Made by a program: the position numbers and the translations under genes
Shown here: one piece after another, positions 1-64,000 of the stretch
Numbering within the stretch: the first letter of the stretch is position 1
Layout of the letters: each line of letters starts with the position of its first letter
DNA from: Hysterangium stoloniferum
Taxonomy: Eukaryota; Basidiomycota; Agaricomycetes; Hysterangiales; Hysterangiaceae
DNA length: 64,000 nucleotides
Assembly: GCA_015178975.1 (NCBI GenBank)
Contig: WHVD01000077.1
Span: forward strand, 345,494 to 409,493
Direction: 5' to 3'
Notes under the pieces: generated by a model
The model's input: the letters and a program-made list of their open reading frames with translations, nothing else
What the model was told of the DNA's origin: nothing
Database searches by the model: none

Positions 1-713
1 ACACCTCTGCAGTTTTCCTGTCAATCAAACAAGTCCGAGACAACCTCTTTGACAGGCTCATGAAGGCCCCCCTGGAGATTCATGGAGATCAAGCGGCTTG
101 CACATTTATATCAGTGTTGTGCTGACACGTTTGACTGTTGCCCCCAAAATTTCACACACCTTTCAACACCCACAGTTTGGACCATCACTATCACCATTTC
201 CATGCCAATTCACTTGCTGTGGTCACTGCTGCATTTTTCCCATTGCTGCTACATTTTGCACTGCCACCACATTTTTCCATCAATGCTGCCATGTTTCACC
301 ACTATTGCCCATTCCTCCAACATTTCCATTGCATTTTATTTCACTATCACAACATTTTCCACCTGTCGTCACACTTTCACTTGCCATGGTATTCTGGTTG
401 CCATGCTGTTACTTGTCACACTATGTTCAATTCCCTGCTGATGTCAAGTTATTGTGATGGTTTTCACTCATCATTTCATGGTTGGAGCTCATTCACACAA
501 GTTTATCCTCCCCCCTCCTCCCTGACTCTCAGATTATTTTGATTTGTTGTTTTTCATCAATGCCTGTATGCTAGAGCTAGAAAATTGAAGACTCAGAGAC
601 TTATTTGGTTGAGGGAGTAAATTTTTGTTTTCAATTGCTTTTAATTGGAAGACTTCTATATTTCAGGGAGTGTTTTGGGCACCTTGTTTTGCTTGAGGGA
701 GTGTGTTAGAATA

Positions 714-946
714 CATGGCTGTGAGAGCATGTACAAAGTGCTACACCAGCAATTTGCCACCCCATTTTGCTTTTGATTTTAGCTTAATCCTGTGTTGCCA
801 CACACTATTGTTCTCATGGTGTATATAAGCAGTATAGTTTTTTTGTAATTACACTATCCATTTGCCTCCTATGAGACAGAGGTTAAATGTAAATTATATT
901 TATCTTTGCTTATGATTCTTATGAACTTCGAGAACTGTTTTCAACA
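714..946 (+). mobile_element. Copia-type LTR-like relic (copy A)
   Basis: A purine-rich tract resembling a Copia polypurine tract (cttgagggagtg) directly precedes TGTTAGAATACA. The segment holds a TATATAAG box and ends in CAACA about 230 bp later, so it has the TG...CA form of a short LTR. No 5 bp target duplication is visible, so the right boundary is a guess. The equivalent in the other duplicate is about 9414-9647. Confidence 0.3.
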
Positions 947-947
947 G

Positions 948-1260
948 TTTTAATGCACTTCTCATTATCAGAGTGTGGAACAAAAATCATAATATTAACT
1001 ATCCTGATAGTGCTAATAGAGAAGTAGAATATATTTGATACCTAATTCTTTAGTTGCTTTCCCAGTCAGGCCATGGTATGGCACTATATAAGATCACACA
1101 TGGGAGCCATATATGGTGTGTGGACAATACATGAAGGATGTGTTTATTGAAGGTCAATTATGGTTGTTTGAAGAGGAGAGGACTGACAAGCAATATCAGG
1201 ATAGTTAATTCAATGTTATGATTTTTGTACCACACTCGGATAATGAGAAGTGCATTAAAA
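948..1260. mobile_element. MITE-like element with ~65 bp terminal inverted repeats (copy A)
   Basis: The left arm (948-1009, starting ttttaatgcacttctcatta) and the right arm (1194-1260, ending taatgagaagtgcattaaaa) are reverse complements with only a few mismatches. They flank about 185 bp without coding potential. The whole would fold into a long imperfect hairpin. The size and arms suit a non-autonomous DNA transposon (MITE). No clear target duplication could be read, and I do not know the parent family. Confidence 0.65.
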
Positions 1261-1872
1261 TAAACAAAACATGAGGGAGTCTCCTAGGCAGGGAGAAAAG
1301 CCAACATATATGTCCGCAAAAGATATTACTGAGGTTTTAGTGGGTATTGATCAGAGGAGGCCTCTGTGAGGCTGAACTGGCTCGAGCCCCACACTAACAG
1401 CTTGTCTGTTGTGCATAAAAGCATTTCCTCACATGGTAAACACGTGGCAATGACCATATGTGAAATATCCTTCTCTCTTTCTGTGTTCTACTTTCAGTAT
1501 GGCATATGAACACACTCACACCCTGGCACGAGCCAGTTGAAGACTAGCGCGGATAAGGCGAGCCTTGGCTACTCCGCCTTATCCAAATACGCCGCACAAA
1601 GAACCAAAAAGTAATAACGGCTCACTCCTTTGTTTTATATGACATCTCTTATTATTTCAGGATGATATATTTCGATAGATATAAACCGGGCTAGTACACC
1701 CCACATGGTATCATTTGATACTGAGAAATGATTATATCAATGCTCAACAGGAAAAAAAATCAACATTTATGACAGTGGCTGAGAGACAACAAAAATTCGG
1801 TTGGAAATTCTCCTAAAGCAGGTGGGGTTGGCAACAGCACAAGTTGGATAAACTGCAAGCAAGCCATGACAA

Positions 1873-2682
1873 TTATTCTACCTTCGCGCCGGTAACTCTC
1901 ACTGACGTTCTCCAATCCCTGAACTTATCCACGTCGTCCCAGATGCTTCGCCCCGCACCAAACCGCGCGATATGATCGAAGAAAGCAGGCCGCACAATTA
2001 ACCGCTTATCCGATGTCTTGGCGAGCTTGACCCAGCCCTCGTCCCCGAGCTGTCTCGTAGTGGTACAACAGACCAGGAGAATTTTTATCGAGGGAAGAGT
2101 TAGTAGATCGTGAATGAGGGCCATACACTGCACATCGATGGGATACCACCCTCCGCCTGACATCCCGACATGCGTGAGCGCCTTCAATGCCCGCCAATGT
2201 TCTATCTCAATTTGGAATCCATGTTCGACGAATATGTGCGTCGCGTGTTCGAAGATATTTGACTTTTGCCAGTTTAGGGTGGATAGTTCAATATTAATGA
2301 TGATTATCTGGTCAGGGCGCATCGGAGCGTCGAATGGTGGGGCATGTACTGCAAGGAGCAGAAGTCTCGAGACATTTCGACATGACTGCAACATTTTCTC
2401 CAGAACATGACGGGGGGTTGGTTCCCAGGCCATGTTTAAGAACAGGTTTCGTGTATAGGATAATTTCAGGCCATTACAGGCGTGATACAAGTTGCCTATG
2501 TTGGAAGGGGTGATAGCGATTGTATTGTAAAGGATGGGCGTAGTCCATTGGTTAAAAGTTCTGCACACGATTGCGAGTATCACGGCTGTACGGTTATCTC
2601 TTGCAGCAGTCTCGATGATTATACGGAGGATTTCGACGGGGAGCCACGGAAATGCCGTGGTAGTCATCGGATGACCAGGCAC
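1873..2682 (-). CDS. F-box-like protein, copy 1
   Basis: A single-exon 269-residue protein. Residues about 11-55 (starting FPWLPVEILRIIIETAA) have the F-box pattern: a Leu-Pro-x-Glu-Ile-Leu start, a hydrophobic helix, then an Arg-Thr-Phe-Asn-Gln-Trp segment and Leu-Tyr-Asn-Thr-Ile. In agaricomycetes this family has a short F-box followed by variable sequence with no clear LRR or WD repeats, and that is what is seen here. F-box proteins bind Skp1 and bring substrates to SCF ubiquitin ligases; the substrate cannot be guessed. The ATG at 2682 is the first in frame. The protein differs from the copy at 10576-11388 by only three substitutions and one extra residue. The frame is intact in both, so both may be functional. 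Confidence 0.75.
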   Translation of the reverse strand: MPGHPMTTTAFPWLPVEILRIIIETAARDNRTAVILAIVCRTFNQWTTPILYNTIAITPSNIGNLYHACNGLKLSYTRNLFLNMAWEPTPRHVLEKMLQSCRNVSRLLLLAVHAPPFDAPMRPDQIIIINIELSTLNWQKSNIFEHATHIFVEHGFQIEIEHWRALKALTHVGMSGGGWYPIDVQCMALIHDLLTLPSIKILLVCCTTTRQLGDEGWVKLAKTSDKRLIVRPAFFDHIARFGAGRSIWDDVDKFRDWRTSVRVTGAKVE

Positions 2683-2801
2683 TGTGGGATGCTGACAAAG
2701 CGTCTATGTTTATTATCTGTCGTGCCGTTATGTCAGCTCTTCATAAAAAAGGTCCCAATTGTACAAAATTGTAATACATGGATTGTGCAACAAATGCCGA
2801 A

Positions 2802-3281
2802 CACCTGTGTATCTTCTATTTCCGACCTAATTAGCTTGCCGCATAGCCCCCTGAGCCCCGACCTGTAAGAATATGCGGCTGGTTTCCATGTGGGTGAAGG
2901 GGTGACAAAACCCTTAACGAAATACATCCAATGACTAAGCTACTGTACAGTATGAGACCATCAAGCTCAACGGCTTGCAACATATCCTAATAAATCCCAA
3001 CATGACCTAGTTAGAATGAATAAGCTGTTTTGCCGCACCCTGCTGGATGGTCCTGCACGAGTATATACATAATCTGTAAGAGTCCAGTCATGTACATGCA
3101 CGTGACCACCCACATTCACCCACATCGATAACCTGGGATAACCCCCACATGATCTGTTAACCCCCATGAGTAAAAATACAAATAAACAAATCACAACAAA
3201 GTGTGATCTCTGTGACACAACGTGTCAATATCACAGTCAGGACACGTCACACACCCTGCTTCCTGCTTCCATTCTCACCTG
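2802..3281. other. Intergenic, upstream of MULE-like gene
   Basis: Non-coding as far as can be seen. It separates the end of duplication copy A from the first exon at 3282 and would hold that gene's promoter. No terminal inverted repeat of the transposon could be recognised here. Confidence 0.5.
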
Positions 3282-6200
3282 ATGTCTTCCAGCTCAATCA
3301 ACCTGTCAAGCCTTCTCAAAGTGGCAGGAGATGACATTATCAGAGCGTATCGGACAAAAGTGAGTGTATAAATATTTACGCCTTGGAGTGTGGACAACAG
3401 CTAAATTGATTGTTAATTCTTTCAGTACTTCACTACTGGTATCATTGAAGCATCTGGCGACTTTCTTTCCAACAAGAATGCTATAAATTGGGTGAATGCT
3501 GAAAATTTCCAGCATTTCGTAGTCGAATGGCTCCAGGTTCCCACACCGTGTACTCCACAGATAATCGAGTCTTCAACATCTGCAAGTGCACTTCCATTGA
3601 GACAGTATAAACGACAGCGGGGATCATCAACATCTTCTGAGCATTCAGTGGTGATAGCCAGTAAGCTTCATATTCCCTCCAGATGTTCTTTGCTAATTTT
3701 CATGAGATAAACGACTGCGGAGAGTATCTAGATCTCCTCCTCCAATCACCTGGGTGACCCCAAGTAAGCTTTATATTTTCTCAGTCAGCTCCATTTTTGC
3801 TAATATTCGTTAGATAAGTCTACTGGCACACCAGCCAAAAAGCATGCCCGGTATTCCAAACATCAAGCGATGACTGATGCTGGCTGGATACAGATCACAC
3901 GCCAACAATGGGTCAAGCAGCTGGTTGAACTGACAGAAATTCCTACGACCTGGCCAATTCCTATGGAAGGTGAATCCATAGGATATATTCTTGATCTGAC
4001 CAACAGCGCCTTCAAATTTATTGATTCCAATGGTAATCCACTCTCCATGGCAGCTATTATTAAGAACAAGGTATGTTCATTCTCATTCTTGATTTTAATA
4101 TCTTATTATTATTATTTATATGTCAGTGTGTTGATGGTTGGGGTGATGGAAGTGGTGGAACCAAAGATGCTGGCCCTGTCGTCTTCCCCCTTGGCAAGAT
4201 CAAAACTCAACGAGCTATTCATGTTTGCCGTGGCCATTTTATGTGTTCACGTGTGGATTCATCCTTATTCTTCAAGTATGAGCGCTATAGTGACGATTTC
4301 AAGACCTTTGAGGAGATCCACAATGCACAGATGGCCAATAATGCAGCTGAAGCAGATTCAGTTATTGGTGTGGCTGCAGCGTAAGTCCTTATTATCTTTA
4401 TATTCACTTCATTAGCTTTAATGAGATTTGTTTAAGTTTTTATAATAGTGTTGCATTTCGAACATGTAAATTCAATGATGGAAAATGTAAGGGGCAGCCA
4501 ATCATCCAGACTTTTGAACGTGTAAGTTTAAGATTCTTTTTTATTTATACATTTCAACAGTGCTGTTCTTTAGATGACGGCATTTGGCAAGGATCAATTC
4601 ATTGGATGCTCAGCAAGGCAACCTGCCGAAGATAAACATGCCCACATTTTTTTCTCAATCCCACTCCATGTCTCCCAGTCCACATTAAATGATATTTTTA
4701 CTACCCAGGGTTCCACATCTCGGGATACTGAAAAGTACACAGGTCCATGCTATTATACCATCCCACCAACTGTTGGCTTGAAACAGGAGAAATGCCATAA
4801 GTCTCAGTTCATTATTATACATATACACATATATTGTTAATTTATTATCTAGCCCACGTACATTTTGAAAACGGCAAATTACTTAATGGCCTCATCACCC
4901 GGCATCAGTGCCCCACTCAGATTATAATATATACCCCAATTGATCCTTCCATTCGAAAAGCTGTCGTCATAACCACACCTGGACTCCCCCACAATCATCC
5001 CCCTTACGCATTGCAAAAACTAACATTTGAGGCAACTGAACTCTACGTGGAGGCAATTGAGGCGGTTGGGCTTCTTGGTTCAACAGTGGGACAGATTGAT
5101 CGAGGTCAGTGGTTCTTTCCATTTACTTGCCTTTTTATTGAGCATTATCATTATTAATGCTGTAGCTCCAACCACAAAAGCTCTGCTTGCATCACAAAAG
5201 GCCACTGACAGCAAGGCCACCAGCAGTCTCACACGACACCGAGTCAAACAGCGCATTCTCAGTGGGATGAAACAAAAGCAATATCCCGAGGGAAAGGATA
5301 TAGCAGGTATGAGTTTTTTTAATTCATTCTCATCTCGTTCTGACATTTAATCTACCAGGTGTAAAGCACATGTATGAAAATATTGAGTTGAAACGGCCTG
5401 TGCAGGAGCGATACATCCAATCCATGCATAGTGAATTATGTAATGACGGTAATGATCAGATTGATGTTGTTGTAACAATGCTCCCTGATCTTGCAGAGCT
5501 TGTCCACAATGTCACCTCTACTCAGCATGATACTACATACAAGCGCATATTTGGAGCATTCAATGAGTGGGAGATTGTGATATGGCATCCATATTTGTGC
5601 CGCCATGAGTCCACTTATTCTTTAATCCTTATTTTTATTGAACTTCGTGGTTACTCAGGTGTAGCAATAGGATGCATCTACTGCAATCGTGAAACTCGAC
5701 AGGCCTACTGTTTAATTTGGACAGAATGGTTCAAGGCCATTGAGCGTGTCACTAACAAAAGCGTCAAATTCAAAGCCCTTCACAAGGAAGGCAAACATGC
5801 TATCTTCATGGTGGACGGTTCTGCTCCACAAATGCAAGGCCTTGGTGACTTCTTGTTAACTCAAAATGATCCCTTGGTCAGCAGGATTGCAACAAAGGAT
5901 CCACAAATTATAGTTCAGTATTGTAGTCGCATTTGCAACATACATTGCCAACGGTACGTCTTTACTTTTCTTGCGACTTTGGTCTAATTGGCTTTCTAGA
6001 GGGGTTGAGCCTCTAAAGGCAGTTTGTTCACATGAAGATTACAACCGCATTGTCCACTTTCAATATATCACGACACAGGAGAAGATGGATGAATTTACAG
6101 CTTGGTGCTTGGGGCATGAACAACCGAAAGTCCGAGGTATTTACTTTTTCTAAAACACTTACACCGTTATTACTTATTTTGGTTCTGCAGATTGGTGGCG

Positions 6201-6982
6201 GAACAAGCTTGCATATCCATGGTACATCCCTGCACTGTGCCGCCATTTTTCAAAAGTTCCATCAGCTGACTGGGATCTCGGACCAACCAACACAAATCTT
6301 AACGAACAGTCACATCAAGCAACAAATCGTGCCACAGGTGTCCACATCCCACTTGCAGAGGCAATTGACAGGTGAGTTACATGAATGATTTATAATTATC
6401 ACAGATATCTAATCTCATTACTACAGTGCATTTGAATATGATAAACAGATTTCACGGGAACTTCAATTGGCATTGGAAAACTGCATCTTGACGAACCATC
6501 AAAACACACTCACACACTGGTTCATCTCAAACAATCATCGGACTTCTCTACGTATTGAACGAGTGGACATGGCTGATCGCATACGCAAGGAGGTCACAAA
6601 TATCGAAATCAAATTGGCAGCAGCATTAGAAGAAAAGAAGATAGCTATAGAGAACGTGAATCAATTACGAACTGAGAAGAAACAAGTGTCCAGTGGTAAG
6701 AAGATTAATCTCAAAACTTCTGGGAGAGGCTTTCCAACACCAGCTGTTGCAATATCCACCGAAAAGGCAAATTTCCCTTTCCCATCCCTATCCTTACCCT
6801 CTTCTTCTTATCATCCCACATCCACCGAGCCCTTCTACGCATCACTCCCTCCTGAACTGGAGCCACCTCCATCTTCTTATAACGTTCATTTATCTTACCT
6901 CCAACAATCTAGACTGTACACGAATTCTGAGCCTGTGTTTCCATCTGCCACCTGCCCTCCCAATCTTCGTTCTAACCAATAA
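3282..6982 (+). CDS. MULE-like DDE transposase, 13 exons, one broken splice donor
   Basis: Joining GT-AG introns gives one open frame of about 1012 residues. Exons: 3282-3359, 3426-3660, 3707-3763, 3814-4070, 4127-4380, 4449-4521, 4574-4796, 4853-5104, 5166-5306, 5359-5953, 6000-6136, 6191-6371, 6427-6982; all phases agree. Exons 6-8 hold a Cys/His region ending in PHNHPP, the FLYWCH/WRKY-GCM1-like finger that precedes Mutator-like transposases. Exon 10 holds the core: a first Asp (QHDTTYKRIF), then MVDGSAPQMQGLGDFL, then HCQR; exon 12 has the downstream Glu context (NEQSHQATNRATG). I assign it to the MULE/Mutator superfamily by motif only. The donor of intron 7 reads ATAAGT (4797-4802) instead of GTAAGT, and reading through hits a stop, so the copy is probably damaged. 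No terminal inverted repeats were identified. Confidence 0.6.
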
Positions 6983-7983
6983 CCGATATAATTTTTTTAT
7001 TACTGTAATTATTTTAGTTCGTTATAATATTTAATTAATTATTCAATTTTAATATTTAGTTAACTAATTAAACTTCCTTAAATGGACAGGACGACTCGAC
7101 TCTTACAGATTATGCATAGCCTTGTCCTGCACTTCCCGGCTGCTAGACGAGTCCACCCTTCGCTTGCAATGCTCCACGCGACCTCTAGTTGTACACAACT
7201 GTACATAGCTGACATAATGCATCTCCCTGCACTTTGCTTGTCCCACCTGCCGCCATTTCATTCCTGGGCTTTGCTTTCCTATCATTTCATGGGCAAGAAG
7301 CGCAAATTAGGGCTCTCTTCAAAGGTCTCTGTATCTAGTGTTTGGCCAAATGGATGTCTTGTAACTTCTAGGATTACTACTGTGCACAGGAGGATGGTCA
7401 CACTTTATTGAATATACAAAATTTTACTGAATAATCCTCATATTTTCTAAGTGAGTCTATTCCTTCTGGCCATGACAACTTATTCTATGAGTTTATATTT
7501 AATTACCTGAAATTTCATCTTTAAAATATGCATGCCTTTTTAAAATACACACAAATGACATAGTTACACAAGATTATTTGGGTTAACCTAGATTATTTGG
7601 GTTAACCTAGATCATTTGGGTTAAACAAGATCATTTGGGTTAAACAAGATTATTTGGGTTATGACTTAATCTTTGGGTTATAATGTATTCTGTTGTATAC
7701 AAGCAAACTTTCAAATATATTTCATATAATTCAAATTTAGTTGGTTTAGAGAGTTAACCAGAACTATCTGGGGTACCAATCCCCATTGTGCAATTTATTC
7801 CAAAAGAATAATCTACAGACAATTGTTTGACTAAATTTTGTCAGATATAGGATAAATATTAATATTTTTCAGAGTGATACCTAATCAACTGAATTTGATT
7901 AAATATTAATTTTACAACAAACAATATAAATATATATACTTTAGTGGATAAATAATTTTTAAAGTTTTGGGTTATAATAACAT
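6983..7983. other. AT-rich intergenic region with a short tandem array
   Basis: No credible gene. It holds the 3' flank of the MULE-like gene and, at 7571-7668, the tandem repeat listed separately. The right half is very AT-rich. Confidence 0.5.
7571..7668. repeat. Tandem repeat, five ~20 bp units
   Basis: Five consecutive units of the form agat(t/c)atttgggttaa(c/a)c(t)a can be read, the last degenerate, followed by two looser TTTGGGTTA echoes up to about 7685. No function is evident. Confidence 0.8.
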
Positions 7984-8823
7984 TGTTAGAATACACACAC
8001 AGGCTGGGTTTCTGGAGAAACCCACGGGATATCCGGTAGGACTTGGCTTCAGCTTATAGGCTGCACCCTCGCTAGATCGTGTTGTCCAATTTCAAATGGA
8101 TGGACGGGGATCCCGGGGAGTCTGGGCGGGGTTCATGGGTCATAGGTCGTAAGTTGGAGGTCGTGGGTCGTAAGTCGGGGGTCGTGGGTCGTGAGTTGAG
8201 TTGGCTGAGAGAGGTAGATGCACCGGAGCCCGTGGGCTCCGACTAGTGCGAGCGATGTGAAGCGAGTAAGGTTTTAGAGCGGAAAATATTATTAGATTAC
8301 TGGGGGGAATCTAAGCTAATTTTCTGACTGGATTGTATGTACAACATCTGCCAGTTTATATAGACCGTGGAATGCATGATATACCAAATCCAGTAATAAC
8401 GAAATGAAACTAACAAAACATAAAACGGGAATAGTAAACACCAAATCGGTGTTAGGAACGGGACAGAACAGAGCGGAGTCCGAATCATGACAAAGCATAA
8501 CCCATAACGGGAAACGGAGCGGGAGCGGAGTCCTAAATCGTGACAGGTCATTTGACTAAAACGGGAATGGGGCTCAATTAGAGCGGTGACGGGATTCTAA
8601 GCGGGGACCGGTGACTGATGCATGGGACGAAGACGGACATAGACAGAGATGGAGTCCAGGGGAAGTCCGGTGACTGATATGTGTCATATTGAGGTCAAAC
8701 GTAACGAGTCTTGATGTAACGGAGTCCGGGTGGGAAATCCTATAAACAGATGATTGGTGCTTGTAGCATGTGGGGGCGTACAGGTTAGTGCCCGGAGTCC
8801 GGCGGGATTGTCCGGTCGTAACA
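7984..8823 (-). mobile_element. Solo LTR, family A (Gypsy-A), TSD aacat
   Basis: An 840 bp TG...CA element starting TGTTAGAATACACACACAGG and ending GGTCGTAACA, flanked by the perfect 5 bp duplication aacat (7979-7983 and 8824-8828). It is homologous to the LTR of the chromoviral Gypsy-A at 19594-20423. Sense orientation is taken as minus, because the complementary strand carries the TATATA box and the TGTTACGACCGG start that abuts the polypurine tract in Gypsy-A. It includes a GGTCGTGGGTCG-type minisatellite near 8140-8200 and the conserved cttcagcttataggctg block. Confidence 0.9.
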
Positions 8824-9648
8824 AACATAATGAATTTATGATTCCAACATCAAATTGTTTAGAGATATTCCGGGGATTTTGAAGGCGGAAGATTTCTGTG
8901 CTGGTGTACCACACCCCCGCAGGTTTCCTGTCGATGTTGAAATTTGATGCCCGTGCCCTTTGACTGTTGCTCCTGAATTGTCACACACCATCGCCCACAT
9001 TTTGGATCATCGCTATCACCATTTCCATGCCGATTTACTGGCTGTTGTCGCCACTGCATTTTTCCCGTTACATTTTGCACTGCTGCCACATCTTGCCACC
9101 AATGCCACCGTGTTTCACCACTATCGCCCATTCCTCTGATATTTCCATGGCATCTTTTTTCACTATTGCTGCGTTTTCCACTCATCTATGCGTCTTCTAC
9201 TCATCTTTGCGTTTTCCACTCATCTTCATGTTTTCCACTTATCTTCGCATTTTTCACTTAGCATTATATTCTGGTTGCCATGCTGGAGCTAGAAAATTGA
9301 AGACTTTAACACTTATTTGGTTGAGGTAGTAAATTTTTATTTTCAATTGCTTTTAATTGAAAGACTTTTATATTTCAGGGAGTGTTTTGGGCACTTGGTT
9401 TTCCTCGAGAGAGTGTATTAGAATATAGAGCTGTGTGAGCATGTACAAGGTGCTACACTGGCCCCATTGTTCTTTTGATTTTTGGTGTATTGTCACATAC
9501 TATTGTTCTCATTGTGTATATACATAAGTAGTATAGTTTTTTTATAATTACACTATCCATTTCCCCCCTATGAGACATTGAGGTCAAATGGAAATTATAT
9601 TCATCTTTCCTTATGATTCTTATGAACTTCGAGAACTGATTTCAACAG

Positions 9649-9960
9649 TTTTAATGCACTTCTCATTATCAGAGTGTGGTACAATAATCATAACATTGAA
9701 TTAACTATCCCAATATTGCTGATAGACAAGTAGAATATATTTGATACAGTTGATTTCCCAGTCAGGCTATGGTATGGCACTATATATGTAAGATCACACA
9801 TGGGAGCTATACATGGTGTGTGGACAACACATGAAGGATGTGTTTATTGAAGGTCAATCGTGGTTGTTCAAAGAGGAGAGGACTGACAAGCAATATCAGG
9901 ATAATTAATTCAATGTTATGATCTTTGTACCACATTCTGATAATGAGAAGTGTATTAAAA
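9649..9960. mobile_element. MITE-like element with ~65 bp terminal inverted repeats (copy B)
   Basis: The second copy of the inverted-repeat element of 948-1260, 312 bp long, at the same place in the duplication. Left arm from 9649, right arm ending at 9960. Both copies still pair along their arms despite point differences. Confidence 0.65.
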
Positions 9961-10575
9961 CGGACAAAATTGTGGGGGAGTCTCCTAGGCAGAGAGAAAA
10001 GGCAACATATATGTTCCGCAAAAGATATTACTGAGGTTTTAGTGGGTTTTGGTCAGAGGAGGCCTCTGTGAGGCTGAACCTGGCTCGAGCCCCACACTAA
10101 CAGCCTGTCTGTTGTGCATAAAAGCATTTCCTCACGTGGTAAACATGTGGCAATGACCATATATGAAATATCCTTCTCTCTTTCTGTGTTCTACTTTCAG
10201 TATGGCTATGAACACACTCACACCCTGGCACGAGCCAGTTGAAGACTAGCGCGGATAAGGCGAACCTTGGCTACTCCGCCTTATCCAAATACGCCGCACA
10301 AAGAACAAAAAAGTAATAACGGCTCACTCCTTTGTTTTATATGACATCTCTTATTATTTCAGGATGATATATTTTGATAGATATATACCAGGCTAGTGCA
10401 CTCTACATGGTATCAAATGATACTGAGAAATGATTATATCAATGCTCAACAGAAAAAAAAAATCAACATTTATGACAGTGGCTGAGAGACAACAAAAATT
10501 CGGTTGGAAATTCTCCTAAAGCAGGTGGGGTTGGCAACAGCACAAGTTGGATAAACTGCAAGCAAGCCATGACAA

Positions 10576-11388
10576 TTATTCTACCTTCGCGCCGGTAACT
10601 CTCACTGACGTTCTCCAATCCCTGAACTTATCCACGTCGTCCCAGATGCTTCGCCCCGCACCAAACCGCGCGATATGATCGAAGAAAGCAGGCCGCACAA
10701 TTAACCGCTTATCCGATGTCTTGGCGAGCTTGACCCAGCCCTCGTCCCCGAGCTGTCTCGTAGTGGTACAACAGACCAGGAGAATTTTTATCGAGGGAAG
10801 AGTTAGTAGATCGTGAATGAGGGCCATACACTGCACATCGATGGAATACCACCCTCCGCCTGACATCCCGACATGCGTGAGCGCCTTCAATGCCCGCCAA
10901 TGTTCTATCTCAATTTGGAATCCATGTTCGACGAATATGTGCGTCGCGTGTTCGAAGATATTTGACTTTTGCCAGTTTAGGGTGGACAGTTCAATATTAA
11001 TGATGATTATCTGGTCAGGGCGCATCGGAACGTCGAATGGTGGGGCATGTACTGCAACAAGGAGTAGAAGTCTCGAGACATTTCGACATGACTGCAACAT
11101 TTTCTCCAGAACATGACGGGGCGTTGGTTCCCAGGCCATGTTTAAGAACAGGTTTCGTGTATAGGATAATTTCAGGCCATTACAGGCGTGATACAAGTTG
11201 CCTATGTTGGAAGGGGTGATAGCGATTGTATTGTAAAGGATGGGCGTAGTCCATTGGTTAAAAGTTCTGCACACGACTGCGAGTATCACGGCTGTACGGT
11301 TATCTCTTGCAGCAGTCTCGATGATTATACGGAGGATTTCGACGGGGAGCCACGGAAATGCCGTGGTAGTCATCGGATGACCAGGCAC
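10576..11388 (-). CDS. F-box-like protein, copy 2
   Basis: A 270-residue paralogue of the protein at 1873-2682. Visible differences are Ile to Val in the F-box helix (AVVC), one extra Val after the RLLLL run, Ala to Val before PMRPD, and Pro to Ser in the GGGWY segment. The F-box-like region is at residues 11-55; the rest is unrecognised. The intact frame, against a diverged left flank, suggests either selection on the protein or recent gene conversion. Confidence 0.75.
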   Translation of the reverse strand: MPGHPMTTTAFPWLPVEILRIIIETAARDNRTAVILAVVCRTFNQWTTPILYNTIAITPSNIGNLYHACNGLKLSYTRNLFLNMAWEPTPRHVLEKMLQSCRNVSRLLLLVAVHAPPFDVPMRPDQIIIINIELSTLNWQKSNIFEHATHIFVEHGFQIEIEHWRALKALTHVGMSGGGWYSIDVQCMALIHDLLTLPSIKILLVCCTTTRQLGDEGWVKLAKTSDKRLIVRPAFFDHIARFGAGRSIWDDVDKFRDWRTSVRVTGAKVE

Positions 11389-11507
11389 TGTGGGATGCTG
11401 ACAAAGCGTCTATGTTTATTATCTGTCGTGCCGTTATGTCAGCTCTTCATAAAAAAGGTCCCAATTGTACAAAATTGTAATACATGGATTGTGCAACAAA
11501 TGCCGAA

Positions 11508-11876
11508 ATCGGATAATATTTGTGTTTGATACCGGATAGGGCAGCGGGACAATTAACCGCTGTTGATGTCGGTCGGTAGTAAGAAATTTTGGGCGGAACG
11601 TATTTAAGAAATAAATAAAATAACTGGGTGGATAATGTATATTGATAAAGTATTGCGGTATCGTAAACTGATATTTATGTAGCAAGGATATACCAATGTA
11701 GGATATGAATGACCGCAAGGACATCTCTCAATGGGAGGAACAACACAAAGTACACCATTGCAACACAATCCATCCGAGTACATGGCAAACGACGAAAACC
11801 TGCAAAGCATCTGCACGACGAGAAAAAAAGAGGCAAGAAAGGGATAATCATAATAGTCATTAGTGAATGCAAAATA
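11508..11876. other. Intergenic, 3' flank of dma1
   Basis: Non-coding, AT-rich. It lies between the end of duplication copy B and the stop codon of the FHA-RING gene, so it should hold that gene's 3' UTR. Confidence 0.5.
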
Positions 11877-13664
11877 TCAGCCACCTACACCGTCACCCAC
11901 CCGCCGCTTCCGCTTCGCCCCAATGCTGCCCACGCCATCCTGCTCCACATCAATGCCGTCATGCGACGAGTCGCCGCCATCACTAACCGGCTCAACGGCG
12001 TCTCTCGATCCTCCAACGCCCATGCCCATCCCCTCATTCATCTCATCCCCATCCCTGGGGAATGCAGCCATATAGGTATTATTGAGCGGAGTGTTGTCCG
12101 CCCCACCAGCCTCTGTGGCATCAGCGGCGGTGCTACTCGTCGCAGGTATCATAATGGGTCCAACCAAAGACGTCAGTCCGCCACGAGAAACGCCAGTAAA
12201 CGGATTGCCCTCGGCATCAATGTCAGTGCCAACAAGACCGAGACCAGTCGAGCTTGTGCGATCCGCCTCGCCCTCGCCATCCGGAAGTTCCAGATCCGCA
12301 TCATCGAGAATACCCCCCGGCCCGCCCGCGTCCTCCCCGTCGTTCTCCTCGACCTCCTCCAGGACCATCTCGATATCACCCTCGCCATCGGCCCTCTGCG
12401 CGTCAGCGCTCAGCAGCACACCCGCGGTCTCCTCTTCCGGATCTGCATCCGGGTCCTTCACCTCGCTCTCCACATCGGCCTCGAGGTCAGCGAACGTCCG
12501 GCAGAGCGGGCACGAGAACCCGGGGTGGTGCATCTGCAGGAGCGGCCGGATGCACTTGTAGTGGTATACGTGCGAGCACGGCGCGATGAAGAGCGCCTGG
12601 CAGACGGTCACTTGGCAGAGGCAGATGCAGCAGTCGGTCACGGTCGTGCGGGCGGTAGTGCTTGCAATGGCGGAAGCGCCTTTCGCCGCTGCGGGATGCT
12701 TCTCGGATTTGGCGCTAGGGTTGCTGGAAAGGGCTTTGAGTTGCTGGAGAGCGTTTGAACTGTAACAAGGCCAGGAATGCGAGATGAGATGCGTCAATAG
12801 GATCAGAAGGGAAGACTCGTACTTGAAGGCGTTGATGCCAGCCTGCCATTCTCGACCGAGCTCAACCCGCATCTTCACACAGCGGTACATTTCTTCCGTA
12901 CCACCTTGGTAATCGACACCTAGCTGGAGAACGTCGCCGTCTTTAATAGGGTGTGGTCGAGACTCTTGGTTGGGGGCTGAGAGGCGGATATGATTGAGGA
13001 ATGTCCCGGATGAACTTTTAGTATCCTTGATATAGAACTACAAAAAATTTTCCAAAAGAACATTCAAAAAAAAAAAAAATTTCAAGGAATAAGCAATGCG
13101 AGCCCTTCTACTCACCGACCCCGATTCAAACCACACTTCTGCATGCCCTCTGCTAACCACCTTGGACCTGAACCCAAGCTTATTCGAATTAACCCCCGAA
13201 TGCTCCGTAAAGCGTCCGATACGCAGCGGGAGGTCGCCCTGCCGCACATCACGGCTGATCGCCTCAAAGTGGAGAGACCGCAGCGAATCCAGGTGTGGCA
13301 CGAGGCGGATGCGGTGGGTCGGGCCCGTGCCGGTGGACACTGGCTCTGGGCGTGGCTCCCGTCGCTCTCGCTCCAAGGCGTTCGTTGACCGGCGTCGGCG
13401 GAGCATGTACGCGAGAGCCGTATTGGCATTTGGTGCTAGTGGCGCTGTCGCAGGGACGTTGGCGGCCGCTGCAGGACGCCTGCGGTGTCCTTGCGTGGAG
13501 GATGTGGGCAGCGGTGGCGGCGCAGGCTGGGAATCGTTCGTCGCCGGGGTAGCGGTGGCGGAGGAGGTGGTGGTGGTGGCGGCCCTCGGACGATTGTTGC
13601 GGTTTAGAAAGTTGATTGAGCCCAGCAGAGACTGTCTCGGTGTGTCGCTGGTTGGCGAGTCCAT
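11877..13664 (-). CDS. dma1: Dma1/CHFR-type FHA-RING E3 ubiquitin ligase
   Basis: Three exons on the minus strand (13664-13116, 13037-12823, 12759-11877), both introns GT-AG, give a 548-residue protein. After a low-complexity Ser/Thr/Pro-rich N terminus comes an FHA domain (residues about 125-240: RIGRFTEH, SRGHAEVW, then DTKSSSGTFLNH), which in this family binds phosphothreonine. A RING finger follows (CCICLCQ, CSHVYHYKC, CPLC), then a long acidic tail ending in a basic KRKRR. Yeast and fission-yeast Dma proteins act in the spindle-position and septation checkpoints; that role is family knowledge, not shown here. I chose the Met at 13664 (MDSPTSDTP); an in-frame upstream Met at 13730 would add 22 residues. 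Gene-body GC is clearly higher than in the surrounding repeats. The second intron-side T run (about 13060-13080) is a homopolymer. Confidence 0.88.
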
Positions 13665-15014
13665 GAGGATGGGTAAAAGGGGGTCTAATTGAGACAACCA
13701 CGTTGTTTGTTCCGAGCAAATAAAGCTCAAGGCGCCTCTAACCCTAACCCCAAAGCTTGCGTATTATTATTAGCCAAAAAATTTCGGTTATATTTTGCGT
13801 GATAGGCGACCTGAGCTCCTTGTTCTTTTTGCTCGAGCCCAATATTGATGTGCCAGCACAATGGCAGTGCGTAAGCTGTTGTTGGTTGCCCCATATATTC
13901 ACATCATTGTGCCAGCATTGCCAACATCATTCTCGAATGGAATCTCACTCGAGTTAAAAACTATCTTCCGAACATTAATTAGTCTAGATATTTGAAGCGA
14001 TTATTTCCCATAGGTAGGTAAGCACAAAGCCTGAGTTGCCATGGAAGTCGCATCATTAATTATGGTACCGCCTCAAGTGTAATCGCCGGCACTAAAACAG
14101 GCTGATGATCCTCGCTCGTTTAATCGAGTCCCTCGGGTGAGTCTTCAATCTTTTTCGAAGCAGAAACACCACGTATATGTACTTTTGTCCCCAGAAAAAC
14201 GCCAAGGAAACAGAATTAATTTCTAGCCACGTCGCAAGCGATGCCGCATTTACGTACTGTCTGCTCGCTATCATCCGCATGTCTATCTTCAACGACAGCC
14301 ATTATTGCTGCAATAGCGATCCTAGTCCGTCATGCACCGACTTGGCCATTTAATTTTTTCATGTGATATGTGGGCACTTTCCGTGTTTATTTGCGTCTAC
14401 TCATTTTTATCATGTGTTCTTCGTCACAACTCAAGTTATAACAATACGTATCTGCCCAATTTTGCTCAAAGAGGAGTCTGGTTCTTATGAACGCATTGTC
14501 AACGCTGACACCGTTCTTCACGTTGAGTCACCAATTATAGTCTTTAGCCAAGATTATTTCAATATTTTACTAGACCCTCACACTCCGTGATCGATTTAAT
14601 CCATTACAAAAGCCATACAACACATGGTTGCTTGAGCAAATCCTCAAACACATATTCTTATAAATATCTCAATCCTCAATCCACATCATGGGGCTGACTG
14701 CTCCGAAACTGTGTTGTTTTCAGTTCTGATCGAGATCTATGGTTTTACCTCCCCATCTCGATCCCTCTTTTTTTTCTCTCCTAATTCTTGTTCCTTAAAC
14801 CCTATCTGACACCACTCCGCAGGTATATTAGATTGACTATACCCCTCAAAAGTAGAGAGAAAACACATGCCCTCAAAAATAGTGATTGCACATTTGTATA
14901 TTGATTCTACTGTCTACAACAAGAAACCTTTGTCTTGTCTACTACTGACTGAGTGAGGCTGATACTGACAGCCTTTCACTTTTTTTTTTAACACTGACAA
15001 GAAATCTTACCACC
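13665..15014. other. Intergenic region upstream of dma1
   Basis: Holds the dma1 promoter side and then about 1.2 kb of non-coding sequence. No gene, tRNA or transposon could be recognised. Confidence 0.5.
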
Positions 15015-15440
15015 ATGTCTCACCCATCATCAACACCTATGCCATCACTGACTCAATTAGAAATGAGTGGGAGAAACCAATTTGGACTACCTCCCCTCCC
15101 TTGTGAACCCCTTCATGAACAACATACTCACTTTGCCTTCACCCTCAACACTGTTGCCAGACAAATCCAATTTGGATACTGACATGGACATTGAGTACCA
15201 GAAACTCAGAACATACCCCTCACATTATGAATGTGCACTACTTCAGAACCAAGAAACAAAGAATGCCTCAAACAGAAAATACTCAACTTGTAGCAGAAGT
15301 CAAGGTCAGCAAGCTGAAAGAATGTCTGATGCTTACTACTGGACACTACACTCCCCTAGTTCACCAAAGCTGGTCAATTGCCTGCTGCCAATACATGAAA
15401 TTCAGAGAAAAAAAACCTGAGGAAATTGTCAGCTACATAG

Positions 15441-16112
15441 GAGGGTGTTTATAATTACTATAATCTCAAATATTTACTAATAAAAGTCTTATTTTTACAA
15501 AACTCCATCTTTAAATAGTGATATCTATTCTGAAACAATTATATCATCAAAAAACAACCATCAGAAATAGTTCTCCATATTACATCTTATATAACCCATA
15601 GTTATTTAACAAATTCCATTGTATATAATTTCCTTCCTTTTACAGATGCCTACTAATACTTTTATTAGTATTTTGTTTTTTAAAAGTTGTAATGAAGTTA
15701 TTTCCATGTAAAATATGTAAAATATTATTGGAAATTTTTCATACCACAGTTGTCTTTATTAAGTAAAACCTCCTATATATTCTGGGTATGTTGAATCAAG
15801 TAGAAATCTGTTTAGATTGACAGATCCATTCTGAAGTAATACATATGTATTTAGAGGTGCCAATGATATACATATGCATGGAATGGACTATTTAAAGGTA
15901 TCTATTTTTTAAAAGTATTAGTGTTTCAAACTACTAATTTTTTTATTGTCTAGTCGTGTCCAGAAAGATTCTTTAGTTTGTAATGTATGAGAGAGTTTAA
16001 AACTTTTTGAAAGTTTTAAAAACCAAATTATGTTTGAATCACATCCCAGATGTTTAAATGACCTTTAGAGTATATTAGAATTTGGTATACTTAATAGTTT
16101 TCAGATATCCTC
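15441..16112. mobile_element. 672 bp insertion with GAGG/CCTC ends, TSD catag
   Basis: Very AT-rich insertion in the Gag gene, flanked by catag at 15436-15440 and 16113-16117. The ends are imperfect inverted repeats (GAGGGTGT against a right end ending ATATCCTC). Deleting it with one catag restores the Gag frame (SYI then ADAMM). No coding capacity; probably a non-autonomous DNA element of unknown family. Confidence 0.65.
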
Positions 16113-16237
16113 CATAGCTGATGCTATGATGGAGTCACAATTAATGGCCTGGTACCAGGGAGATAAAACATGTATTGATGCCCTCACCTTAAACAAATAT
16201 CTTGAAGAGCTCTCCACCATCACACTCAGAAAGAGTT

Positions 16238-17037
16238 TGTTACGACAGGAATTCCCACCAGACTCTGGGCACTAACTTATATGCACCCGCACCTTATATA
16301 CACCAATTGTCAGTTTGCTGGAATTCCCGCTGGACTCTGTACATCAGACTTGTCCACATTCGACATTCATTACTTCATGTATCAGTTACTGGAATACCTG
16401 CCAGACTCTATGTGTGACCCTGTCCCACGCATCAGTCACCGGACCCTGCTCGGAAAACCCATCATCCCTTTTTAACTGAGCACCATTCCTGTTATAGTCA
16501 AATAACCTGTCACGATTCAGACTCCACTCCCGCTCCATTCCCGTTATGGTTTTATGACCTGTCATGCTTCAGACTCCACTCCATTGCATCCTGTTCCTAA
16601 CACCAAGTTTGGTGTTTACTTATCTCATTTTATGTTTGTTAATTTCGTTTCATTATTACTGGATTTAGTATGTTATTCCTTCCACAGTCTATATAGTCTG
16701 GCAGATGTTGTACATACAATCCAGTCAGAAAATCAGCTTAGATTCTCCTCAGTAATCTTAGTATATTTTCCACTCTAAATTCCTCTTTGAATCACACCAC
16801 TTCACTAGTCAGAGCCCACAGGCTCCGACATATCTATCACTCAACCTCCAACTTATCAATCTCGACTCCCTGACCTCTCAACCCACGAACCCTACCCAGA
16901 CTCCCTGGGATTCCCATCCACCCATTTGAAATTGGACAAGATGATCTCACAAGGGTGCAGCCTATAAGCTGAAGCCAAGTCCTACTGGATTTCCCATGGG
17001 TTTCTCTGGAAACCTTCCATGTACACACCCTTAACAG
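16238..17037 (+). mobile_element. Solo LTR, family A, TSD gagtt, inside Gag gene
   Basis: 800 bp, TGTTACGACAGG...CCCTTAACA, flanked by gagtt on both sides (16233-16237 and 17038-17042). Opposite orientation to the other family A copies; this strand shows the TATATAG box (about 16689) and the downstream block caagggtgcagcctataagc. Removing it with one gagtt rejoins the Gag frame. Confidence 0.85.
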
Positions 17038-17276
17038 AGTTAGGCACACCTCGTCAGGGAAAAGCTCCTCACAACCCCTCAAGGTAACCAGAGATTCATT
17101 GATTGGAAAATTGAGATAGAGAACCTCAATACTATCCTCACCACTGCTAAGCCTTTCACATTATCAACCACTGCCTTGAAGAACCAACTTGAAGCCAATT
17201 TGGAAAAGGCACTCAAATGCAACCTTCTCATTGAACCTGTTCTTTCAACAGAGCTTGCTGCATAGGTGTTATATAT

Positions 17277-19102
17277 TTAGCGATTTTTCCTTTAATTTCC
17301 CCTCAAAAAACAAAGAGAATTGAAAGATTGAATTAAAATGTATTTATATCACATTCAAAGCTTTGTATACATATTCTTCAAAAATAAATTGAATTTTTAC
17401 AATTTATTTTATATTTTTAGAGTCACATCTAAGCTAGATATGAATTTAATTCTTTTTTGTTTTAATAAAATAAAATTCATCAGTCATACCAGATCACATG
17501 ATATTCACATGACATTCCAAACTCCAACAAGGACAAAATGCGATGTGAAATAATCATGCATAGTCAAGGCAATATATATTTATATATTATTGTAATAAAG
17601 TATTATATTTATAATTAACTAAAATAAATATAATAACTCTTTAATACTATCAAACCAGGAGACAGGCGGCTACTTAATATGTGATATGATATCTGAAATG
17701 CACACCCAGCATGACACATGGGAAAATACTGTCACATATATGCTATTTTGGAATATAGCATAAACTCCTGGAATATTCCAGTAGTTTCAAGGTATAACAG
17801 TTATAAATAAGTACAAACAGTAGATAGAATATTGTAGAATATTCTATAATGTCTTAGAAATAATTAGAATCTTCTATAATGCTTTAGAAAATTTGTAAGA
17901 AATGGTCTCAGTCGACATGAAATAGTGGTCCGACTGAGGTATTGGACTGTAAGTACAATAGTTAAATACATTACAGCTAGCATTAGGTTGAGATGATGTT
18001 ATACATGTTCTAAGGTACAGTGCAGCTTGGTATGGTCATGTAAACTTGACATAGAGTAAGGTTGCACTGATTGCTATTGTCTTGTATTGTAGGCTTGACT
18101 TTATACTGTAGCACTAGAGTCTATTTCAATAAAATTCTAGAAAATTCTAAATGATATCATTCAATCTTTTAGAATCTTCTAAAATGTCTCAGACTAAAAT
18201 GTATATAAGGAGCTCAGCTCCAGCCTTGAATAGAACATCTTATCAGACATCTTTATTACATTTTATCAGCCACATCAGTGTGCCACTGCAGCAGCAGTTA
18301 TATTCCACTCCTAGTTGGGCTGTTGGACAAATACATACAAACACTTGTCACCTCTAGTTGAGCTGTTGACATAATCTAATCCCTTAGCCACCTCTAGTTG
18401 AGCTGTTGGTTATCAATCAATAATAAATAAATAAACATATCAACTGTTCCCTTTGCCACCTCTTAGTTGAGTAGCTGGCTCTCCTTTATTACTTATCCAC
18501 CTCTAGTTGAGTTGTTGGTTATCAATTAAAGTAATAAACAATCTTGGTTATCATTGTTGAGATTAGGAATACATTTCTAATTTCTACCCAATTTTGAGCA
18601 TAAATAAATACTGAGAATATCCTTGCAAGATCCTTAAGACTACATTAAGATCCTGATTAGTTAGTATCACAGTAGACCTTGTAGGTTAGTATAAATAAAG
18701 CATATCTTAGCCAAATAGTGTTTTATTCTATATCTAATCTTTTGACCTGTTTATAAATATTTTTACTGTTTGATAAATAGTATAAAATATATATAAACTA
18801 GCTAGAATCGAAGTGGAATCTAGTTTTGGAATCAGTGAATTGTTATTCATAGTTTAGTAATTGTTTTCACAGAGAAAGAACAGCTTGCTAAAACAGCTCT
18901 CAAAACCTTCTTTGTGAAGTAGGGTGCATATATTCAAGTAAACTCTTGACTTCAGGGGTTCTAAGTCTATTCAGACTGCCACTGATTAATATCAAATACT
19001 TAAATTATTTTACCTTGCAGTGAATTGAGTATTTGCACATTTTGATAAAGCATTGGACTCCTTTTTCAGAAGATAGTATTAAAATAAGGTTAATACATCA
19101 CA
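17277..19102. mobile_element. 1.8 kb TG...CA insertion (LTR-like), TSD atagg
   Basis: Starts TGTTATATATTTAG, ends AATACATCACA, flanked by atagg at 17272-17276 and 19103-19107. Deletion with one atagg rejoins Gag (ELAA then ANEVKEHDEHV). It contains no gene. Its right half has features of an LTR: a TATATAAGGAGCTC promoter-like box at about 18203 and a downstream minisatellite. The length is large for a solo LTR, so one element may be nested in another. Confidence 0.6.
18306..18530. repeat. Spaced repeat of CCACCTCTAGTTGAGCTGTTGG
   Basis: Five copies of a 20-22 bp motif (actcctagttgggctgttgg, then CACCTCTAGTTGAGCTGTTG and variants) separated by 25-60 bp of AT-rich sequence. They lie just after the promoter-like box of the TG...CA insertion, so within its presumed transcribed leader. 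Confidence 0.75.
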
Positions 19103-19593
19103 ATAGGCCAATGAGGTGAAAGAACATGATGAACATGTGTGAGAGCAATAGCAAATTGTCCAAGAACAGATCTTAGCCAACAACACTACCTGTGCCTTCT
19201 GCTAAAACAAGAGGAAGGACCTAGCTTCTCAATTGTCTGATCCTCCTTTCAGTCTTTCTACCAAAATGATTGGGACTAAACTTCCTAAGTTAACTGAGGA
19301 AGAATGAACACTCCTGCATAACCATGAAGGATGCACATGTTGCTATGTCTTCTATGTTGGACATCACTCTGACTCATGCCCCATGAAAATCAATAATTCC
19401 TGGCCAGATGTCAGAACAAAAAAAACACTCACCTTATCAATGACCTGTACAGCTGCACCCTGTGTCACTGCTGGCCTTGCCATAGTGCCATAGCTAATAT
19501 CAAAGAGTGTCAAGATGATGATACTAACATGTATGTCACTTCTTTTCCCAAACTACCACTCCCCTTTTTGGTCCCACATCTCTATGCACCTGT

Positions 19594-20423
19594 TGTTAGG
19601 GTATGTACATGGTGGGTTTCTGGAGAAACCTGCAGAATATCCGGTAGGACTTGGCTTCAGCTTATAGGCTGTGCCCTCACGAGATCAAGTTGTCCAATTT
19701 CAGACAGGCAGACGGGAATCCCAGGGAGTCCGGGTGGGGTTCATGGGTCGAGGGGTTGTAGGTCGGAGGTCGGAGGTCATGGGTCGAGAGGTCGTGAGTC
19801 GAGATAAATAAGAGAGATAGATGCACCGGAGCCCATGGGCTCTGACTAGTGTGAGCAGTGTGATTCAAGTAGGAGTTTAGAGCAGAAAATGTATTAGATT
19901 ACTGGGGAAATCTAAGCCGATTTTCTGACTGGATTGTATGTACAACATCTGCCAGACTATATAGACCGTGGAATGAATGACATACCAAATCCAGTAATAA
20001 TGAAATGAAACTAGCAAAACATAAAACAAGAATAGTAAACACCAAATTTGATGTTAGGAACAGGATGGAATGGAGCGGAGTCCGAATCGTGACAAATCAT
20101 ATACCATAATGGGAAATGGAGCAGGAGTGGAGTCAGAATTGTGACAGGTCATTTGACTAAAATGGGAATGGGGCTCTGTTAGAGGGATGACGGGTTTTCT
20201 GAGCAGGGTCCAGTGACTGATGCATGGGACGAGGTTGGACATAGACAGGGAGGGAGTCCAGTGGGTATTCCGGTGACTGAAACACAATGTAACAAAGTTG
20301 AATGTAGACAGGTCTGACATATGGAGTCTGGCGGGAATTCTGGTAAACTGACAATTGGTGTGTATAGGGTGCGGGTGCATATAAGATAGTGCTCAGAGTC
20401 TGGCAGAAATTCCGGTCGTGACA
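19594..20423 (-). mobile_element. 3' LTR of Gypsy-A (family A)
   Basis: 830 bp. On the minus strand it begins TGTCACGACCGG directly after the polypurine tract, which fixes both orientation and family. It shares the family A minisatellite and the cttcagcttataggctg block with the solo copies. Confidence 0.8.
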
Positions 20424-20619
20424 GTACCCTCCCTTTATGCTGAAGTCCCAAAGAGGCTCTAGACCTCAATAAGGTTCTTGTCAGCTATGCACATGTGTCA
20501 AAAGTCATGTTGGTTACACGTATGTGTCAAAGAGTCATGTGATCTGGAAGGTAAGGTTCAGACGTGACGAGCCTATATAAGAATTTGAAAAAATGAAATT
20601 TCTTCTTCTTTACTTCCCC

Positions 20620-21600
20620 CATCATCGAGAAAATGGGTCCAAAACCAATGCTGTGCAGGCCAATGCCGACCGCTGGGCCCTCCATGGGCAACATCTATCA
20701 GGCACCACTCACTGCTGCCCAAATTTGGCACAGCAGGAGGAGCAACATTGACAACGAGAGGAGGCTGAAAAAGAAGCCAGGGAGGTCGAGGAGGCCCTGG
20801 ATAGGGAATACCAGGTGGCCTTGGCTGCAGAGAAAGTGGCAGAGGAGAAGAGGAAGAGGGATGAGGAAGAGGCTGTGCAGGTTGCCACAGAGAAAGCCTG
20901 GGTGGCTGTGGAGAGGGCTGCGGTAGTTGTGGGCAAGGTAAGTCCCTTCTTTTAACTTGTCGTTTTTTTTTTTTGACTGACTTGGCGTTTTCAGTGCAAG
21001 ATGACAGAGGTCGAGTCGGAATCCGAGGGGGAGCCGGAGAGCCCCCAGAAGGTGAGCCTCGGGTCTGTGGGTGTACCGTGGAAACTAACCATATCAACAG
21101 AAGGCAAGGAAGGCGGTACCGATCCACCTACCAGCTCGGAATGACCCGTGGTGTTCCAGTTGTAATGACTGGAACACTGAGTGTAATCGAAAGTCTGGCC
21201 AGGGCCTGGGGTGCTATCAGTGCACACACCTCAAAGCGAGGTGCTTCCTCATTCACGAGCAGCCCATGGGGTCTGGGGCGGGTCAGATGGGTATTCCAGT
21301 CTGGAGGAGGTTTTGGGATGGATTGCTGAGGGCATTGAGGCCCAGAACGAGTTGCTCCAGAAGAGCAACAAGGTGCATATTGTGATGGCCAATGATCTCC
21401 GCACACTCTGCTTGGAACATTACAAGTTCCTAGTGGAGTATGTCGGTTTTGTTTATGAGGAGCCAGAGGCTGGGAGTTCTGAGGATGCCGGATCAGATGA
21501 GGATGGGGTGCCCATGGAGATAGCGGAGCTACCTGAGGAGATGGCTGAGGCAGGAAAAAAGGAGGTGGGGAAAAAAGATAGCCCCATAAATGTAGACTGA
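20620..21600 (+). pseudogene. Antisense Zn2Cys6 / coiled-coil gene in Gypsy-A
   Basis: Lies between the chromodomain and the 3' LTR of Gypsy-A but is coded on the opposite strand. Exon 1 (to 20937) encodes a charged helix (EEAEKEAREVEEALDREYQV and more of this kind). A GTAAGT...CAG intron follows to about 20995. Exon 2 is short and acidic (TEVESESEGEPESPQK), then a GTGAGC...CAG intron. Exon 3 (from about 21101) has the spacing C-x2-C-x6-C-x9-C-x2-C-x6-C, the Zn(II)2Cys6 binuclear cluster pattern of fungal DNA-binding proteins. A second helix and an acidic tail (to the stop at 21600) follow in another frame, so there is at least one frameshift near 21270. A TGA interrupts the first helix where Arg (CGA) fits. 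The start codon is unclear. Function unknown; a regulator is an inference from the domain. Confidence 0.6.
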
Positions 21601-21795
21601 AAATAAAATAAAACTTCATAATAATTTTTTGAACATTTAAAAGTGAAGCGTGAAAAGCATAAGAATCAAAGTCTGTGGGATGTCCACTTAAGGACTTGAA
21701 ACACCTGTCAGAACCTGTAAAAGCAAAGAGAGACATAAGGCAACAGGGAACAATGAAAATGAGTCCAAATGTAACACAGAGTCTGTGGGGTGCAG

Positions 21796-24700
21796 TCAGA
21801 GAGAAGATAGTGGTCTGGGTTTGAGTGGGTAAGCTGTATGAAAGTCAGTAACAATTTCCGTGGCATTACTGAGTTCCATGGCCAAAATCCATGAAGTTTC
21901 TTCATCAGTGCCCTCGTAACCCGCCCACTTGACCAAGTAAAGCAGTTTACAAGTGCATTGATGCTTGTCAATTTTCAAATCTAAAATTTGTGAGATTTCA
22001 AACTTGGGTTCTCCATCAATAATGACCAGAGGGGGTGGATATTGCACATGATCTGGGATAGTGTTAGCAGTACAAGGTTCTAACATAGAAACATGAAATA
22101 CCGGGTGTACTGCATGCATGCTATCTGGAAGCTGTAGGGTCCAAGAGACTGAACCTACGTGCTATAATTTCAAAAGGACCTATATTTTTTTCAGCAAGCT
22201 TTTTTGATGGATGGGTAGTCTGGAAGAATTGAGCTTCGACAAAAACACGATTGCCAATTTTGAAGTTGGGTGGTGGGAACCAGTGTTTGTCCACTGAATG
22301 TTGGTATTGCTCTTGGGCGGACTTTTATTGCAGTCCAGAGTTCCTCGTGGAGCTCGTGGAGGTCCGTGGTGAACTCTTGAGTGCAAGCAGAGGTGAGATT
22401 TCGTTCTGGATGTACTGTAATATTTGGAATATATCCTTTATTTGCAAAGAACAGGGAAATGCCAGTAGTGGCTGAGGGTGCATTGTTGTAAGGAAATTCT
22501 GCAAGTGGTAATAGGGATTTCCAATTGTCCTGTTGATAATTGCAATACACGGAGATATTGTTCCAATGTCTGATTGACATGTTCGGTTTGTCCATCGCCT
22601 TCTGGGTGATGTCCGGACATGAAATGTAGTTTCATGTCCAAGGATTTCCTGAGGGATCTAAAGAAGTGAGACATGAACTCTGATCCTCAGTCAGAAGTTA
22701 CATGGGATGGAACTCTGTGCTTGGAGAATACGTGGATAATAAAAAGTTCCACTAACTGCACAGATGTAATTGTATCATATGTAGGGATGAATATACCTTG
22801 TTTTGAGAATCTGTCAACAACGACTAGAATGGTGGAAAAGCCTTCGGAGTCCAGTAGGTGTTCAATGAAATACATGGAGATAGAATTCCATGGGTGTTCT
22901 GGTACCAGGAGTTGTTTCAAAAGGCCGTATGGCTTGTGGCGCTGAGATTTCGAGCAGGGACAAGTAGTGCAAGATTTACAATAGTGCTTAAAAAATCCAC
23001 AGAGTCTGGGCCAAGTATATTCTCTTCTTATTAATGATAGAGTTTTGTTGTACCCGAAATTCCTGAGAGTGGATGATCATGTTTGTATTGAAGGATCCTG
23101 AGGTGGAGGCCGTCAGAGTCCAGTACATAGATCCGAGCGTCAAGTCTAATGAACCCATATCAAGAGACCACTGGGGTTGATCAGGGCCCACAGGATTGTT
23201 GAGGTGAGCTTTAGTTATTGGGTCTAGCGGAATTTCCGATAGAATATCTTGATGTAACTTCTCAATATCCATAATGATAATTCCATGGACAATGGGATTG
23301 ATGAGGAAAGTTGTGCAGACCGATGCGGTAAGTTGCTGATTCGTGAAAATAGGTTTCAGGTTGTGCGGGTTTACCGTGGCATAGTCATTGCTCCCCTCTT
23401 TAGGATAGACATCCCATCATCTAGTTAAAGCGTCGGGTTTGCTGCCGAGATGGATAATCATATTGAAAGCAGATAGATATTCAGACCAGTGGGCCTGCCG
23501 ACGGGTCAGAAGTTTTGTAGTAGAAAAGTATTCCAGGTTTTTGTGATCTGTTACAGCATCAATCAGAGTTCCTGAGCCTTCCAAATAGTGTCGCCATGCT
23601 TTGAAAGCTGCAAAAATTGCCAGGAGTTCCTTATCATGAATGTCGTAATTGAGCTCTGCTCCGGTAAAAGTCTGGGACAGAAAGGCCACAGGGTGGACTT
23701 CTCCATTGGAGTCCTGGATAGGTAGAATGGCTCCAAGCACATAATCCGAGGTGTCCATTTCAACAATGAGTGGGAAGTCCAGTTTCCAATGTGTGTTAAG
23801 TTCCCGAACAAAGCTCCACGGATAGTCCCACGGAGGTTTCCGGTAACTATTCCGAACACACACTTGCTTCCGGGAATAGTCCCACGGAGTCCCCGGGCAA
23901 TAGGTCCCGGGAAAGGTCCGGGGATTATTAGTACAAGGAACGGTGATATCAGAATAATTACCAGAAAGATATGGTGAAACGACTGAGATGGACTTGGCTT
24001 CAGCTTATAGGCTGTGCCCTCGTACACTCATTCGGGTGTCCATATTTTGAGCTGACAGAATGCATACAGAAAGATATAGATTCCGGAGTTCCCGTGGGAG
24101 TTCCGGGAATCGAGTGTGCAGACAGACAAGAGGACTAGAGACTGTTCAAGGATCAAACTTGTTCGGGGGAAAACTAGTTTGAGATTGAAACTGGATTCTA
24201 AGTACATGAACATAGCAGACTTATATAGACTGTGAAATGTAATAATACCAAATCCGGTATTAATGAGAGGCAGAACTATTAAACATAAAACAAAACAGGT
24301 AAATACTAAACTGGGAATTAGGGACGGAACGGAACGGGAGCGGAGAACGAATCATGACAGATCATTTAACCATAACTGGAGCGGGGCTCAGTTAGAGGGG
24401 TTCCGGAAGTCCGGTCGGAGTCCGGTGACTTGGTGCACAGGATAGTGTCGGGTATAGACAGGCTTGATGTGCAGGAGGTCCGGTGGAGTCCGGTGGGTTT
24501 TCCAATGACTGGTGTGTGAGATGCAGAGACAGATAACAGGAGTGGGGTTCTATGCTCTGTTAGAGGGGGTTCCAGGAGTCCGGTCGGAGTCCGGTGACTG
24601 GTACATAAGACACAGAGTGTCGGGTGTACATAGAGTGGAGTCCGGAGTCCGGAGGAGTCCGAGGACTGGTGTATGAGACACAGAGGGTTAGGTGCAGACA

Positions 24701-25650
24701 GGTGGGGTGTGTACAGAGAGTCAGGCATAAACAAGTTGACATGCGGGCTCCCGTGGGAACTCCGGTTGTTACTATACAATATAGAGGGTCGGGAGCATGT
24801 AGGACGGGGTCCGGGGGCCCGGAGGCCGGCGGGTTTCCCGGTTCCTGACAATGTGACAGAATAGGAGCTGAAGAAAATTTTGTTTTTAAAAGATTGAAAG
24901 CTTTTTGACACTTATCATTAAAATTCCATGGAGTATCCTTACACATAAGATGTGTAAAGGGAACCGTGATGTCAGAATATCCACGGATAAACCGTCAGAA
25001 AAAATTGGCAAAGCCAAGGAAGGATTGTATATCTTTAACTTTTTGGGGTTCAGACCAATCTTTGATGACTTGCACTTTAGTTTCGTCCATGCGGAGTCCG
25101 TTGGGTCCCATTATGAAGCCCAGGTATTCCATGGAGTCTGTGTCAAAAGTACATTTTTTACCATTCATGAATAAACCATGTTGTCTGAGTCTCCAGAGAA
25201 CTTCATGGACTTGTTTGTCATGTTCCACAGGATTCTCAGAGTAGATAAGAATGTCGTCAAAGTAAACAATAACACATACATCAAGCATGTCGGAGAAAAC
25301 GTTGTTGATAAAACACTGAAAAATAGACGGAGCATTGGTGAGTCCAAAGGGCATCACCAACCACTCAAAGGCCCCGTAGCGGGTTCTAAAAGTGGTTTTC
25401 CATTCATCACCCACGGCAATCCATAGGCATGTTTGAGATCTATTTTGGTGTAAATCTGGGCATTCCACAGAGCATTGAGCAGATCAGATATAAGTGGAAG
25501 TGGATACTTATCCTTTTTGGTGACAGCATTGAGTCCTCTAAAATCAATGCATAGTCTAAGGGATCCATCCTTTTTTCTGACAAACAGAACAGGTGCTCCA
25601 AAAGGAGACTTTGAGGCAGGTATCTTCAAAGCAAAAATAAATGTTGGATT
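21796..25650 (-). pseudogene. Gypsy-A Pol (RT, RNase H, integrase, chromodomain)
   Basis: Minus-strand pieces in order. RT at 25.65-24.95 kb ([20 protein letters not shown]; catalytic box VYFDDILIYS, a YxDD-type motif). RNase H at 23.79-23.42 kb (SQTFTGAELNYDIHDKELLA, then DHKNLEYF). Integrase at 23.2-22.2 kb (VVVDRFSKQGIFIPTYDT; HFMSGHHPEGDGQTEHVNQT). C-terminal chromodomain at 22119-21796 (YLVKWAGYEGTDEETSW). This is the chromovirus arrangement; the chromodomain is thought to steer integration to heterochromatin. Frameshifts and an in-frame TGA before GSEF show it is inactive. The family B LTR splits RT from RNase H; without it the frame continues. Confidence 0.85.
23794..24850 (-). mobile_element. 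Solo LTR, family B, TSD atgtg, in Gypsy-A pol
   Basis: 1057 bp; on the minus strand it starts TGTCAGGAACCGG and ends ...TTAACA, flanked by atgtg (23789-23793 and 24851-24855). Closely similar to 61239-62292. Removing it with one atgtg restores the pol frame (APILSHW then KLDFPLIVEM), so it landed in an already inserted Gypsy-A. Confidence 0.92.
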
Positions 25651-26256
25651 ACTGGTACCACTCATTTTCAGCATGTCATTCCTTTCACCACACCACATTG
25701 TGATCAATACCACCAAATGTACTGCATGTGATAAACAGGTTAACTATGATCTTGTCAATCCCAAAACCCCTAAGCAAGACAGGAACCCCATGTGCACATT
25801 TAAACAAGGACACAAGAGACAGTCACCAACATGCAAGCAGTATTGAGGGTGTTAGGGCAATAATAACAAGGCTACCAAAACACAAAAAGAAACAAGAGAG
25901 AGAGGGCAAGATAAGGAGTAGGAGAATAGAAGTTCTAATGACTTAAGAATGTCACATTTGTATTTAGTGGAAATCCTAAGAGATTGAAACTGGAATCTAA
26001 CTATGTATGTACTGTATCTTAGGGTATTTATACTAAAGGGAAAATAAAAAATGGTCTTTTGAGCCATTTGCATTCATGTGACACCATGCACACATGCTGT
26101 GACAAGTGATGTGTGCATGTTGGGACTTAGATCTCTATAGTATATAACATTCTCATCTGATCCTCCAACTTCATAAGCATATCTAACCTCCATCACATAT
26201 ATATAGTCCAATCATTGACTACATATGAAAGCTGTACAAGGCAGAAATATCATTGT
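25651..26256. other. Unassigned sequence between Gypsy-A and an LTR relic
   Basis: Plus-strand 25691-25844 reads a short Cys-containing peptide ([12 protein letters not shown], then CTFKQGHKRQSPTC) that looks like the zinc-binding segment of a fungal Gag-like protein, ending at TGA. A TGTTAG at 25850 and an ATATCA near 26252 could bound a short LTR, but the flanks do not match. Confidence 0.3.
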
Positions 26257-26700
26257 TGTTAAGTTCTGGATCTCCAGGTGGATTTCCCAGTGGATATTCT
26301 GGACACTTCCCTGAAATATTGTCCACAGAGTTTCCAGGGATTAGTTCAGGGAGTATTGGAGTACCAATGGACTAGCTTCAGCTTATGTGCTGCACCCTCA
26401 TGCACTCACTCAGGTGTCCATATTTCAGAGGGCGGATATATCTGGAGTGTTTACAGATACATGGAGTTCCCCAGATGTCTGGAGTCTGGTGAGTTCCAGA
26501 TATCAAGCATACAGAAAGATGGAAGGGATAAGGCACCAAGTTGAGATACACACTAATTAGAGATTAAAACTAAAGAATAAGTACATGACTATGGAAGACT
26601 ATATAGATGTTCCAATTATTATACTACAAGTCTGGGAGTATAATAAGACCTATTTGGAACTGTTTCCAAACTAACATATAATAACAAGGAGATAAATGAT
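26257..26700 (-). mobile_element. Diverged family B LTR fragment
   Basis: Starts TGTTAAGTTCTGG and aligns in order with the minus-orientation family B LTR: repeated g(t/g)tttcc(a/c) segments, the tagcttcagcttatgtgctgcaccctc block, then ...gtgtccatatttcaga. Much more diverged than the two good copies. The other end is not found. Confidence 0.5.
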
Positions 26701-26962
26701 GATACAAGGTACACCCGAGTCCTTTACATATATGTATCCTATAACAAACACCTGATTTACCATTATATATATTTATGATCTGTCCCTCTTAGATTTTCAC
26801 AGATACTAGTAGGAAGAAATTCTCACAACTCTCACAGAAGTGTAGAGTAACTGGAAAGAAAATAATGACAAATAGCAATGAATTAATAAAAAGGCTAATC
26901 AGAGTCTCAACAAGGAATATAATGTGGTTTGGGTCAGGAATTGCAGAAGTTGACTACCAGAG

Positions 26963-27776
26963 TGTTAGGATACATACAGGGCAGGTCTCCGGAGAAACCC
27001 GTGGAATATCTGGTAGGACTTGGCTTCAGCTTATAGGCTGTGCCCTCACTAGATCGTGTTGTCCAATTTCAGACGGGTAGACGGGAATCCCAGGGAGTCC
27101 GGGCAGGGGTTGTGGTCGAGAGGTCGTAGGTCGGAGGTCATGAGTCATGAGTCGAGATGGCGTGAGAGAGATAGATATGCCAGAGCCCGTGGGCTCTGAC
27201 TAGTGTGAGCGGTGTAATTCAAGTAGGGATTAGAGTGGGAAAATGTATTAGATTACTGGGGGGAATCTAAGCCAATTTTCTGACTGGATTGTATGTACAA
27301 CATCTGCCAGTTTAAATAGACCGTGGAGTAAATGTCATACTGAATCCAGTAATAATGAAATGAAACGAGCAAAACATAAAGCGGGAATAGTAAACACCAA
27401 ATTGGTGTTAGGAACGGGACGGAATGGAGTGGAGTCCAAATAGTGACAAATCATAAACCATAATGGGAAACAGAGCAGGAGCGGAGTCCTAATTGTGAAG
27501 GTCATTTGACTAAAATGGGAACGGGGCTTGGTTAGAGGGATGACAGGTATTCTGAGCGGGGTCCGGTGACTGATGCGTGGGACGAGGTCGGAATTAGACA
27601 GAGACAGGGTCCAGTGAGTATTCCAGTGACTGAAACACAATGTAACGAAGACGGATGTAGACGAGTCTGATGTACGGAGTCTGGTGGGAATTCCAGTGAA
27701 CTGATAATGGGTGCATATAGGGTGGGGGTGCATATAAGTTGGTGCCCAGAGTCCAGCGGGATTTCTGGTCGTAACA
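26963..27776 (-). mobile_element. Solo LTR, family A, TSD cagag
   Basis: 814 bp, TGTTAGGATACATACAGG...GGTCGTAACA, flanked by cagag at 26958-26962 and 27777-27781. Same orientation as the copies at 7984 and 19594. Confidence 0.9.
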
Positions 27777-29047
27777 CAGAGGCTCAAAAGATTTCAAACT
27801 CTGACATAGCAATGTATGCCACACACCTGCAAGGGGTGTCAGGAAAAGTGGGCCACAATCACACATGTTGGCTTCAAACTAAAACATGGCCATATTTTTG
27901 TCAGGGCACCACTTCTGGCAGTGATGAAATGATGCAGTGATGTTATACAATGGTATTGTGCTATGTAATGTTCTAGATATCCTCAGTAGTAGAAATACCC
28001 TGCATGTACAGTAGTTAGCCTCAGTTTCAATCTCTTAGGAGTCCCACTAGTCACAAGTGAGAACTAACACAAGTCATTGATTCTTGTTCCTTTACTCTCA
28101 ATATGTCTCATTTCATCTACCTCTTAATTGAGGCCCTTGTGGCTTATCCTTTGATATGCTAGCCTCGTCACTTGTGCAAGTGCTGCCCTGACAATTTTGA
28201 ATGGTAACATTCAAAATACCTTGTCAAATAATATATGCCATTAGAAAAAGGGCTCATACACCAAACCTATCATGTCAGAAGGTGATTCGTTAACTGACAC
28301 ATTGATTGACACACAAGTATTCTTATCACAAGTCTATTAAACCCTTGTAGATTGTGTATTAAAATAAGTCAACTCATACTATTTTTAATATGAGCGTGAT
28401 ACCATGGGTGAAGCTGTAATACTAGTCTGCATACCACTGCATCATCATTAAAGGCAACCATGTGCAGGGAAACATAGCTCTGGGTTATATATATTACATT
28501 CAGAGATTGGCTTAAAATTTTGACTCGTGTCTTTCATTGCCAGTGGGTAGTTTGAATAAAACAATTGTGAATGGTCATTTTTCTTGATAATATCTATGAA
28601 GTTTTTTTTAGGGATCTTTGTGGTTTACCTATGCTATTTCCTTGGATTGGGAAGAAAGGTACATTTGGCTTCTCAAAGATGTAACATTGTCGAATTATCA
28701 AACATGCGAAGATTATGAGGATCTCTTCCACCAAGTTCAAAATACCATACTGAATCAAGTATTGAACATTGGTTGAGTGCATATTGTCCAATTAAGGCGG
28801 GGCGGGAGAATTGTGTTAGGTTTCGAGATTTTGGTACGCTTGACTTGAGTTGGGTACATAAGAACTCGTTGACTAATTGCAAACGTACAAAGAACATAGT
28901 ACAAACGGCTATTATATACCTATCACCGGTAATACCATAGCTAGTTACCTGTCCATCATATGCGATGCGACATTGTTCGCAATCCCCAACAATTCAACAA
29001 ATTGTAGCAATTATCTGGGGCCAAGTGGTCTGATCTAGCTCCCCTTT
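27777..29047. other. Intergenic, no gene recognised
   Basis: AT-rich, stop-rich in all frames. Nothing recognisable; the right end would hold the 3' UTR of the BTB gene. Confidence 0.5.
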
Positions 29048-29980
29048 TTATTCACAGTCAGGGAGTTGATTCATAAAAGTTCGAATCTTGGACAAAACAT
29101 GACCTACATCCATGGGACGAGGAGCGGGGCAGTTACAAGAAACATGAAAGAGGTTTATCAGGGCTCCGTTCCCCCCCAAAAAATGACACCAAAAGGAGTC
29201 ATCCCCTAGAGGTCGTTTAGAAAATTCTTCAATGATGGCAAGTTTAAATGATGTCCACGCTTTGACCATGTTGCTAAAGGGAAGCGTGCAGCCCTGCCTA
29301 GGGCAATTTAATGCAGGCGCTAACACGTTTATTCTAAAGGAATCCTCTTGAAGAAAAGTAGTCAGGCCTGTGATGCGTTGCTGCCGTAGTGCAAGAAGTG
29401 AGAATGTGTCCTTGACGGGTGTACCAAGCTCACTGAGGATATCCGCATATCTGCTGTTGTAAATATTGGACAACGTGAGCGTGACATGAAATGCAGCCTT
29501 TTTCTCTTCCTTCCATCCAAAACGACTCGCCAGACCGTATACATGTATGGGATTCCGATTCAAAAATTCTGTTTGAAGGAAGTACTTCCGCAGAGTTGAC
29601 ATGGCGCCTTGCATATCATATTTCTCTGCGGCAAGAACTGTTTTCGAGAGAGAGTTCATGTTCTTGAAGACTGGCAATGGAATTGGGTATATAAGGCGCA
29701 GGAGTTGAGCCATAACGGCGCTGCTTTCCGTGACGTCGACTAAAGGAATTGCGGCATCTGGCGGTGAGAGAGGGGCTGCCTTAGGTTGTGGGATGGATAA
29801 CATCGTTGCGAAAAATGAAGAAGATGCATGTAGAAATAGGCAGTGCACTTGGAATCGAATGCCATCGGAAGATTTTATTACGAAATCCGGCTGGGGTGTT
29901 GAGATGAAGGGTGGAAAAAGACCATTCTCTAGCGTTGTGGGGAGATTGCCCGTGGGTTTTATCAGTTCGAAGTCAGCCAT
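29048..29980 (-). CDS. BTB/POZ domain protein
   Basis: Single-exon 310-residue protein. Residues about 27-135 form a BTB/POZ domain: PDFVIKSSDGIRFQVHCLFL is the classic first strand-helix, followed by SSFFATML and, later, LLRLIYPIPLPV and VLAAEKYDMQGAMSTLRKY. BTB domains dimerise and often link Cullin-3 ubiquitin ligases to substrates. In agaricomycetes this is a large family of stand-alone BTB proteins of about 300 residues with an uncharacterised C-terminal half that often holds Cys residues, as here (NCPRQGC, CNCPAP). The ATG at 29980 is the first in frame and gives the usual short lead into the domain. The frame is intact; the function of this member is unknown. Confidence 0.85.
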   Translation of the reverse strand: MADFELIKPTGNLPTTLENGLFPPFISTPQPDFVIKSSDGIRFQVHCLFLHASSSFFATMLSIPQPKAAPLSPPDAAIPLVDVTESSAVMAQLLRLIYPIPLPVFKNMNSLSKTVLAAEKYDMQGAMSTLRKYFLQTEFLNRNPIHVYGLASRFGWKEEKKAAFHVTLTLSNIYNSRYADILSELGTPVKDTFSLLALRQQRITGLTTFLQEDSFRINVLAPALNCPRQGCTLPFSNMVKAWTSFKLAIIEEFSKRPLGDDSFWCHFLGGNGALINLFHVSCNCPAPRPMDVGHVLSKIRTFMNQLPDCE

Positions 29981-30289
29981 TATATCCGTGTTGAGACAAG
30001 ATGGTATAACGGTTACGGGCCGCGGCTAGGCTGATAATGGTCGTGTACGCTGTTCAAAAGAAAGGTCAGCACATCGTGCATTCTCAACAGGTATTAATTT
30101 GCGCAATTCCGGACCTCGGATGATGTACAATGCCACCTCCCAGTCGTGGAATCTCTTGCTCGGCGATCTGTGGTTGGAGAACCTGCAAGAGTGGGTAGAG
30201 GTCACTGATCGACGATATCGATGCACGTGCCGCACGAGGTTGTTGCCCACTTACACGTTCTGGCGCTAAGGTTATTGCTATAGTAATAC
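29981..30289. other. Intergenic, BTB promoter side
   Basis: About 300 bp between the BTB start and the outer repeat of the Ngaro element. No gene seen. Confidence 0.5.
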
Positions 30290-30395
30290 AGCGTCGACTA
30301 TTACGGACTAGACAGTGAAGAGCTGAGTGGTTGGGTAGAGGAAGAGCGTTAGCTCTCCGCGTGTGCGTGGGAAGACTCGCCGCTCAGGAGGGCGG
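30290..30395. repeat. Split direct repeat B2
   Basis: Matches 30712-30812 almost base for base: tcgacta(t/g)tacggactagacagtgaagag... through gaagactcgccgctca. Confidence 0.85.
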
Positions 30396-30517
30396 GTAAT
30401 CATAACGCATTAACAGCTCTCGATACTGTATAATCCGCTAACTACGGTAAATATATCACATCGAAATATTGATACTGGATTACTGCCGCTGTCTAAAGAA
30501 AGGGCTAGGGTGGGTGG

Positions 30518-30705
30518 GTAAAATTAACTGTGTAGATATGTAGAGATATGGAACAGAAGTCAGTGATGAGAAAAACAGAAAGGACTGAGGATCGACAGCG
30601 ACGTCGTACGAGAACACAAGGTGTGCAAATCCTACATATGCTCAGCTAAACGTTGAGTGCCGAACTACTCCTGGCACACCAGGGATCGTGCGGCACTTGA
30701 CACTA
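30518..30705. repeat. Split direct repeat A2
   Basis: Matches 35263-35455 in the same orientation: aaattaactgtgtagatatgtagagat... through gatcgtgc(g/a)gcact(t/c)gacacta. Confidence 0.85.
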
Positions 30706-30711
30706 TCCAGT

Positions 30712-30812
30712 GTCGACTAGTACGGACTAGACAGTGAAGAGCTGAGTGGTTGGGTAGAGGAAGAGCGTTAGCTCTCCGTGTGTGCGTGGGAAGACTCGCC
30801 GCTCACCCGCAA
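30712..30812. repeat. Split direct repeat B1
   Basis: Second copy of the B repeat, abutting A2 and adjoining the 3' end of the recombinase gene. Confidence 0.85.
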
Positions 30813-30859
30813 AAGGCCTGCCTACTACCGCGGTGAGACTACGCCGCTCACCCAACCTA

Positions 30860-32050
30860 GGCAGCCGCATTTCTGGCGGACAGGTTCGATATGTGCCGTG
30901 ATGCAATTTGCTCGAAGGCTCTTATGCATGTTTCGTATGCTAAGGATTTCCATCTGCCCGCTAGTCGTACTATCTCGGGATCAACTCCTTGTGCTAACAA
31001 GAAGGAGGTGCCGCCAATGCGGAAAGAGTGGCCAAAGGTTGTTCCCCATCCACAAGCCTGGAGGACTGAATTAATCCGGTGGAGTGCTGCCTTTTTAACT
31101 ATTGGTCTGACCTCTCCCTTGTTGTCTCACCAGCAAAATAAAGGATTGTCCGGCCCTGCTGGGACAACCTTGGCTAAATTGATCAAGGCATCAATCGGGC
31201 AGACTCCCTGTTGGTCTGTAATAAATACTGCCTGAATCTCTCTGACTTTGGCTGTCTTTGCGGATGGCAGGTCTAAACGAGTGTAGCATTTTCCATCATT
31301 GTCATGACTAATTAGAACATCCTTTCGTTTTAGGTGTTTGGTGGTGTCAAAGTGCAGTCTGGATGTCACGGTAACCTCGCCAAAACACATTAGTCCCCAG
31401 AAGGTGCATGAAGCCACAGCCCAAATGCATGCATCGAATGCATCGCTCAGGTCCAGGATTGACTTCAGTGCGAATAACATTCTCAATTGTACTGGGGGTC
31501 GTGGGGGTCGTTTTCGTGCCGTGCCTTGTAAGTTCTCCAATCCTCGTAGTGACCATTCAATTTTTGTGCGTTCCTCGTCAGACAGTGGTGGTGGCCAGCC
31601 TTGTGCTATATGCCATGCCCTGATTGATGAAAGGTATTTCCTTGTCACGCTGACGGAGATTGTCTTGAATCTGGTTCCAGCAGCCAGGCCATTTCCGAGA
31701 AATGATGGGTCTGCAGCTGCCCAGAGAGCAAAGGAATGGATCACTGGGAAGGACACCGGTAGTCTGTCCACTTCTGCAATCAAGAAGATGTCACAGAAGA
31801 TGTGAAATTTTCGTAGGCCAGTGCCGTAGGCTTTGGGTTCTTTTAAAGAGGCCTCTGACGCGATCGTTGCGATTAATTGGAGGACCGGGTGCTGTATAGT
31901 AGCAGGTGGGGGTGTGTTGACACCTCTCCACTTGAACAGCCTCTCTGCTGCTTTGCATGGAGGTCTCAGTGGGGATGGGGCTAGGTGCCCATGATTAGAT
32001 GATGATATATTCAATGCTCGGGTAAATGGTGCTGGTAGCAATGCCGGTGC
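30860..32050 (-). pseudogene. Ngaro tyrosine recombinase
   Basis: The coding end of the element's last ORF. The N-terminal core-binding part reads LIATIASEASLKEPKAYGTG and RKYLSSIRAWHIAQGWPPPL. The catalytic part has GLMCFGEVTV, where the family has R in R-x-GE: the plus strand shows aca, i.e. TGT Cys in place of CGT Arg. Downstream come HSFRIGGTSFLLAQGVDPEI (the H-x-x-R box), then LAGRWKS and a Tyr in AYETCIRAFE. A TGA follows FCW before DNKGEVRP, where CGA Arg would fit. Both changes are C to T, so this copy is probably not active by itself. Without repair the frame stops at 31127. Confidence 0.75.
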
Positions 32051-33640
32051 TACGATGATTGGATCCGATGACACAAATGGATGGGAATATCCATCTCGGC
32101 ACGGGTGTTTGCCCTCGGGAAACCCCTGAGAAATTCGGTGATGTGTCCTCGTGAGAGGGCATCCAACACGTTGTCTCTTGAGGGTATGTAAATGGCTTTC
32201 AAATGTATTTGGTGGGTGGCTAGTAGGCAGTAAATCTCTAATAGGACCTTGTTTGTCTCCTTGCTGCGGGAACGACCCTTGTTTATAACGGCAACTACCC
32301 CACTGTTGTCGGAGGGCACCAAGAATGTTGAATGAGAAGGGAGTTGATGGCGCAGTAAGCCATTCTGCAGTGCCAATATCAGGCCCAGCTCTACTGCTAC
32401 CGCTTCTGCCCACCCAATATCGCATTCGCAGCGAGGGCCGACTTTGAAACTGGGAGCCCATTTCCAGGCAGCCCAATGGCAGTCGACGATGACACCTATC
32501 CCATAGGATGAGCTGGCATCTCCCCACCAGCCGATGTCTACTACGTCGGGCGATGGAATTGGGAGTTCGTTTGGCAGATGCCGGAGTATGTACTGGATCC
32601 AGGAGAGATCTGCTCGCACTGATGGGGTTGGCAGTAGGTGTGCTCTGCGAGAATGAAAACTGTTTGCGAATGCCGCGATGGACTGGAGAAAGGGCCTGAT
32701 CCATGGGAAGATGGCCGACAAGTGCACCAACTTCCCATGTAGCTTCTCCGCCTCATTTGCTGAGAACTGCGTGCCCTCTGTCATCCACTGCGCGATCAAG
32801 GTGAGGGTTGCGCGTAGTTTCTCTGGTGGCACAGCAACTGTCTTGGAGTTCAAGTCCCATATGAAGCCGATGTACTTCTTCACTGTTGCAAATGGTCGTG
32901 TTTTGCTTCTGCTCCATGGGACCCCAAATTGGGCAGACAAGGTGATGAAGTCCTCTTCTGTCCAAATATGACCTGGAAGGCAAATGGCTAGGAAGTCGTC
33001 CACCCATTTGAGTAGCTGTCCGAAGCCTGCCTTCCGATACAGTGCTATCAGCATATCTGCAATGCTGCCAAAACCTCCAGCGCTGGAGGCCAGGCCAAAT
33101 GCTACTGCTCGGTCGACGTATACCAAGCCGTCCCACGAAATGCAGCAAGTGTTCTATGTGGCAGAGATGTCAAATGTGGCCGCTACGCAGCCCTCCAGTA
33201 AGGATAAGATTAGTGCTGCGGCGTCCGCAAAGGTGCCCCACTCTGTGGGGAAGTTGTCTGAATTTATTCCCCTGTTTATGGAAGGGTATTCTGGGTCTCC
33301 CCGGGGAAAGGAAAGGTCTTGGATTAGGTGGTAAGTGTTGGAGTTTGGTTTTGGGATGAGGCCCAGTGGGGAGGTCTGAAATGGGCCGATGATCTGCTCT
33401 AGCTCCTCTGGGGTGAAGCCCCGAGAGTAGCGTCCAGCCCCTTGTTCGCTCGCTATGTACTTGTATATAAAGTCCATGTCTAAAGAAGAGGATTTGTGAT
33501 TTTCGAAAAATGACAGTGTGCGATACGCAGTCCTTTACCCCAATATCGAAGCCATTGATTAAACCTGAAATAACGTATTCCCACCTGTCGAGTATACCAT
33601 ATTTACTTAATGTACGTGCCGCTTCGATTGGATCAAGCGG
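32050..33640 (-). pseudogene. Ngaro reverse transcriptase and RNase H
   Basis: RT begins just after and overlapping the Gag gene (AARTLSKYGILDRWEYVISG), continues with SPLGLIPKPNSNTYHLIQDL and LSFPRG, then a frame change at about 33150 to a 358-codon stretch. That stretch holds AFGLASSAGGFGSIADMLIA, the catalytic LLKWVDDFLA (a VDD variant of YxDD usual in DIRS-order RTs), and an RNase H-like part with a SDNSGVVAVINKG box and an IPSRDNVLDALSRG end. This is the DIRS/Ngaro RT-RH type. The frame change means the copy is damaged or needs a shift. Confidence 0.78.
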
Positions 33641-33659
33641 CGTCATGACCCTTCTTGGG

Positions 33660-35252
33660 TCAGAGGTGCTTGCAGGCTGCTGCTCCGTGGTCTTGCTCGA
33701 AGCAGATGCTGCACATGTGTGCATTGGTGCAGGTGTCACCCCACCGGCACTGTGTTCCTGTTGCCCACTTGAAACAAAACTGCTTTCCATCAGGGGATGC
33801 CAAGGTGTGCTTGTTTCTGGCATCCCGGGCGATTGGGGCAGTGTTCTTCCCTGCTGATGTGAGTTTTGCTGTGCAGTCAGCCGGAAAGTGCCCCTGTGTC
33901 CCACACCAAAAGCAATGTGAACGATCCCCATCTGTGCGAGGCCTCTTTTGAGGAGAAGTGGAGAGGGGTGGTGGCCCAGCTGGCCCGGGGTGTTTCACTG
34001 GGGAGACTGAGGTGGTGCCGGATCTTGATGCCTGCAGTGCTGCCCGTGTCGAGATGATTGTCAGGGCATTGGTTTCCAGGCAGCTCAAGTCGTGGGTCGG
34101 GTTGCGGGCAGCTGCTTCACGCTGTTGCACATCGTATTCCATGGCCACCTCCCAGCTATGGGATTTCACAATGGTTGTCACAACGGCGTGGTGGGCCGAA
34201 AGCGTGTCAGCTCTGGTGTCACCCCCGTGAATCCTAGTATGGTCGACTGCTGCTGCTGCTGTTGCTGAGAGCCAGTCGATGATGGAGATGCTCCTCTCAT
34301 TATCACGGTCCAGCCCTTTGGCCACAATTTTGCCTGAAGGCGAGAAGGTGAATTCTTCCAAGCCTCTCTCTGCCTTCCGCCGCGCCTCCGTAGTGAGGGC
34401 TGTATAAGGGACATAATGTAGGTTCCTGAAGGCTTCCTCTACCTTCCGAGGAATGGCTGTGAATGGATACAATAAAGATGAGCTGGTTGGCCCCTGACAC
34501 AAGGTATAATAATGAATAGAAGGTGCGGCAAGCAACAGAAAGGGGGGGGGGGCGGGGTTGCACTGTATGACTGGCCCAGAGCCTGGCATCCATTAGATTG
34601 CCATGGGACTCTGCAGGCCAGCCGCATGACGGCTTAACTCATGCTCCTCCCAGGTGCCAGCGGCTCCCTGTGGTGGACTGTCTGTAATGGGGCGCTGGCC
34701 TACAGGCCGGCCCCTGAGCTGTCTGAATGATGCTGCACACTGAGAGTGCTGCAGCTGTGTCCGATTGGGCAAAAGAGAGAGATAGATGGACTCACGGATC
34801 TCTAGGGCATTGGCCTTGAATCCTGGAATTATATCAGGAACCACTGCCTTCCTGGTGGTCCTAGTGTCACCAGCCATGGAGGCCCATATGTTGGCCAGCT
34901 GGACCGTATCTGGGTCAGTGAATAATCTCGTCACATCTGGTGAGACGTCTGGAAGGACCCTGCTGCCATGGATGTCTGGTCTGCCTTGAGCCAACAGTAG
35001 GTCTCGTCGTGCAGCCAAGTGTGCAATTTGGGCCTCTAGTTGATCGATCTCATGAGGGGGGGAGGACTGGCGATCTCCCTGATTGTTGCTGGTGGTCTCC
35101 AGATGTGGGATGACCGGGGAATGTGGGATGCCAGCTGTCGCCGAAAGAGGAGGTTCTGGTCCTGCTTCAGGGTGGGGCGGGTGCCCTTCAGGGTTCAGGT
35201 TGATACCCAAGTGGGTGAACATGCCTTGAGGTAGGGATCCAGATGTCATCAA
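33660..35252 (-). CDS. Ngaro Gag-like ORFs with zinc knuckles
   Basis: Two minus-strand reading frames: 35252-34593 (219 residues, Pro-rich with a helical LEAQIAHLAARRDLLLAQGR segment) and 34589-33660 (309 residues). The second ends with three zinc-binding motifs in a row: a CCHC knuckle CFWCGTQGHFPADC, a CCCH-like CFKWATGTQCRWGDTCTNAH, and CSICFEQDHGAAAC. These suit a nucleocapsid role binding element RNA. The two frames meet around a G-run at 34545, so they were probably one ORF before a frameshift. The second overlaps the start of RT by about 270 nt. Confidence 0.65.
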
Positions 35253-35262
35253 GTGAGCTTTA

Positions 35263-35455
35263 GAAAAGAAAAATTAACTGTGTAGATATGTAGAGATAAG
35301 GAACAGAAGTCAGTGATGAGAAAAACAGAAAGGACTGAGGATCGACAGTGACGTCGTACGAGAACACAAGGCGTGCAAATCCTACATATGCTCAGCTGGA
35401 CGTTGAGTGCCAAACTACTCCCGGCACGCCAGGGATCGTGCAGCACTCGACACTA
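35263..35455. repeat. Split direct repeat A1 (5' end of Ngaro element)
   Basis: First copy of the A repeat, at the 5' end on the minus strand, about 30 bp from the first Gag codon. Nearly identical to 30518-30705. Confidence 0.85.
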
Positions 35456-37294
35456 GTCCTTAACTCCCACATTTTAAGCCTTTTGGTGTTAAAATTCGCT
35501 AATCGCTTAAAATTGGGATAGTGCAGGATAGTGTAGGATCATTCCTCGGACGCTGCCGTGAATGCACTCAAACATCCACTCTAACCCCTTCATCATGTCC
35601 TAAACACCATTGGGTCATACTCATATGGCAATATTTTTTACCGAAGAAAATAAAATTGAATGAATGAATAGATTTATTTAAGATGGCACATTAATTCTCT
35701 TGAATTTCTTTTAGATCATTTTGACAAAGTCGGCACTGTAATTTTTTTAATGCATAGAAAGTAAAAAATAGTGATCAGATACATCTGCCTAAACAACTTT
35801 GCAACAGTTTCCCAATCTCATTCCGAGTTGAATGTAAAGCCTAGAAATATAAAAATTTAATCCTCAGCAGCCATTTCTCTTGTAGAATTAAATTCATACA
35901 CAGGCTATTGTTCTTAGACAGTTCTTAAATTTATTCAAATCTCACAATGGATGAGACTCATAGTTGACTACATCACCAGTTTCACTAAAAATAATTTTGA
36001 ATTTAATTCATCTATCATGTAGCATTTATCATACATATAGTCATACGAAATGGGGCAGCTTACATATATTCTTCAACACATGCTTAACTTATCTGATATG
36101 TTGGGCCTGTATTGCACTTCAAATATTATATAAAATGGGTAGTTGGCTTTTTAATAGTAAATAAAAGGTCTAGCAGCCATCTTTGTACTATAAAATTGCC
36201 TGGTTTGTTGATGTGAGCCCTTAAGAATTCCTTAAAATTTGCCTTAAAATTAAGCTTGGTTAACTTAATTAGGCCTTGTAGGTCACTTAATTGTGACTTA
36301 TGTTTAAAATCCAACCTAAAGAATTCTGTGTAGCTTATATTGGTTGTTATTCATTATTCATTCTCTTCACATACAACAGAACTTTTCAGTGGGTTTTATT
36401 GCATTCAGGGTTGCTGGATGGCAGGTCTTGCAATTTCAATATGGGTGAAAGTGGCTATCATGTGGTTTGTTATGAAACCAACACACTTGCTGACTCCATA
36501 GTATCCTATTATTAATTATATACCATTATAAATCAAAAAATATATTATTCCCTTCAGTGCAAAATGGTGATTGAGTAAACTACACTCAAGCCTATGAATG
36601 GGAAGTATGTTTGATTATGTACAACTTCAACAACTAGGAGCTTTGTTTTAGCTCATTGTTTTGCAGTTGCCTTCTAGGCTTATGGGAGGAACCTATGTGA
36701 CAGGAGGAGAGCAGTGAGGGGAAGTGTTGAGCATGAAGATACTGCACATAGGAGTCCATTTGTTTAGGTTTGGTATGTATTTGTGTCTGTCCATGCTTCA
36801 GCATATTCATCATGTCTGTGTTAACTTTTCAGTGAAAATATGACCAGACCTATAGAGGACGAGTGCAATACTGTCTGAGTGATATTGTTGGTTATAAATG
36901 CATTGGGGGGGGTCTCATGCATAACTATGGGATTATATACTCAGAAACAAGAGCGGTAATGAATGTGGGTCATAATGACCCCAGTCACTATATGACTCCG
37001 GCTGCTCGTTTTACCCAAAAATCTAACAGTCTGATCATATATGCCACCCTTTGACATCTGTTTCATTGGTTTCCCAGCTCTTCTCAGTGAAGATCAATAC
37101 TATTGAGTTGAAAAGGAGAGATAATGGCATGGAGACAGGTGTCTCTTTTGTGAAACCAGTAGGTGCACATCTTTGTACTCTTCATCAATCTACTAATGTA
37201 GGCCCTTGTGCTTAGGACTCTCAAAGCAGTGCAATGCTGGATGAAACTCCCTTGGGTCCATATATGCAGATAAACCATAATGTGCTCAATAGGC
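35456..37294. other. AT-rich intergenic region, no gene recognised
   Basis: About 1.8 kb with no open frame that resembles a protein. Ends at the target site of Gypsy-G. Confidence 0.5.
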
Positions 37295-37299
37295 CACAG

Positions 37300-37715
37300 T
37301 GTCACAACTGTCACGAGCCACAACATTGTCACAAATATTCAAAGGTAACTTTCGACAACTCTTCAACTTATCAAATTCAACTCGACAAACCCAAACATTA
37401 TTCAACAACATTGAATCTCTTTCGACATTATGTATGATTTCATTATTAGTTCATAACATAGTCATAACGATACAAAGAAAAACATAAAAGGGCTACAAAA
37501 GGAGCGAGGTAAGTCAGTTGAAATATCTGTAAATTAGTGATACTAGTAATCTATCTTGTCGTAACTTCTTCGACAAATACTTCTGTGAGTTCTTGTGACT
37601 GGTAATAGCCTCTTACTTCATCGACAGGGCGAATATATACTTCATCAAATGAGGCTTTCAAGTTCGATTAGTAGAATATTATTCGACTTTATTGAAGAAT
37701 AATTGATTTGTGACA
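37300..37715 (+). mobile_element. 5' LTR of Gypsy-G
   Basis: 416 bp, TGTCACAACTGTCACGAGCC...GATTTGTGACA. Unlike LTR families A and B. The 3' copy matches well on both sides of its Tc1 insertion. Confidence 0.92.
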
Positions 37716-37880
37716 GTATATTTCAACTATCAATTGTTGATGAAGCCCAGAACACAATCCGAGACTACCAAAGCATTGAGTTCTACAGCACTTCAATCCG
37801 TGGCTCCCATTCTATCACCAAGAGTTATTCAGCCATTGTGAATTCCAGTTTCTCCTTTGACCAAAACTCAAAGAGCTACG

Positions 37881-38960
37881 ATGTCTTCAATTCGAGAACC
37901 TGAAGAAGTTCGAGAAGAGCCGATCTTGCCAATTCAAGAATCCAAATCCCCTTTCACACCTTTGCCTGAATCTCTGCCTCCTGAACCTGTTTTGTCCTCA
38001 GACGAAACAATGTTACGACATTTTGGAGATGTGCTCAGAAAAGTATTGAAGGATCAGATGTCTTCAAAGGAGCCTGAAATCACAGTGAATAAGCCTGAAG
38101 AGTTTACTGGAGAAGAACCTTCAATGTTAAAGAATTTTATCACTCAATGCAAAATGGTTTTTCAATCTCGACCAAAATCATTCGAATCCGATCAATCAAA
38201 AATTACGATGGTAACTTCGTATTTCTGGAAAACAGCTCAAGAGTGGTGGCAACCTTTTCTATTAAATCCCCCGATTCCTCTGCCATCTTTCCTTGTGGAT
38301 TATCTCGACTTTCTAGATGAATTATATGCTCAGTTTGGAGAAATTGATGCAGAAGGAGAAGCCGAAGAAAAACTCAATAATCTTCGAATGAAAGCTCATC
38401 ATCATGTTGCAAAGTATTTGATTCAATTTACAAGCCTCGCTGCTCAAACTCGATATGATGAATTCACTTTACGACGATGATTTTATAAAGGACTTCCAAA
38501 TCAAATTAAGGACGAAATAGTGAAGCTTCAAGTTCAGCCTGAAAGTTTTGCTGAACTGCAAACGGCTGCCCTTCAACTTGATTCTTACTATTGGATGCGA
38601 GAAAATGAACGACAACGTGAAACAGAATCAAGTTCAACTCTGTGAAGATTTGAAAGAAGACAATTGACTATGCCTATGACTTATCCTTCGACATCATGAA
38701 CAACGTCGACTTCAAAACCGATAACTTTGACTTCAAGAACATTTAGGCCTGATGGATGATTACTTCCTGCCAAACGAGACAGAAGATTTAAAGAAGGGTT
38801 ATGTATATTATGTGGAGAAAAAGGCCATTCAGTGAGGGATTGCCTGAAAAGAAAAACTAGTCAAATTGCAAAAGGACGAATCATTGAAGTCCAAGATTCA
38901 ACAACTCAATCCGACCAGTCGAATCAAGCATTGAATGTTAAATCAGAAAATTGAAAAGGG
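37881..38960 (+). pseudogene. Gypsy-G Gag
   Basis: ATG at 37881 (MSSIREPEEVREEP). The capsid-like region reads KPEEFTGEEPSML and VTSYFWKTAQEWWQPFL, then TRYDEFTLRR, stop, FYKGLPNQIKDEI. The zinc knuckle is CILCGEKGHSVRDC near 38811. Five in-frame TGA codons can be placed; those I could align sit where Arg is usual. Confidence 0.8.
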
Positions 38961-41900
38961 ATACTCTTCAGGCATGTGAAGAGTATCGAAGAAAACTCGA
39001 TCATGCTGAAAAAGATTCCTGTGTAATATTACGAGCAGTAACAATTTCTGATTCTTTAATTATTGAACTTAAATCGAAAAAAATTCCAAAAATGAAAGCA
39101 TTAATTGATTCAGGATCTAGTCATCTTTTTACGGACAAAACATTTGCATGACAAAATAATCTATCTTTTGATCAATTGAAAAATTCATTATCATTAAAAT
39201 TAATCGACGGATCAACTCCGACATCAGGACAAATCACATATACGACTACGTTACAAGTTTATTTTCCATCCAGGCAGACTCAAGAATTGCAATTCTTTTT
39301 AACCAATCTTGACTTGTCTTGTCAAGTGGTATGGACTCACCTGGCTGAAGCAATACAATCCTGCGATTGACTGGCGATCTGGCCATATATCATTTGAACC
39401 TACTTCGACACCTTTGACAAATCTGAATCCGATTCAACTGTCAATCAAAACATTATCGGAAGAGAAGCATGCTTTGACCTCGGCGAGTCATTCATCGACA
39501 TCTGAGAAAATCCATGAAGAATTGAAATCTGAGGCTGTCAATCCGAATATCAACATAGTCAATCAGAAGACTTTTTTACAAGCTGCGAAAACAAAAGACT
39601 CTCAAACTTTTGTGGTCTTTATTCGCGATAAATCTTTCAAGACTTGTAAGGCCTCTGGTTCAAAAACTACAACTTCGACTTCATTTGACATACCAAACAT
39701 TCCGACTGAATATTCCGACTTCTCGGATGTTTTCGACAAAAAAGAAGCTGAAGCTTTACCTCAACATTGAAGTTATGATCACGCTATCCCATTAGAAGAA
39801 GGAACTACTCCACCTATGGGTCTGATCTATTCATTATCCGGGACAGAACTTCAAGTGCTACGAGAATATCTCCAAGAGAATCTTTCGAAGAAATTTATTT
39901 GATCATTGCAATCTCCCACCGGCGCACCAATTGTATTCATTAAGAAAAAAGATGGAAGCCTACAACTTTGTGTCGATTATCGAGGACTTAATAAAATCAC
40001 ATGAAAAAACTGATATCCACTTCCTTTAATTCCTGATCTTTTGGATCGACTTTGAATGGTGAAATATTTTACAAAAATTGATCTCTGAGGCACCTATAAT
40101 TTAGTTAGGATTGCTCCAGGTGATGAGTGGAAAATAGCCTTTTGGACTTGATATGGATCTTTCGAATATTTGGTTATGCCTTTTGGACTATGCAATGCTC
40201 TGGCAACCTTTCAACAATTAATGAACAAAATATTTTCAGATTTACTTGATATTTGGGTAATTATCTATCTCGATGACATACTAATATTTTCTGACAATCT
40301 TGAAGAACATTTATGACATGTTCGAGAAAAGTTCTTCAACGGCTTCGACAAAATTGATTATTTGCAAAACCCGAAAAATGTGAATTTCACAAAACCAGTG
40401 TCAAATTTTTAGGATATGTTATTTCTCCTATATGGACGAAGAAAAAATCAAAGTTATTCAAGACTGGCCCGAACCACAAAAAGTCCATGACATTCAATCA
40501 TTTTTAGATTCACAAATTTCTATTGAAGATTTATTCCAAGTTATTCTGAAATCGTTTTACCATTGACTGGACTTACTTGCAAAAAGGTTCAATGGCATTT
40601 CAACGAAAAATGTCGACATGCATTTAACTATTTGAAAAAAGAATTTACTACAGCTCTGATTTTAATTCATTGGAATCCAGACTACAAACCTATACTCAAA
40701 ATTGATGCTTCTGATCATGCCATAGCTTCAATATTTTCTATGCAGACTCCCAATAATGAAATTCATCCAGTTGCTTATCATTCAAGAACTCTTTCGACCT
40801 CCGAAATTAATTACGATACTTATGATAAAGAATTATTGGTAAGATTCGAATCTTTCAAAATTTGGCGACATTATTTTCAAGGAACAAAAGAACCAATTGA
40901 AGTTTTAACGGATCACAAGAATCTCGAATATTTTGCGACAACTCGAATTTTGTCTCAATGACAAGCTCGATGGGCAGAATATTTATTGACCTTTAATTTA
41001 ATTATTCGATTTTGACTGGGAAAACTAAATTTGAAAACAGATGTTCTTTCCAGAAGAAATGACGTTTATCCGAATGAACCTGACTACTTGAAAAAGAATC
41101 CGACTAATCTTTGACCAGTATTTACAAATGAACAAATTCAAGCTTCCTTACATGCAACATATTATCTTCCAATAGCGAGAAAAGCTACTCTCATTAATGG
41201 ATCAACTATTGAGAAATATATTCAAAACTCAAATAGAAGATCAATTTACTCTTGATAAAATTTGGCAGATTTCCGACAGTACCAAAGAAGATTGGCAAAA
41301 GAATGAACAAGATTTTTTGTGTTTCTGAAACAGAATTTACATTCCTGACTATCAAAATCTCCGACTTCGAATTCTTCAATCATGACACGATCATATTACT
41401 ACAGGCCATTTCAGTCAAATGAAAATGTATCGAACAATATATCGAGATTTCTTTTGGCCATAATTCCGACAAGATATTCAAGATTTTATTTGATCATGTG
41501 TAACGTGTACAAAATCGAAAACTCCACAACATCGACCCGTTGGATTACTTAAGCAACTTCCGATTCCTCTTCAACCATGGCATTCAATCTCGATGGACTT
41601 TATTGAACAATTACCGACCTCAAATGGTTACAACTCAATACTCGTAATCGTTGATCGACTTTTGAAACAAGCAATATTCATTCCAACTTATACTATGATC
41701 AATGCCCCCAAACTCGCCTGACTTTTCATATTACATGTCTTTTCAAAACATGGAGTCCCAAGTCATGTAACTTCCAATCAAGGATCGGAATTCGTGTCGC
41801 ATTTCTTTCGATCTCTCAGAACAGCACTCAACATGAAATTACATTTCACTTCGGGATACCATCCTGAAGGCGATGTGATGGACAAACCAAATGAGTCAAT

Positions 41901-42665
41901 CAAACTCTTGAACAATATTTATGAATATATTCCAATTATCAACAAGACAATTGGGCCGAATTACTTCCTTTAGCCGAATTCACTTACAATAATGCACCTT
42001 CCGAAACAACTGGTGAAATGCCATTTTTTGCTAATAAAGGTTATCATCCATTGTTAGAAATTCACCCTGAAAAAGATCTAGCTTCCACTCTAGCTCGTGA
42101 TTATACGACAGATCTCGAAGCTCTACATAAACATCTCAAATCAAATATCCAGAAAGCACAAATATGTTATCAAAAATATTCTGACATACATTGAAGAGAA
42201 TCATTTGACTTGCCAATCCATTCTCAAGTCTTCATACGATCTGACTTCATTTGAATGACTCGACCATTGAAAAAATTATCAGAAAAATTACTAGGCCCAT
42301 TCGAAATCATTGCTCGACCAGGATCTCATTCACACACATTAAAACTTCCCAATCATCTCAAGGGAATTCATCCCGTCTTTCACATTTCAATGTTAGAACC
42401 ATTTTATCCCAATACTTTCCCAAATCGAAAACAACCTCCTCCTCCACCAATTTATGTTGAAGAAGAACCCGAATATGAAATTCGAGAAATTTTGGATTCA
42501 AAATTCGATAAAAGATATAAAGATTTGTTACAATATTTAGTTCCTTGGTTAGGTTATGAAGTAACAGATGAAGAAACTTTGTGGTTAGGATCTCAAGATC
42601 TCGAACATGCTTTCGGCCTTATCGAAGAATTTCATCAAAAATATCCAAATCTTCCACAACATTAA
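38961..42665 (+). pseudogene. Gypsy-G Pol (protease to chromodomain)
   Basis: Protease: ALIDSGSSHLFTD near 39100, with the Asp-Ser-Gly triad. RT: 39.8-40.5 kb ([20 protein letters not shown]; catalytic [10 protein letters not shown]). RNase H: 40.56-41.1 kb (IDASDHAIASIFSMQ; DHKNLEYFATT). Integrase: 41.25-42.2 kb (SMDFIEQLPTSNGYNSILVI; TSGYHPEGD; AEFTYNNAPSETT). C-terminal chromodomain: 42363-42665 (EYEIREILDSKF; YLVPWLGYEVTDEETLW). More than a dozen in-frame TGA codons replace expected CGA, and one Arg is TGG, plus some frameshifts. Confidence 0.88.
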
Positions 42666-42770
42666 AAATTTCATTCAACTATCTCTCAACACTTATTTCA
42701 ACATCTATTCCACAAAATCGAAAAACATATCAAATGCAAAAAACATCAATTAAATCAAATTTTCTAATAT

Positions 42771-43596
42771 CTACAAGTCCTCAATTCCTTCCTCTCTCAA
42801 TTCTGCCATCTTATCAAACCATGCCCCCCTGAATCTCCCACTATTAATGCTAATATCAGTCTCCTCACTAAAATCGCCACTTTCGACCAGTTTCTTCAAC
42901 AAAACTGAAAACTTGTCCCTAAATGCTTTGATCTCACCAATTAAATCTTCCATCCTCTCCTCCATTTTCGACATCCTTTCACTGATCAATTTCATTTCCT
43001 TTTCCAAGTTATTATCCAATCTATTTTCCGACCTTCTCGACTGTCTTGAAAAATTCAACAATCTCAACATAATGTTGCGATGGACATTCTTCCTTTGGCC
43101 AAGTTTGCGAATTCCTGGACTGCCATCTTCACTTTCATTTTCCGACTCTTTGATCACATTTCGACTCTTCTTTTGGTTTCGACACGGTTTTCCGGCTGGC
43201 CTATTCACGGTCCAATAGCAGGCCCGATACAATCAATTACACTGATTGCAATTCGACGATGCATTACTCTTCTTACACACAAGGTTCATGTTAAAACACA
43301 CGGTGCAACTGGAAAAAACAAATTAGCAAAATTCGACAAAAATTCGACAAACCAAAATTTTCCAATTTTGCCTCAAATTCCCATTGCATTCCAATTCCTT
43401 TGCGAGTCACCTTATTGAACGGTTCTTCGCAATCTACTATGCACTTTTTGGGAATTTCTTCTAAAAAATAACTAATTAACTAATTTAAAGAAATACCAGA
43501 AATTGACTTACCAACCACATCAATAACTATATCTCTATCCTCAAAACCCAAAGACTCGGATTCTGATTCAAGTTGATCGACTTCTATATCAGACAT
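42771..43596 (-). pseudogene. Antisense Zn2Cys6 / coiled-coil gene in Gypsy-G
   Basis: Coded opposite to the element, between the chromodomain and the polypurine tract. Exon 1 (43596-43512) is acidic (MSDIEVDQLESESESLGF) and ends at GTAAGT; the intron runs to TTTTTAG at 43461. Exon 2 begins EEIPKKC and, after a likely second intron ending CCAG near 43314, reads a perfect Zn(II)2Cys6 spacing, C-x2-C-x6-C-x8-C-x2-C-x6-C (CTVC, then a third Cys, then CNQC and ACYW), with one TGA inside the last spacer where CGA Arg fits. A Lys/Glu-rich coiled coil follows (ENRLDNNLEKEMKLISERMS and on), ending at 42771. Domain order, acidic first exon and intron position parallel the antisense gene in Gypsy-A (20620-21600). 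The phase of the second intron does not close, so there may be a small indel. Confidence 0.65.
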
Positions 43597-43823
43597 TGAT
43601 TGATGAAGATGAAAATAGACAACAAAAAACTTTTTAAACTCCGACCTCAGGGGCTCGGTCACAAAGGGAGGATACTGTCACAACCATCACAAGTCACAAC
43701 ATTGTCACAAATATTCAAAGGTAACTTTCGACAACTCCTTGACTTATCAAATTCAACTTGACAAACCCGAACATTATTTGACAACATTGAATCTCTTTCA
43801 ACATGTCTCATTTCGATGTCATA

Positions 43824-45422
43824 CAGTGGGTCAAAAAACTGCCCCAATGTTTGTGCATTTTAGAAGGATTGATATTGTGTGAAGGAATTACATCAGCAAA
43901 GATTCTGACAAATTCACATGATATACTAGAACATGTTGGCTATCTACCAACTTAAGAAATCATGTGATTCCAATCAAAGGTCATTGCTCAATAAATCAAA
44001 CAAAATAATCACTCATTGGGGCAGTTTTTTGACCCTCTATTATTTTACAATATAATACTTTGTATGACCCCCGTTTGCCTTTAAAACTGCTTGTATCCTC
44101 TTAGGCATGCTTTCTATTAGCTTCTGAGATGTCTCTGGTGGTATTTCAGTCCACTCCTTTGCCACCCTGTCCCATAATTCATGTACTCCTTTGGGTGGTA
44201 TGTCATATTGTTGGATTTTGGCCTTGAGGTGTTGCCAGAGGTGTTCAATGGGATTTAGATCAGGGGATTGGGCAGGTCACTTCATGGGAATGATGTTATT
44301 GTCAGAAAACCACTGGTCTGCCTTTTTTGAGGTATGTTTTGGATCATTGTCCTATTGGAAGTACCACGTATCCTCAGCCATCTCCAAACTTTCAATGCTC
44401 TCCTCCACTCCCTCCTCCAAGATCTCACAATACTGCACTGCATCCATGTTCCCCTGCATCTCTATCAGCTTCCCCACCCCATTCCAGCCCATACACCCCC
44501 AAATCATCAAGTTATTCCCCCCTCCATGTTTGACAGTTGGTATGGTGGTCCTGTCTGATACTGGTTCCCCTTGTTGCTTCCAAACATATACCTTCCCATC
44601 TGACCCAATCCTATTGATTTTTGTCTCATCAGTCCACAACACCCTCTTCCAGTCCTCCATAGTCCAATTTTCATGGTATTGGGCAAACTTTAGATGTGCT
44701 GACAATGAGACCCCTTGAGCACAGGGGCTTTCTTCTTTGTTGCTGACCTAAAGCCAGCTTCTTTCAACACATTGCTAACCGTCTGAGGAGTGACAGAGGT
44801 AGATATGATGGAATTTATGAATTGGGTGGCTTGGACAGCATTGTCAAGCTTCCCAGAGCTGATTTGACAGATAATTGACTGTTTATCATAAGGGAAAGCT
44901 TGGAAGGATGGCCACCAGGATAATTTTCCTTATACCTCCTTACTGATCCTGCCAATAATACCCTTCCCCAGGCCAGTCCTAGCTTGAATTTGACAATGGG
45001 AATATCCCTCATTGAGGAGAGAAACAACAGAAGAATGCTTTTCAGCAGAGATGGATTTCATAGTGGTGGTAAGGAGTCAAGGAGATGAATGAACAAAGTT
45101 CAACATGCCAAATTGATACAAATAAGGTCACAGGACATGTTGATGATTCATATGACCCACTCCTACCTTATACTGGTGTGTAACATTGAAAATCAGAGAA
45201 AATAATAGAGGGTCAAAAAAACTGCCCCAATGAGTGATTATTTTGTTTGATTTATTGAGCAATGACCTTTGATTGGAATCACATGATTTCTTAAGTTGGT
45301 AGATAGCCAACATGTTCTAGTATATCATGTAAATGTTTCAGAATGTTTGCTGATGTCATTCCTTCACACAATATCAATCTTTCTAAAATGCATAAACATT
45401 GGGGCAGTTTTTTGACCCACTG
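43824..45422 (-). mobile_element. Tc1-like transposon with ~215 bp inverted repeats, TA target
   Basis: 1.6 kb, ends CAGTGGGTCAAAAAACTGCC and its complement, flanked by TA. The terminal inverted repeats are about 215 bp (43824-44040 and 45207-45422) and nearly identical. Each arm itself ends with an inverted copy of the terminal motif (cattggggcagttttttgac at the inner edge), so every arm is a palindrome-like unit with two putative transposase sites. Confidence 0.88.
44040..45061 (-). pseudogene. Tc1/mariner-type transposase, DD34E
   Basis: From ATG at 45061 to the stop at 44040. The N terminus has a helix-turn-helix-like LLNEGYSHCQIQARTGLGKG. Catalytic boxes: LWTDETKINRIGSDG (first Asp), DNDPKHTSKKADQWF (second Asp), SPDLNPIEHLW (Glu, 34-residue spacing). 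Inactivated by stop codons: TAG for Gln before DNDPKH, TGA for Trp before PAQSPD, plus breaks in the middle. Family assignment is firm, activity excluded. Confidence 0.85.
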
Positions 45423-45712
45423 TATATGTTTTCATTATTAGTTCATAACATAGTCATAACAATACAAAGAAAAGCATAAAAGGGCTATGAAAGGAGCGAG
45501 GGAAGTCAGTCGAAATATCTGTAAATTAGTGATACTAGTAATCTATCTTGTCATAACTTCTTCAACAAATACTTCCATGAGTTCTCACGACTGGTAATAG
45601 CCTCTTACTTCATCGACAGGGCGAATATATACTTCGTCGAATGAGGCTTTCAAGTTTGATTAGTAGAATATTATTCGACTTTATTGAAGAATAATTGATT
45701 CGTGACACACAG

Positions 45713-46313
45713 TCAAAGCCAGTAATGCTGATAACAAATGTGAGCACAAACATTAATTTATAAATGTAAATCATTTCACACTCACTGTCAGGGTATTGAC
45801 TTTATTTTATTTTATTTTATTTTATGCACCTACAAACAGTACAGGCAGAGGTGCGAGCATGATTACATAATCACACTGCCGCCTGCATGAAAAGCAGTGG
45901 CACTGTGATGCAATGCAGCATGGCATAGCCAAATGATGGTGCCAATGTAAGCCCGACAGTGCCACCTACACCCAGACAGACACAGAGTGCTTCACACTAT
46001 TAGTAATAATAATTAGTAAAGGTTCCTGACAACTCCATCATATTCCAGTGTAACAAGTCAGCAGCTCACTAATGCTATGTTGTGGGGCCAGCAACTCAAT
46101 ATCCCGTATCCGGAAATATTAGTAATTAGTTAGTATTTATTTAGTATAAAAGACACAATAACATCTTGAATAATACATATAATATGATCATCTTTTGACT
46201 ACAGGTTATGGGCCCTGGCTGAAACTAGAACAAGTATATACATATCTCTACTCTAGAATTCGACGCTCATATCTTTACACCAGAAATTCTAATCAAACAA
46301 TAATTACCTACAA
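45713..46313. other. Spacer with TTTTA microsatellite and Copia LTR/leader
   Basis: Contains (TTTTA)n at about 45801-45825. The right part (about 46130-46240) has a TATAAAAG box and then ggttatgggccctggc, which looks like a Copia LTR end followed by its primer-binding region. LTR limits cannot be fixed. Confidence 0.4.
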
Positions 46314-48545
46314 TGTCACTTAAATGGGGACAATTATTTCACATGGAAACAGAAACTCAAGTGGATCTTAATAGAACAACATCTATGGGTGTATGTGGAT
46401 GGATCGACTGGAGAGCTGATGCTGGCAGACCCTAAGAATATAATGGAAGAAGAACAGTAGGCAATTATGCATTGGAAATGGAAAGATCAACAGGCTTATG
46501 CGGCAATTTGCTTACGCATAAGTGATAATTACTTGGTATACAGTATACAGGAGGATTAATTACCACACTTGATGTTTGGTGAACACTATCAAACATATTC
46601 AAGGCGAAAGGCCCCATTGGTATAATTAACAAGCACTGAGAATTCTTCAAAACATTTGCTGAAGAAGGCCCTGATATGGAGCTACACATATGAAAGCTCA
46701 GAACTTTACAACAAGAACTATGTACATAGTCATGGAGAATATATCTCAGATAAAAATTTCACAAATACTCTACTTACTTCCCTACCAGACTCTTGGTCAA
46801 CATTCATCACTGCTGTAAACATGGGAATTGAGTTGCTTACATCAGATTCATTAATTTCCAGAATCCTGGGAGAAGCCAGATTGTGGAAATTAACTATGGA
46901 GAAATCAACTGTGCTTAAGGCACAAGAAGCGAAAACTACCAGGAAGAAGCACCATACAGGCACTGTCAAGGGAAAGTGCCAAAATTGTGGAGGAAAGGGA
47001 CACTACCAAGCAGATTGCTGGGAAAAAGGTAGTGGAAAGGAGGGCCAAGCACCAAAATGGTGGAAACACAGAAAAGACAAAGACCAGGCCAACCAGACCA
47101 ATGAAAATAATAACAGCAAAGATTTCACATTTGTCTCAAACAAACCAGCAGAGATTATGTCAGCATATTGGCTTGCAGATTCTGCTGCAATGACCCACAT
47201 TGCCAGGAACAGGCAAGACTTTATTAATTACATAGCCAAAATGTTGTCTATTGAAGGGTTGCCCCAGGATTAGTCCTCAAGACCTTGGGACAAGGAACTG
47301 TCAAGTTACAGTTCAAAAACAACAATAAATGCTATTCTGTTGAACTAAGGGACATTAAACAGGCCCCAGATGCACCAAAAAATCTTCCAAGTATTGGGCG
47401 TTTAACTGATAATGGACATGAGGCTCTATTTACATCATCAGGTGTCAATTCAAGTTGCCTAATGGTACTATATTTGGAGAAGGCCAAAAAGTCGGGCACA
47501 TGTACCAAATGAAGGCACAAATCAATATGAGCACCAAACCAAGTGAGTTTGCTGTGATTGCTAAAATGCACACTTGGGACAAATGGCACAGGATACTTGG
47601 CCATATCAGTATTGGAGCGGTCAAATTATTAAAGAAAAATAAACTAGTTACAGGACTACAGGTGGACGAAACACAAGAATTTACTCAATGCAAGGCTTGC
47701 ATACAAGGAAAGGCACATGTGGAGCCATTTCCAAAATGGGCTGAAGACTCTGTAAGCAATATAGGCGAATTAACCATATCCAATGTATGGGGACCAGCTG
47801 CAACCAAAGGACCAAATTATGAGAAGAATTTTTACTCATTCATGGATATTAAAACAAGGCACAGTGTTTTATTTACAGATACATCAAAGGACCAGGCCCT
47901 GAAACACTTCAAAATGTACAAGGCATTTGTTGAAAATCAAATAAACAAAAAATTAAAATGTATTAGGACATACAATGGTGGTGAATACACAAGCAAACTA
48001 TTCAAAGATTTTTGTGCAGAGGAGGGAATAATTACAAAAAACATGGCACCTTATTCCCTTGCCCAAAATGGGATAGCTGAACGGTTAAATTACACAATAG
48101 TCAAACATGCAAGGGCCATGATATATGTGAAGGATTCACTGAAAACCTTATGGCCAGAAGCCATTTCATATGCAAGCTATATCAAGAACTGATCACCTAC
48201 CTGAGCTCTTGGAGCTGACATAACACCCTATGAAGTGTTTTTTGGTAAGAAACCAGATGTGTCATGATTAGAAGAATTTGGGACTAAATGTTGGGTTATG
48301 GTACCTAACAAATGGGGATCAAAATTGGATCCCAAAGCAGAAGAGCATATATTCACAGGAATATCTGAGAACGCTAAAGCCTGGAAGTACTATAACACAA
48401 AACTAAGTGTGTTCAAACTTCTAGAAAAATTACATTTGATATTACAGACACTAAACTATACCCAATAGCTGGAGAAAGTGAGGGTGAAGAAATAACTACT
48501 GTCCCACTCGAGGGGGAGAGTTTCAATGCTGAGCGACCCAGTAGT
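46314..48545 (+). pseudogene. Ty1/Copia polyprotein remnant
   Basis: ATG at 46314 (MSLKWGQLFHMETETQVDLN). Gag continues in pieces (FTNTLLTSLPDSWSTFITAV), then the zinc knuckle CQNCGGKGHYQADC and the protease WLADSAAMTHI. A GAG-pre-integrase zinc domain follows (WHRILGHIS, then CKACIQGKAH), then the integrase core from about 47.7 kb. Two catalytic positions are altered: TISNVWGPA has Asn where Asp is usual, and TYNGGEY has Tyr for Asp; the Glu context is AQNGIAERLN. RT and RNase H are absent: homology stops near 48.5 kb after a polypurine-like gagggggaga. Confidence 0.82.
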
Positions 48546-48548
48546 AGG

Positions 48549-50340
48549 GCCATATACTATAAGTCATCTTAAGATTCTGTGTATTAACTGATGGACATAG
48601 GTCAGTATATAGGGAGCTCACACAGAGGTGATGTGTCAGATTCTTAGGGTAGATACACAGCATGTGATATGCAGATTATAGGGGTATTCACACAAAGGTA
48701 ATTATTGAGATTCTTAATGTACATACACAGAACATGATATACAGATTATATGGGTGTCTACACCATGGTGATTCTCAAGATTCTTAGGGTGAATACATAG
48801 TACATATTATGCAGAAATGGATGTGATCACACAGTGGTGATTATTGAGATTCTTAAGATAGACATACAGTACATGATATTCATATTTTGGGACTGAGCTG
48901 CACTGAGGGGATCTTGAGATCCTTAGGGAAGACACACAGCACATGATATGCAAATTAGAGTGGTGGTCACATACTACAATTATCTTGAGATTTTGTGTAT
49001 TAACTGATGACTGAGCCAGTATATAGGGGCAGTCACCCAGAGTAAAATCTTCAGATTCTAGAGGATGATCCACAGGGTGAAACCTTGAGATTTATAAACT
49101 TGATACATACATATAGCATAATCTCGAGATTCTTAAGAATATAATACAAAGGAAAATCCTGAGATTTGTAAGATTGACCTACACAGCCTATGGGCCATGT
49201 ACTACATGTCATCTTAAGATTCTGTGCATTCACTGATGGAAATGGGTTAGTATAAAGGGATGTTCCCACAGAGCACATTGCTGAGGTTCTTAGAGAAAGC
49301 ACACAAGGCATGGAATCCAGATTATAGGAGTTCTCATACAGCAGTAATTAATGAGATTATTAGGATAGATACACAGTATATAGAGTCTAGGCATATTCAC
49401 AGGGAATGATTCCTGCGATTCATAGGTGAGACACACAGTTCATGATATGCAGATTATAGGGGACTTGTGAAACAGTGGTTCCTGAGATTCTCAGATAAAC
49501 ACATAAATATAATTATGGGATGATCACACAGCATTAATTCTGAAGATTCCTAGGGTCCTCACACAGCACCTTATATACATAATGCAAAGTGGCTAACACA
49601 GAGGTGATTCATGAGCTCTTTCAGGTAGATACACATTCCCTGATATGCACATTATAGGACTGCTCACACAGCAGTGAGTCCTGAGAATCCTAGGGGAGCC
49701 ACAGGAAACATGGTATGCATGTGACAGGGTTTCTGACACAGACGTCATTTCTGAGATTCCTGGGATGGATACACAGTCCCTGATACACAGATTATAGGGG
49801 TGCTCACACAGCAATGATTCCTGAGATCTGTAGGTATATACACAATACATAATATGCAGATTGTTGGGGTGTTCACACATTGGTGTCAATGCATCAGTGA
49901 ACCATATACTATCTCATCTTAAGATTTTGTGCATTAACTGATGGAAATTCCAGTATATAGGTTCAGTAAAACATTGTTAAATATTGAGTTTATGGTATGA
50001 GCCACAGGGAGAGACCCTGAGATTCCATGGGATGACCCACAGAGTTAAATATTGAGATCTTATAAGATGACCAAGAGAGCAAAGTCTCAGGATCCCATGG
50101 GATGAACTACAGAGTAAAATCATGAGATTCATAACAGTAGTGTATATAGTATAATCTTAGGATACCTAAGCATATAGCATAGGGGAAGATATCGAGATCC
50201 CATGGGATGACCAGTAGAGCAAAATATCAGTATTACAAAGGATGAACCACAATGTGAAATCTTAAGATTTGTAAGATAGGCATATACAGTATAATCTGGA
50301 GCATTTAAGCTTATAGTGTAACTGGATATCAGTGTAGACA
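48549..50340. repeat. Satellite-like array of degenerate ~70 bp units
   Basis: Non-coding. A unit of about 70 bp, built on gattcttaggg-agatacacag-acatgatatgcagattata-ggtgttcacaca, recurs at 48638, 48708, 48779, 48847 and 48918 and more loosely to about 49880. A second motif (cttaagattctgtg-attaactgatgga-cagtatataggg) is interspersed near 48560, 48990, 49210 and 49915. From 49990 to 50300 a shorter unit of about 45-60 bp takes over (gagat-ccatgggatgacc-acagag). Confidence 0.85.
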
Positions 50341-51183
50341 GACACTACCAACAGATTCCATCTGCAAGATAGTATGTTCATGGTAGACAGCAGGTCTGAG
50401 AATTGAGATGACAGAACTTAGTGGCTATGTGAATGTTGCACTACAGTGATGATGAAATTGGATACTGATGCCCAGAATGAGATATGAGTCATTTTCATGA
50501 TGGAAAATAGTCTGTGGCATTTCACAAAGCAAACTTGCCAGTTTCCCTATTTGTTTACTTGCAGAACAGCACAGTGTAAGACTAGTATCTGCTGCAGGTG
50601 CAGACAGACACTAGAATGAGTGATGGGGAAGAAACCACTACTATATTATAATCCACATGTACAGAATATATACAAGTGGAGAATAATGGAGTGAGAACAA
50701 TAGGAGTGAGAACAAGGGGTGGAACAATGGGAAATGGTGAACAATGGGATCAAATATTACCAAATCGCAGTGTAGGGAGTGTCACTCCCTTACAACAGTT
50801 ATGCATTTCATACATGAATGATTCAAGGATTGCTTCCAAGTTTCGCTGATAGGCTTATTGTAAATGGTATAATAGCTGGTAGTTTGTACACTATTTTCGG
50901 TGAGTGGGGCATCTCAAGTGTTTGGATCTCTTCCACAACTGGACTACCTCATCCACCCAATTCCAAGTGAAGAAGGATGTAGATCACCTATCCATTTTTT
51001 ATATGGAATCACAGCTCCAATTTGACAATTCTAGCCTCCAGGTGATCTATACCATGGCATAGCACCCTCTGGCAACATCACCTGCATCAGTCGATGTCTG
51101 AGCTATTGGGCTCATGATGCCTACATATGTATGAATGAAAAATGAAAAATGTCTGCACAAGGTACTAATTAAATTAACACAAA
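50341..51183. other. Intergenic, no gene recognised
   Basis: Includes a small gagtgagaacaa duplication near 50690-50720. Nothing coding was seen. Confidence 0.45.
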
Positions 51184-53469
51184 TTAGAAACTATTATCTG
51201 GATAAGACTCTTTTCTCAATTCCTCATAATGCCCCTCTGCAATTTCTGCCAGATTCCTAAAAAGGAGCATCTGACGGTGAGCAAAGGCTGCTGCCCCACG
51301 AATGACATTGTTATTCCATTCTTCTAATCCTTGTCGTCCTTTCCAAATGTTTTCCAGGTATCTGAATGTTTTTCCAATCCGTTCTCCTTCAGCACCGAGT
51401 AAACGTACCTCCTCATCCCATCTGGCATGGCTAGCCTTTGCATGCAACCACTCAATACAAATAACTAGGTGTCTGTTATAAAAATGCAGTTTATGGTTCA
51501 ACAATTCTCACCTTCTGTTGTCCACCTATCCACAGCCCCCCGAATCTCACTTGGACTACTTTCATCATTAAATGTGACCTCCAACTTCCAAAACCAAGCC
51601 AATTCCCGTTTTCCCTTCCCACCACTTGCTGCTTTAGCTTTGGCCATCTCGCCTCTTTTTCCCCATGTCCCATGGTCATCCATCCATTCTGACAGCATAA
51701 TGCAATCAGAGTCAGATAGTTCTTTCAGCTGAGACCATGTGCTGTTAGTCTCTGGAATTTGTGTGTTCCCTCGTAAATGCTCCAATGCTTTGTATGATCG
51801 TTGATAGACCTCCTTCCACTTCTGGACTTGGCTTGTTGGTCTGTCTACCTGAGTTTCTGACCATGTATAAACCCTATTACCACTGCCCTCTGCTGTGCTG
51901 TAATTCTGGCGGATTTCAAATGACTTTAACCCCAATGCTGTACGCAATTTCTTCAATGCATCATGGGCTTGCCCAATTCGCAATTGTTGTTCGACAATAG
52001 CTAGTGCTTCGAGCCCTAACCTCCTTTGCGACTCACAAGGGAAATCTGATGGGAGTCCTAGAAAAGCATTTTCAGGATCACCTTCTGTGCATCTTAGTTC
52101 TTGTATGGCATCACTTGGCATGAAGTCGTTGAGGCTCTGAAACCACATATCCAGTGAACGGCTCATTTTGCGTCTGGATTCCAGCAGTTCAGCCTTCTGT
52201 CCATCAGTGACCATGTGCATCTTTCTGATATGAAGCATCTGTCTATAGATAATATTATCAGGCCAACATCTTTGACGACTAATAATTTTCTGTCTTACTG
52301 GCGCATTTCAATGTCTATTCCCATATTTATCCCTACACTTCTCGACAACCTAACTGAATGTGGAATCTGTAAGTGTGCTGAGTTTCTAATGGATGATTGG
52401 CCTTCTACTGCTTCTTCTTCTTGTAGATTTTTCAGGATTGCCATCCGTGAAGGTGATTCAATAACACGGGGCCTGTACTGACTGCCATTAGACTCCACTG
52501 ACTCCTTAGTGAGTTTTTCAACCAAGTCTATGCCCATGGCCTCCTCGAGAGCCTCCAATGTCTCACATTTTCTTGCACACATAGCCTGCCCTATCCGGAA
52601 AGCCTTCAAGACTCGGATACCTTTGGAGTGTGTCAATTAATATTATATATCCCGATTGTCATTACTCACTCTCCCCAGTTGCTTTTCTCCAGTTCCAATC
52701 ACACATGGCATCGTTTATTGTGTCACGACGATGACCAAATCCTATTTCACGGATCGAGGTTGCCATCATCCCTAAGGCCGCCCAATTACTTTCCACCAAC
52801 TCTCCGCAAGTGCGGCCCACATTCTTTGTCCAATTGAATGAAAATTTGTCCGCACACCCCTCAATATGTGCTGCAAGATGGAATTTTGGGACAAGCCAAA
52901 CTACGATTAATGCTGAAAATAGTGATTGTTCAGTGGGTGTCATCAGTGGCCAAGACCTCTCTGCAATTCGTTCCATGAAATTAATATGATACTTGCAGGC
53001 AATATCATATGAAATGATGATGCGATGTAAACCCATCTGCATAATCCAGAGAAGTACTTGCACAAGTGCAAAATCGAAGTTCACAAATCTAGGTGATATC
53101 AAATCTCGCAACCCACTTGCCGATACCTAGGAGCTCACCTTTCCCCCTTTGCTAAGGCAACTGTACCACCTTTGAAAAATGCACCGCTTCTGGCACAACT
53201 GATTGAGATTAAACCAGTACATGGCCTATTCTTGGATTGACCTGACCTGGCTGCATCTCCAGCACAGAATCCTCAGCATGTTATATCCTTGGCTTTACTC
53301 AAGTATGTATCATCTGATCACACCAAATTGAGCACTCACAGATGTATCATTATCCACCCCTCCCCGCACCTGACAAAAATCCTTATATTTGTCATTTTCT
53401 GCATAGAATGCACCATCACCAAATAGTGACGGGTCTGAAGCCTCCCCGCCACCTTTATTATTACGTCGC
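51184..53469 (-). pseudogene. KDZ-family transposase, 5'-truncated
   Basis: Minus strand with several introns. The first recognised exon (from about 53469) reads ASDPSLFGDGAFYAENDKY and ends at GTGAGT (53339). Next comes a Cys-containing exon (CTGLISISCARSGAFFKGGT, ending KGER). The core is at about 53090-52670: SYDIACKYHINFMERI, VPKFHLAAHIEGCADKFSFN, then GRTCGELVESNWAALG. A long helical C-terminal part follows (52630-51184) with EALAIVEQQLRIGQAHDALK and WLHAKASHARWDEEVRLLGA, split by introns such as GTAAGA...CTATAG at about 52240-52298. These are hallmarks of Kyakuja-Dileera-Zisupton transposases. The N terminus, including the first catalytic Asp region, is missing: sequence switches to a FunK1 gene at about 53470-53483. 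Confidence 0.78.
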
Positions 53470-53482
53470 AAAGTGCCGTCGC

Positions 53483-54127
53483 AAATAATGTAATCTGACC
53501 CAGTGTATCAGGCGCAGTCTTGGAACTACGCTCGAAGGGACCACTGTCATTGAACGCGTCATCAACGGCTATTTTAAATTCAACAGTCATCTTTGTCTGT
53601 GTTATATCCAATAGGCCTGATCGCTTGAAATTGGGAGAATATATTTGTATGTCTGGCTTGACTTGTTTTCCTCCAAAGTCCACGGCAGGTGTGGTGTGAG
53701 CGTCCACGAGTTCAAGGTTAGGACAAAATTTTGCAAGAAGATTAATCTATATCTTAAATTAATTCCAATCAATCTAAAGGCACCACAAAATAACGTACCC
53801 AGGGCTTGTACATGGAAAACTCGCTCTTGGATTGACTGAAAGCTTTGGTGTGTCGGCGGTAAGCTCCGGACAGGGGTTGCGAGTTTTGGGGAGATATTGA
53901 CTCAAGAAGTCCTCTGCTCTGACGGGACCGACTACTCGCCCAGATATTTCTTTGGACATCGCGGTGATCCTCTCATCTCTCCTTATGTGCATAGAAGAAT
54001 ACACCTGTGATCTTGATTCCTTCTTTAGAATGGGAGTGGCACCCAACTTCGTAGGATCCGCGGTAGGACGACGGTGGTGTTTTCGGGCGGAAATCATGAG
54101 GCGATGTAGTGTTCTTCGGCATCGAGT
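53483..54127 (-). pseudogene. FunK1-type kinase, N-terminal part, copy 1
   Basis: Minus strand. The frame of the Met at 54097 reads DPTKLGATPILKKES, then MSKEISGRVVGPVRAEDFLS, the N terminus of fungal-specific FunK1 kinases. After an intron-like gap it continues VDFGGKQVKPDIQIYS, then MTVEFKIAVDDAFNDSGPFE and DTLGQITLFATA, the conserved pre-kinase region. Frames do not join cleanly around 53830. Homology to copy 3 (63291-64000) is close and extends about 70 bp upstream of the start. After ACGGCAC the sequence changes to KDZ transposase, so the kinase domain is lost. Confidence 0.75.
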
Positions 54128-54924
54128 GTTAATGCAAGGTGATCAAGCAAGGACAAGCGCGATCGTGGTGGCGTCTGTCACGTGTTGTCACAGGGGAAAG
54201 TGGGGTGTCGCGACTGCCGCAAACACCTCAAAATGCCCTCAAAAACACATTTGACTAGCATAAATAGATATAACTTTCCATCTATATCATAATACATCAA
54301 TATGTGTACTGGGGGACTGTTAATTTACTTTAAGACAGTTTTAATTTTTAAAATAGTGTATTAGGCCCTTTTTTTATAGCATATCATTTAACATGATATT
54401 ACCTTTCAAAATATGACTCTGTTTTAGTTTGAAACCAAAATGTGTGTTCGCGGCTGATGGTAAATAAGTCAATTGGGGGGCTGACAATAGAGATCATACT
54501 CAGAAAACAACCCAGGCTTGAGTTATAAAGAGACTTGAAGGCATAAAATGTTTGATTATATATTCAGTATTTAAGCAGGGTTTCAATGAGTGTGTTTCAT
54601 CCTCAAGCATTATGAATTGATCTTACTCTCTATTGTCTATTAGCGAAGACCAGGTACACCTCATTAATGCTTCTCACAGCTGAAAGACTTAGAGGGCTGG
54701 TGAAGGAGCCATAAGAGACGTGGGGTGCAATATAGAAAGCATGTACTTCGGCATCCGATCGTAAAATCATTAAATGGAGGTGTTCTTTCCCAAAGTCAGA
54801 TGAACAACCTTTTTGCTGACTCGAGAATAATGCTGCAATGTTTTTGTCCTGCTGCTAACCCGACTGTGAGTGATTTAAGCCATTTCTCAAATCAATAAGT
54901 ATTGAACCCATTCATTCTTATTAG
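54128..54924. other. Intergenic, FunK1 promoter side
   Basis: The first 100 bp are similar (inverted) to 63200-63290. The rest holds no gene. Confidence 0.5.
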
Positions 54925-55055
54925 TGTCAAAGCAAGATGACATCATCAGAATCTATTGGACAAGAGGGAGTGTATAAGTATTTATGCCTTGGAGTGTGGA
55001 CAACAGCTAAAAATTCTTTCAGTACTTCTCTACCAGTATTATTGATACATCTGGG
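54925..55055 (+). repeat. Relic of the 5' end of the MULE-like transposase gene
   Basis: Collinear with about 3315-3460. Shared stretches include atgacatcatcagaatctat, gagtgtataagtatttatgc and gccttggagtgtggacaaca, covering part of exon 1, intron 1 and the start of exon 2. The intron carries a small deletion. Homology stops at catctggg. Confidence 0.8.
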
Positions 55056-55501
55056 CGGGCATGGGAACAACATGGTCCAGTCCCTATTATTTGAAGAGAG
55101 TCAGTCACTAGCGCGTGCCAGCGTGCATTACTGAATCACGGATAGCCGCTGTGGATACAGTATGACAGCTATAAAGGCTGAATTGAACTTTTGATATATC
55201 TGCCGTGCCCGGTCGGAAAAATACCAACCCACAACTGTCCATAGCTTCACCTGACTGTATCAATGTCATCGATGACATTATCTAGATAGGTCAAGGTTGG
55301 TCTTTCACAGATCCAATGATTTATCTGTCTGCTATAATTTAGCAAGATATACGCCCTAGACTTGAATATCTTTTATTCTATATAGATAGGATGATGTTGA
55401 GCCATTGAGAGCCAGGCAATGCGCGTGAGTGTCAACCCTAACCCGTAAACCTGTTCGTTCCGGCCTCACTAATAGCACATTATATTATATTTTCACATAA
55501 A
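55056..55501. other. Intergenic, no gene recognised
   Basis: Non-coding remnant between two gene fragments. Confidence 0.4.
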
Positions 55502-55935
55502 ATGAATATTATATGCAGAAAACTCTTTTCCTGTGTCTGCCTCCAGTCCTCCTCAGGTTACTCAAGCCTCTATGGATCCACCAGTTTGTACGTATATCGG
55601 TCTCTTCATGGAATTGCCAGTGATTCCCTTTCGACAGCCCACGGGGACGCTTATGACAAGGCTGAAATTTTTCACAGAGATATTAGCTCAGGCAATATTC
55701 TTATCACTCAGACCGGCGGCGGATTGTTAATTGACTGGGACCTTTGCAAAAAGCTTCAACATATACGTCAAGGACAAGGACACATTGAAAGGACTGTGAG
55801 TACCTCCGAATCCTATTGGGAATTCTTCTGAATTTTGTTTGGCGTTTTGTGATCTGTTTCTGTCATGGACAGGGTACTTGGCAATTCATGGCTGCTCGTT
55901 TGCTGGTGATCCCGACCGACGGGGAGCGACCAGTG
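55502..55935 (+). pseudogene. FunK1-type kinase, catalytic-loop fragment, copy 2
   Basis: Plus strand: EIFHRDISSGNILITQ (catalytic loop, HRD) and GGGLLIDWDLCKKLQ (the DFG-equivalent, D-W-D), ending HIERT at a GTGAGT donor (55796). A 77 nt intron leads to GTWQFMAARLL (55873 on), the typical activation segment of this family. It then breaks off at the tRNA-bearing repeat near 55935. Only the middle of the kinase domain is left. Confidence 0.78.
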
Positions 55936-55938
55936 ATT

Positions 55939-56032
55939 TGCCTCAGGAGGGAGTCGAACCCACAACCTTAAGAATCTTACCCGGTCAGAGGGACTGTAAG
56001 ACTCTCACGCTCTACCGCTGAGCTACCGAAGC
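55939..56032 (-). tRNA. tRNA-Lys(CTT)-like gene with intron, copy 1
   Basis: Cloverleaf: acceptor GCTTCGG/CTGAGGC (one G-T), D-arm GCTC/GAGC, anticodon stem TGAGA/TCTTA with anticodon CTT, intron of 22 nt (CAGTCCC...GGGTAAGA) after position 37. The intron's TAAGA pairs with the anticodon region, as usual for tRNA introns. The T-arm GTGGG/CCCTC has one mismatch, so it may be a pseudogene. Confidence 0.72.
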
Positions 56033-56384
56033 CTTACTTACGATATCCACAGTCTATTAGATGCTGAACAACGACACCACCGTTGTAACATTTTCGATTT
56101 GACTGCTATTTTTTCCCTCATTCCAGACTAATTTGTCATATTACAGCTTAATTTGTTGTACTAGTATATACAGAGACAAACGGAAAGTTTCAGAAGGCTA
56201 AGTCGATGTATCTTGGGGTGCGAACTTTGAACTTTTACATAGTTATGCATATGCTTGTTTGGTACTTGATGGCTAGTTCCATAATTCTTAAACATATTTC
56301 ACGCGCTTGGAAAAAAAAATATATATCCAGTTCAATGGGAACTCTTGGTAGGAAGGAGCCCGTGATTTAACGGGATAAAAATAC

Positions 56385-56478
56385 TGCTTCAGGCGGGAGT
56401 CGAACCCACAACCTCAAGAATCTTACCCGGTCAGAGGGACTGTAAGAATCTCACGCTCTACCGCTGAGCTACCGAAGC
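56385..56478 (-). tRNA. tRNA-Lys(CTT)-like gene with intron, copy 2
   Basis: The best-paired copy: acceptor GCTTCGG/CTGAAGC, anticodon stem TGAGA/TCTTG, loop TTCTTA then intron, T-arm GTGGG/CCCGC with TTCGACT loop. Compared with copy 3 the acceptor stem differs by a compensatory T-A for C-G. Confidence 0.8.
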
Positions 56479-56684
56479 CTTACTTACGACATCCACATTC
56501 TATTAGATGCTGAACAACGACACCACCGTTGTAACATTTTCGATTTGACTGCTATTTTTTCCCTCTTTCCAGACTTATTTGTCATACTACACCTTAATTT
56601 GTTGTACCAGTATATACAGTAATAAAAATTTAAATTCATAAGGCCAAGTCAATACATCTTGGGGCGCCGATTCAGTCGTTCCCA

Positions 56685-57620
56685 AGTTGAACACGCAGTG
56701 TTTTACAGATACACTGACGCAGATACACTGATCGTCAAAGTGGATCCTGGTGATATGACGATAGCCAGAAGCTCCAAGAGTCATATTCCAATTTAACGAT
56801 CAATCTTGTGCGGAATTCAAAGTTAAGGACCTAGGAGAGTTTAAATGGCTCTTAGGGTTCGAGATCAAATGGGATTGCACCGCAAGAACTATTTCATTTT
56901 CACGGCGTTTCGTACATTAACAAGATATTAGCGCGTTTTGGCCCACCAGCCGCAAAGCCGCTATCTACGCCGCTCGACCCTCACCAGCATCTTTCCGCAT
57001 CTCAATCACCTATTATGTCCTGCCAGTATGAAGATATGAAAAACATACCGTGTCACGGGGCCATAGGTTCACTGATGTATGACCCAGCTTGGTTAGAGCT
57101 TCACCCTTTCGTTGCTCTCAGTTTATGCAGAATCCCGGTTGACAGCATTAGGAGGCTGTAAAGAGGTGTAGATATCTAAAGGGAACGCGATATCAGTGGC
57201 TTTTACTCAGAGATAGACGTGGCGACTCACAAAACGTACTTGAAGGCTTCACTGACGCGGATTGGTGACCATAAGAGCACAGGTATTCGATCTCAGGCTA
57301 CGTTTTGTAAGCCTGGTGCCTCAGTCTTACGCATGTCTTACGCATGTTTCTATTCGCACATGATCACGACATATAAGTTTTCCTTCTCTTTCTTTCCCGT
57401 TTGCTACACTGTCCTGTATCCAGTCTCGCTCTAGACAATACACCGTGGTCCTGTCAACTTGCTTGACCCACCTGTGAGCCTATTTGACAAAGCGCTTTCA
57501 CGTTTCACCATAGAAGGGGGCCCCATCTCCTGGGGTTTTAAAAATAGCCCATTGTTGCACTATCAACGACCGAGGCAGAATACATGGCTGCCACTCGCAC
57601 GATTTATTTCGACGTGACAA
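56685..57620 (+). pseudogene. Ty1/Copia RT-RNase H relic
   Basis: Pieces of the C-terminal Copia polyprotein in shifting frames: EHAVFYRYTDADTLIVKVDP at 56690; EFKVKDLGEFKWLLGFEIKW at about 56815; FGPPAAKPLSTPLDPHQHLS at about 56940; RIGDHKSTGIRS at about 57255; and LSTTEAEYMAATRT at about 57565. The order is that of Ty1/Copia. No LTRs seen. Confidence 0.72.
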
Positions 57621-60002
57621 CTACGTAGATGAATTGATCTTATAAATGCATCTCATAGGTATAAGCGTGCCCTGTTTGGGTAGGAGCCGCATTGTACCCG
57701 CAGTAGTACGTTTACAAATGACGGCCAGTTGTCGGTGTCCTTAAATAGATAACCTTTTTCTTTGGAGGGGGGGGAGGGGAAGGAGGCAGAGTTCCTTGGA
57801 GACAACAACTTTGTCTCAACTTAAAAAAGAGGAGTTCGACATGGCTCCTGTAGATATCATAACACACACGGCACAAAAATAAATTTCCATTAGGATACAA
57901 ATACGCACTGTGTCGCAGTACGTCAAGTTGACAAAGGCGAAGAGATAGATGTACGTCCCTGGTTTCCCACCACAGCTCTGACGGCATTCTTACAGATTAA
58001 AGATTTTTGGAGAACATACTTCACATGATACATCGTCTGGGAAAGGCCAGTGTATTTGTAGATGGTCCTGGAAGGCTCAATGTGCATTTGAAGTAGATAT
58101 ATCTGTCCGCGGAGGTTCCTGTGACATCTTCAACGAATTTGTACCGCAATTATTGCTTCTAAAAACGAAATAATTATTGGAGAAAGATAAATACCGACAA
58201 ATATGGAGCCAGGGACGTCGAGGACTCTCCTGAGGTTCTTGAACACGTTGCGGCGCCTCACTTCAAGAAATATACCCATAATACTTGAGTACCGCATAGT
58301 GAAACGAGATCCATCCTGAAGTGATGCGCATGCGTCTAATAATCAAGTTACGATCGAAAGAAGTACTAATTGTCGGAATTTTGACATGTTCTATCAGATA
58401 TCGTTTTCGAAGGCGGTCATACGTGATGATCATTTCCTTCAGATTTAAAGCAAGAGCAGGGTACATAAATCCATCATTATTCTTTGTGAGCGATTTCTAT
58501 TGTCTGTGAATAAACAAAGGGTGCGCCTTAAGTGTCCGGGCAACCCTGGCCGGGCACTTTTTTGGGTCCCTTTGTCAATTGAATAGCATCTAACCCTATT
58601 CTTTGCCAAACATGTCGAAACATTATAATTTGTATATAACCTTGTCCCCTGCTCACAGAAACGACGCAGGCAATTCACTCTCTCTCTCCCTCTTCCTCTC
58701 ATGAGGTCGCTCGAGGGCCCTTCCAAGGAGGATGCTCGATTTCAGTGACGGTCTAGCCAGCGTCCGGCAACGACTGCTTCAGCTGCTCAACCCTATGGCG
58801 AAACTGCGCACAGGAATTGGGTGTTCGTCTTGGTTGTTGTATTTGCTATCCTCTGCACCGTCTGAACTGGTCACTTGCTCTTCGAGTGGGTGGACAGTGA
58901 CAACTTTACGGGCACGATAGAGAGACGCAATTTGGACTTTGTTTGATTTTATGGGGTCATGAGATGAGGAGGGATTGTCTGCCCCTTCCCCCCCGGTTAG
59001 TTATTTCTCTTTTTTTTTTGCTTAACATTGTATTAACCATGTCTCTCTCTGAGGTACGACTCAGACGTTGCCTATATCCCATGTTAGTGCGACATCGGCT
59101 CCAAAGCTATAAGTACGATCCTATCATTCTCTCGTATCTTTCAACTTGTTGTACGGGCACAAGTACCTTCATATGTGATCAATGCCAGTAAAGTCTGTCT
59201 GGGAAACAAGAGCTCATTAGGTGCCAATGTGCAGACTATAGATTTAAGTTTGGACGGGAGACTAACTATTCATTTGACCACACCGGCGCGCCCCCGACAG
59301 CCTAAAGTCGATATTTAGGAAGCTTCCCTTTCCATTTAAATCTACAAAGAGTGAGTATTAAGTATGTACGGTTCGAAGGAGTCGCCGAAACACGAAAAAC
59401 CCAGGAATTGTCTCTGAGTCCTGACGCGGAGATTCCGCTTTTGCAAAGAATCCTTCGATTTGTTGCTCCTGGTTCTGATATTGGCTTGATTCCTGAAACA
59501 AACCAAGAGCTACGAAGAGGAATATGAGCAGCCACCGAGGACTCCGCATCAGCGCGCCATGCCCTTAATAACTGTAATAACTGTAGAGGACTGTAGGTTG
59601 CCCCGAGTTTGGTAATTTTTCGAAACAGAAATCTATATTCATTCTCCCCGGGCTCGTTATGTAAAGAAAGCTGATGGCGCAGCTATTGACCTTTCGGAGA
59701 TTTAGGTTAGCGAGGGATTACGAGCATTAGGGCTCGGGTCCCTGCGGTTGAAAATCACTGCGTATTTCGCGTTACATGAGGCCTATGTGTTTTTGGTTAG
59801 TCCTTATCTATTTACAACGACTCAGTGAGACAAACGGAAAGTTATACGGTCTAGGGACAGTATTATGCATACTTCAACAGGAGCACCCTACTTAGATTTG
59901 TCGCCAGTCGTACTACAGAGGAAGGCCACCTTTAGTTGCAGTGTTGGGATAGCATAGCGACGGTCCCGGTAATGGTTGGAGCAACTCCACTTGCCACTAA
60001 GT
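57621..60002. other. Intergenic with one weak coding trace
   Basis: Mostly non-coding. On the minus strand about 58310-58125 an open stretch of some 50 codons with a hydrophobic segment (IFVGIYLSPIIISFLEAIIA) might be an exon of a membrane protein; I cannot assign it. Nothing else recognisable up to the tRNA repeat. Confidence 0.35.
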
Positions 60003-60600
60003 GCCAAACATGCATATGCATAACTATGTAAAAGTTCAAAGTTCTCACCCCAAAATATATCGACTTAGCCTTCTGATTTTTCCGTTTGTCACTGTATACT
60101 AGTACAACAAATTAAGGTGTAACATGACAAATAAGTCTGGAATGAGGGAAAAAATAGCAGGTTCAAATCCAGAACGTTACAACAGTGGTGTCGTCGCTCA
60201 GTATCTATTAGAATGTAGGCCTTGTAAATAAGGCCTCGGTAGCTCAACGGTAGAGCGTAAGATTCTTACAGTCCCTCTGACCGGGTAAGAGTCTGAAGGC
60301 CGTGGGTTCGACTCCCGCCTGAGGCAATATTTTTATCCCGTTAAATCACGGGCTCCTTCCTACCAAAAGTTCCCATTGAACTATATATATATATATCTTT
60401 TTCCAAGCGTATTAAATTAAATATGTTTAAGAATTATGGAACTAACCATCAAGTACCAAACAAGCATATGCATAACTATGTAAAAGTTCAAAGTTCGCAC
60501 CCCAAGATACATCGACTTGGCCTTCTGAAATTTTCCGTTTGTCTCTGTATATACTAGTACAACAAATTAAGGTGTAATATGACAAATTAGTCTTGAATGA
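60003..60600 (+). repeat. tRNA-bearing repeat, inverted third locus
   Basis: A partial upstream unit (60003-60232), the tRNA gene, then a full downstream tail to about 60600 with the same atgcataactatgtaaaagt and actagtacaacaaattaagg blocks as at 56033-56384. Confidence 0.8.
60233..60326 (+). tRNA. tRNA-Lys(CTT)-like gene with intron, copy 3
   Basis: Acceptor GCCTCGG/CTGAGGC, D-arm GCTC/GAGC, anticodon CTT in loop TTCTTA, the same 22 nt intron, T-arm GTGGG/CCCGC. One mismatch in the anticodon stem (TAAGA/TCTGA). A TTTTT run follows within 10 nt, suitable as a Pol III terminator. Confidence 0.75.
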
Positions 60601-60787
60601 GGGAATCACAGCCTGATCTGTTGTACATGGTATCAACACTCTCAACATGACCACACACCTGGTTTGCTTGTTGCCCTTGCACAGGCACTCTCTGGCATGG
60701 GTGCCGCCTACAAAGCAAGTCAATCTCAGTCAATCGTCTTTCAGTAGTGTGGCCCTAAACCTTCCCCTCTAGATCCTTGTCCAAGGG

Positions 60788-62350
60788 GATGCAGTGCACC
60801 TCGATAAGAACAATGGTCAGCACATTGTCCAGCTTGCAATTGTCAGAAATGCAGTAATGGCACCACTATACAGCGGCGAGGCTGTGGGCCAAATGGGAAT
60901 TTTCGAATTTGACATGGTGTTATTTATGAATGATATTTTCTGGTGTGCTTCTGATATGTTAGAGGTAAGTAATCGGCTTCTATGGCATTGATCTGTGCCT
61001 TTTAGGCTCCTTCCTTGTACTTGTCTTTTCAGATTATGTATCAATACAAAACACAAGGCACAGACATGGCTTGTTCGAACTGACTGGGGAAATGAAGTTG
61101 TGTATGATCGATGGGTTGTGAGAACAATGGATGGCCTGTAAGCCACTCATTCACGCATAGTGACACGCAATTAACTATTCATTTGCATAGGCCATTTTAT
61201 ATACAAGAACAGATTGTGATTTACTCATTTGAGCCTAATGTCAGGAACCGGAAGACCCGCCGGCCTCCGGGCCCCCGGACCCCATCCTACATGCTCCCGA
61301 CCCTCTATATTGTATGGTAACAACCGGAGTTCCCACGGGAGCCCGTACATCAACTCGTTTATGCCTGACTCTCTGTACGCACCCCACCTGTCTGCACCTA
61401 ACCCTCTATGTCTCATACACCAGTCCTCGGACTCCTCCGGACTCCGGACTCCACCCTACATACACCCGACACTCTGTGTCATATGTACCAGTCACCGGAC
61501 TCCGACCGGACTCCTGGAACCCCTCTAACAGAGCATAGAACCCTGCTCCTGTTATCTGTCTCTGTGTCTCACACACCAGTCATTGGAAAACCCACCGGAC
61601 TCCACTGGACCTCCTGCACATCAAGCCTGTCTATACCCGACACTATCTTGTGCACCAAGTCACCGGACTCCGACCGGACTTCCGGAACCCCTCTAACTGA
61701 GCCCGCTCCAGTTATGGTTAAATGATCTGTCATGATTCGTTCTCCGCTCCCGTTCCGTTCCGTCCCTAATTCCCAGTTTAGTATTTACCTGTTTTGTTTT
61801 ATGTTTAATAGTTCTGCCTCTCATTAATACCGGATTTGGTATTATTACATTTCACAGTCTATATAAGTCTGCTATATTCATGTACTTAGAATCCAGTTTC
61901 AATCTTGAACTAGTTTTCCCCGAACAAGTTTGATCCTTGAACAGTCTCTAGTCCTCTTGTCTGTCTGCACACTCGATTCCCGGAACTCCCACGGGAACTC
62001 CGGAATCTATATCTTTCTGTATGCATTCTGTCAGCTCAAAATATGGACACCCAAATGAGTGTACGAGGGCGCAGCCTATAAGCTGAAGCCAAGTCCATCT
62101 CAGTCGTTCACCATATCTTTCTGGTAATTATTCTGATATCACCGTTCCTTGTACTAATAATCCCTGGAACTTTCCCGGGACCTATTGCCCGGGGACTCCG
62201 TGGGACTATTTCCCGGAAGCAAGTGTGTGTTCGGAATAGTTACCGGAAACCTCCGCGGGACTATCTGTGGAGCTTTGTTTGGGAACTTAACACCTAACCC
62301 CAACACACCTCCATATCCCCTACCCCTTGATGATGATAAATTAAATCAAA
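60788..62350 (+). pseudogene. CAP59-type alpha-1,3-mannosyltransferase fragment, split by LTR
   Basis: Plus-strand exons: to 60964 (AVMAPLYSGEAV, then FNxV-like VLFMNDIFWCASDMLE before a GTAAGT), 61033-61137 (YKTQGTDMACS, then DWGNEVVYDRWVVRTMDG after a 1 nt shift), 61191-61238 (PFYIQEQIVIYSFEPN), and, past the solo LTR, 62293-62350 (PNTPPYPLPLDDDKLN). NDxxxCxxDxLEL, then the Met-Ala-Cys...Asp-Trp and YDxWVxRxxxG pattern, is typical of the CAP59/CMT1 family, Golgi mannosyltransferases of capsule or wall glycan synthesis in basidiomycetes. The N-terminal half is missing and there is a frameshift. Confidence 0.72.
61239..62292 (+). mobile_element. Solo LTR, family B, TSD cctaa
   Basis: 1054 bp, TGTCAGGAACCGG...GGAACTTAACA, flanked by cctaa at 61234-61238 and 62293-62297. 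Carries a TATATAAG box near 61859 and the gcagcctataagctgaagcc block. Opposite orientation to the copy at 23794-24850, to which it is closely similar. Confidence 0.93.
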
Positions 62351-63290
62351 ATACTTGATTTCATAAACACATTTACTGCAAAGTGTTGGGATTGATTGGT
62401 ATATGTTGCAAGCTGTTGAGGACACTGATGGTCTTGCTATGCTCTGTGTTTTGGTGTAAGCCTGGTGGCTTATGACATACTGATTACATTATCACAGATG
62501 TGCATAGTACATTTTTAAATAATCATTTTTACTTACCATCATCATCATGTATTGTACTCACCATTCTCAAGGGATACAGTTTGGTCCTATCAACATCTGG
62601 ATCAATGCCAATGTAGTGCTGCAGTTAGACAGCAGCCTTTCACTTTTTTTTGATACACTTTGCTTTTCCGATAACACAAACACATCACCTTCAACTCATT
62701 TGCATCCATTCATTTTTCCATCTGACATCCTCATTTGACTCTCCCAACCAGAATATCATTGTGCTGATCTCGCCCTTGTTCAACACCTTCAAATTATCGC
62801 ACATACAAGCCACGTCATTGTCTCAATTAGCAACCACCATTTTTGAATGCCTCATCATCATAACTTCAACTTTGTGTCACACTCACAATTGCACTTGTAG
62901 TCACAAATGCACTTGCCTCCAGTATCGCACTTACACGATGGACGCGAACAAAAAGAGTTTTTCTGTTCAGTAGCTTAGTAATACCATCTGCTAGGACCCA
63001 CAATTGTCATCATGTTGAGATTGTTACCGAACGGCCAAAATTTTAACACTTGTGAACTATTCTATGCTTAATGAAAATTCAGCGAAAAATGGACACAGTT
63101 ATTATTATTATGGCAATAGGGTGACTTCTGTTATGAGTGCATTGCGGGAGATTCATACACTTGTGCAACGGAAGGTCAGTACGGGATCCATACTCCGGTC
63201 GCTAGACGTGGGTTAATCTGTGACTACACGTGACAGCCGCTACCTCGATCGGGGTTGTCCTTACTTGATCACCTTGCATTACCACTTAAT
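62351..63290. other. Intergenic, FunK1 copy 3 promoter side
   Basis: No gene recognised. The last 90 bp resemble the region upstream of FunK1 copy 1. Confidence 0.5.
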
Positions 63291-64000
63291 GCCGAAGAAC
63301 ACATTACCACGACATCGTCTCATATTTTCCGCGCAAAAACACCACCGTGGTCCTACCGCGGATCCTACCAAGTTGGGTGCCACTCCTATTCTAAAGAAGG
63401 ATTCAACACATATATTCTTCCACGCACCGAGCGAGAGATGAAAGGATCACCGCGATGTCCAGGGAAATATCTGGGCGAATTGTCGGTCCCGTCAAAGTAG
63501 ACCATTTCTTGAATCAATACCTCCCTAGAGCTCCCAATCCCTGTCCAAAATTACCGCCGAAACACAGCAAAAACACAAATCTTTCAGCGAATCCAGTTCC
63601 GAGTTTGCCATGTACAAGCCCTGGGTACGTAATTTTGTGCTGCCTTTGGATTCCGTGCAATTTATTTAGGATATAGATTAATTTCATGTCACCATTTTGT
63701 CCCAACCTTGATCTCGTGGACGCTCACGACACACCTGCGGTGGACTTCGGAGGGAAACAAGTCAAGCCAGATATACAAATATTTTTTTGGCAATTCCAAG
63801 CGATCTAGCCTATCGGATATGACAGACAGAAATGACTGTTGAGTTTAAAAAAGCCGCTGGGGACAACGCGTTCAGTGATAATAGTTCCTTGGAGCGTACT
63901 TCCAAGGTTGCGCTTGATACACTGGGTCAGATTACACTATATGCGACGGCACACCAAGCTGCACAGTTCCGGACACATGTCTTCCTTTGTCCTTGTTTTC
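63291..64000 (+). pseudogene. FunK1-type kinase, N-terminal part, copy 3 (cut by window end)
   Basis: Plus strand from the ATG at 63291. DPTKLGATPILKKDS, then (shifted) MSREISGRIVGPVKVDHFLN and QYLPRAPNPCPKL, then, after an intron-like gap, AVDFGGKQVKPDIQI, VEFKKAAGDNAFSDNSSLE and DTLGQITLYATAHQAAQFRT. Same family and layout as copy 1, but it continues past the point where copy 1 is broken. At least two frame changes are seen, so it is probably a pseudogene; the kinase domain would lie beyond the window. Confidence 0.72.

Follow-up and report, generated by a model that had tools for sequence, protein, structure and literature searches.

A conserved antisense gene with a six-cysteine motif in four chromovirus families of Hysterangium stoloniferum

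It is generally assumed that gag and pol suffice for Ty3/Gypsy elements. Antisense genes are found in retroelements: HBZ of HTLV is a bZIP protein and is spliced, and brtn of the Botrytis Boty elements was reportedly the subject of Zhao et al. in 2011. The Boty Gypsy elements of Botrytis cinerea carry brtn in antisense orientation, according to the passages on them in PMC7264820, PMC4227169, PMC8365987 and PMC5987419. Antisense extra genes also occur in plant LTR retrotransposons (parts of PMC11963269 and PMC7264820). The gene23 of the plant element Grande is described in a section of PMC7264820 as an antisense gene that has a promoter of its own and encodes a nuclear protein, and HBZ is mentioned in a passage of PMC11963269. 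The role of antisense extra genes in LTR retrotransposons is an old question.

The open-licence literature searched yielded no fungal retrotransposon with a zinc-cluster gene. The main text of two fungal surveys (PMC2864245, PMC3248453) does not contain the word 'antisense', and the relevant parts of a rotifer paper (PMC5408684) use it solely for small RNAs. A preliminary description of the locus knew of no Zn2Cys6 gene in a fungal chromovirus. This held for the zinc-cluster version, of which no example was found, but an antisense gene as such is known from Boty (brtn).

The window is the whole stretch that was analysed, 64,000 nucleotides of contig WHVD01000077.1 (positions 345,494 to 409,493, assembly GCA_015178975.1). 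The genome searched comprised 111 Mb in 554 contigs. The features are listed in Table 1.

The host element in the window is a chromovirus of family A. Its LTR pair has an identity of 91–94% over two blocks. The piece covering the integrase end and the chromodomain occurs at 83 places in the genome with 75–100% identity. The 3' LTR is split by an insertion with 210-nt inverted ends (97% complementary), which we take from its translation to be Tc1/mariner-like. An antisense gene had been claimed between the chromodomain and the 3' LTR. It was found exactly there, with exon 1, a GTAAGT...TAG intron, the six-Cys motif and a K/E-rich helix. The claimed perfect spacing of the cysteines is present as well, although in the window copy an in-frame TGA (43235-43233) interrupts the motif. 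The donor of intron 2 is deleted in this copy, and most other copies have a GTAATT...CAG intron at this point. Because of the TGA in the motif and the lost donor, the window copy is unable to make the protein under this gene model.

Table 1. Positions of the features of families A and D in the window and of tandem zinc-cluster loci elsewhere in the genome
Feature	Position	Strand	Remark
5' LTR, chromovirus family A	37300-37715	+	direct repeat of 3' LTR
gag-pol, family A	37842-42665	+	decayed, many TGA (ORF list)
Integrase C-terminus and chromodomain, family A	42255-42665	+	
Antisense gene, family A, predicted 3 exons	43596-42771	-	between chromodomain and 3' LTR, opposite gag-pol
Exon 1, family A	43512-43596	-	ATG at 43596, acidic, precedes GTAAGT
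Exon 2, family A	43357-43460	-	3' end uncertain: intron-2 donor deleted in window copy
Exon 3, family A	42771-43308	-	six-Cys motif, SR-rich stretch, heptad helix; stop TAG 42773-42771
Six-Cys motif C-x2-C-x6-C-x8-C-x2-C-x6-C, family A	43218-43307	-	K/E-rich helix further on
3' LTR of family A, first part (inner end)	43676-43804	+	repeat comparison
Tc1/mariner-like insertion splitting the 3' LTR of A	43821-45425	-	inverted ends, transposase-like fragments
3' LTR of family A, second part	45418-45707	+	repeat comparison
3' LTR, chromovirus family D	19594-20423	-	element on - strand
TATATAAG (TATA), family D	20574-20581	+	151 nt inside LTR edge; 59 nt to ATG 20633
Antisense gene exon 1, family D	20633-20937	+	charged; frame broken in window copy; donor GTAAGT at 20938
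Antisense gene exon 2, family D	20995-21051	+	short, acidic; flanked by phase-0 introns
Antisense gene exon 3, family D	21101-21600	+	window copy frameshifted after about 21290
Six-Cys motif C2-C6-C9-C2-C6-C, family D	21152-21244	+	pattern scan
Integrase C-terminus/chromodomain, family D	21796-22161	-	
Other LTR, family D	26963-27776		
Tandem Zn_clus loci	C56:27390-45410, C115:74483-75050, C209, C308, C309, C85, C37		Zn_clus genome search

Some further observations concern the rest of the window. A Copia-like element, followed by AGATTC words (17 versus 1), lies at 45707-52000; 14 of these words stand at 48572-50353, partly with a spacing of ~70 nt. The pattern scan found no antisense six-Cys gene in this element. 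Two near-identical ORFs of 276-277 aa (LPVEILRIIIETAARDN..) at 1873-2703 and 10576-11409 (-), about 8.7 kb apart, are probably a duplication. A series of ORFs at 31127-35273 (-) resembles, from its translation only, a tyrosine-recombinase (DIRS-like) retroelement. Three 94-nt tRNA-like matches were above the Rfam cut-off (55939-56032 and 56385-56478 on the minus strand, 60233-60326 on the plus strand). ARAGORN reported two of the three, with the anticodons tac and tta (tta named Stop), and beyond these matches Rfam and ARAGORN found nothing in the window.

Thirty copies of family A were aligned. They had been chosen for their resemblance to this antisense region, and the frequency of the gene was therefore taken from chromodomain lists instead. 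Intron 1 has the donor GTAAGT in 29 of the 30 copies and the acceptor TAG in all of them. The donor of intron 2 is GTAATT in 19 copies and GTAAAT in one, and is altered or absent in the rest; the acceptor [CT]AG is present in 30/30. In one copy (L029) the beginning of exon 1 is missing. Eight copies have no stop or frameshift in the whole gene (L013, L015, L016, L017, L019, L021, L026, L028), and in two of these (L013 and L026) the G of donor 2 is gone. The protein of L028 has 242 residues; it starts with MSDIEVDQ, contains CTMCFNTNFVCKKSNASSNCDRCNRLHRAC and continues with the SR-rich stretch and the K,E-rich helix.

We checked all six frames of the window for the strict pattern C-x2-C-x6-C-x5-12-C-x2-C-x6-8-C, with at most one stop tolerated. 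There were two places, compared with a mean of 0.0 in 30 first-order Markov simulations. The second place belongs to a like gene in another chromovirus, of family D.

Three further chromovirus families (B, C and D) have a six-Cys gene in the same place and orientation as family A. The gene was read in the loci L061-L063 (family B) and L064 (family C), and in a single copy of D, that of the window. In B (L061) and C (L064), it has two phase-0 introns and the six-Cys motif in exon 3. Exon 1 is charged and ends in -GK; exon 2 is short and acidic and ends in -GPSSPK. Family D has the same plan, with exon 2 ending in -ESPQK.

The gene is present in most copies and is conserved. Searches of the genome with exon 3 gave at least 168 matches for A, a number that counts fragments and comes from scoring 150 of 276 candidates. 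There were at least 150 matches for B (150 of 493 scored) and at least 150 for C (150 of 942 scored). The 21101-21289 piece of family D had at least 150 matches at 70–100% identity (150 of 854 scored). Around the first-listed chromodomain matches of family A, window included, an exon-3 match lay nearby on the opposite strand in 20/20 cases. For B and C it was 17 of the first 20, among the at least 150 exon-3 matches listed per family. The gene had been proposed as a standing part of the element, and the 20 family A matches and the three further families bear this out. Nor do related intact elements lack the ORF, a possibility raised in the preliminary description: relatives with long open gag-pol frames have the gene.

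From a search with the chromodomain model PF00385 (150 of 2268 candidates scored), five other chromodomain matches (L094-L098) were read, and no antisense six-Cys frame was present in the 2 kb inspected downstream of each. The antisense gene is thus not in every chromovirus of the genome. L094 and L097 belong to a single family (93%), which leaves at most four kinds in the gene-less set; in L095 and L098 other ORFs follow shortly after the chromodomain, and both are perhaps interrupted copies. Two gene-less loci (L094:1-2050 and L096:1-2047) have a related sense-strand ORF after the chromodomain (..SSKEYRR.LH..G.R.PYAPDDPV..).

The genes of A and of B–D likely have a single origin, judging from their layout. 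They share place, orientation, two introns and a near-identical Cys spacing, and A matches D best. The profile alignments of the B, C and D proteins with each other had E-values of 1e-6 to 6e-6 (probability 86–91%). For A versus D the E-value was 1.9e-4 (probability 48%); A versus B and A versus C were weak (about 0.06). This weak match would also fit a separate gain of the gene by A, with a convergent six-Cys layout. The intron phases differ (1 and 2 in A, 0 and 0 in B, C and D), and so does the placement of the helix with respect to the motif, a clear helix lying C-terminal to the cysteines in A. By chromodomain identity, B, C and D form one group (75–87%), and A is no closer to them (47–54%) than is, roughly, L095 (41–52%), the nearest of the gene-less loci (27–52% to A–D overall). 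However, in the chromodomains of A–D a loop is longer and TD is inserted, and both features are missing from L094-L098 in the alignment. We regard two separate gains as unlikely.

The selection on the reading frame was measured in exon 3 as the median NG86 dN/dS (A, n=30; B, n=15, first 131 codons; C, n=16). In the predicted frame, it was 0.15 for A, 0.15 for B and 0.26 for C. The other frames gave 0.86–1.56, except the mirror frame (reverse, third positions in common) with 0.25, 0.29 and 0.31. The numbers of stops in the true versus the mirror frame were 33 versus 91 in A, 3 versus 66 in B and 0 versus 47 in C; the other frames had 36–616 in total. Exon 3 was fully open in 10 of 30 (A), 12 of 15 (B) and 16 of 16 rows (C), and in none in the mirror frame. 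In exon 1 of family C, 8 of the 16 copies have stops within the first 49 codons. The variants that make stops in the antisense gene of A are mostly of the CpG type: there are seven in all and two without CpG-type changes.

Two simple explanations were rejected. The frame-specific selection and the avoidance of stops speak against a chance ORF. The many copies and the four families speak against a single capture of a host gene by just one copy.

Changes shared by at least two copies mostly arose while the lineage moved, and singletons mostly after insertion. With CpG-type changes removed, the N/S ratios of shared versus singleton changes were 0.18 versus 0.71 in A, 0.11 versus 0.42 in B and 0.36 versus 0.49 in C (CpG-type included: 0.29/0.81, 0.24/0.50 and 0.41/0.55). 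Off-frame ratios without CpG-type changes were 1.04–3.16. The contrast is clear in A and B and small in C. The pattern in A and B suggests that selection acted on the element while it was mobile, and not on the host. In exons 1 and 2 of A, the ratios were 0.26 (shared) and 0.97 (singleton).

For comparison, the integrase/chromodomain end of A was aligned by BLAST anchoring in 26 of the 30 copies, four rows being dropped as partial. Its N/S ratios were 0.11 versus 0.49, based on just 13 shared changes; in these 26 copies, exon 3 gave 0.17 versus 0.57. In family A, the constraint on the antisense gene is similar to that on the integrase end.

The six Cys codons were checked separately. The cells changed were 0/180 in A, 1/90 in B and 0/96 in C (total 1/366), against 12–14% for other codons; as the copies are related, these counts are not independent trials. 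The preliminary description had proposed to compute dN/dS and to look for purifying selection on the six Cys codons; dN/dS was 0.15–0.26, and the Cys codons are under purifying selection (1/366 cells).

The Cys spacing is 2-6-8-2-6 in A, 2-6-10-2-6 in B and C and 2-6-9-2-6 in D, which is the layout of a binuclear cluster. The HMM search with Zn_clus (PF00172), proposed beforehand as a check, was run on A, B and C and stayed below the cut-off. The protein of A had no match at E≤10; the whole exon 3 of C scored 8.7 bits, and the Cys cut-outs of C and B scored 12.9 and 13.3 bits (cut-off 21). In the genome search, one copy of B (C203) reached 16.9 bits, again under the 21-bit cut-off. Since the cut-off was missed, the protein is called Zn2Cys6-like here and not a member of PF00172.

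The same model exceeded its cut-off on its own at 61 of the 83 places listed in the genome search. Repeated loci with at least two Zn_clus matches per open frame, in steps of roughly 100–130 nt, are maybe another mobile family (Table 1).

In Zn2Cys6 factors, DNA is contacted by basic residues in the loop from Cys 2 to Cys 3. This loop has three basic residues in B (TKRGRT), one in C (SIRNMT) and none in A (FNTNFV) and D (NDWNTE). In a 35-residue segment of A, 10 of 10 heptad a/d positions are L/I/V/M/F. The heptad score is 0.96 versus 0.54 for the best of 100 shuffles (window copy: 0.92 versus 0.50), but the best heptad segments of B and C did not beat the shuffles (0.60 versus 0.60 and 0.50 versus 0.64). 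The combination of Zn2Cys6 and coiled coil had been read as a transcription factor. The spacing and the heptad of A support this reading in part, while the missed Zn_clus cut-off and the loop of A without basic residues speak against it. Pfam scans of A, B and C found no bZIP family and no other transcription-factor domain. On this layout, the six cysteines are predicted to hold zinc as in Zn2Cys6 factors, and the helix of A is predicted to dimerise.

A single-sequence AlphaFold run on the Cys piece of D, without relatives, gave a mean pLDDT of 71 (five models, 41–71), and no PDB match was found at E≤0.001; the model was set aside as uninformative. Among PDB sequences, there was none for C and one chance-like match for B. 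The protein database gave zero candidates for residues 40–120 of A and residues 108–172 of C. For exon 3 of C there were 221 candidates, none at E≤0.01. These negatives are weak evidence of novelty. Viral contigs contained no relative of the C protein or the C chromodomain.

TATAAAA was found in 16 of 16 copies of C and CATATAAAA in 14 of 15 copies of B, the 15th having unrelated sequence there. In B, C and D, the TATA lies about 115–150 nt inward from the LTR edge. The distance from TATA to ATG was 56 nt in C, 58 nt in B and 59 nt in D, where the ATG of the copy is out of frame with the rest of exon 1. No TATA was seen in the family A copies inspected.

Taken at about even chances, the conserved antisense gene would encode a zinc-binding dimer that acts as a nuclear regulator of the element's own transcription. 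The antisense mRNA would be transcribed from a promoter between pol and the LTR, just inside the 3' LTR. The six cysteines would bind zinc and the helix would dimerise; the protein would work in the nucleus, with the LTR or the chromatin of the element as its target, and the outcome would be control of the element's own expression. The antisense direction would explain how the introns could persist: splicing would not remove them from the sense genomic RNA, which is the template for reverse transcription.

Other functions have to be weighed against this regulator. The protein might join the pre-integration complex or the chromatin and steer insertion, or help nuclear entry. The gene occurs in four related chromodomain families and is absent within 2 kb of the five other chromodomain matches, the selection roughly equals that on the integrase end, and nuclear import is raised in part of a review of extra ORFs (PMC7264820). 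Yet a gene driven by an antisense promoter of its own would not be coupled to the output of Gag-Pol, and packaging is hypothetical, so we find this function rather unlikely. A helper acting on the RNA of the element, similar to a nucleocapsid, would suit a basic, Cys-rich and SR-rich protein. It is consistent with the SR-rich stretch C-terminal to the Cys motif of A and with family words biased to the sense strand. We think it very unlikely, as the spacing is that of a binuclear cluster and not of a CCHC knuckle, and the Gag of family A already has such a knuckle (CILCGEKGHSVRDC). That antisense RNA alone matters (dsRNA or interference), with an incidental reading frame, has a parallel in retroelement antisense RNAs that can work without a protein (a passage of PMC7264820). 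The frame-specific dN/dS, the avoidance of stops and the conservation of the cysteines disfavour it so strongly that it is an extremely improbable account.

Short oriented words bear on the idea of an anti-silencing factor like VANC, which would bind scattered motifs of its family and keep the element unmethylated. The words were counted in the elements of A (37300-43820) and D (19594-27776) and in L061/L092 and L064/L093. The family words (TTCGAC; GGACTC; TCGGCC; TTCCG) are over-represented in LTR, coding and antisense parts. In A, TTCGAC occurs 18 versus 1 times by strand (371 versus 54 across the 4-kb sequences of the 30 A loci with their flanks). TCGGCC in B occurs 11 versus 0 times in the 3' 2.4 kb and 15 versus 1 times over 5.9 kb. 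In D, there are 17 versus 0 GGAGTCC on the plus strand of the window and 23 versus 0 GGACTC in sense. This strand bias in A, B and D resembles that of the VANC21 sites, which are also dense and in one orientation (parts of PMC5735166), and CpG-type decay marks old copies. However, the words of C are less biased (CTTCCG 20 versus 2, TTCCGA 22 versus 8) and partly in frame. When the 3-kb pol pieces were compared with 40 shuffles, a word excess was found in one of the two D pieces and, marginally, in C; the pol pieces of A, B, the second D and one gene-less element had none. The Copia element of the window, too, has a word in one orientation, there arranged in a local array. The oriented words are hence a lead, not a result, and we consider an anti-silencing factor quite improbable. 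Doubtful to a greater degree is self-recognition in a clade of fungal chromoviruses, where the antisense zinc-cluster protein would bind its own oriented motif and counter silencing. If true, this would be the first VANC-like system in LTR retrotransposons.

A conserved, intron-bearing antisense gene in hundreds of copies of several families suggests that these elements use a further function. With a small predicted metal-cluster protein, a putative dimer helix in A and four families beside gene-less elements, the function of the antisense gene is directly testable.

The regulator proposed here can be compared with several known systems. The brtn of Boty is likewise an extra gene in antisense orientation, carried by a chromodomain-bearing Gypsy element of a fungus; the passages describing it mention no zinc-cluster motif or introns, and the comparison is by description alone. 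VANC of the VANDAL DNA transposons is also encoded by the element and is accompanied by dense family motifs in one orientation (parts of PMC5735166). It differs in that it belongs to a DNA transposon, is another protein and has motifs mainly in non-coding parts, and the link between motif and protein is hypothetical in our case. The fungal Zn(II)2Cys6 factors share the six cysteines, the 2-6-(8-10)-2-6 spacing and, with A, the heptad helix; here the score is below the cut-off, and A and D are without the basic loop. HBZ is similar in being antisense, spliced, near the 3' LTR and a nuclear regulator (splicing and function being predicted in our case). It is a bZIP protein and not a Cys cluster, and its promoter is inside the LTR, whereas the TATA found here lies 115–150 nt inside the LTR edge. 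The plant antisense aORF-3R, between pol and the 3' LTR, is alike in place, orientation, presence in most copies and conservation. The plant antisense genes have other domains (TRP28, SMC), the passages on them mention no six-Cys motif, and Retand is of a non-chromovirus lineage. By analogy, gene23 of Grande would be the best functional parallel.
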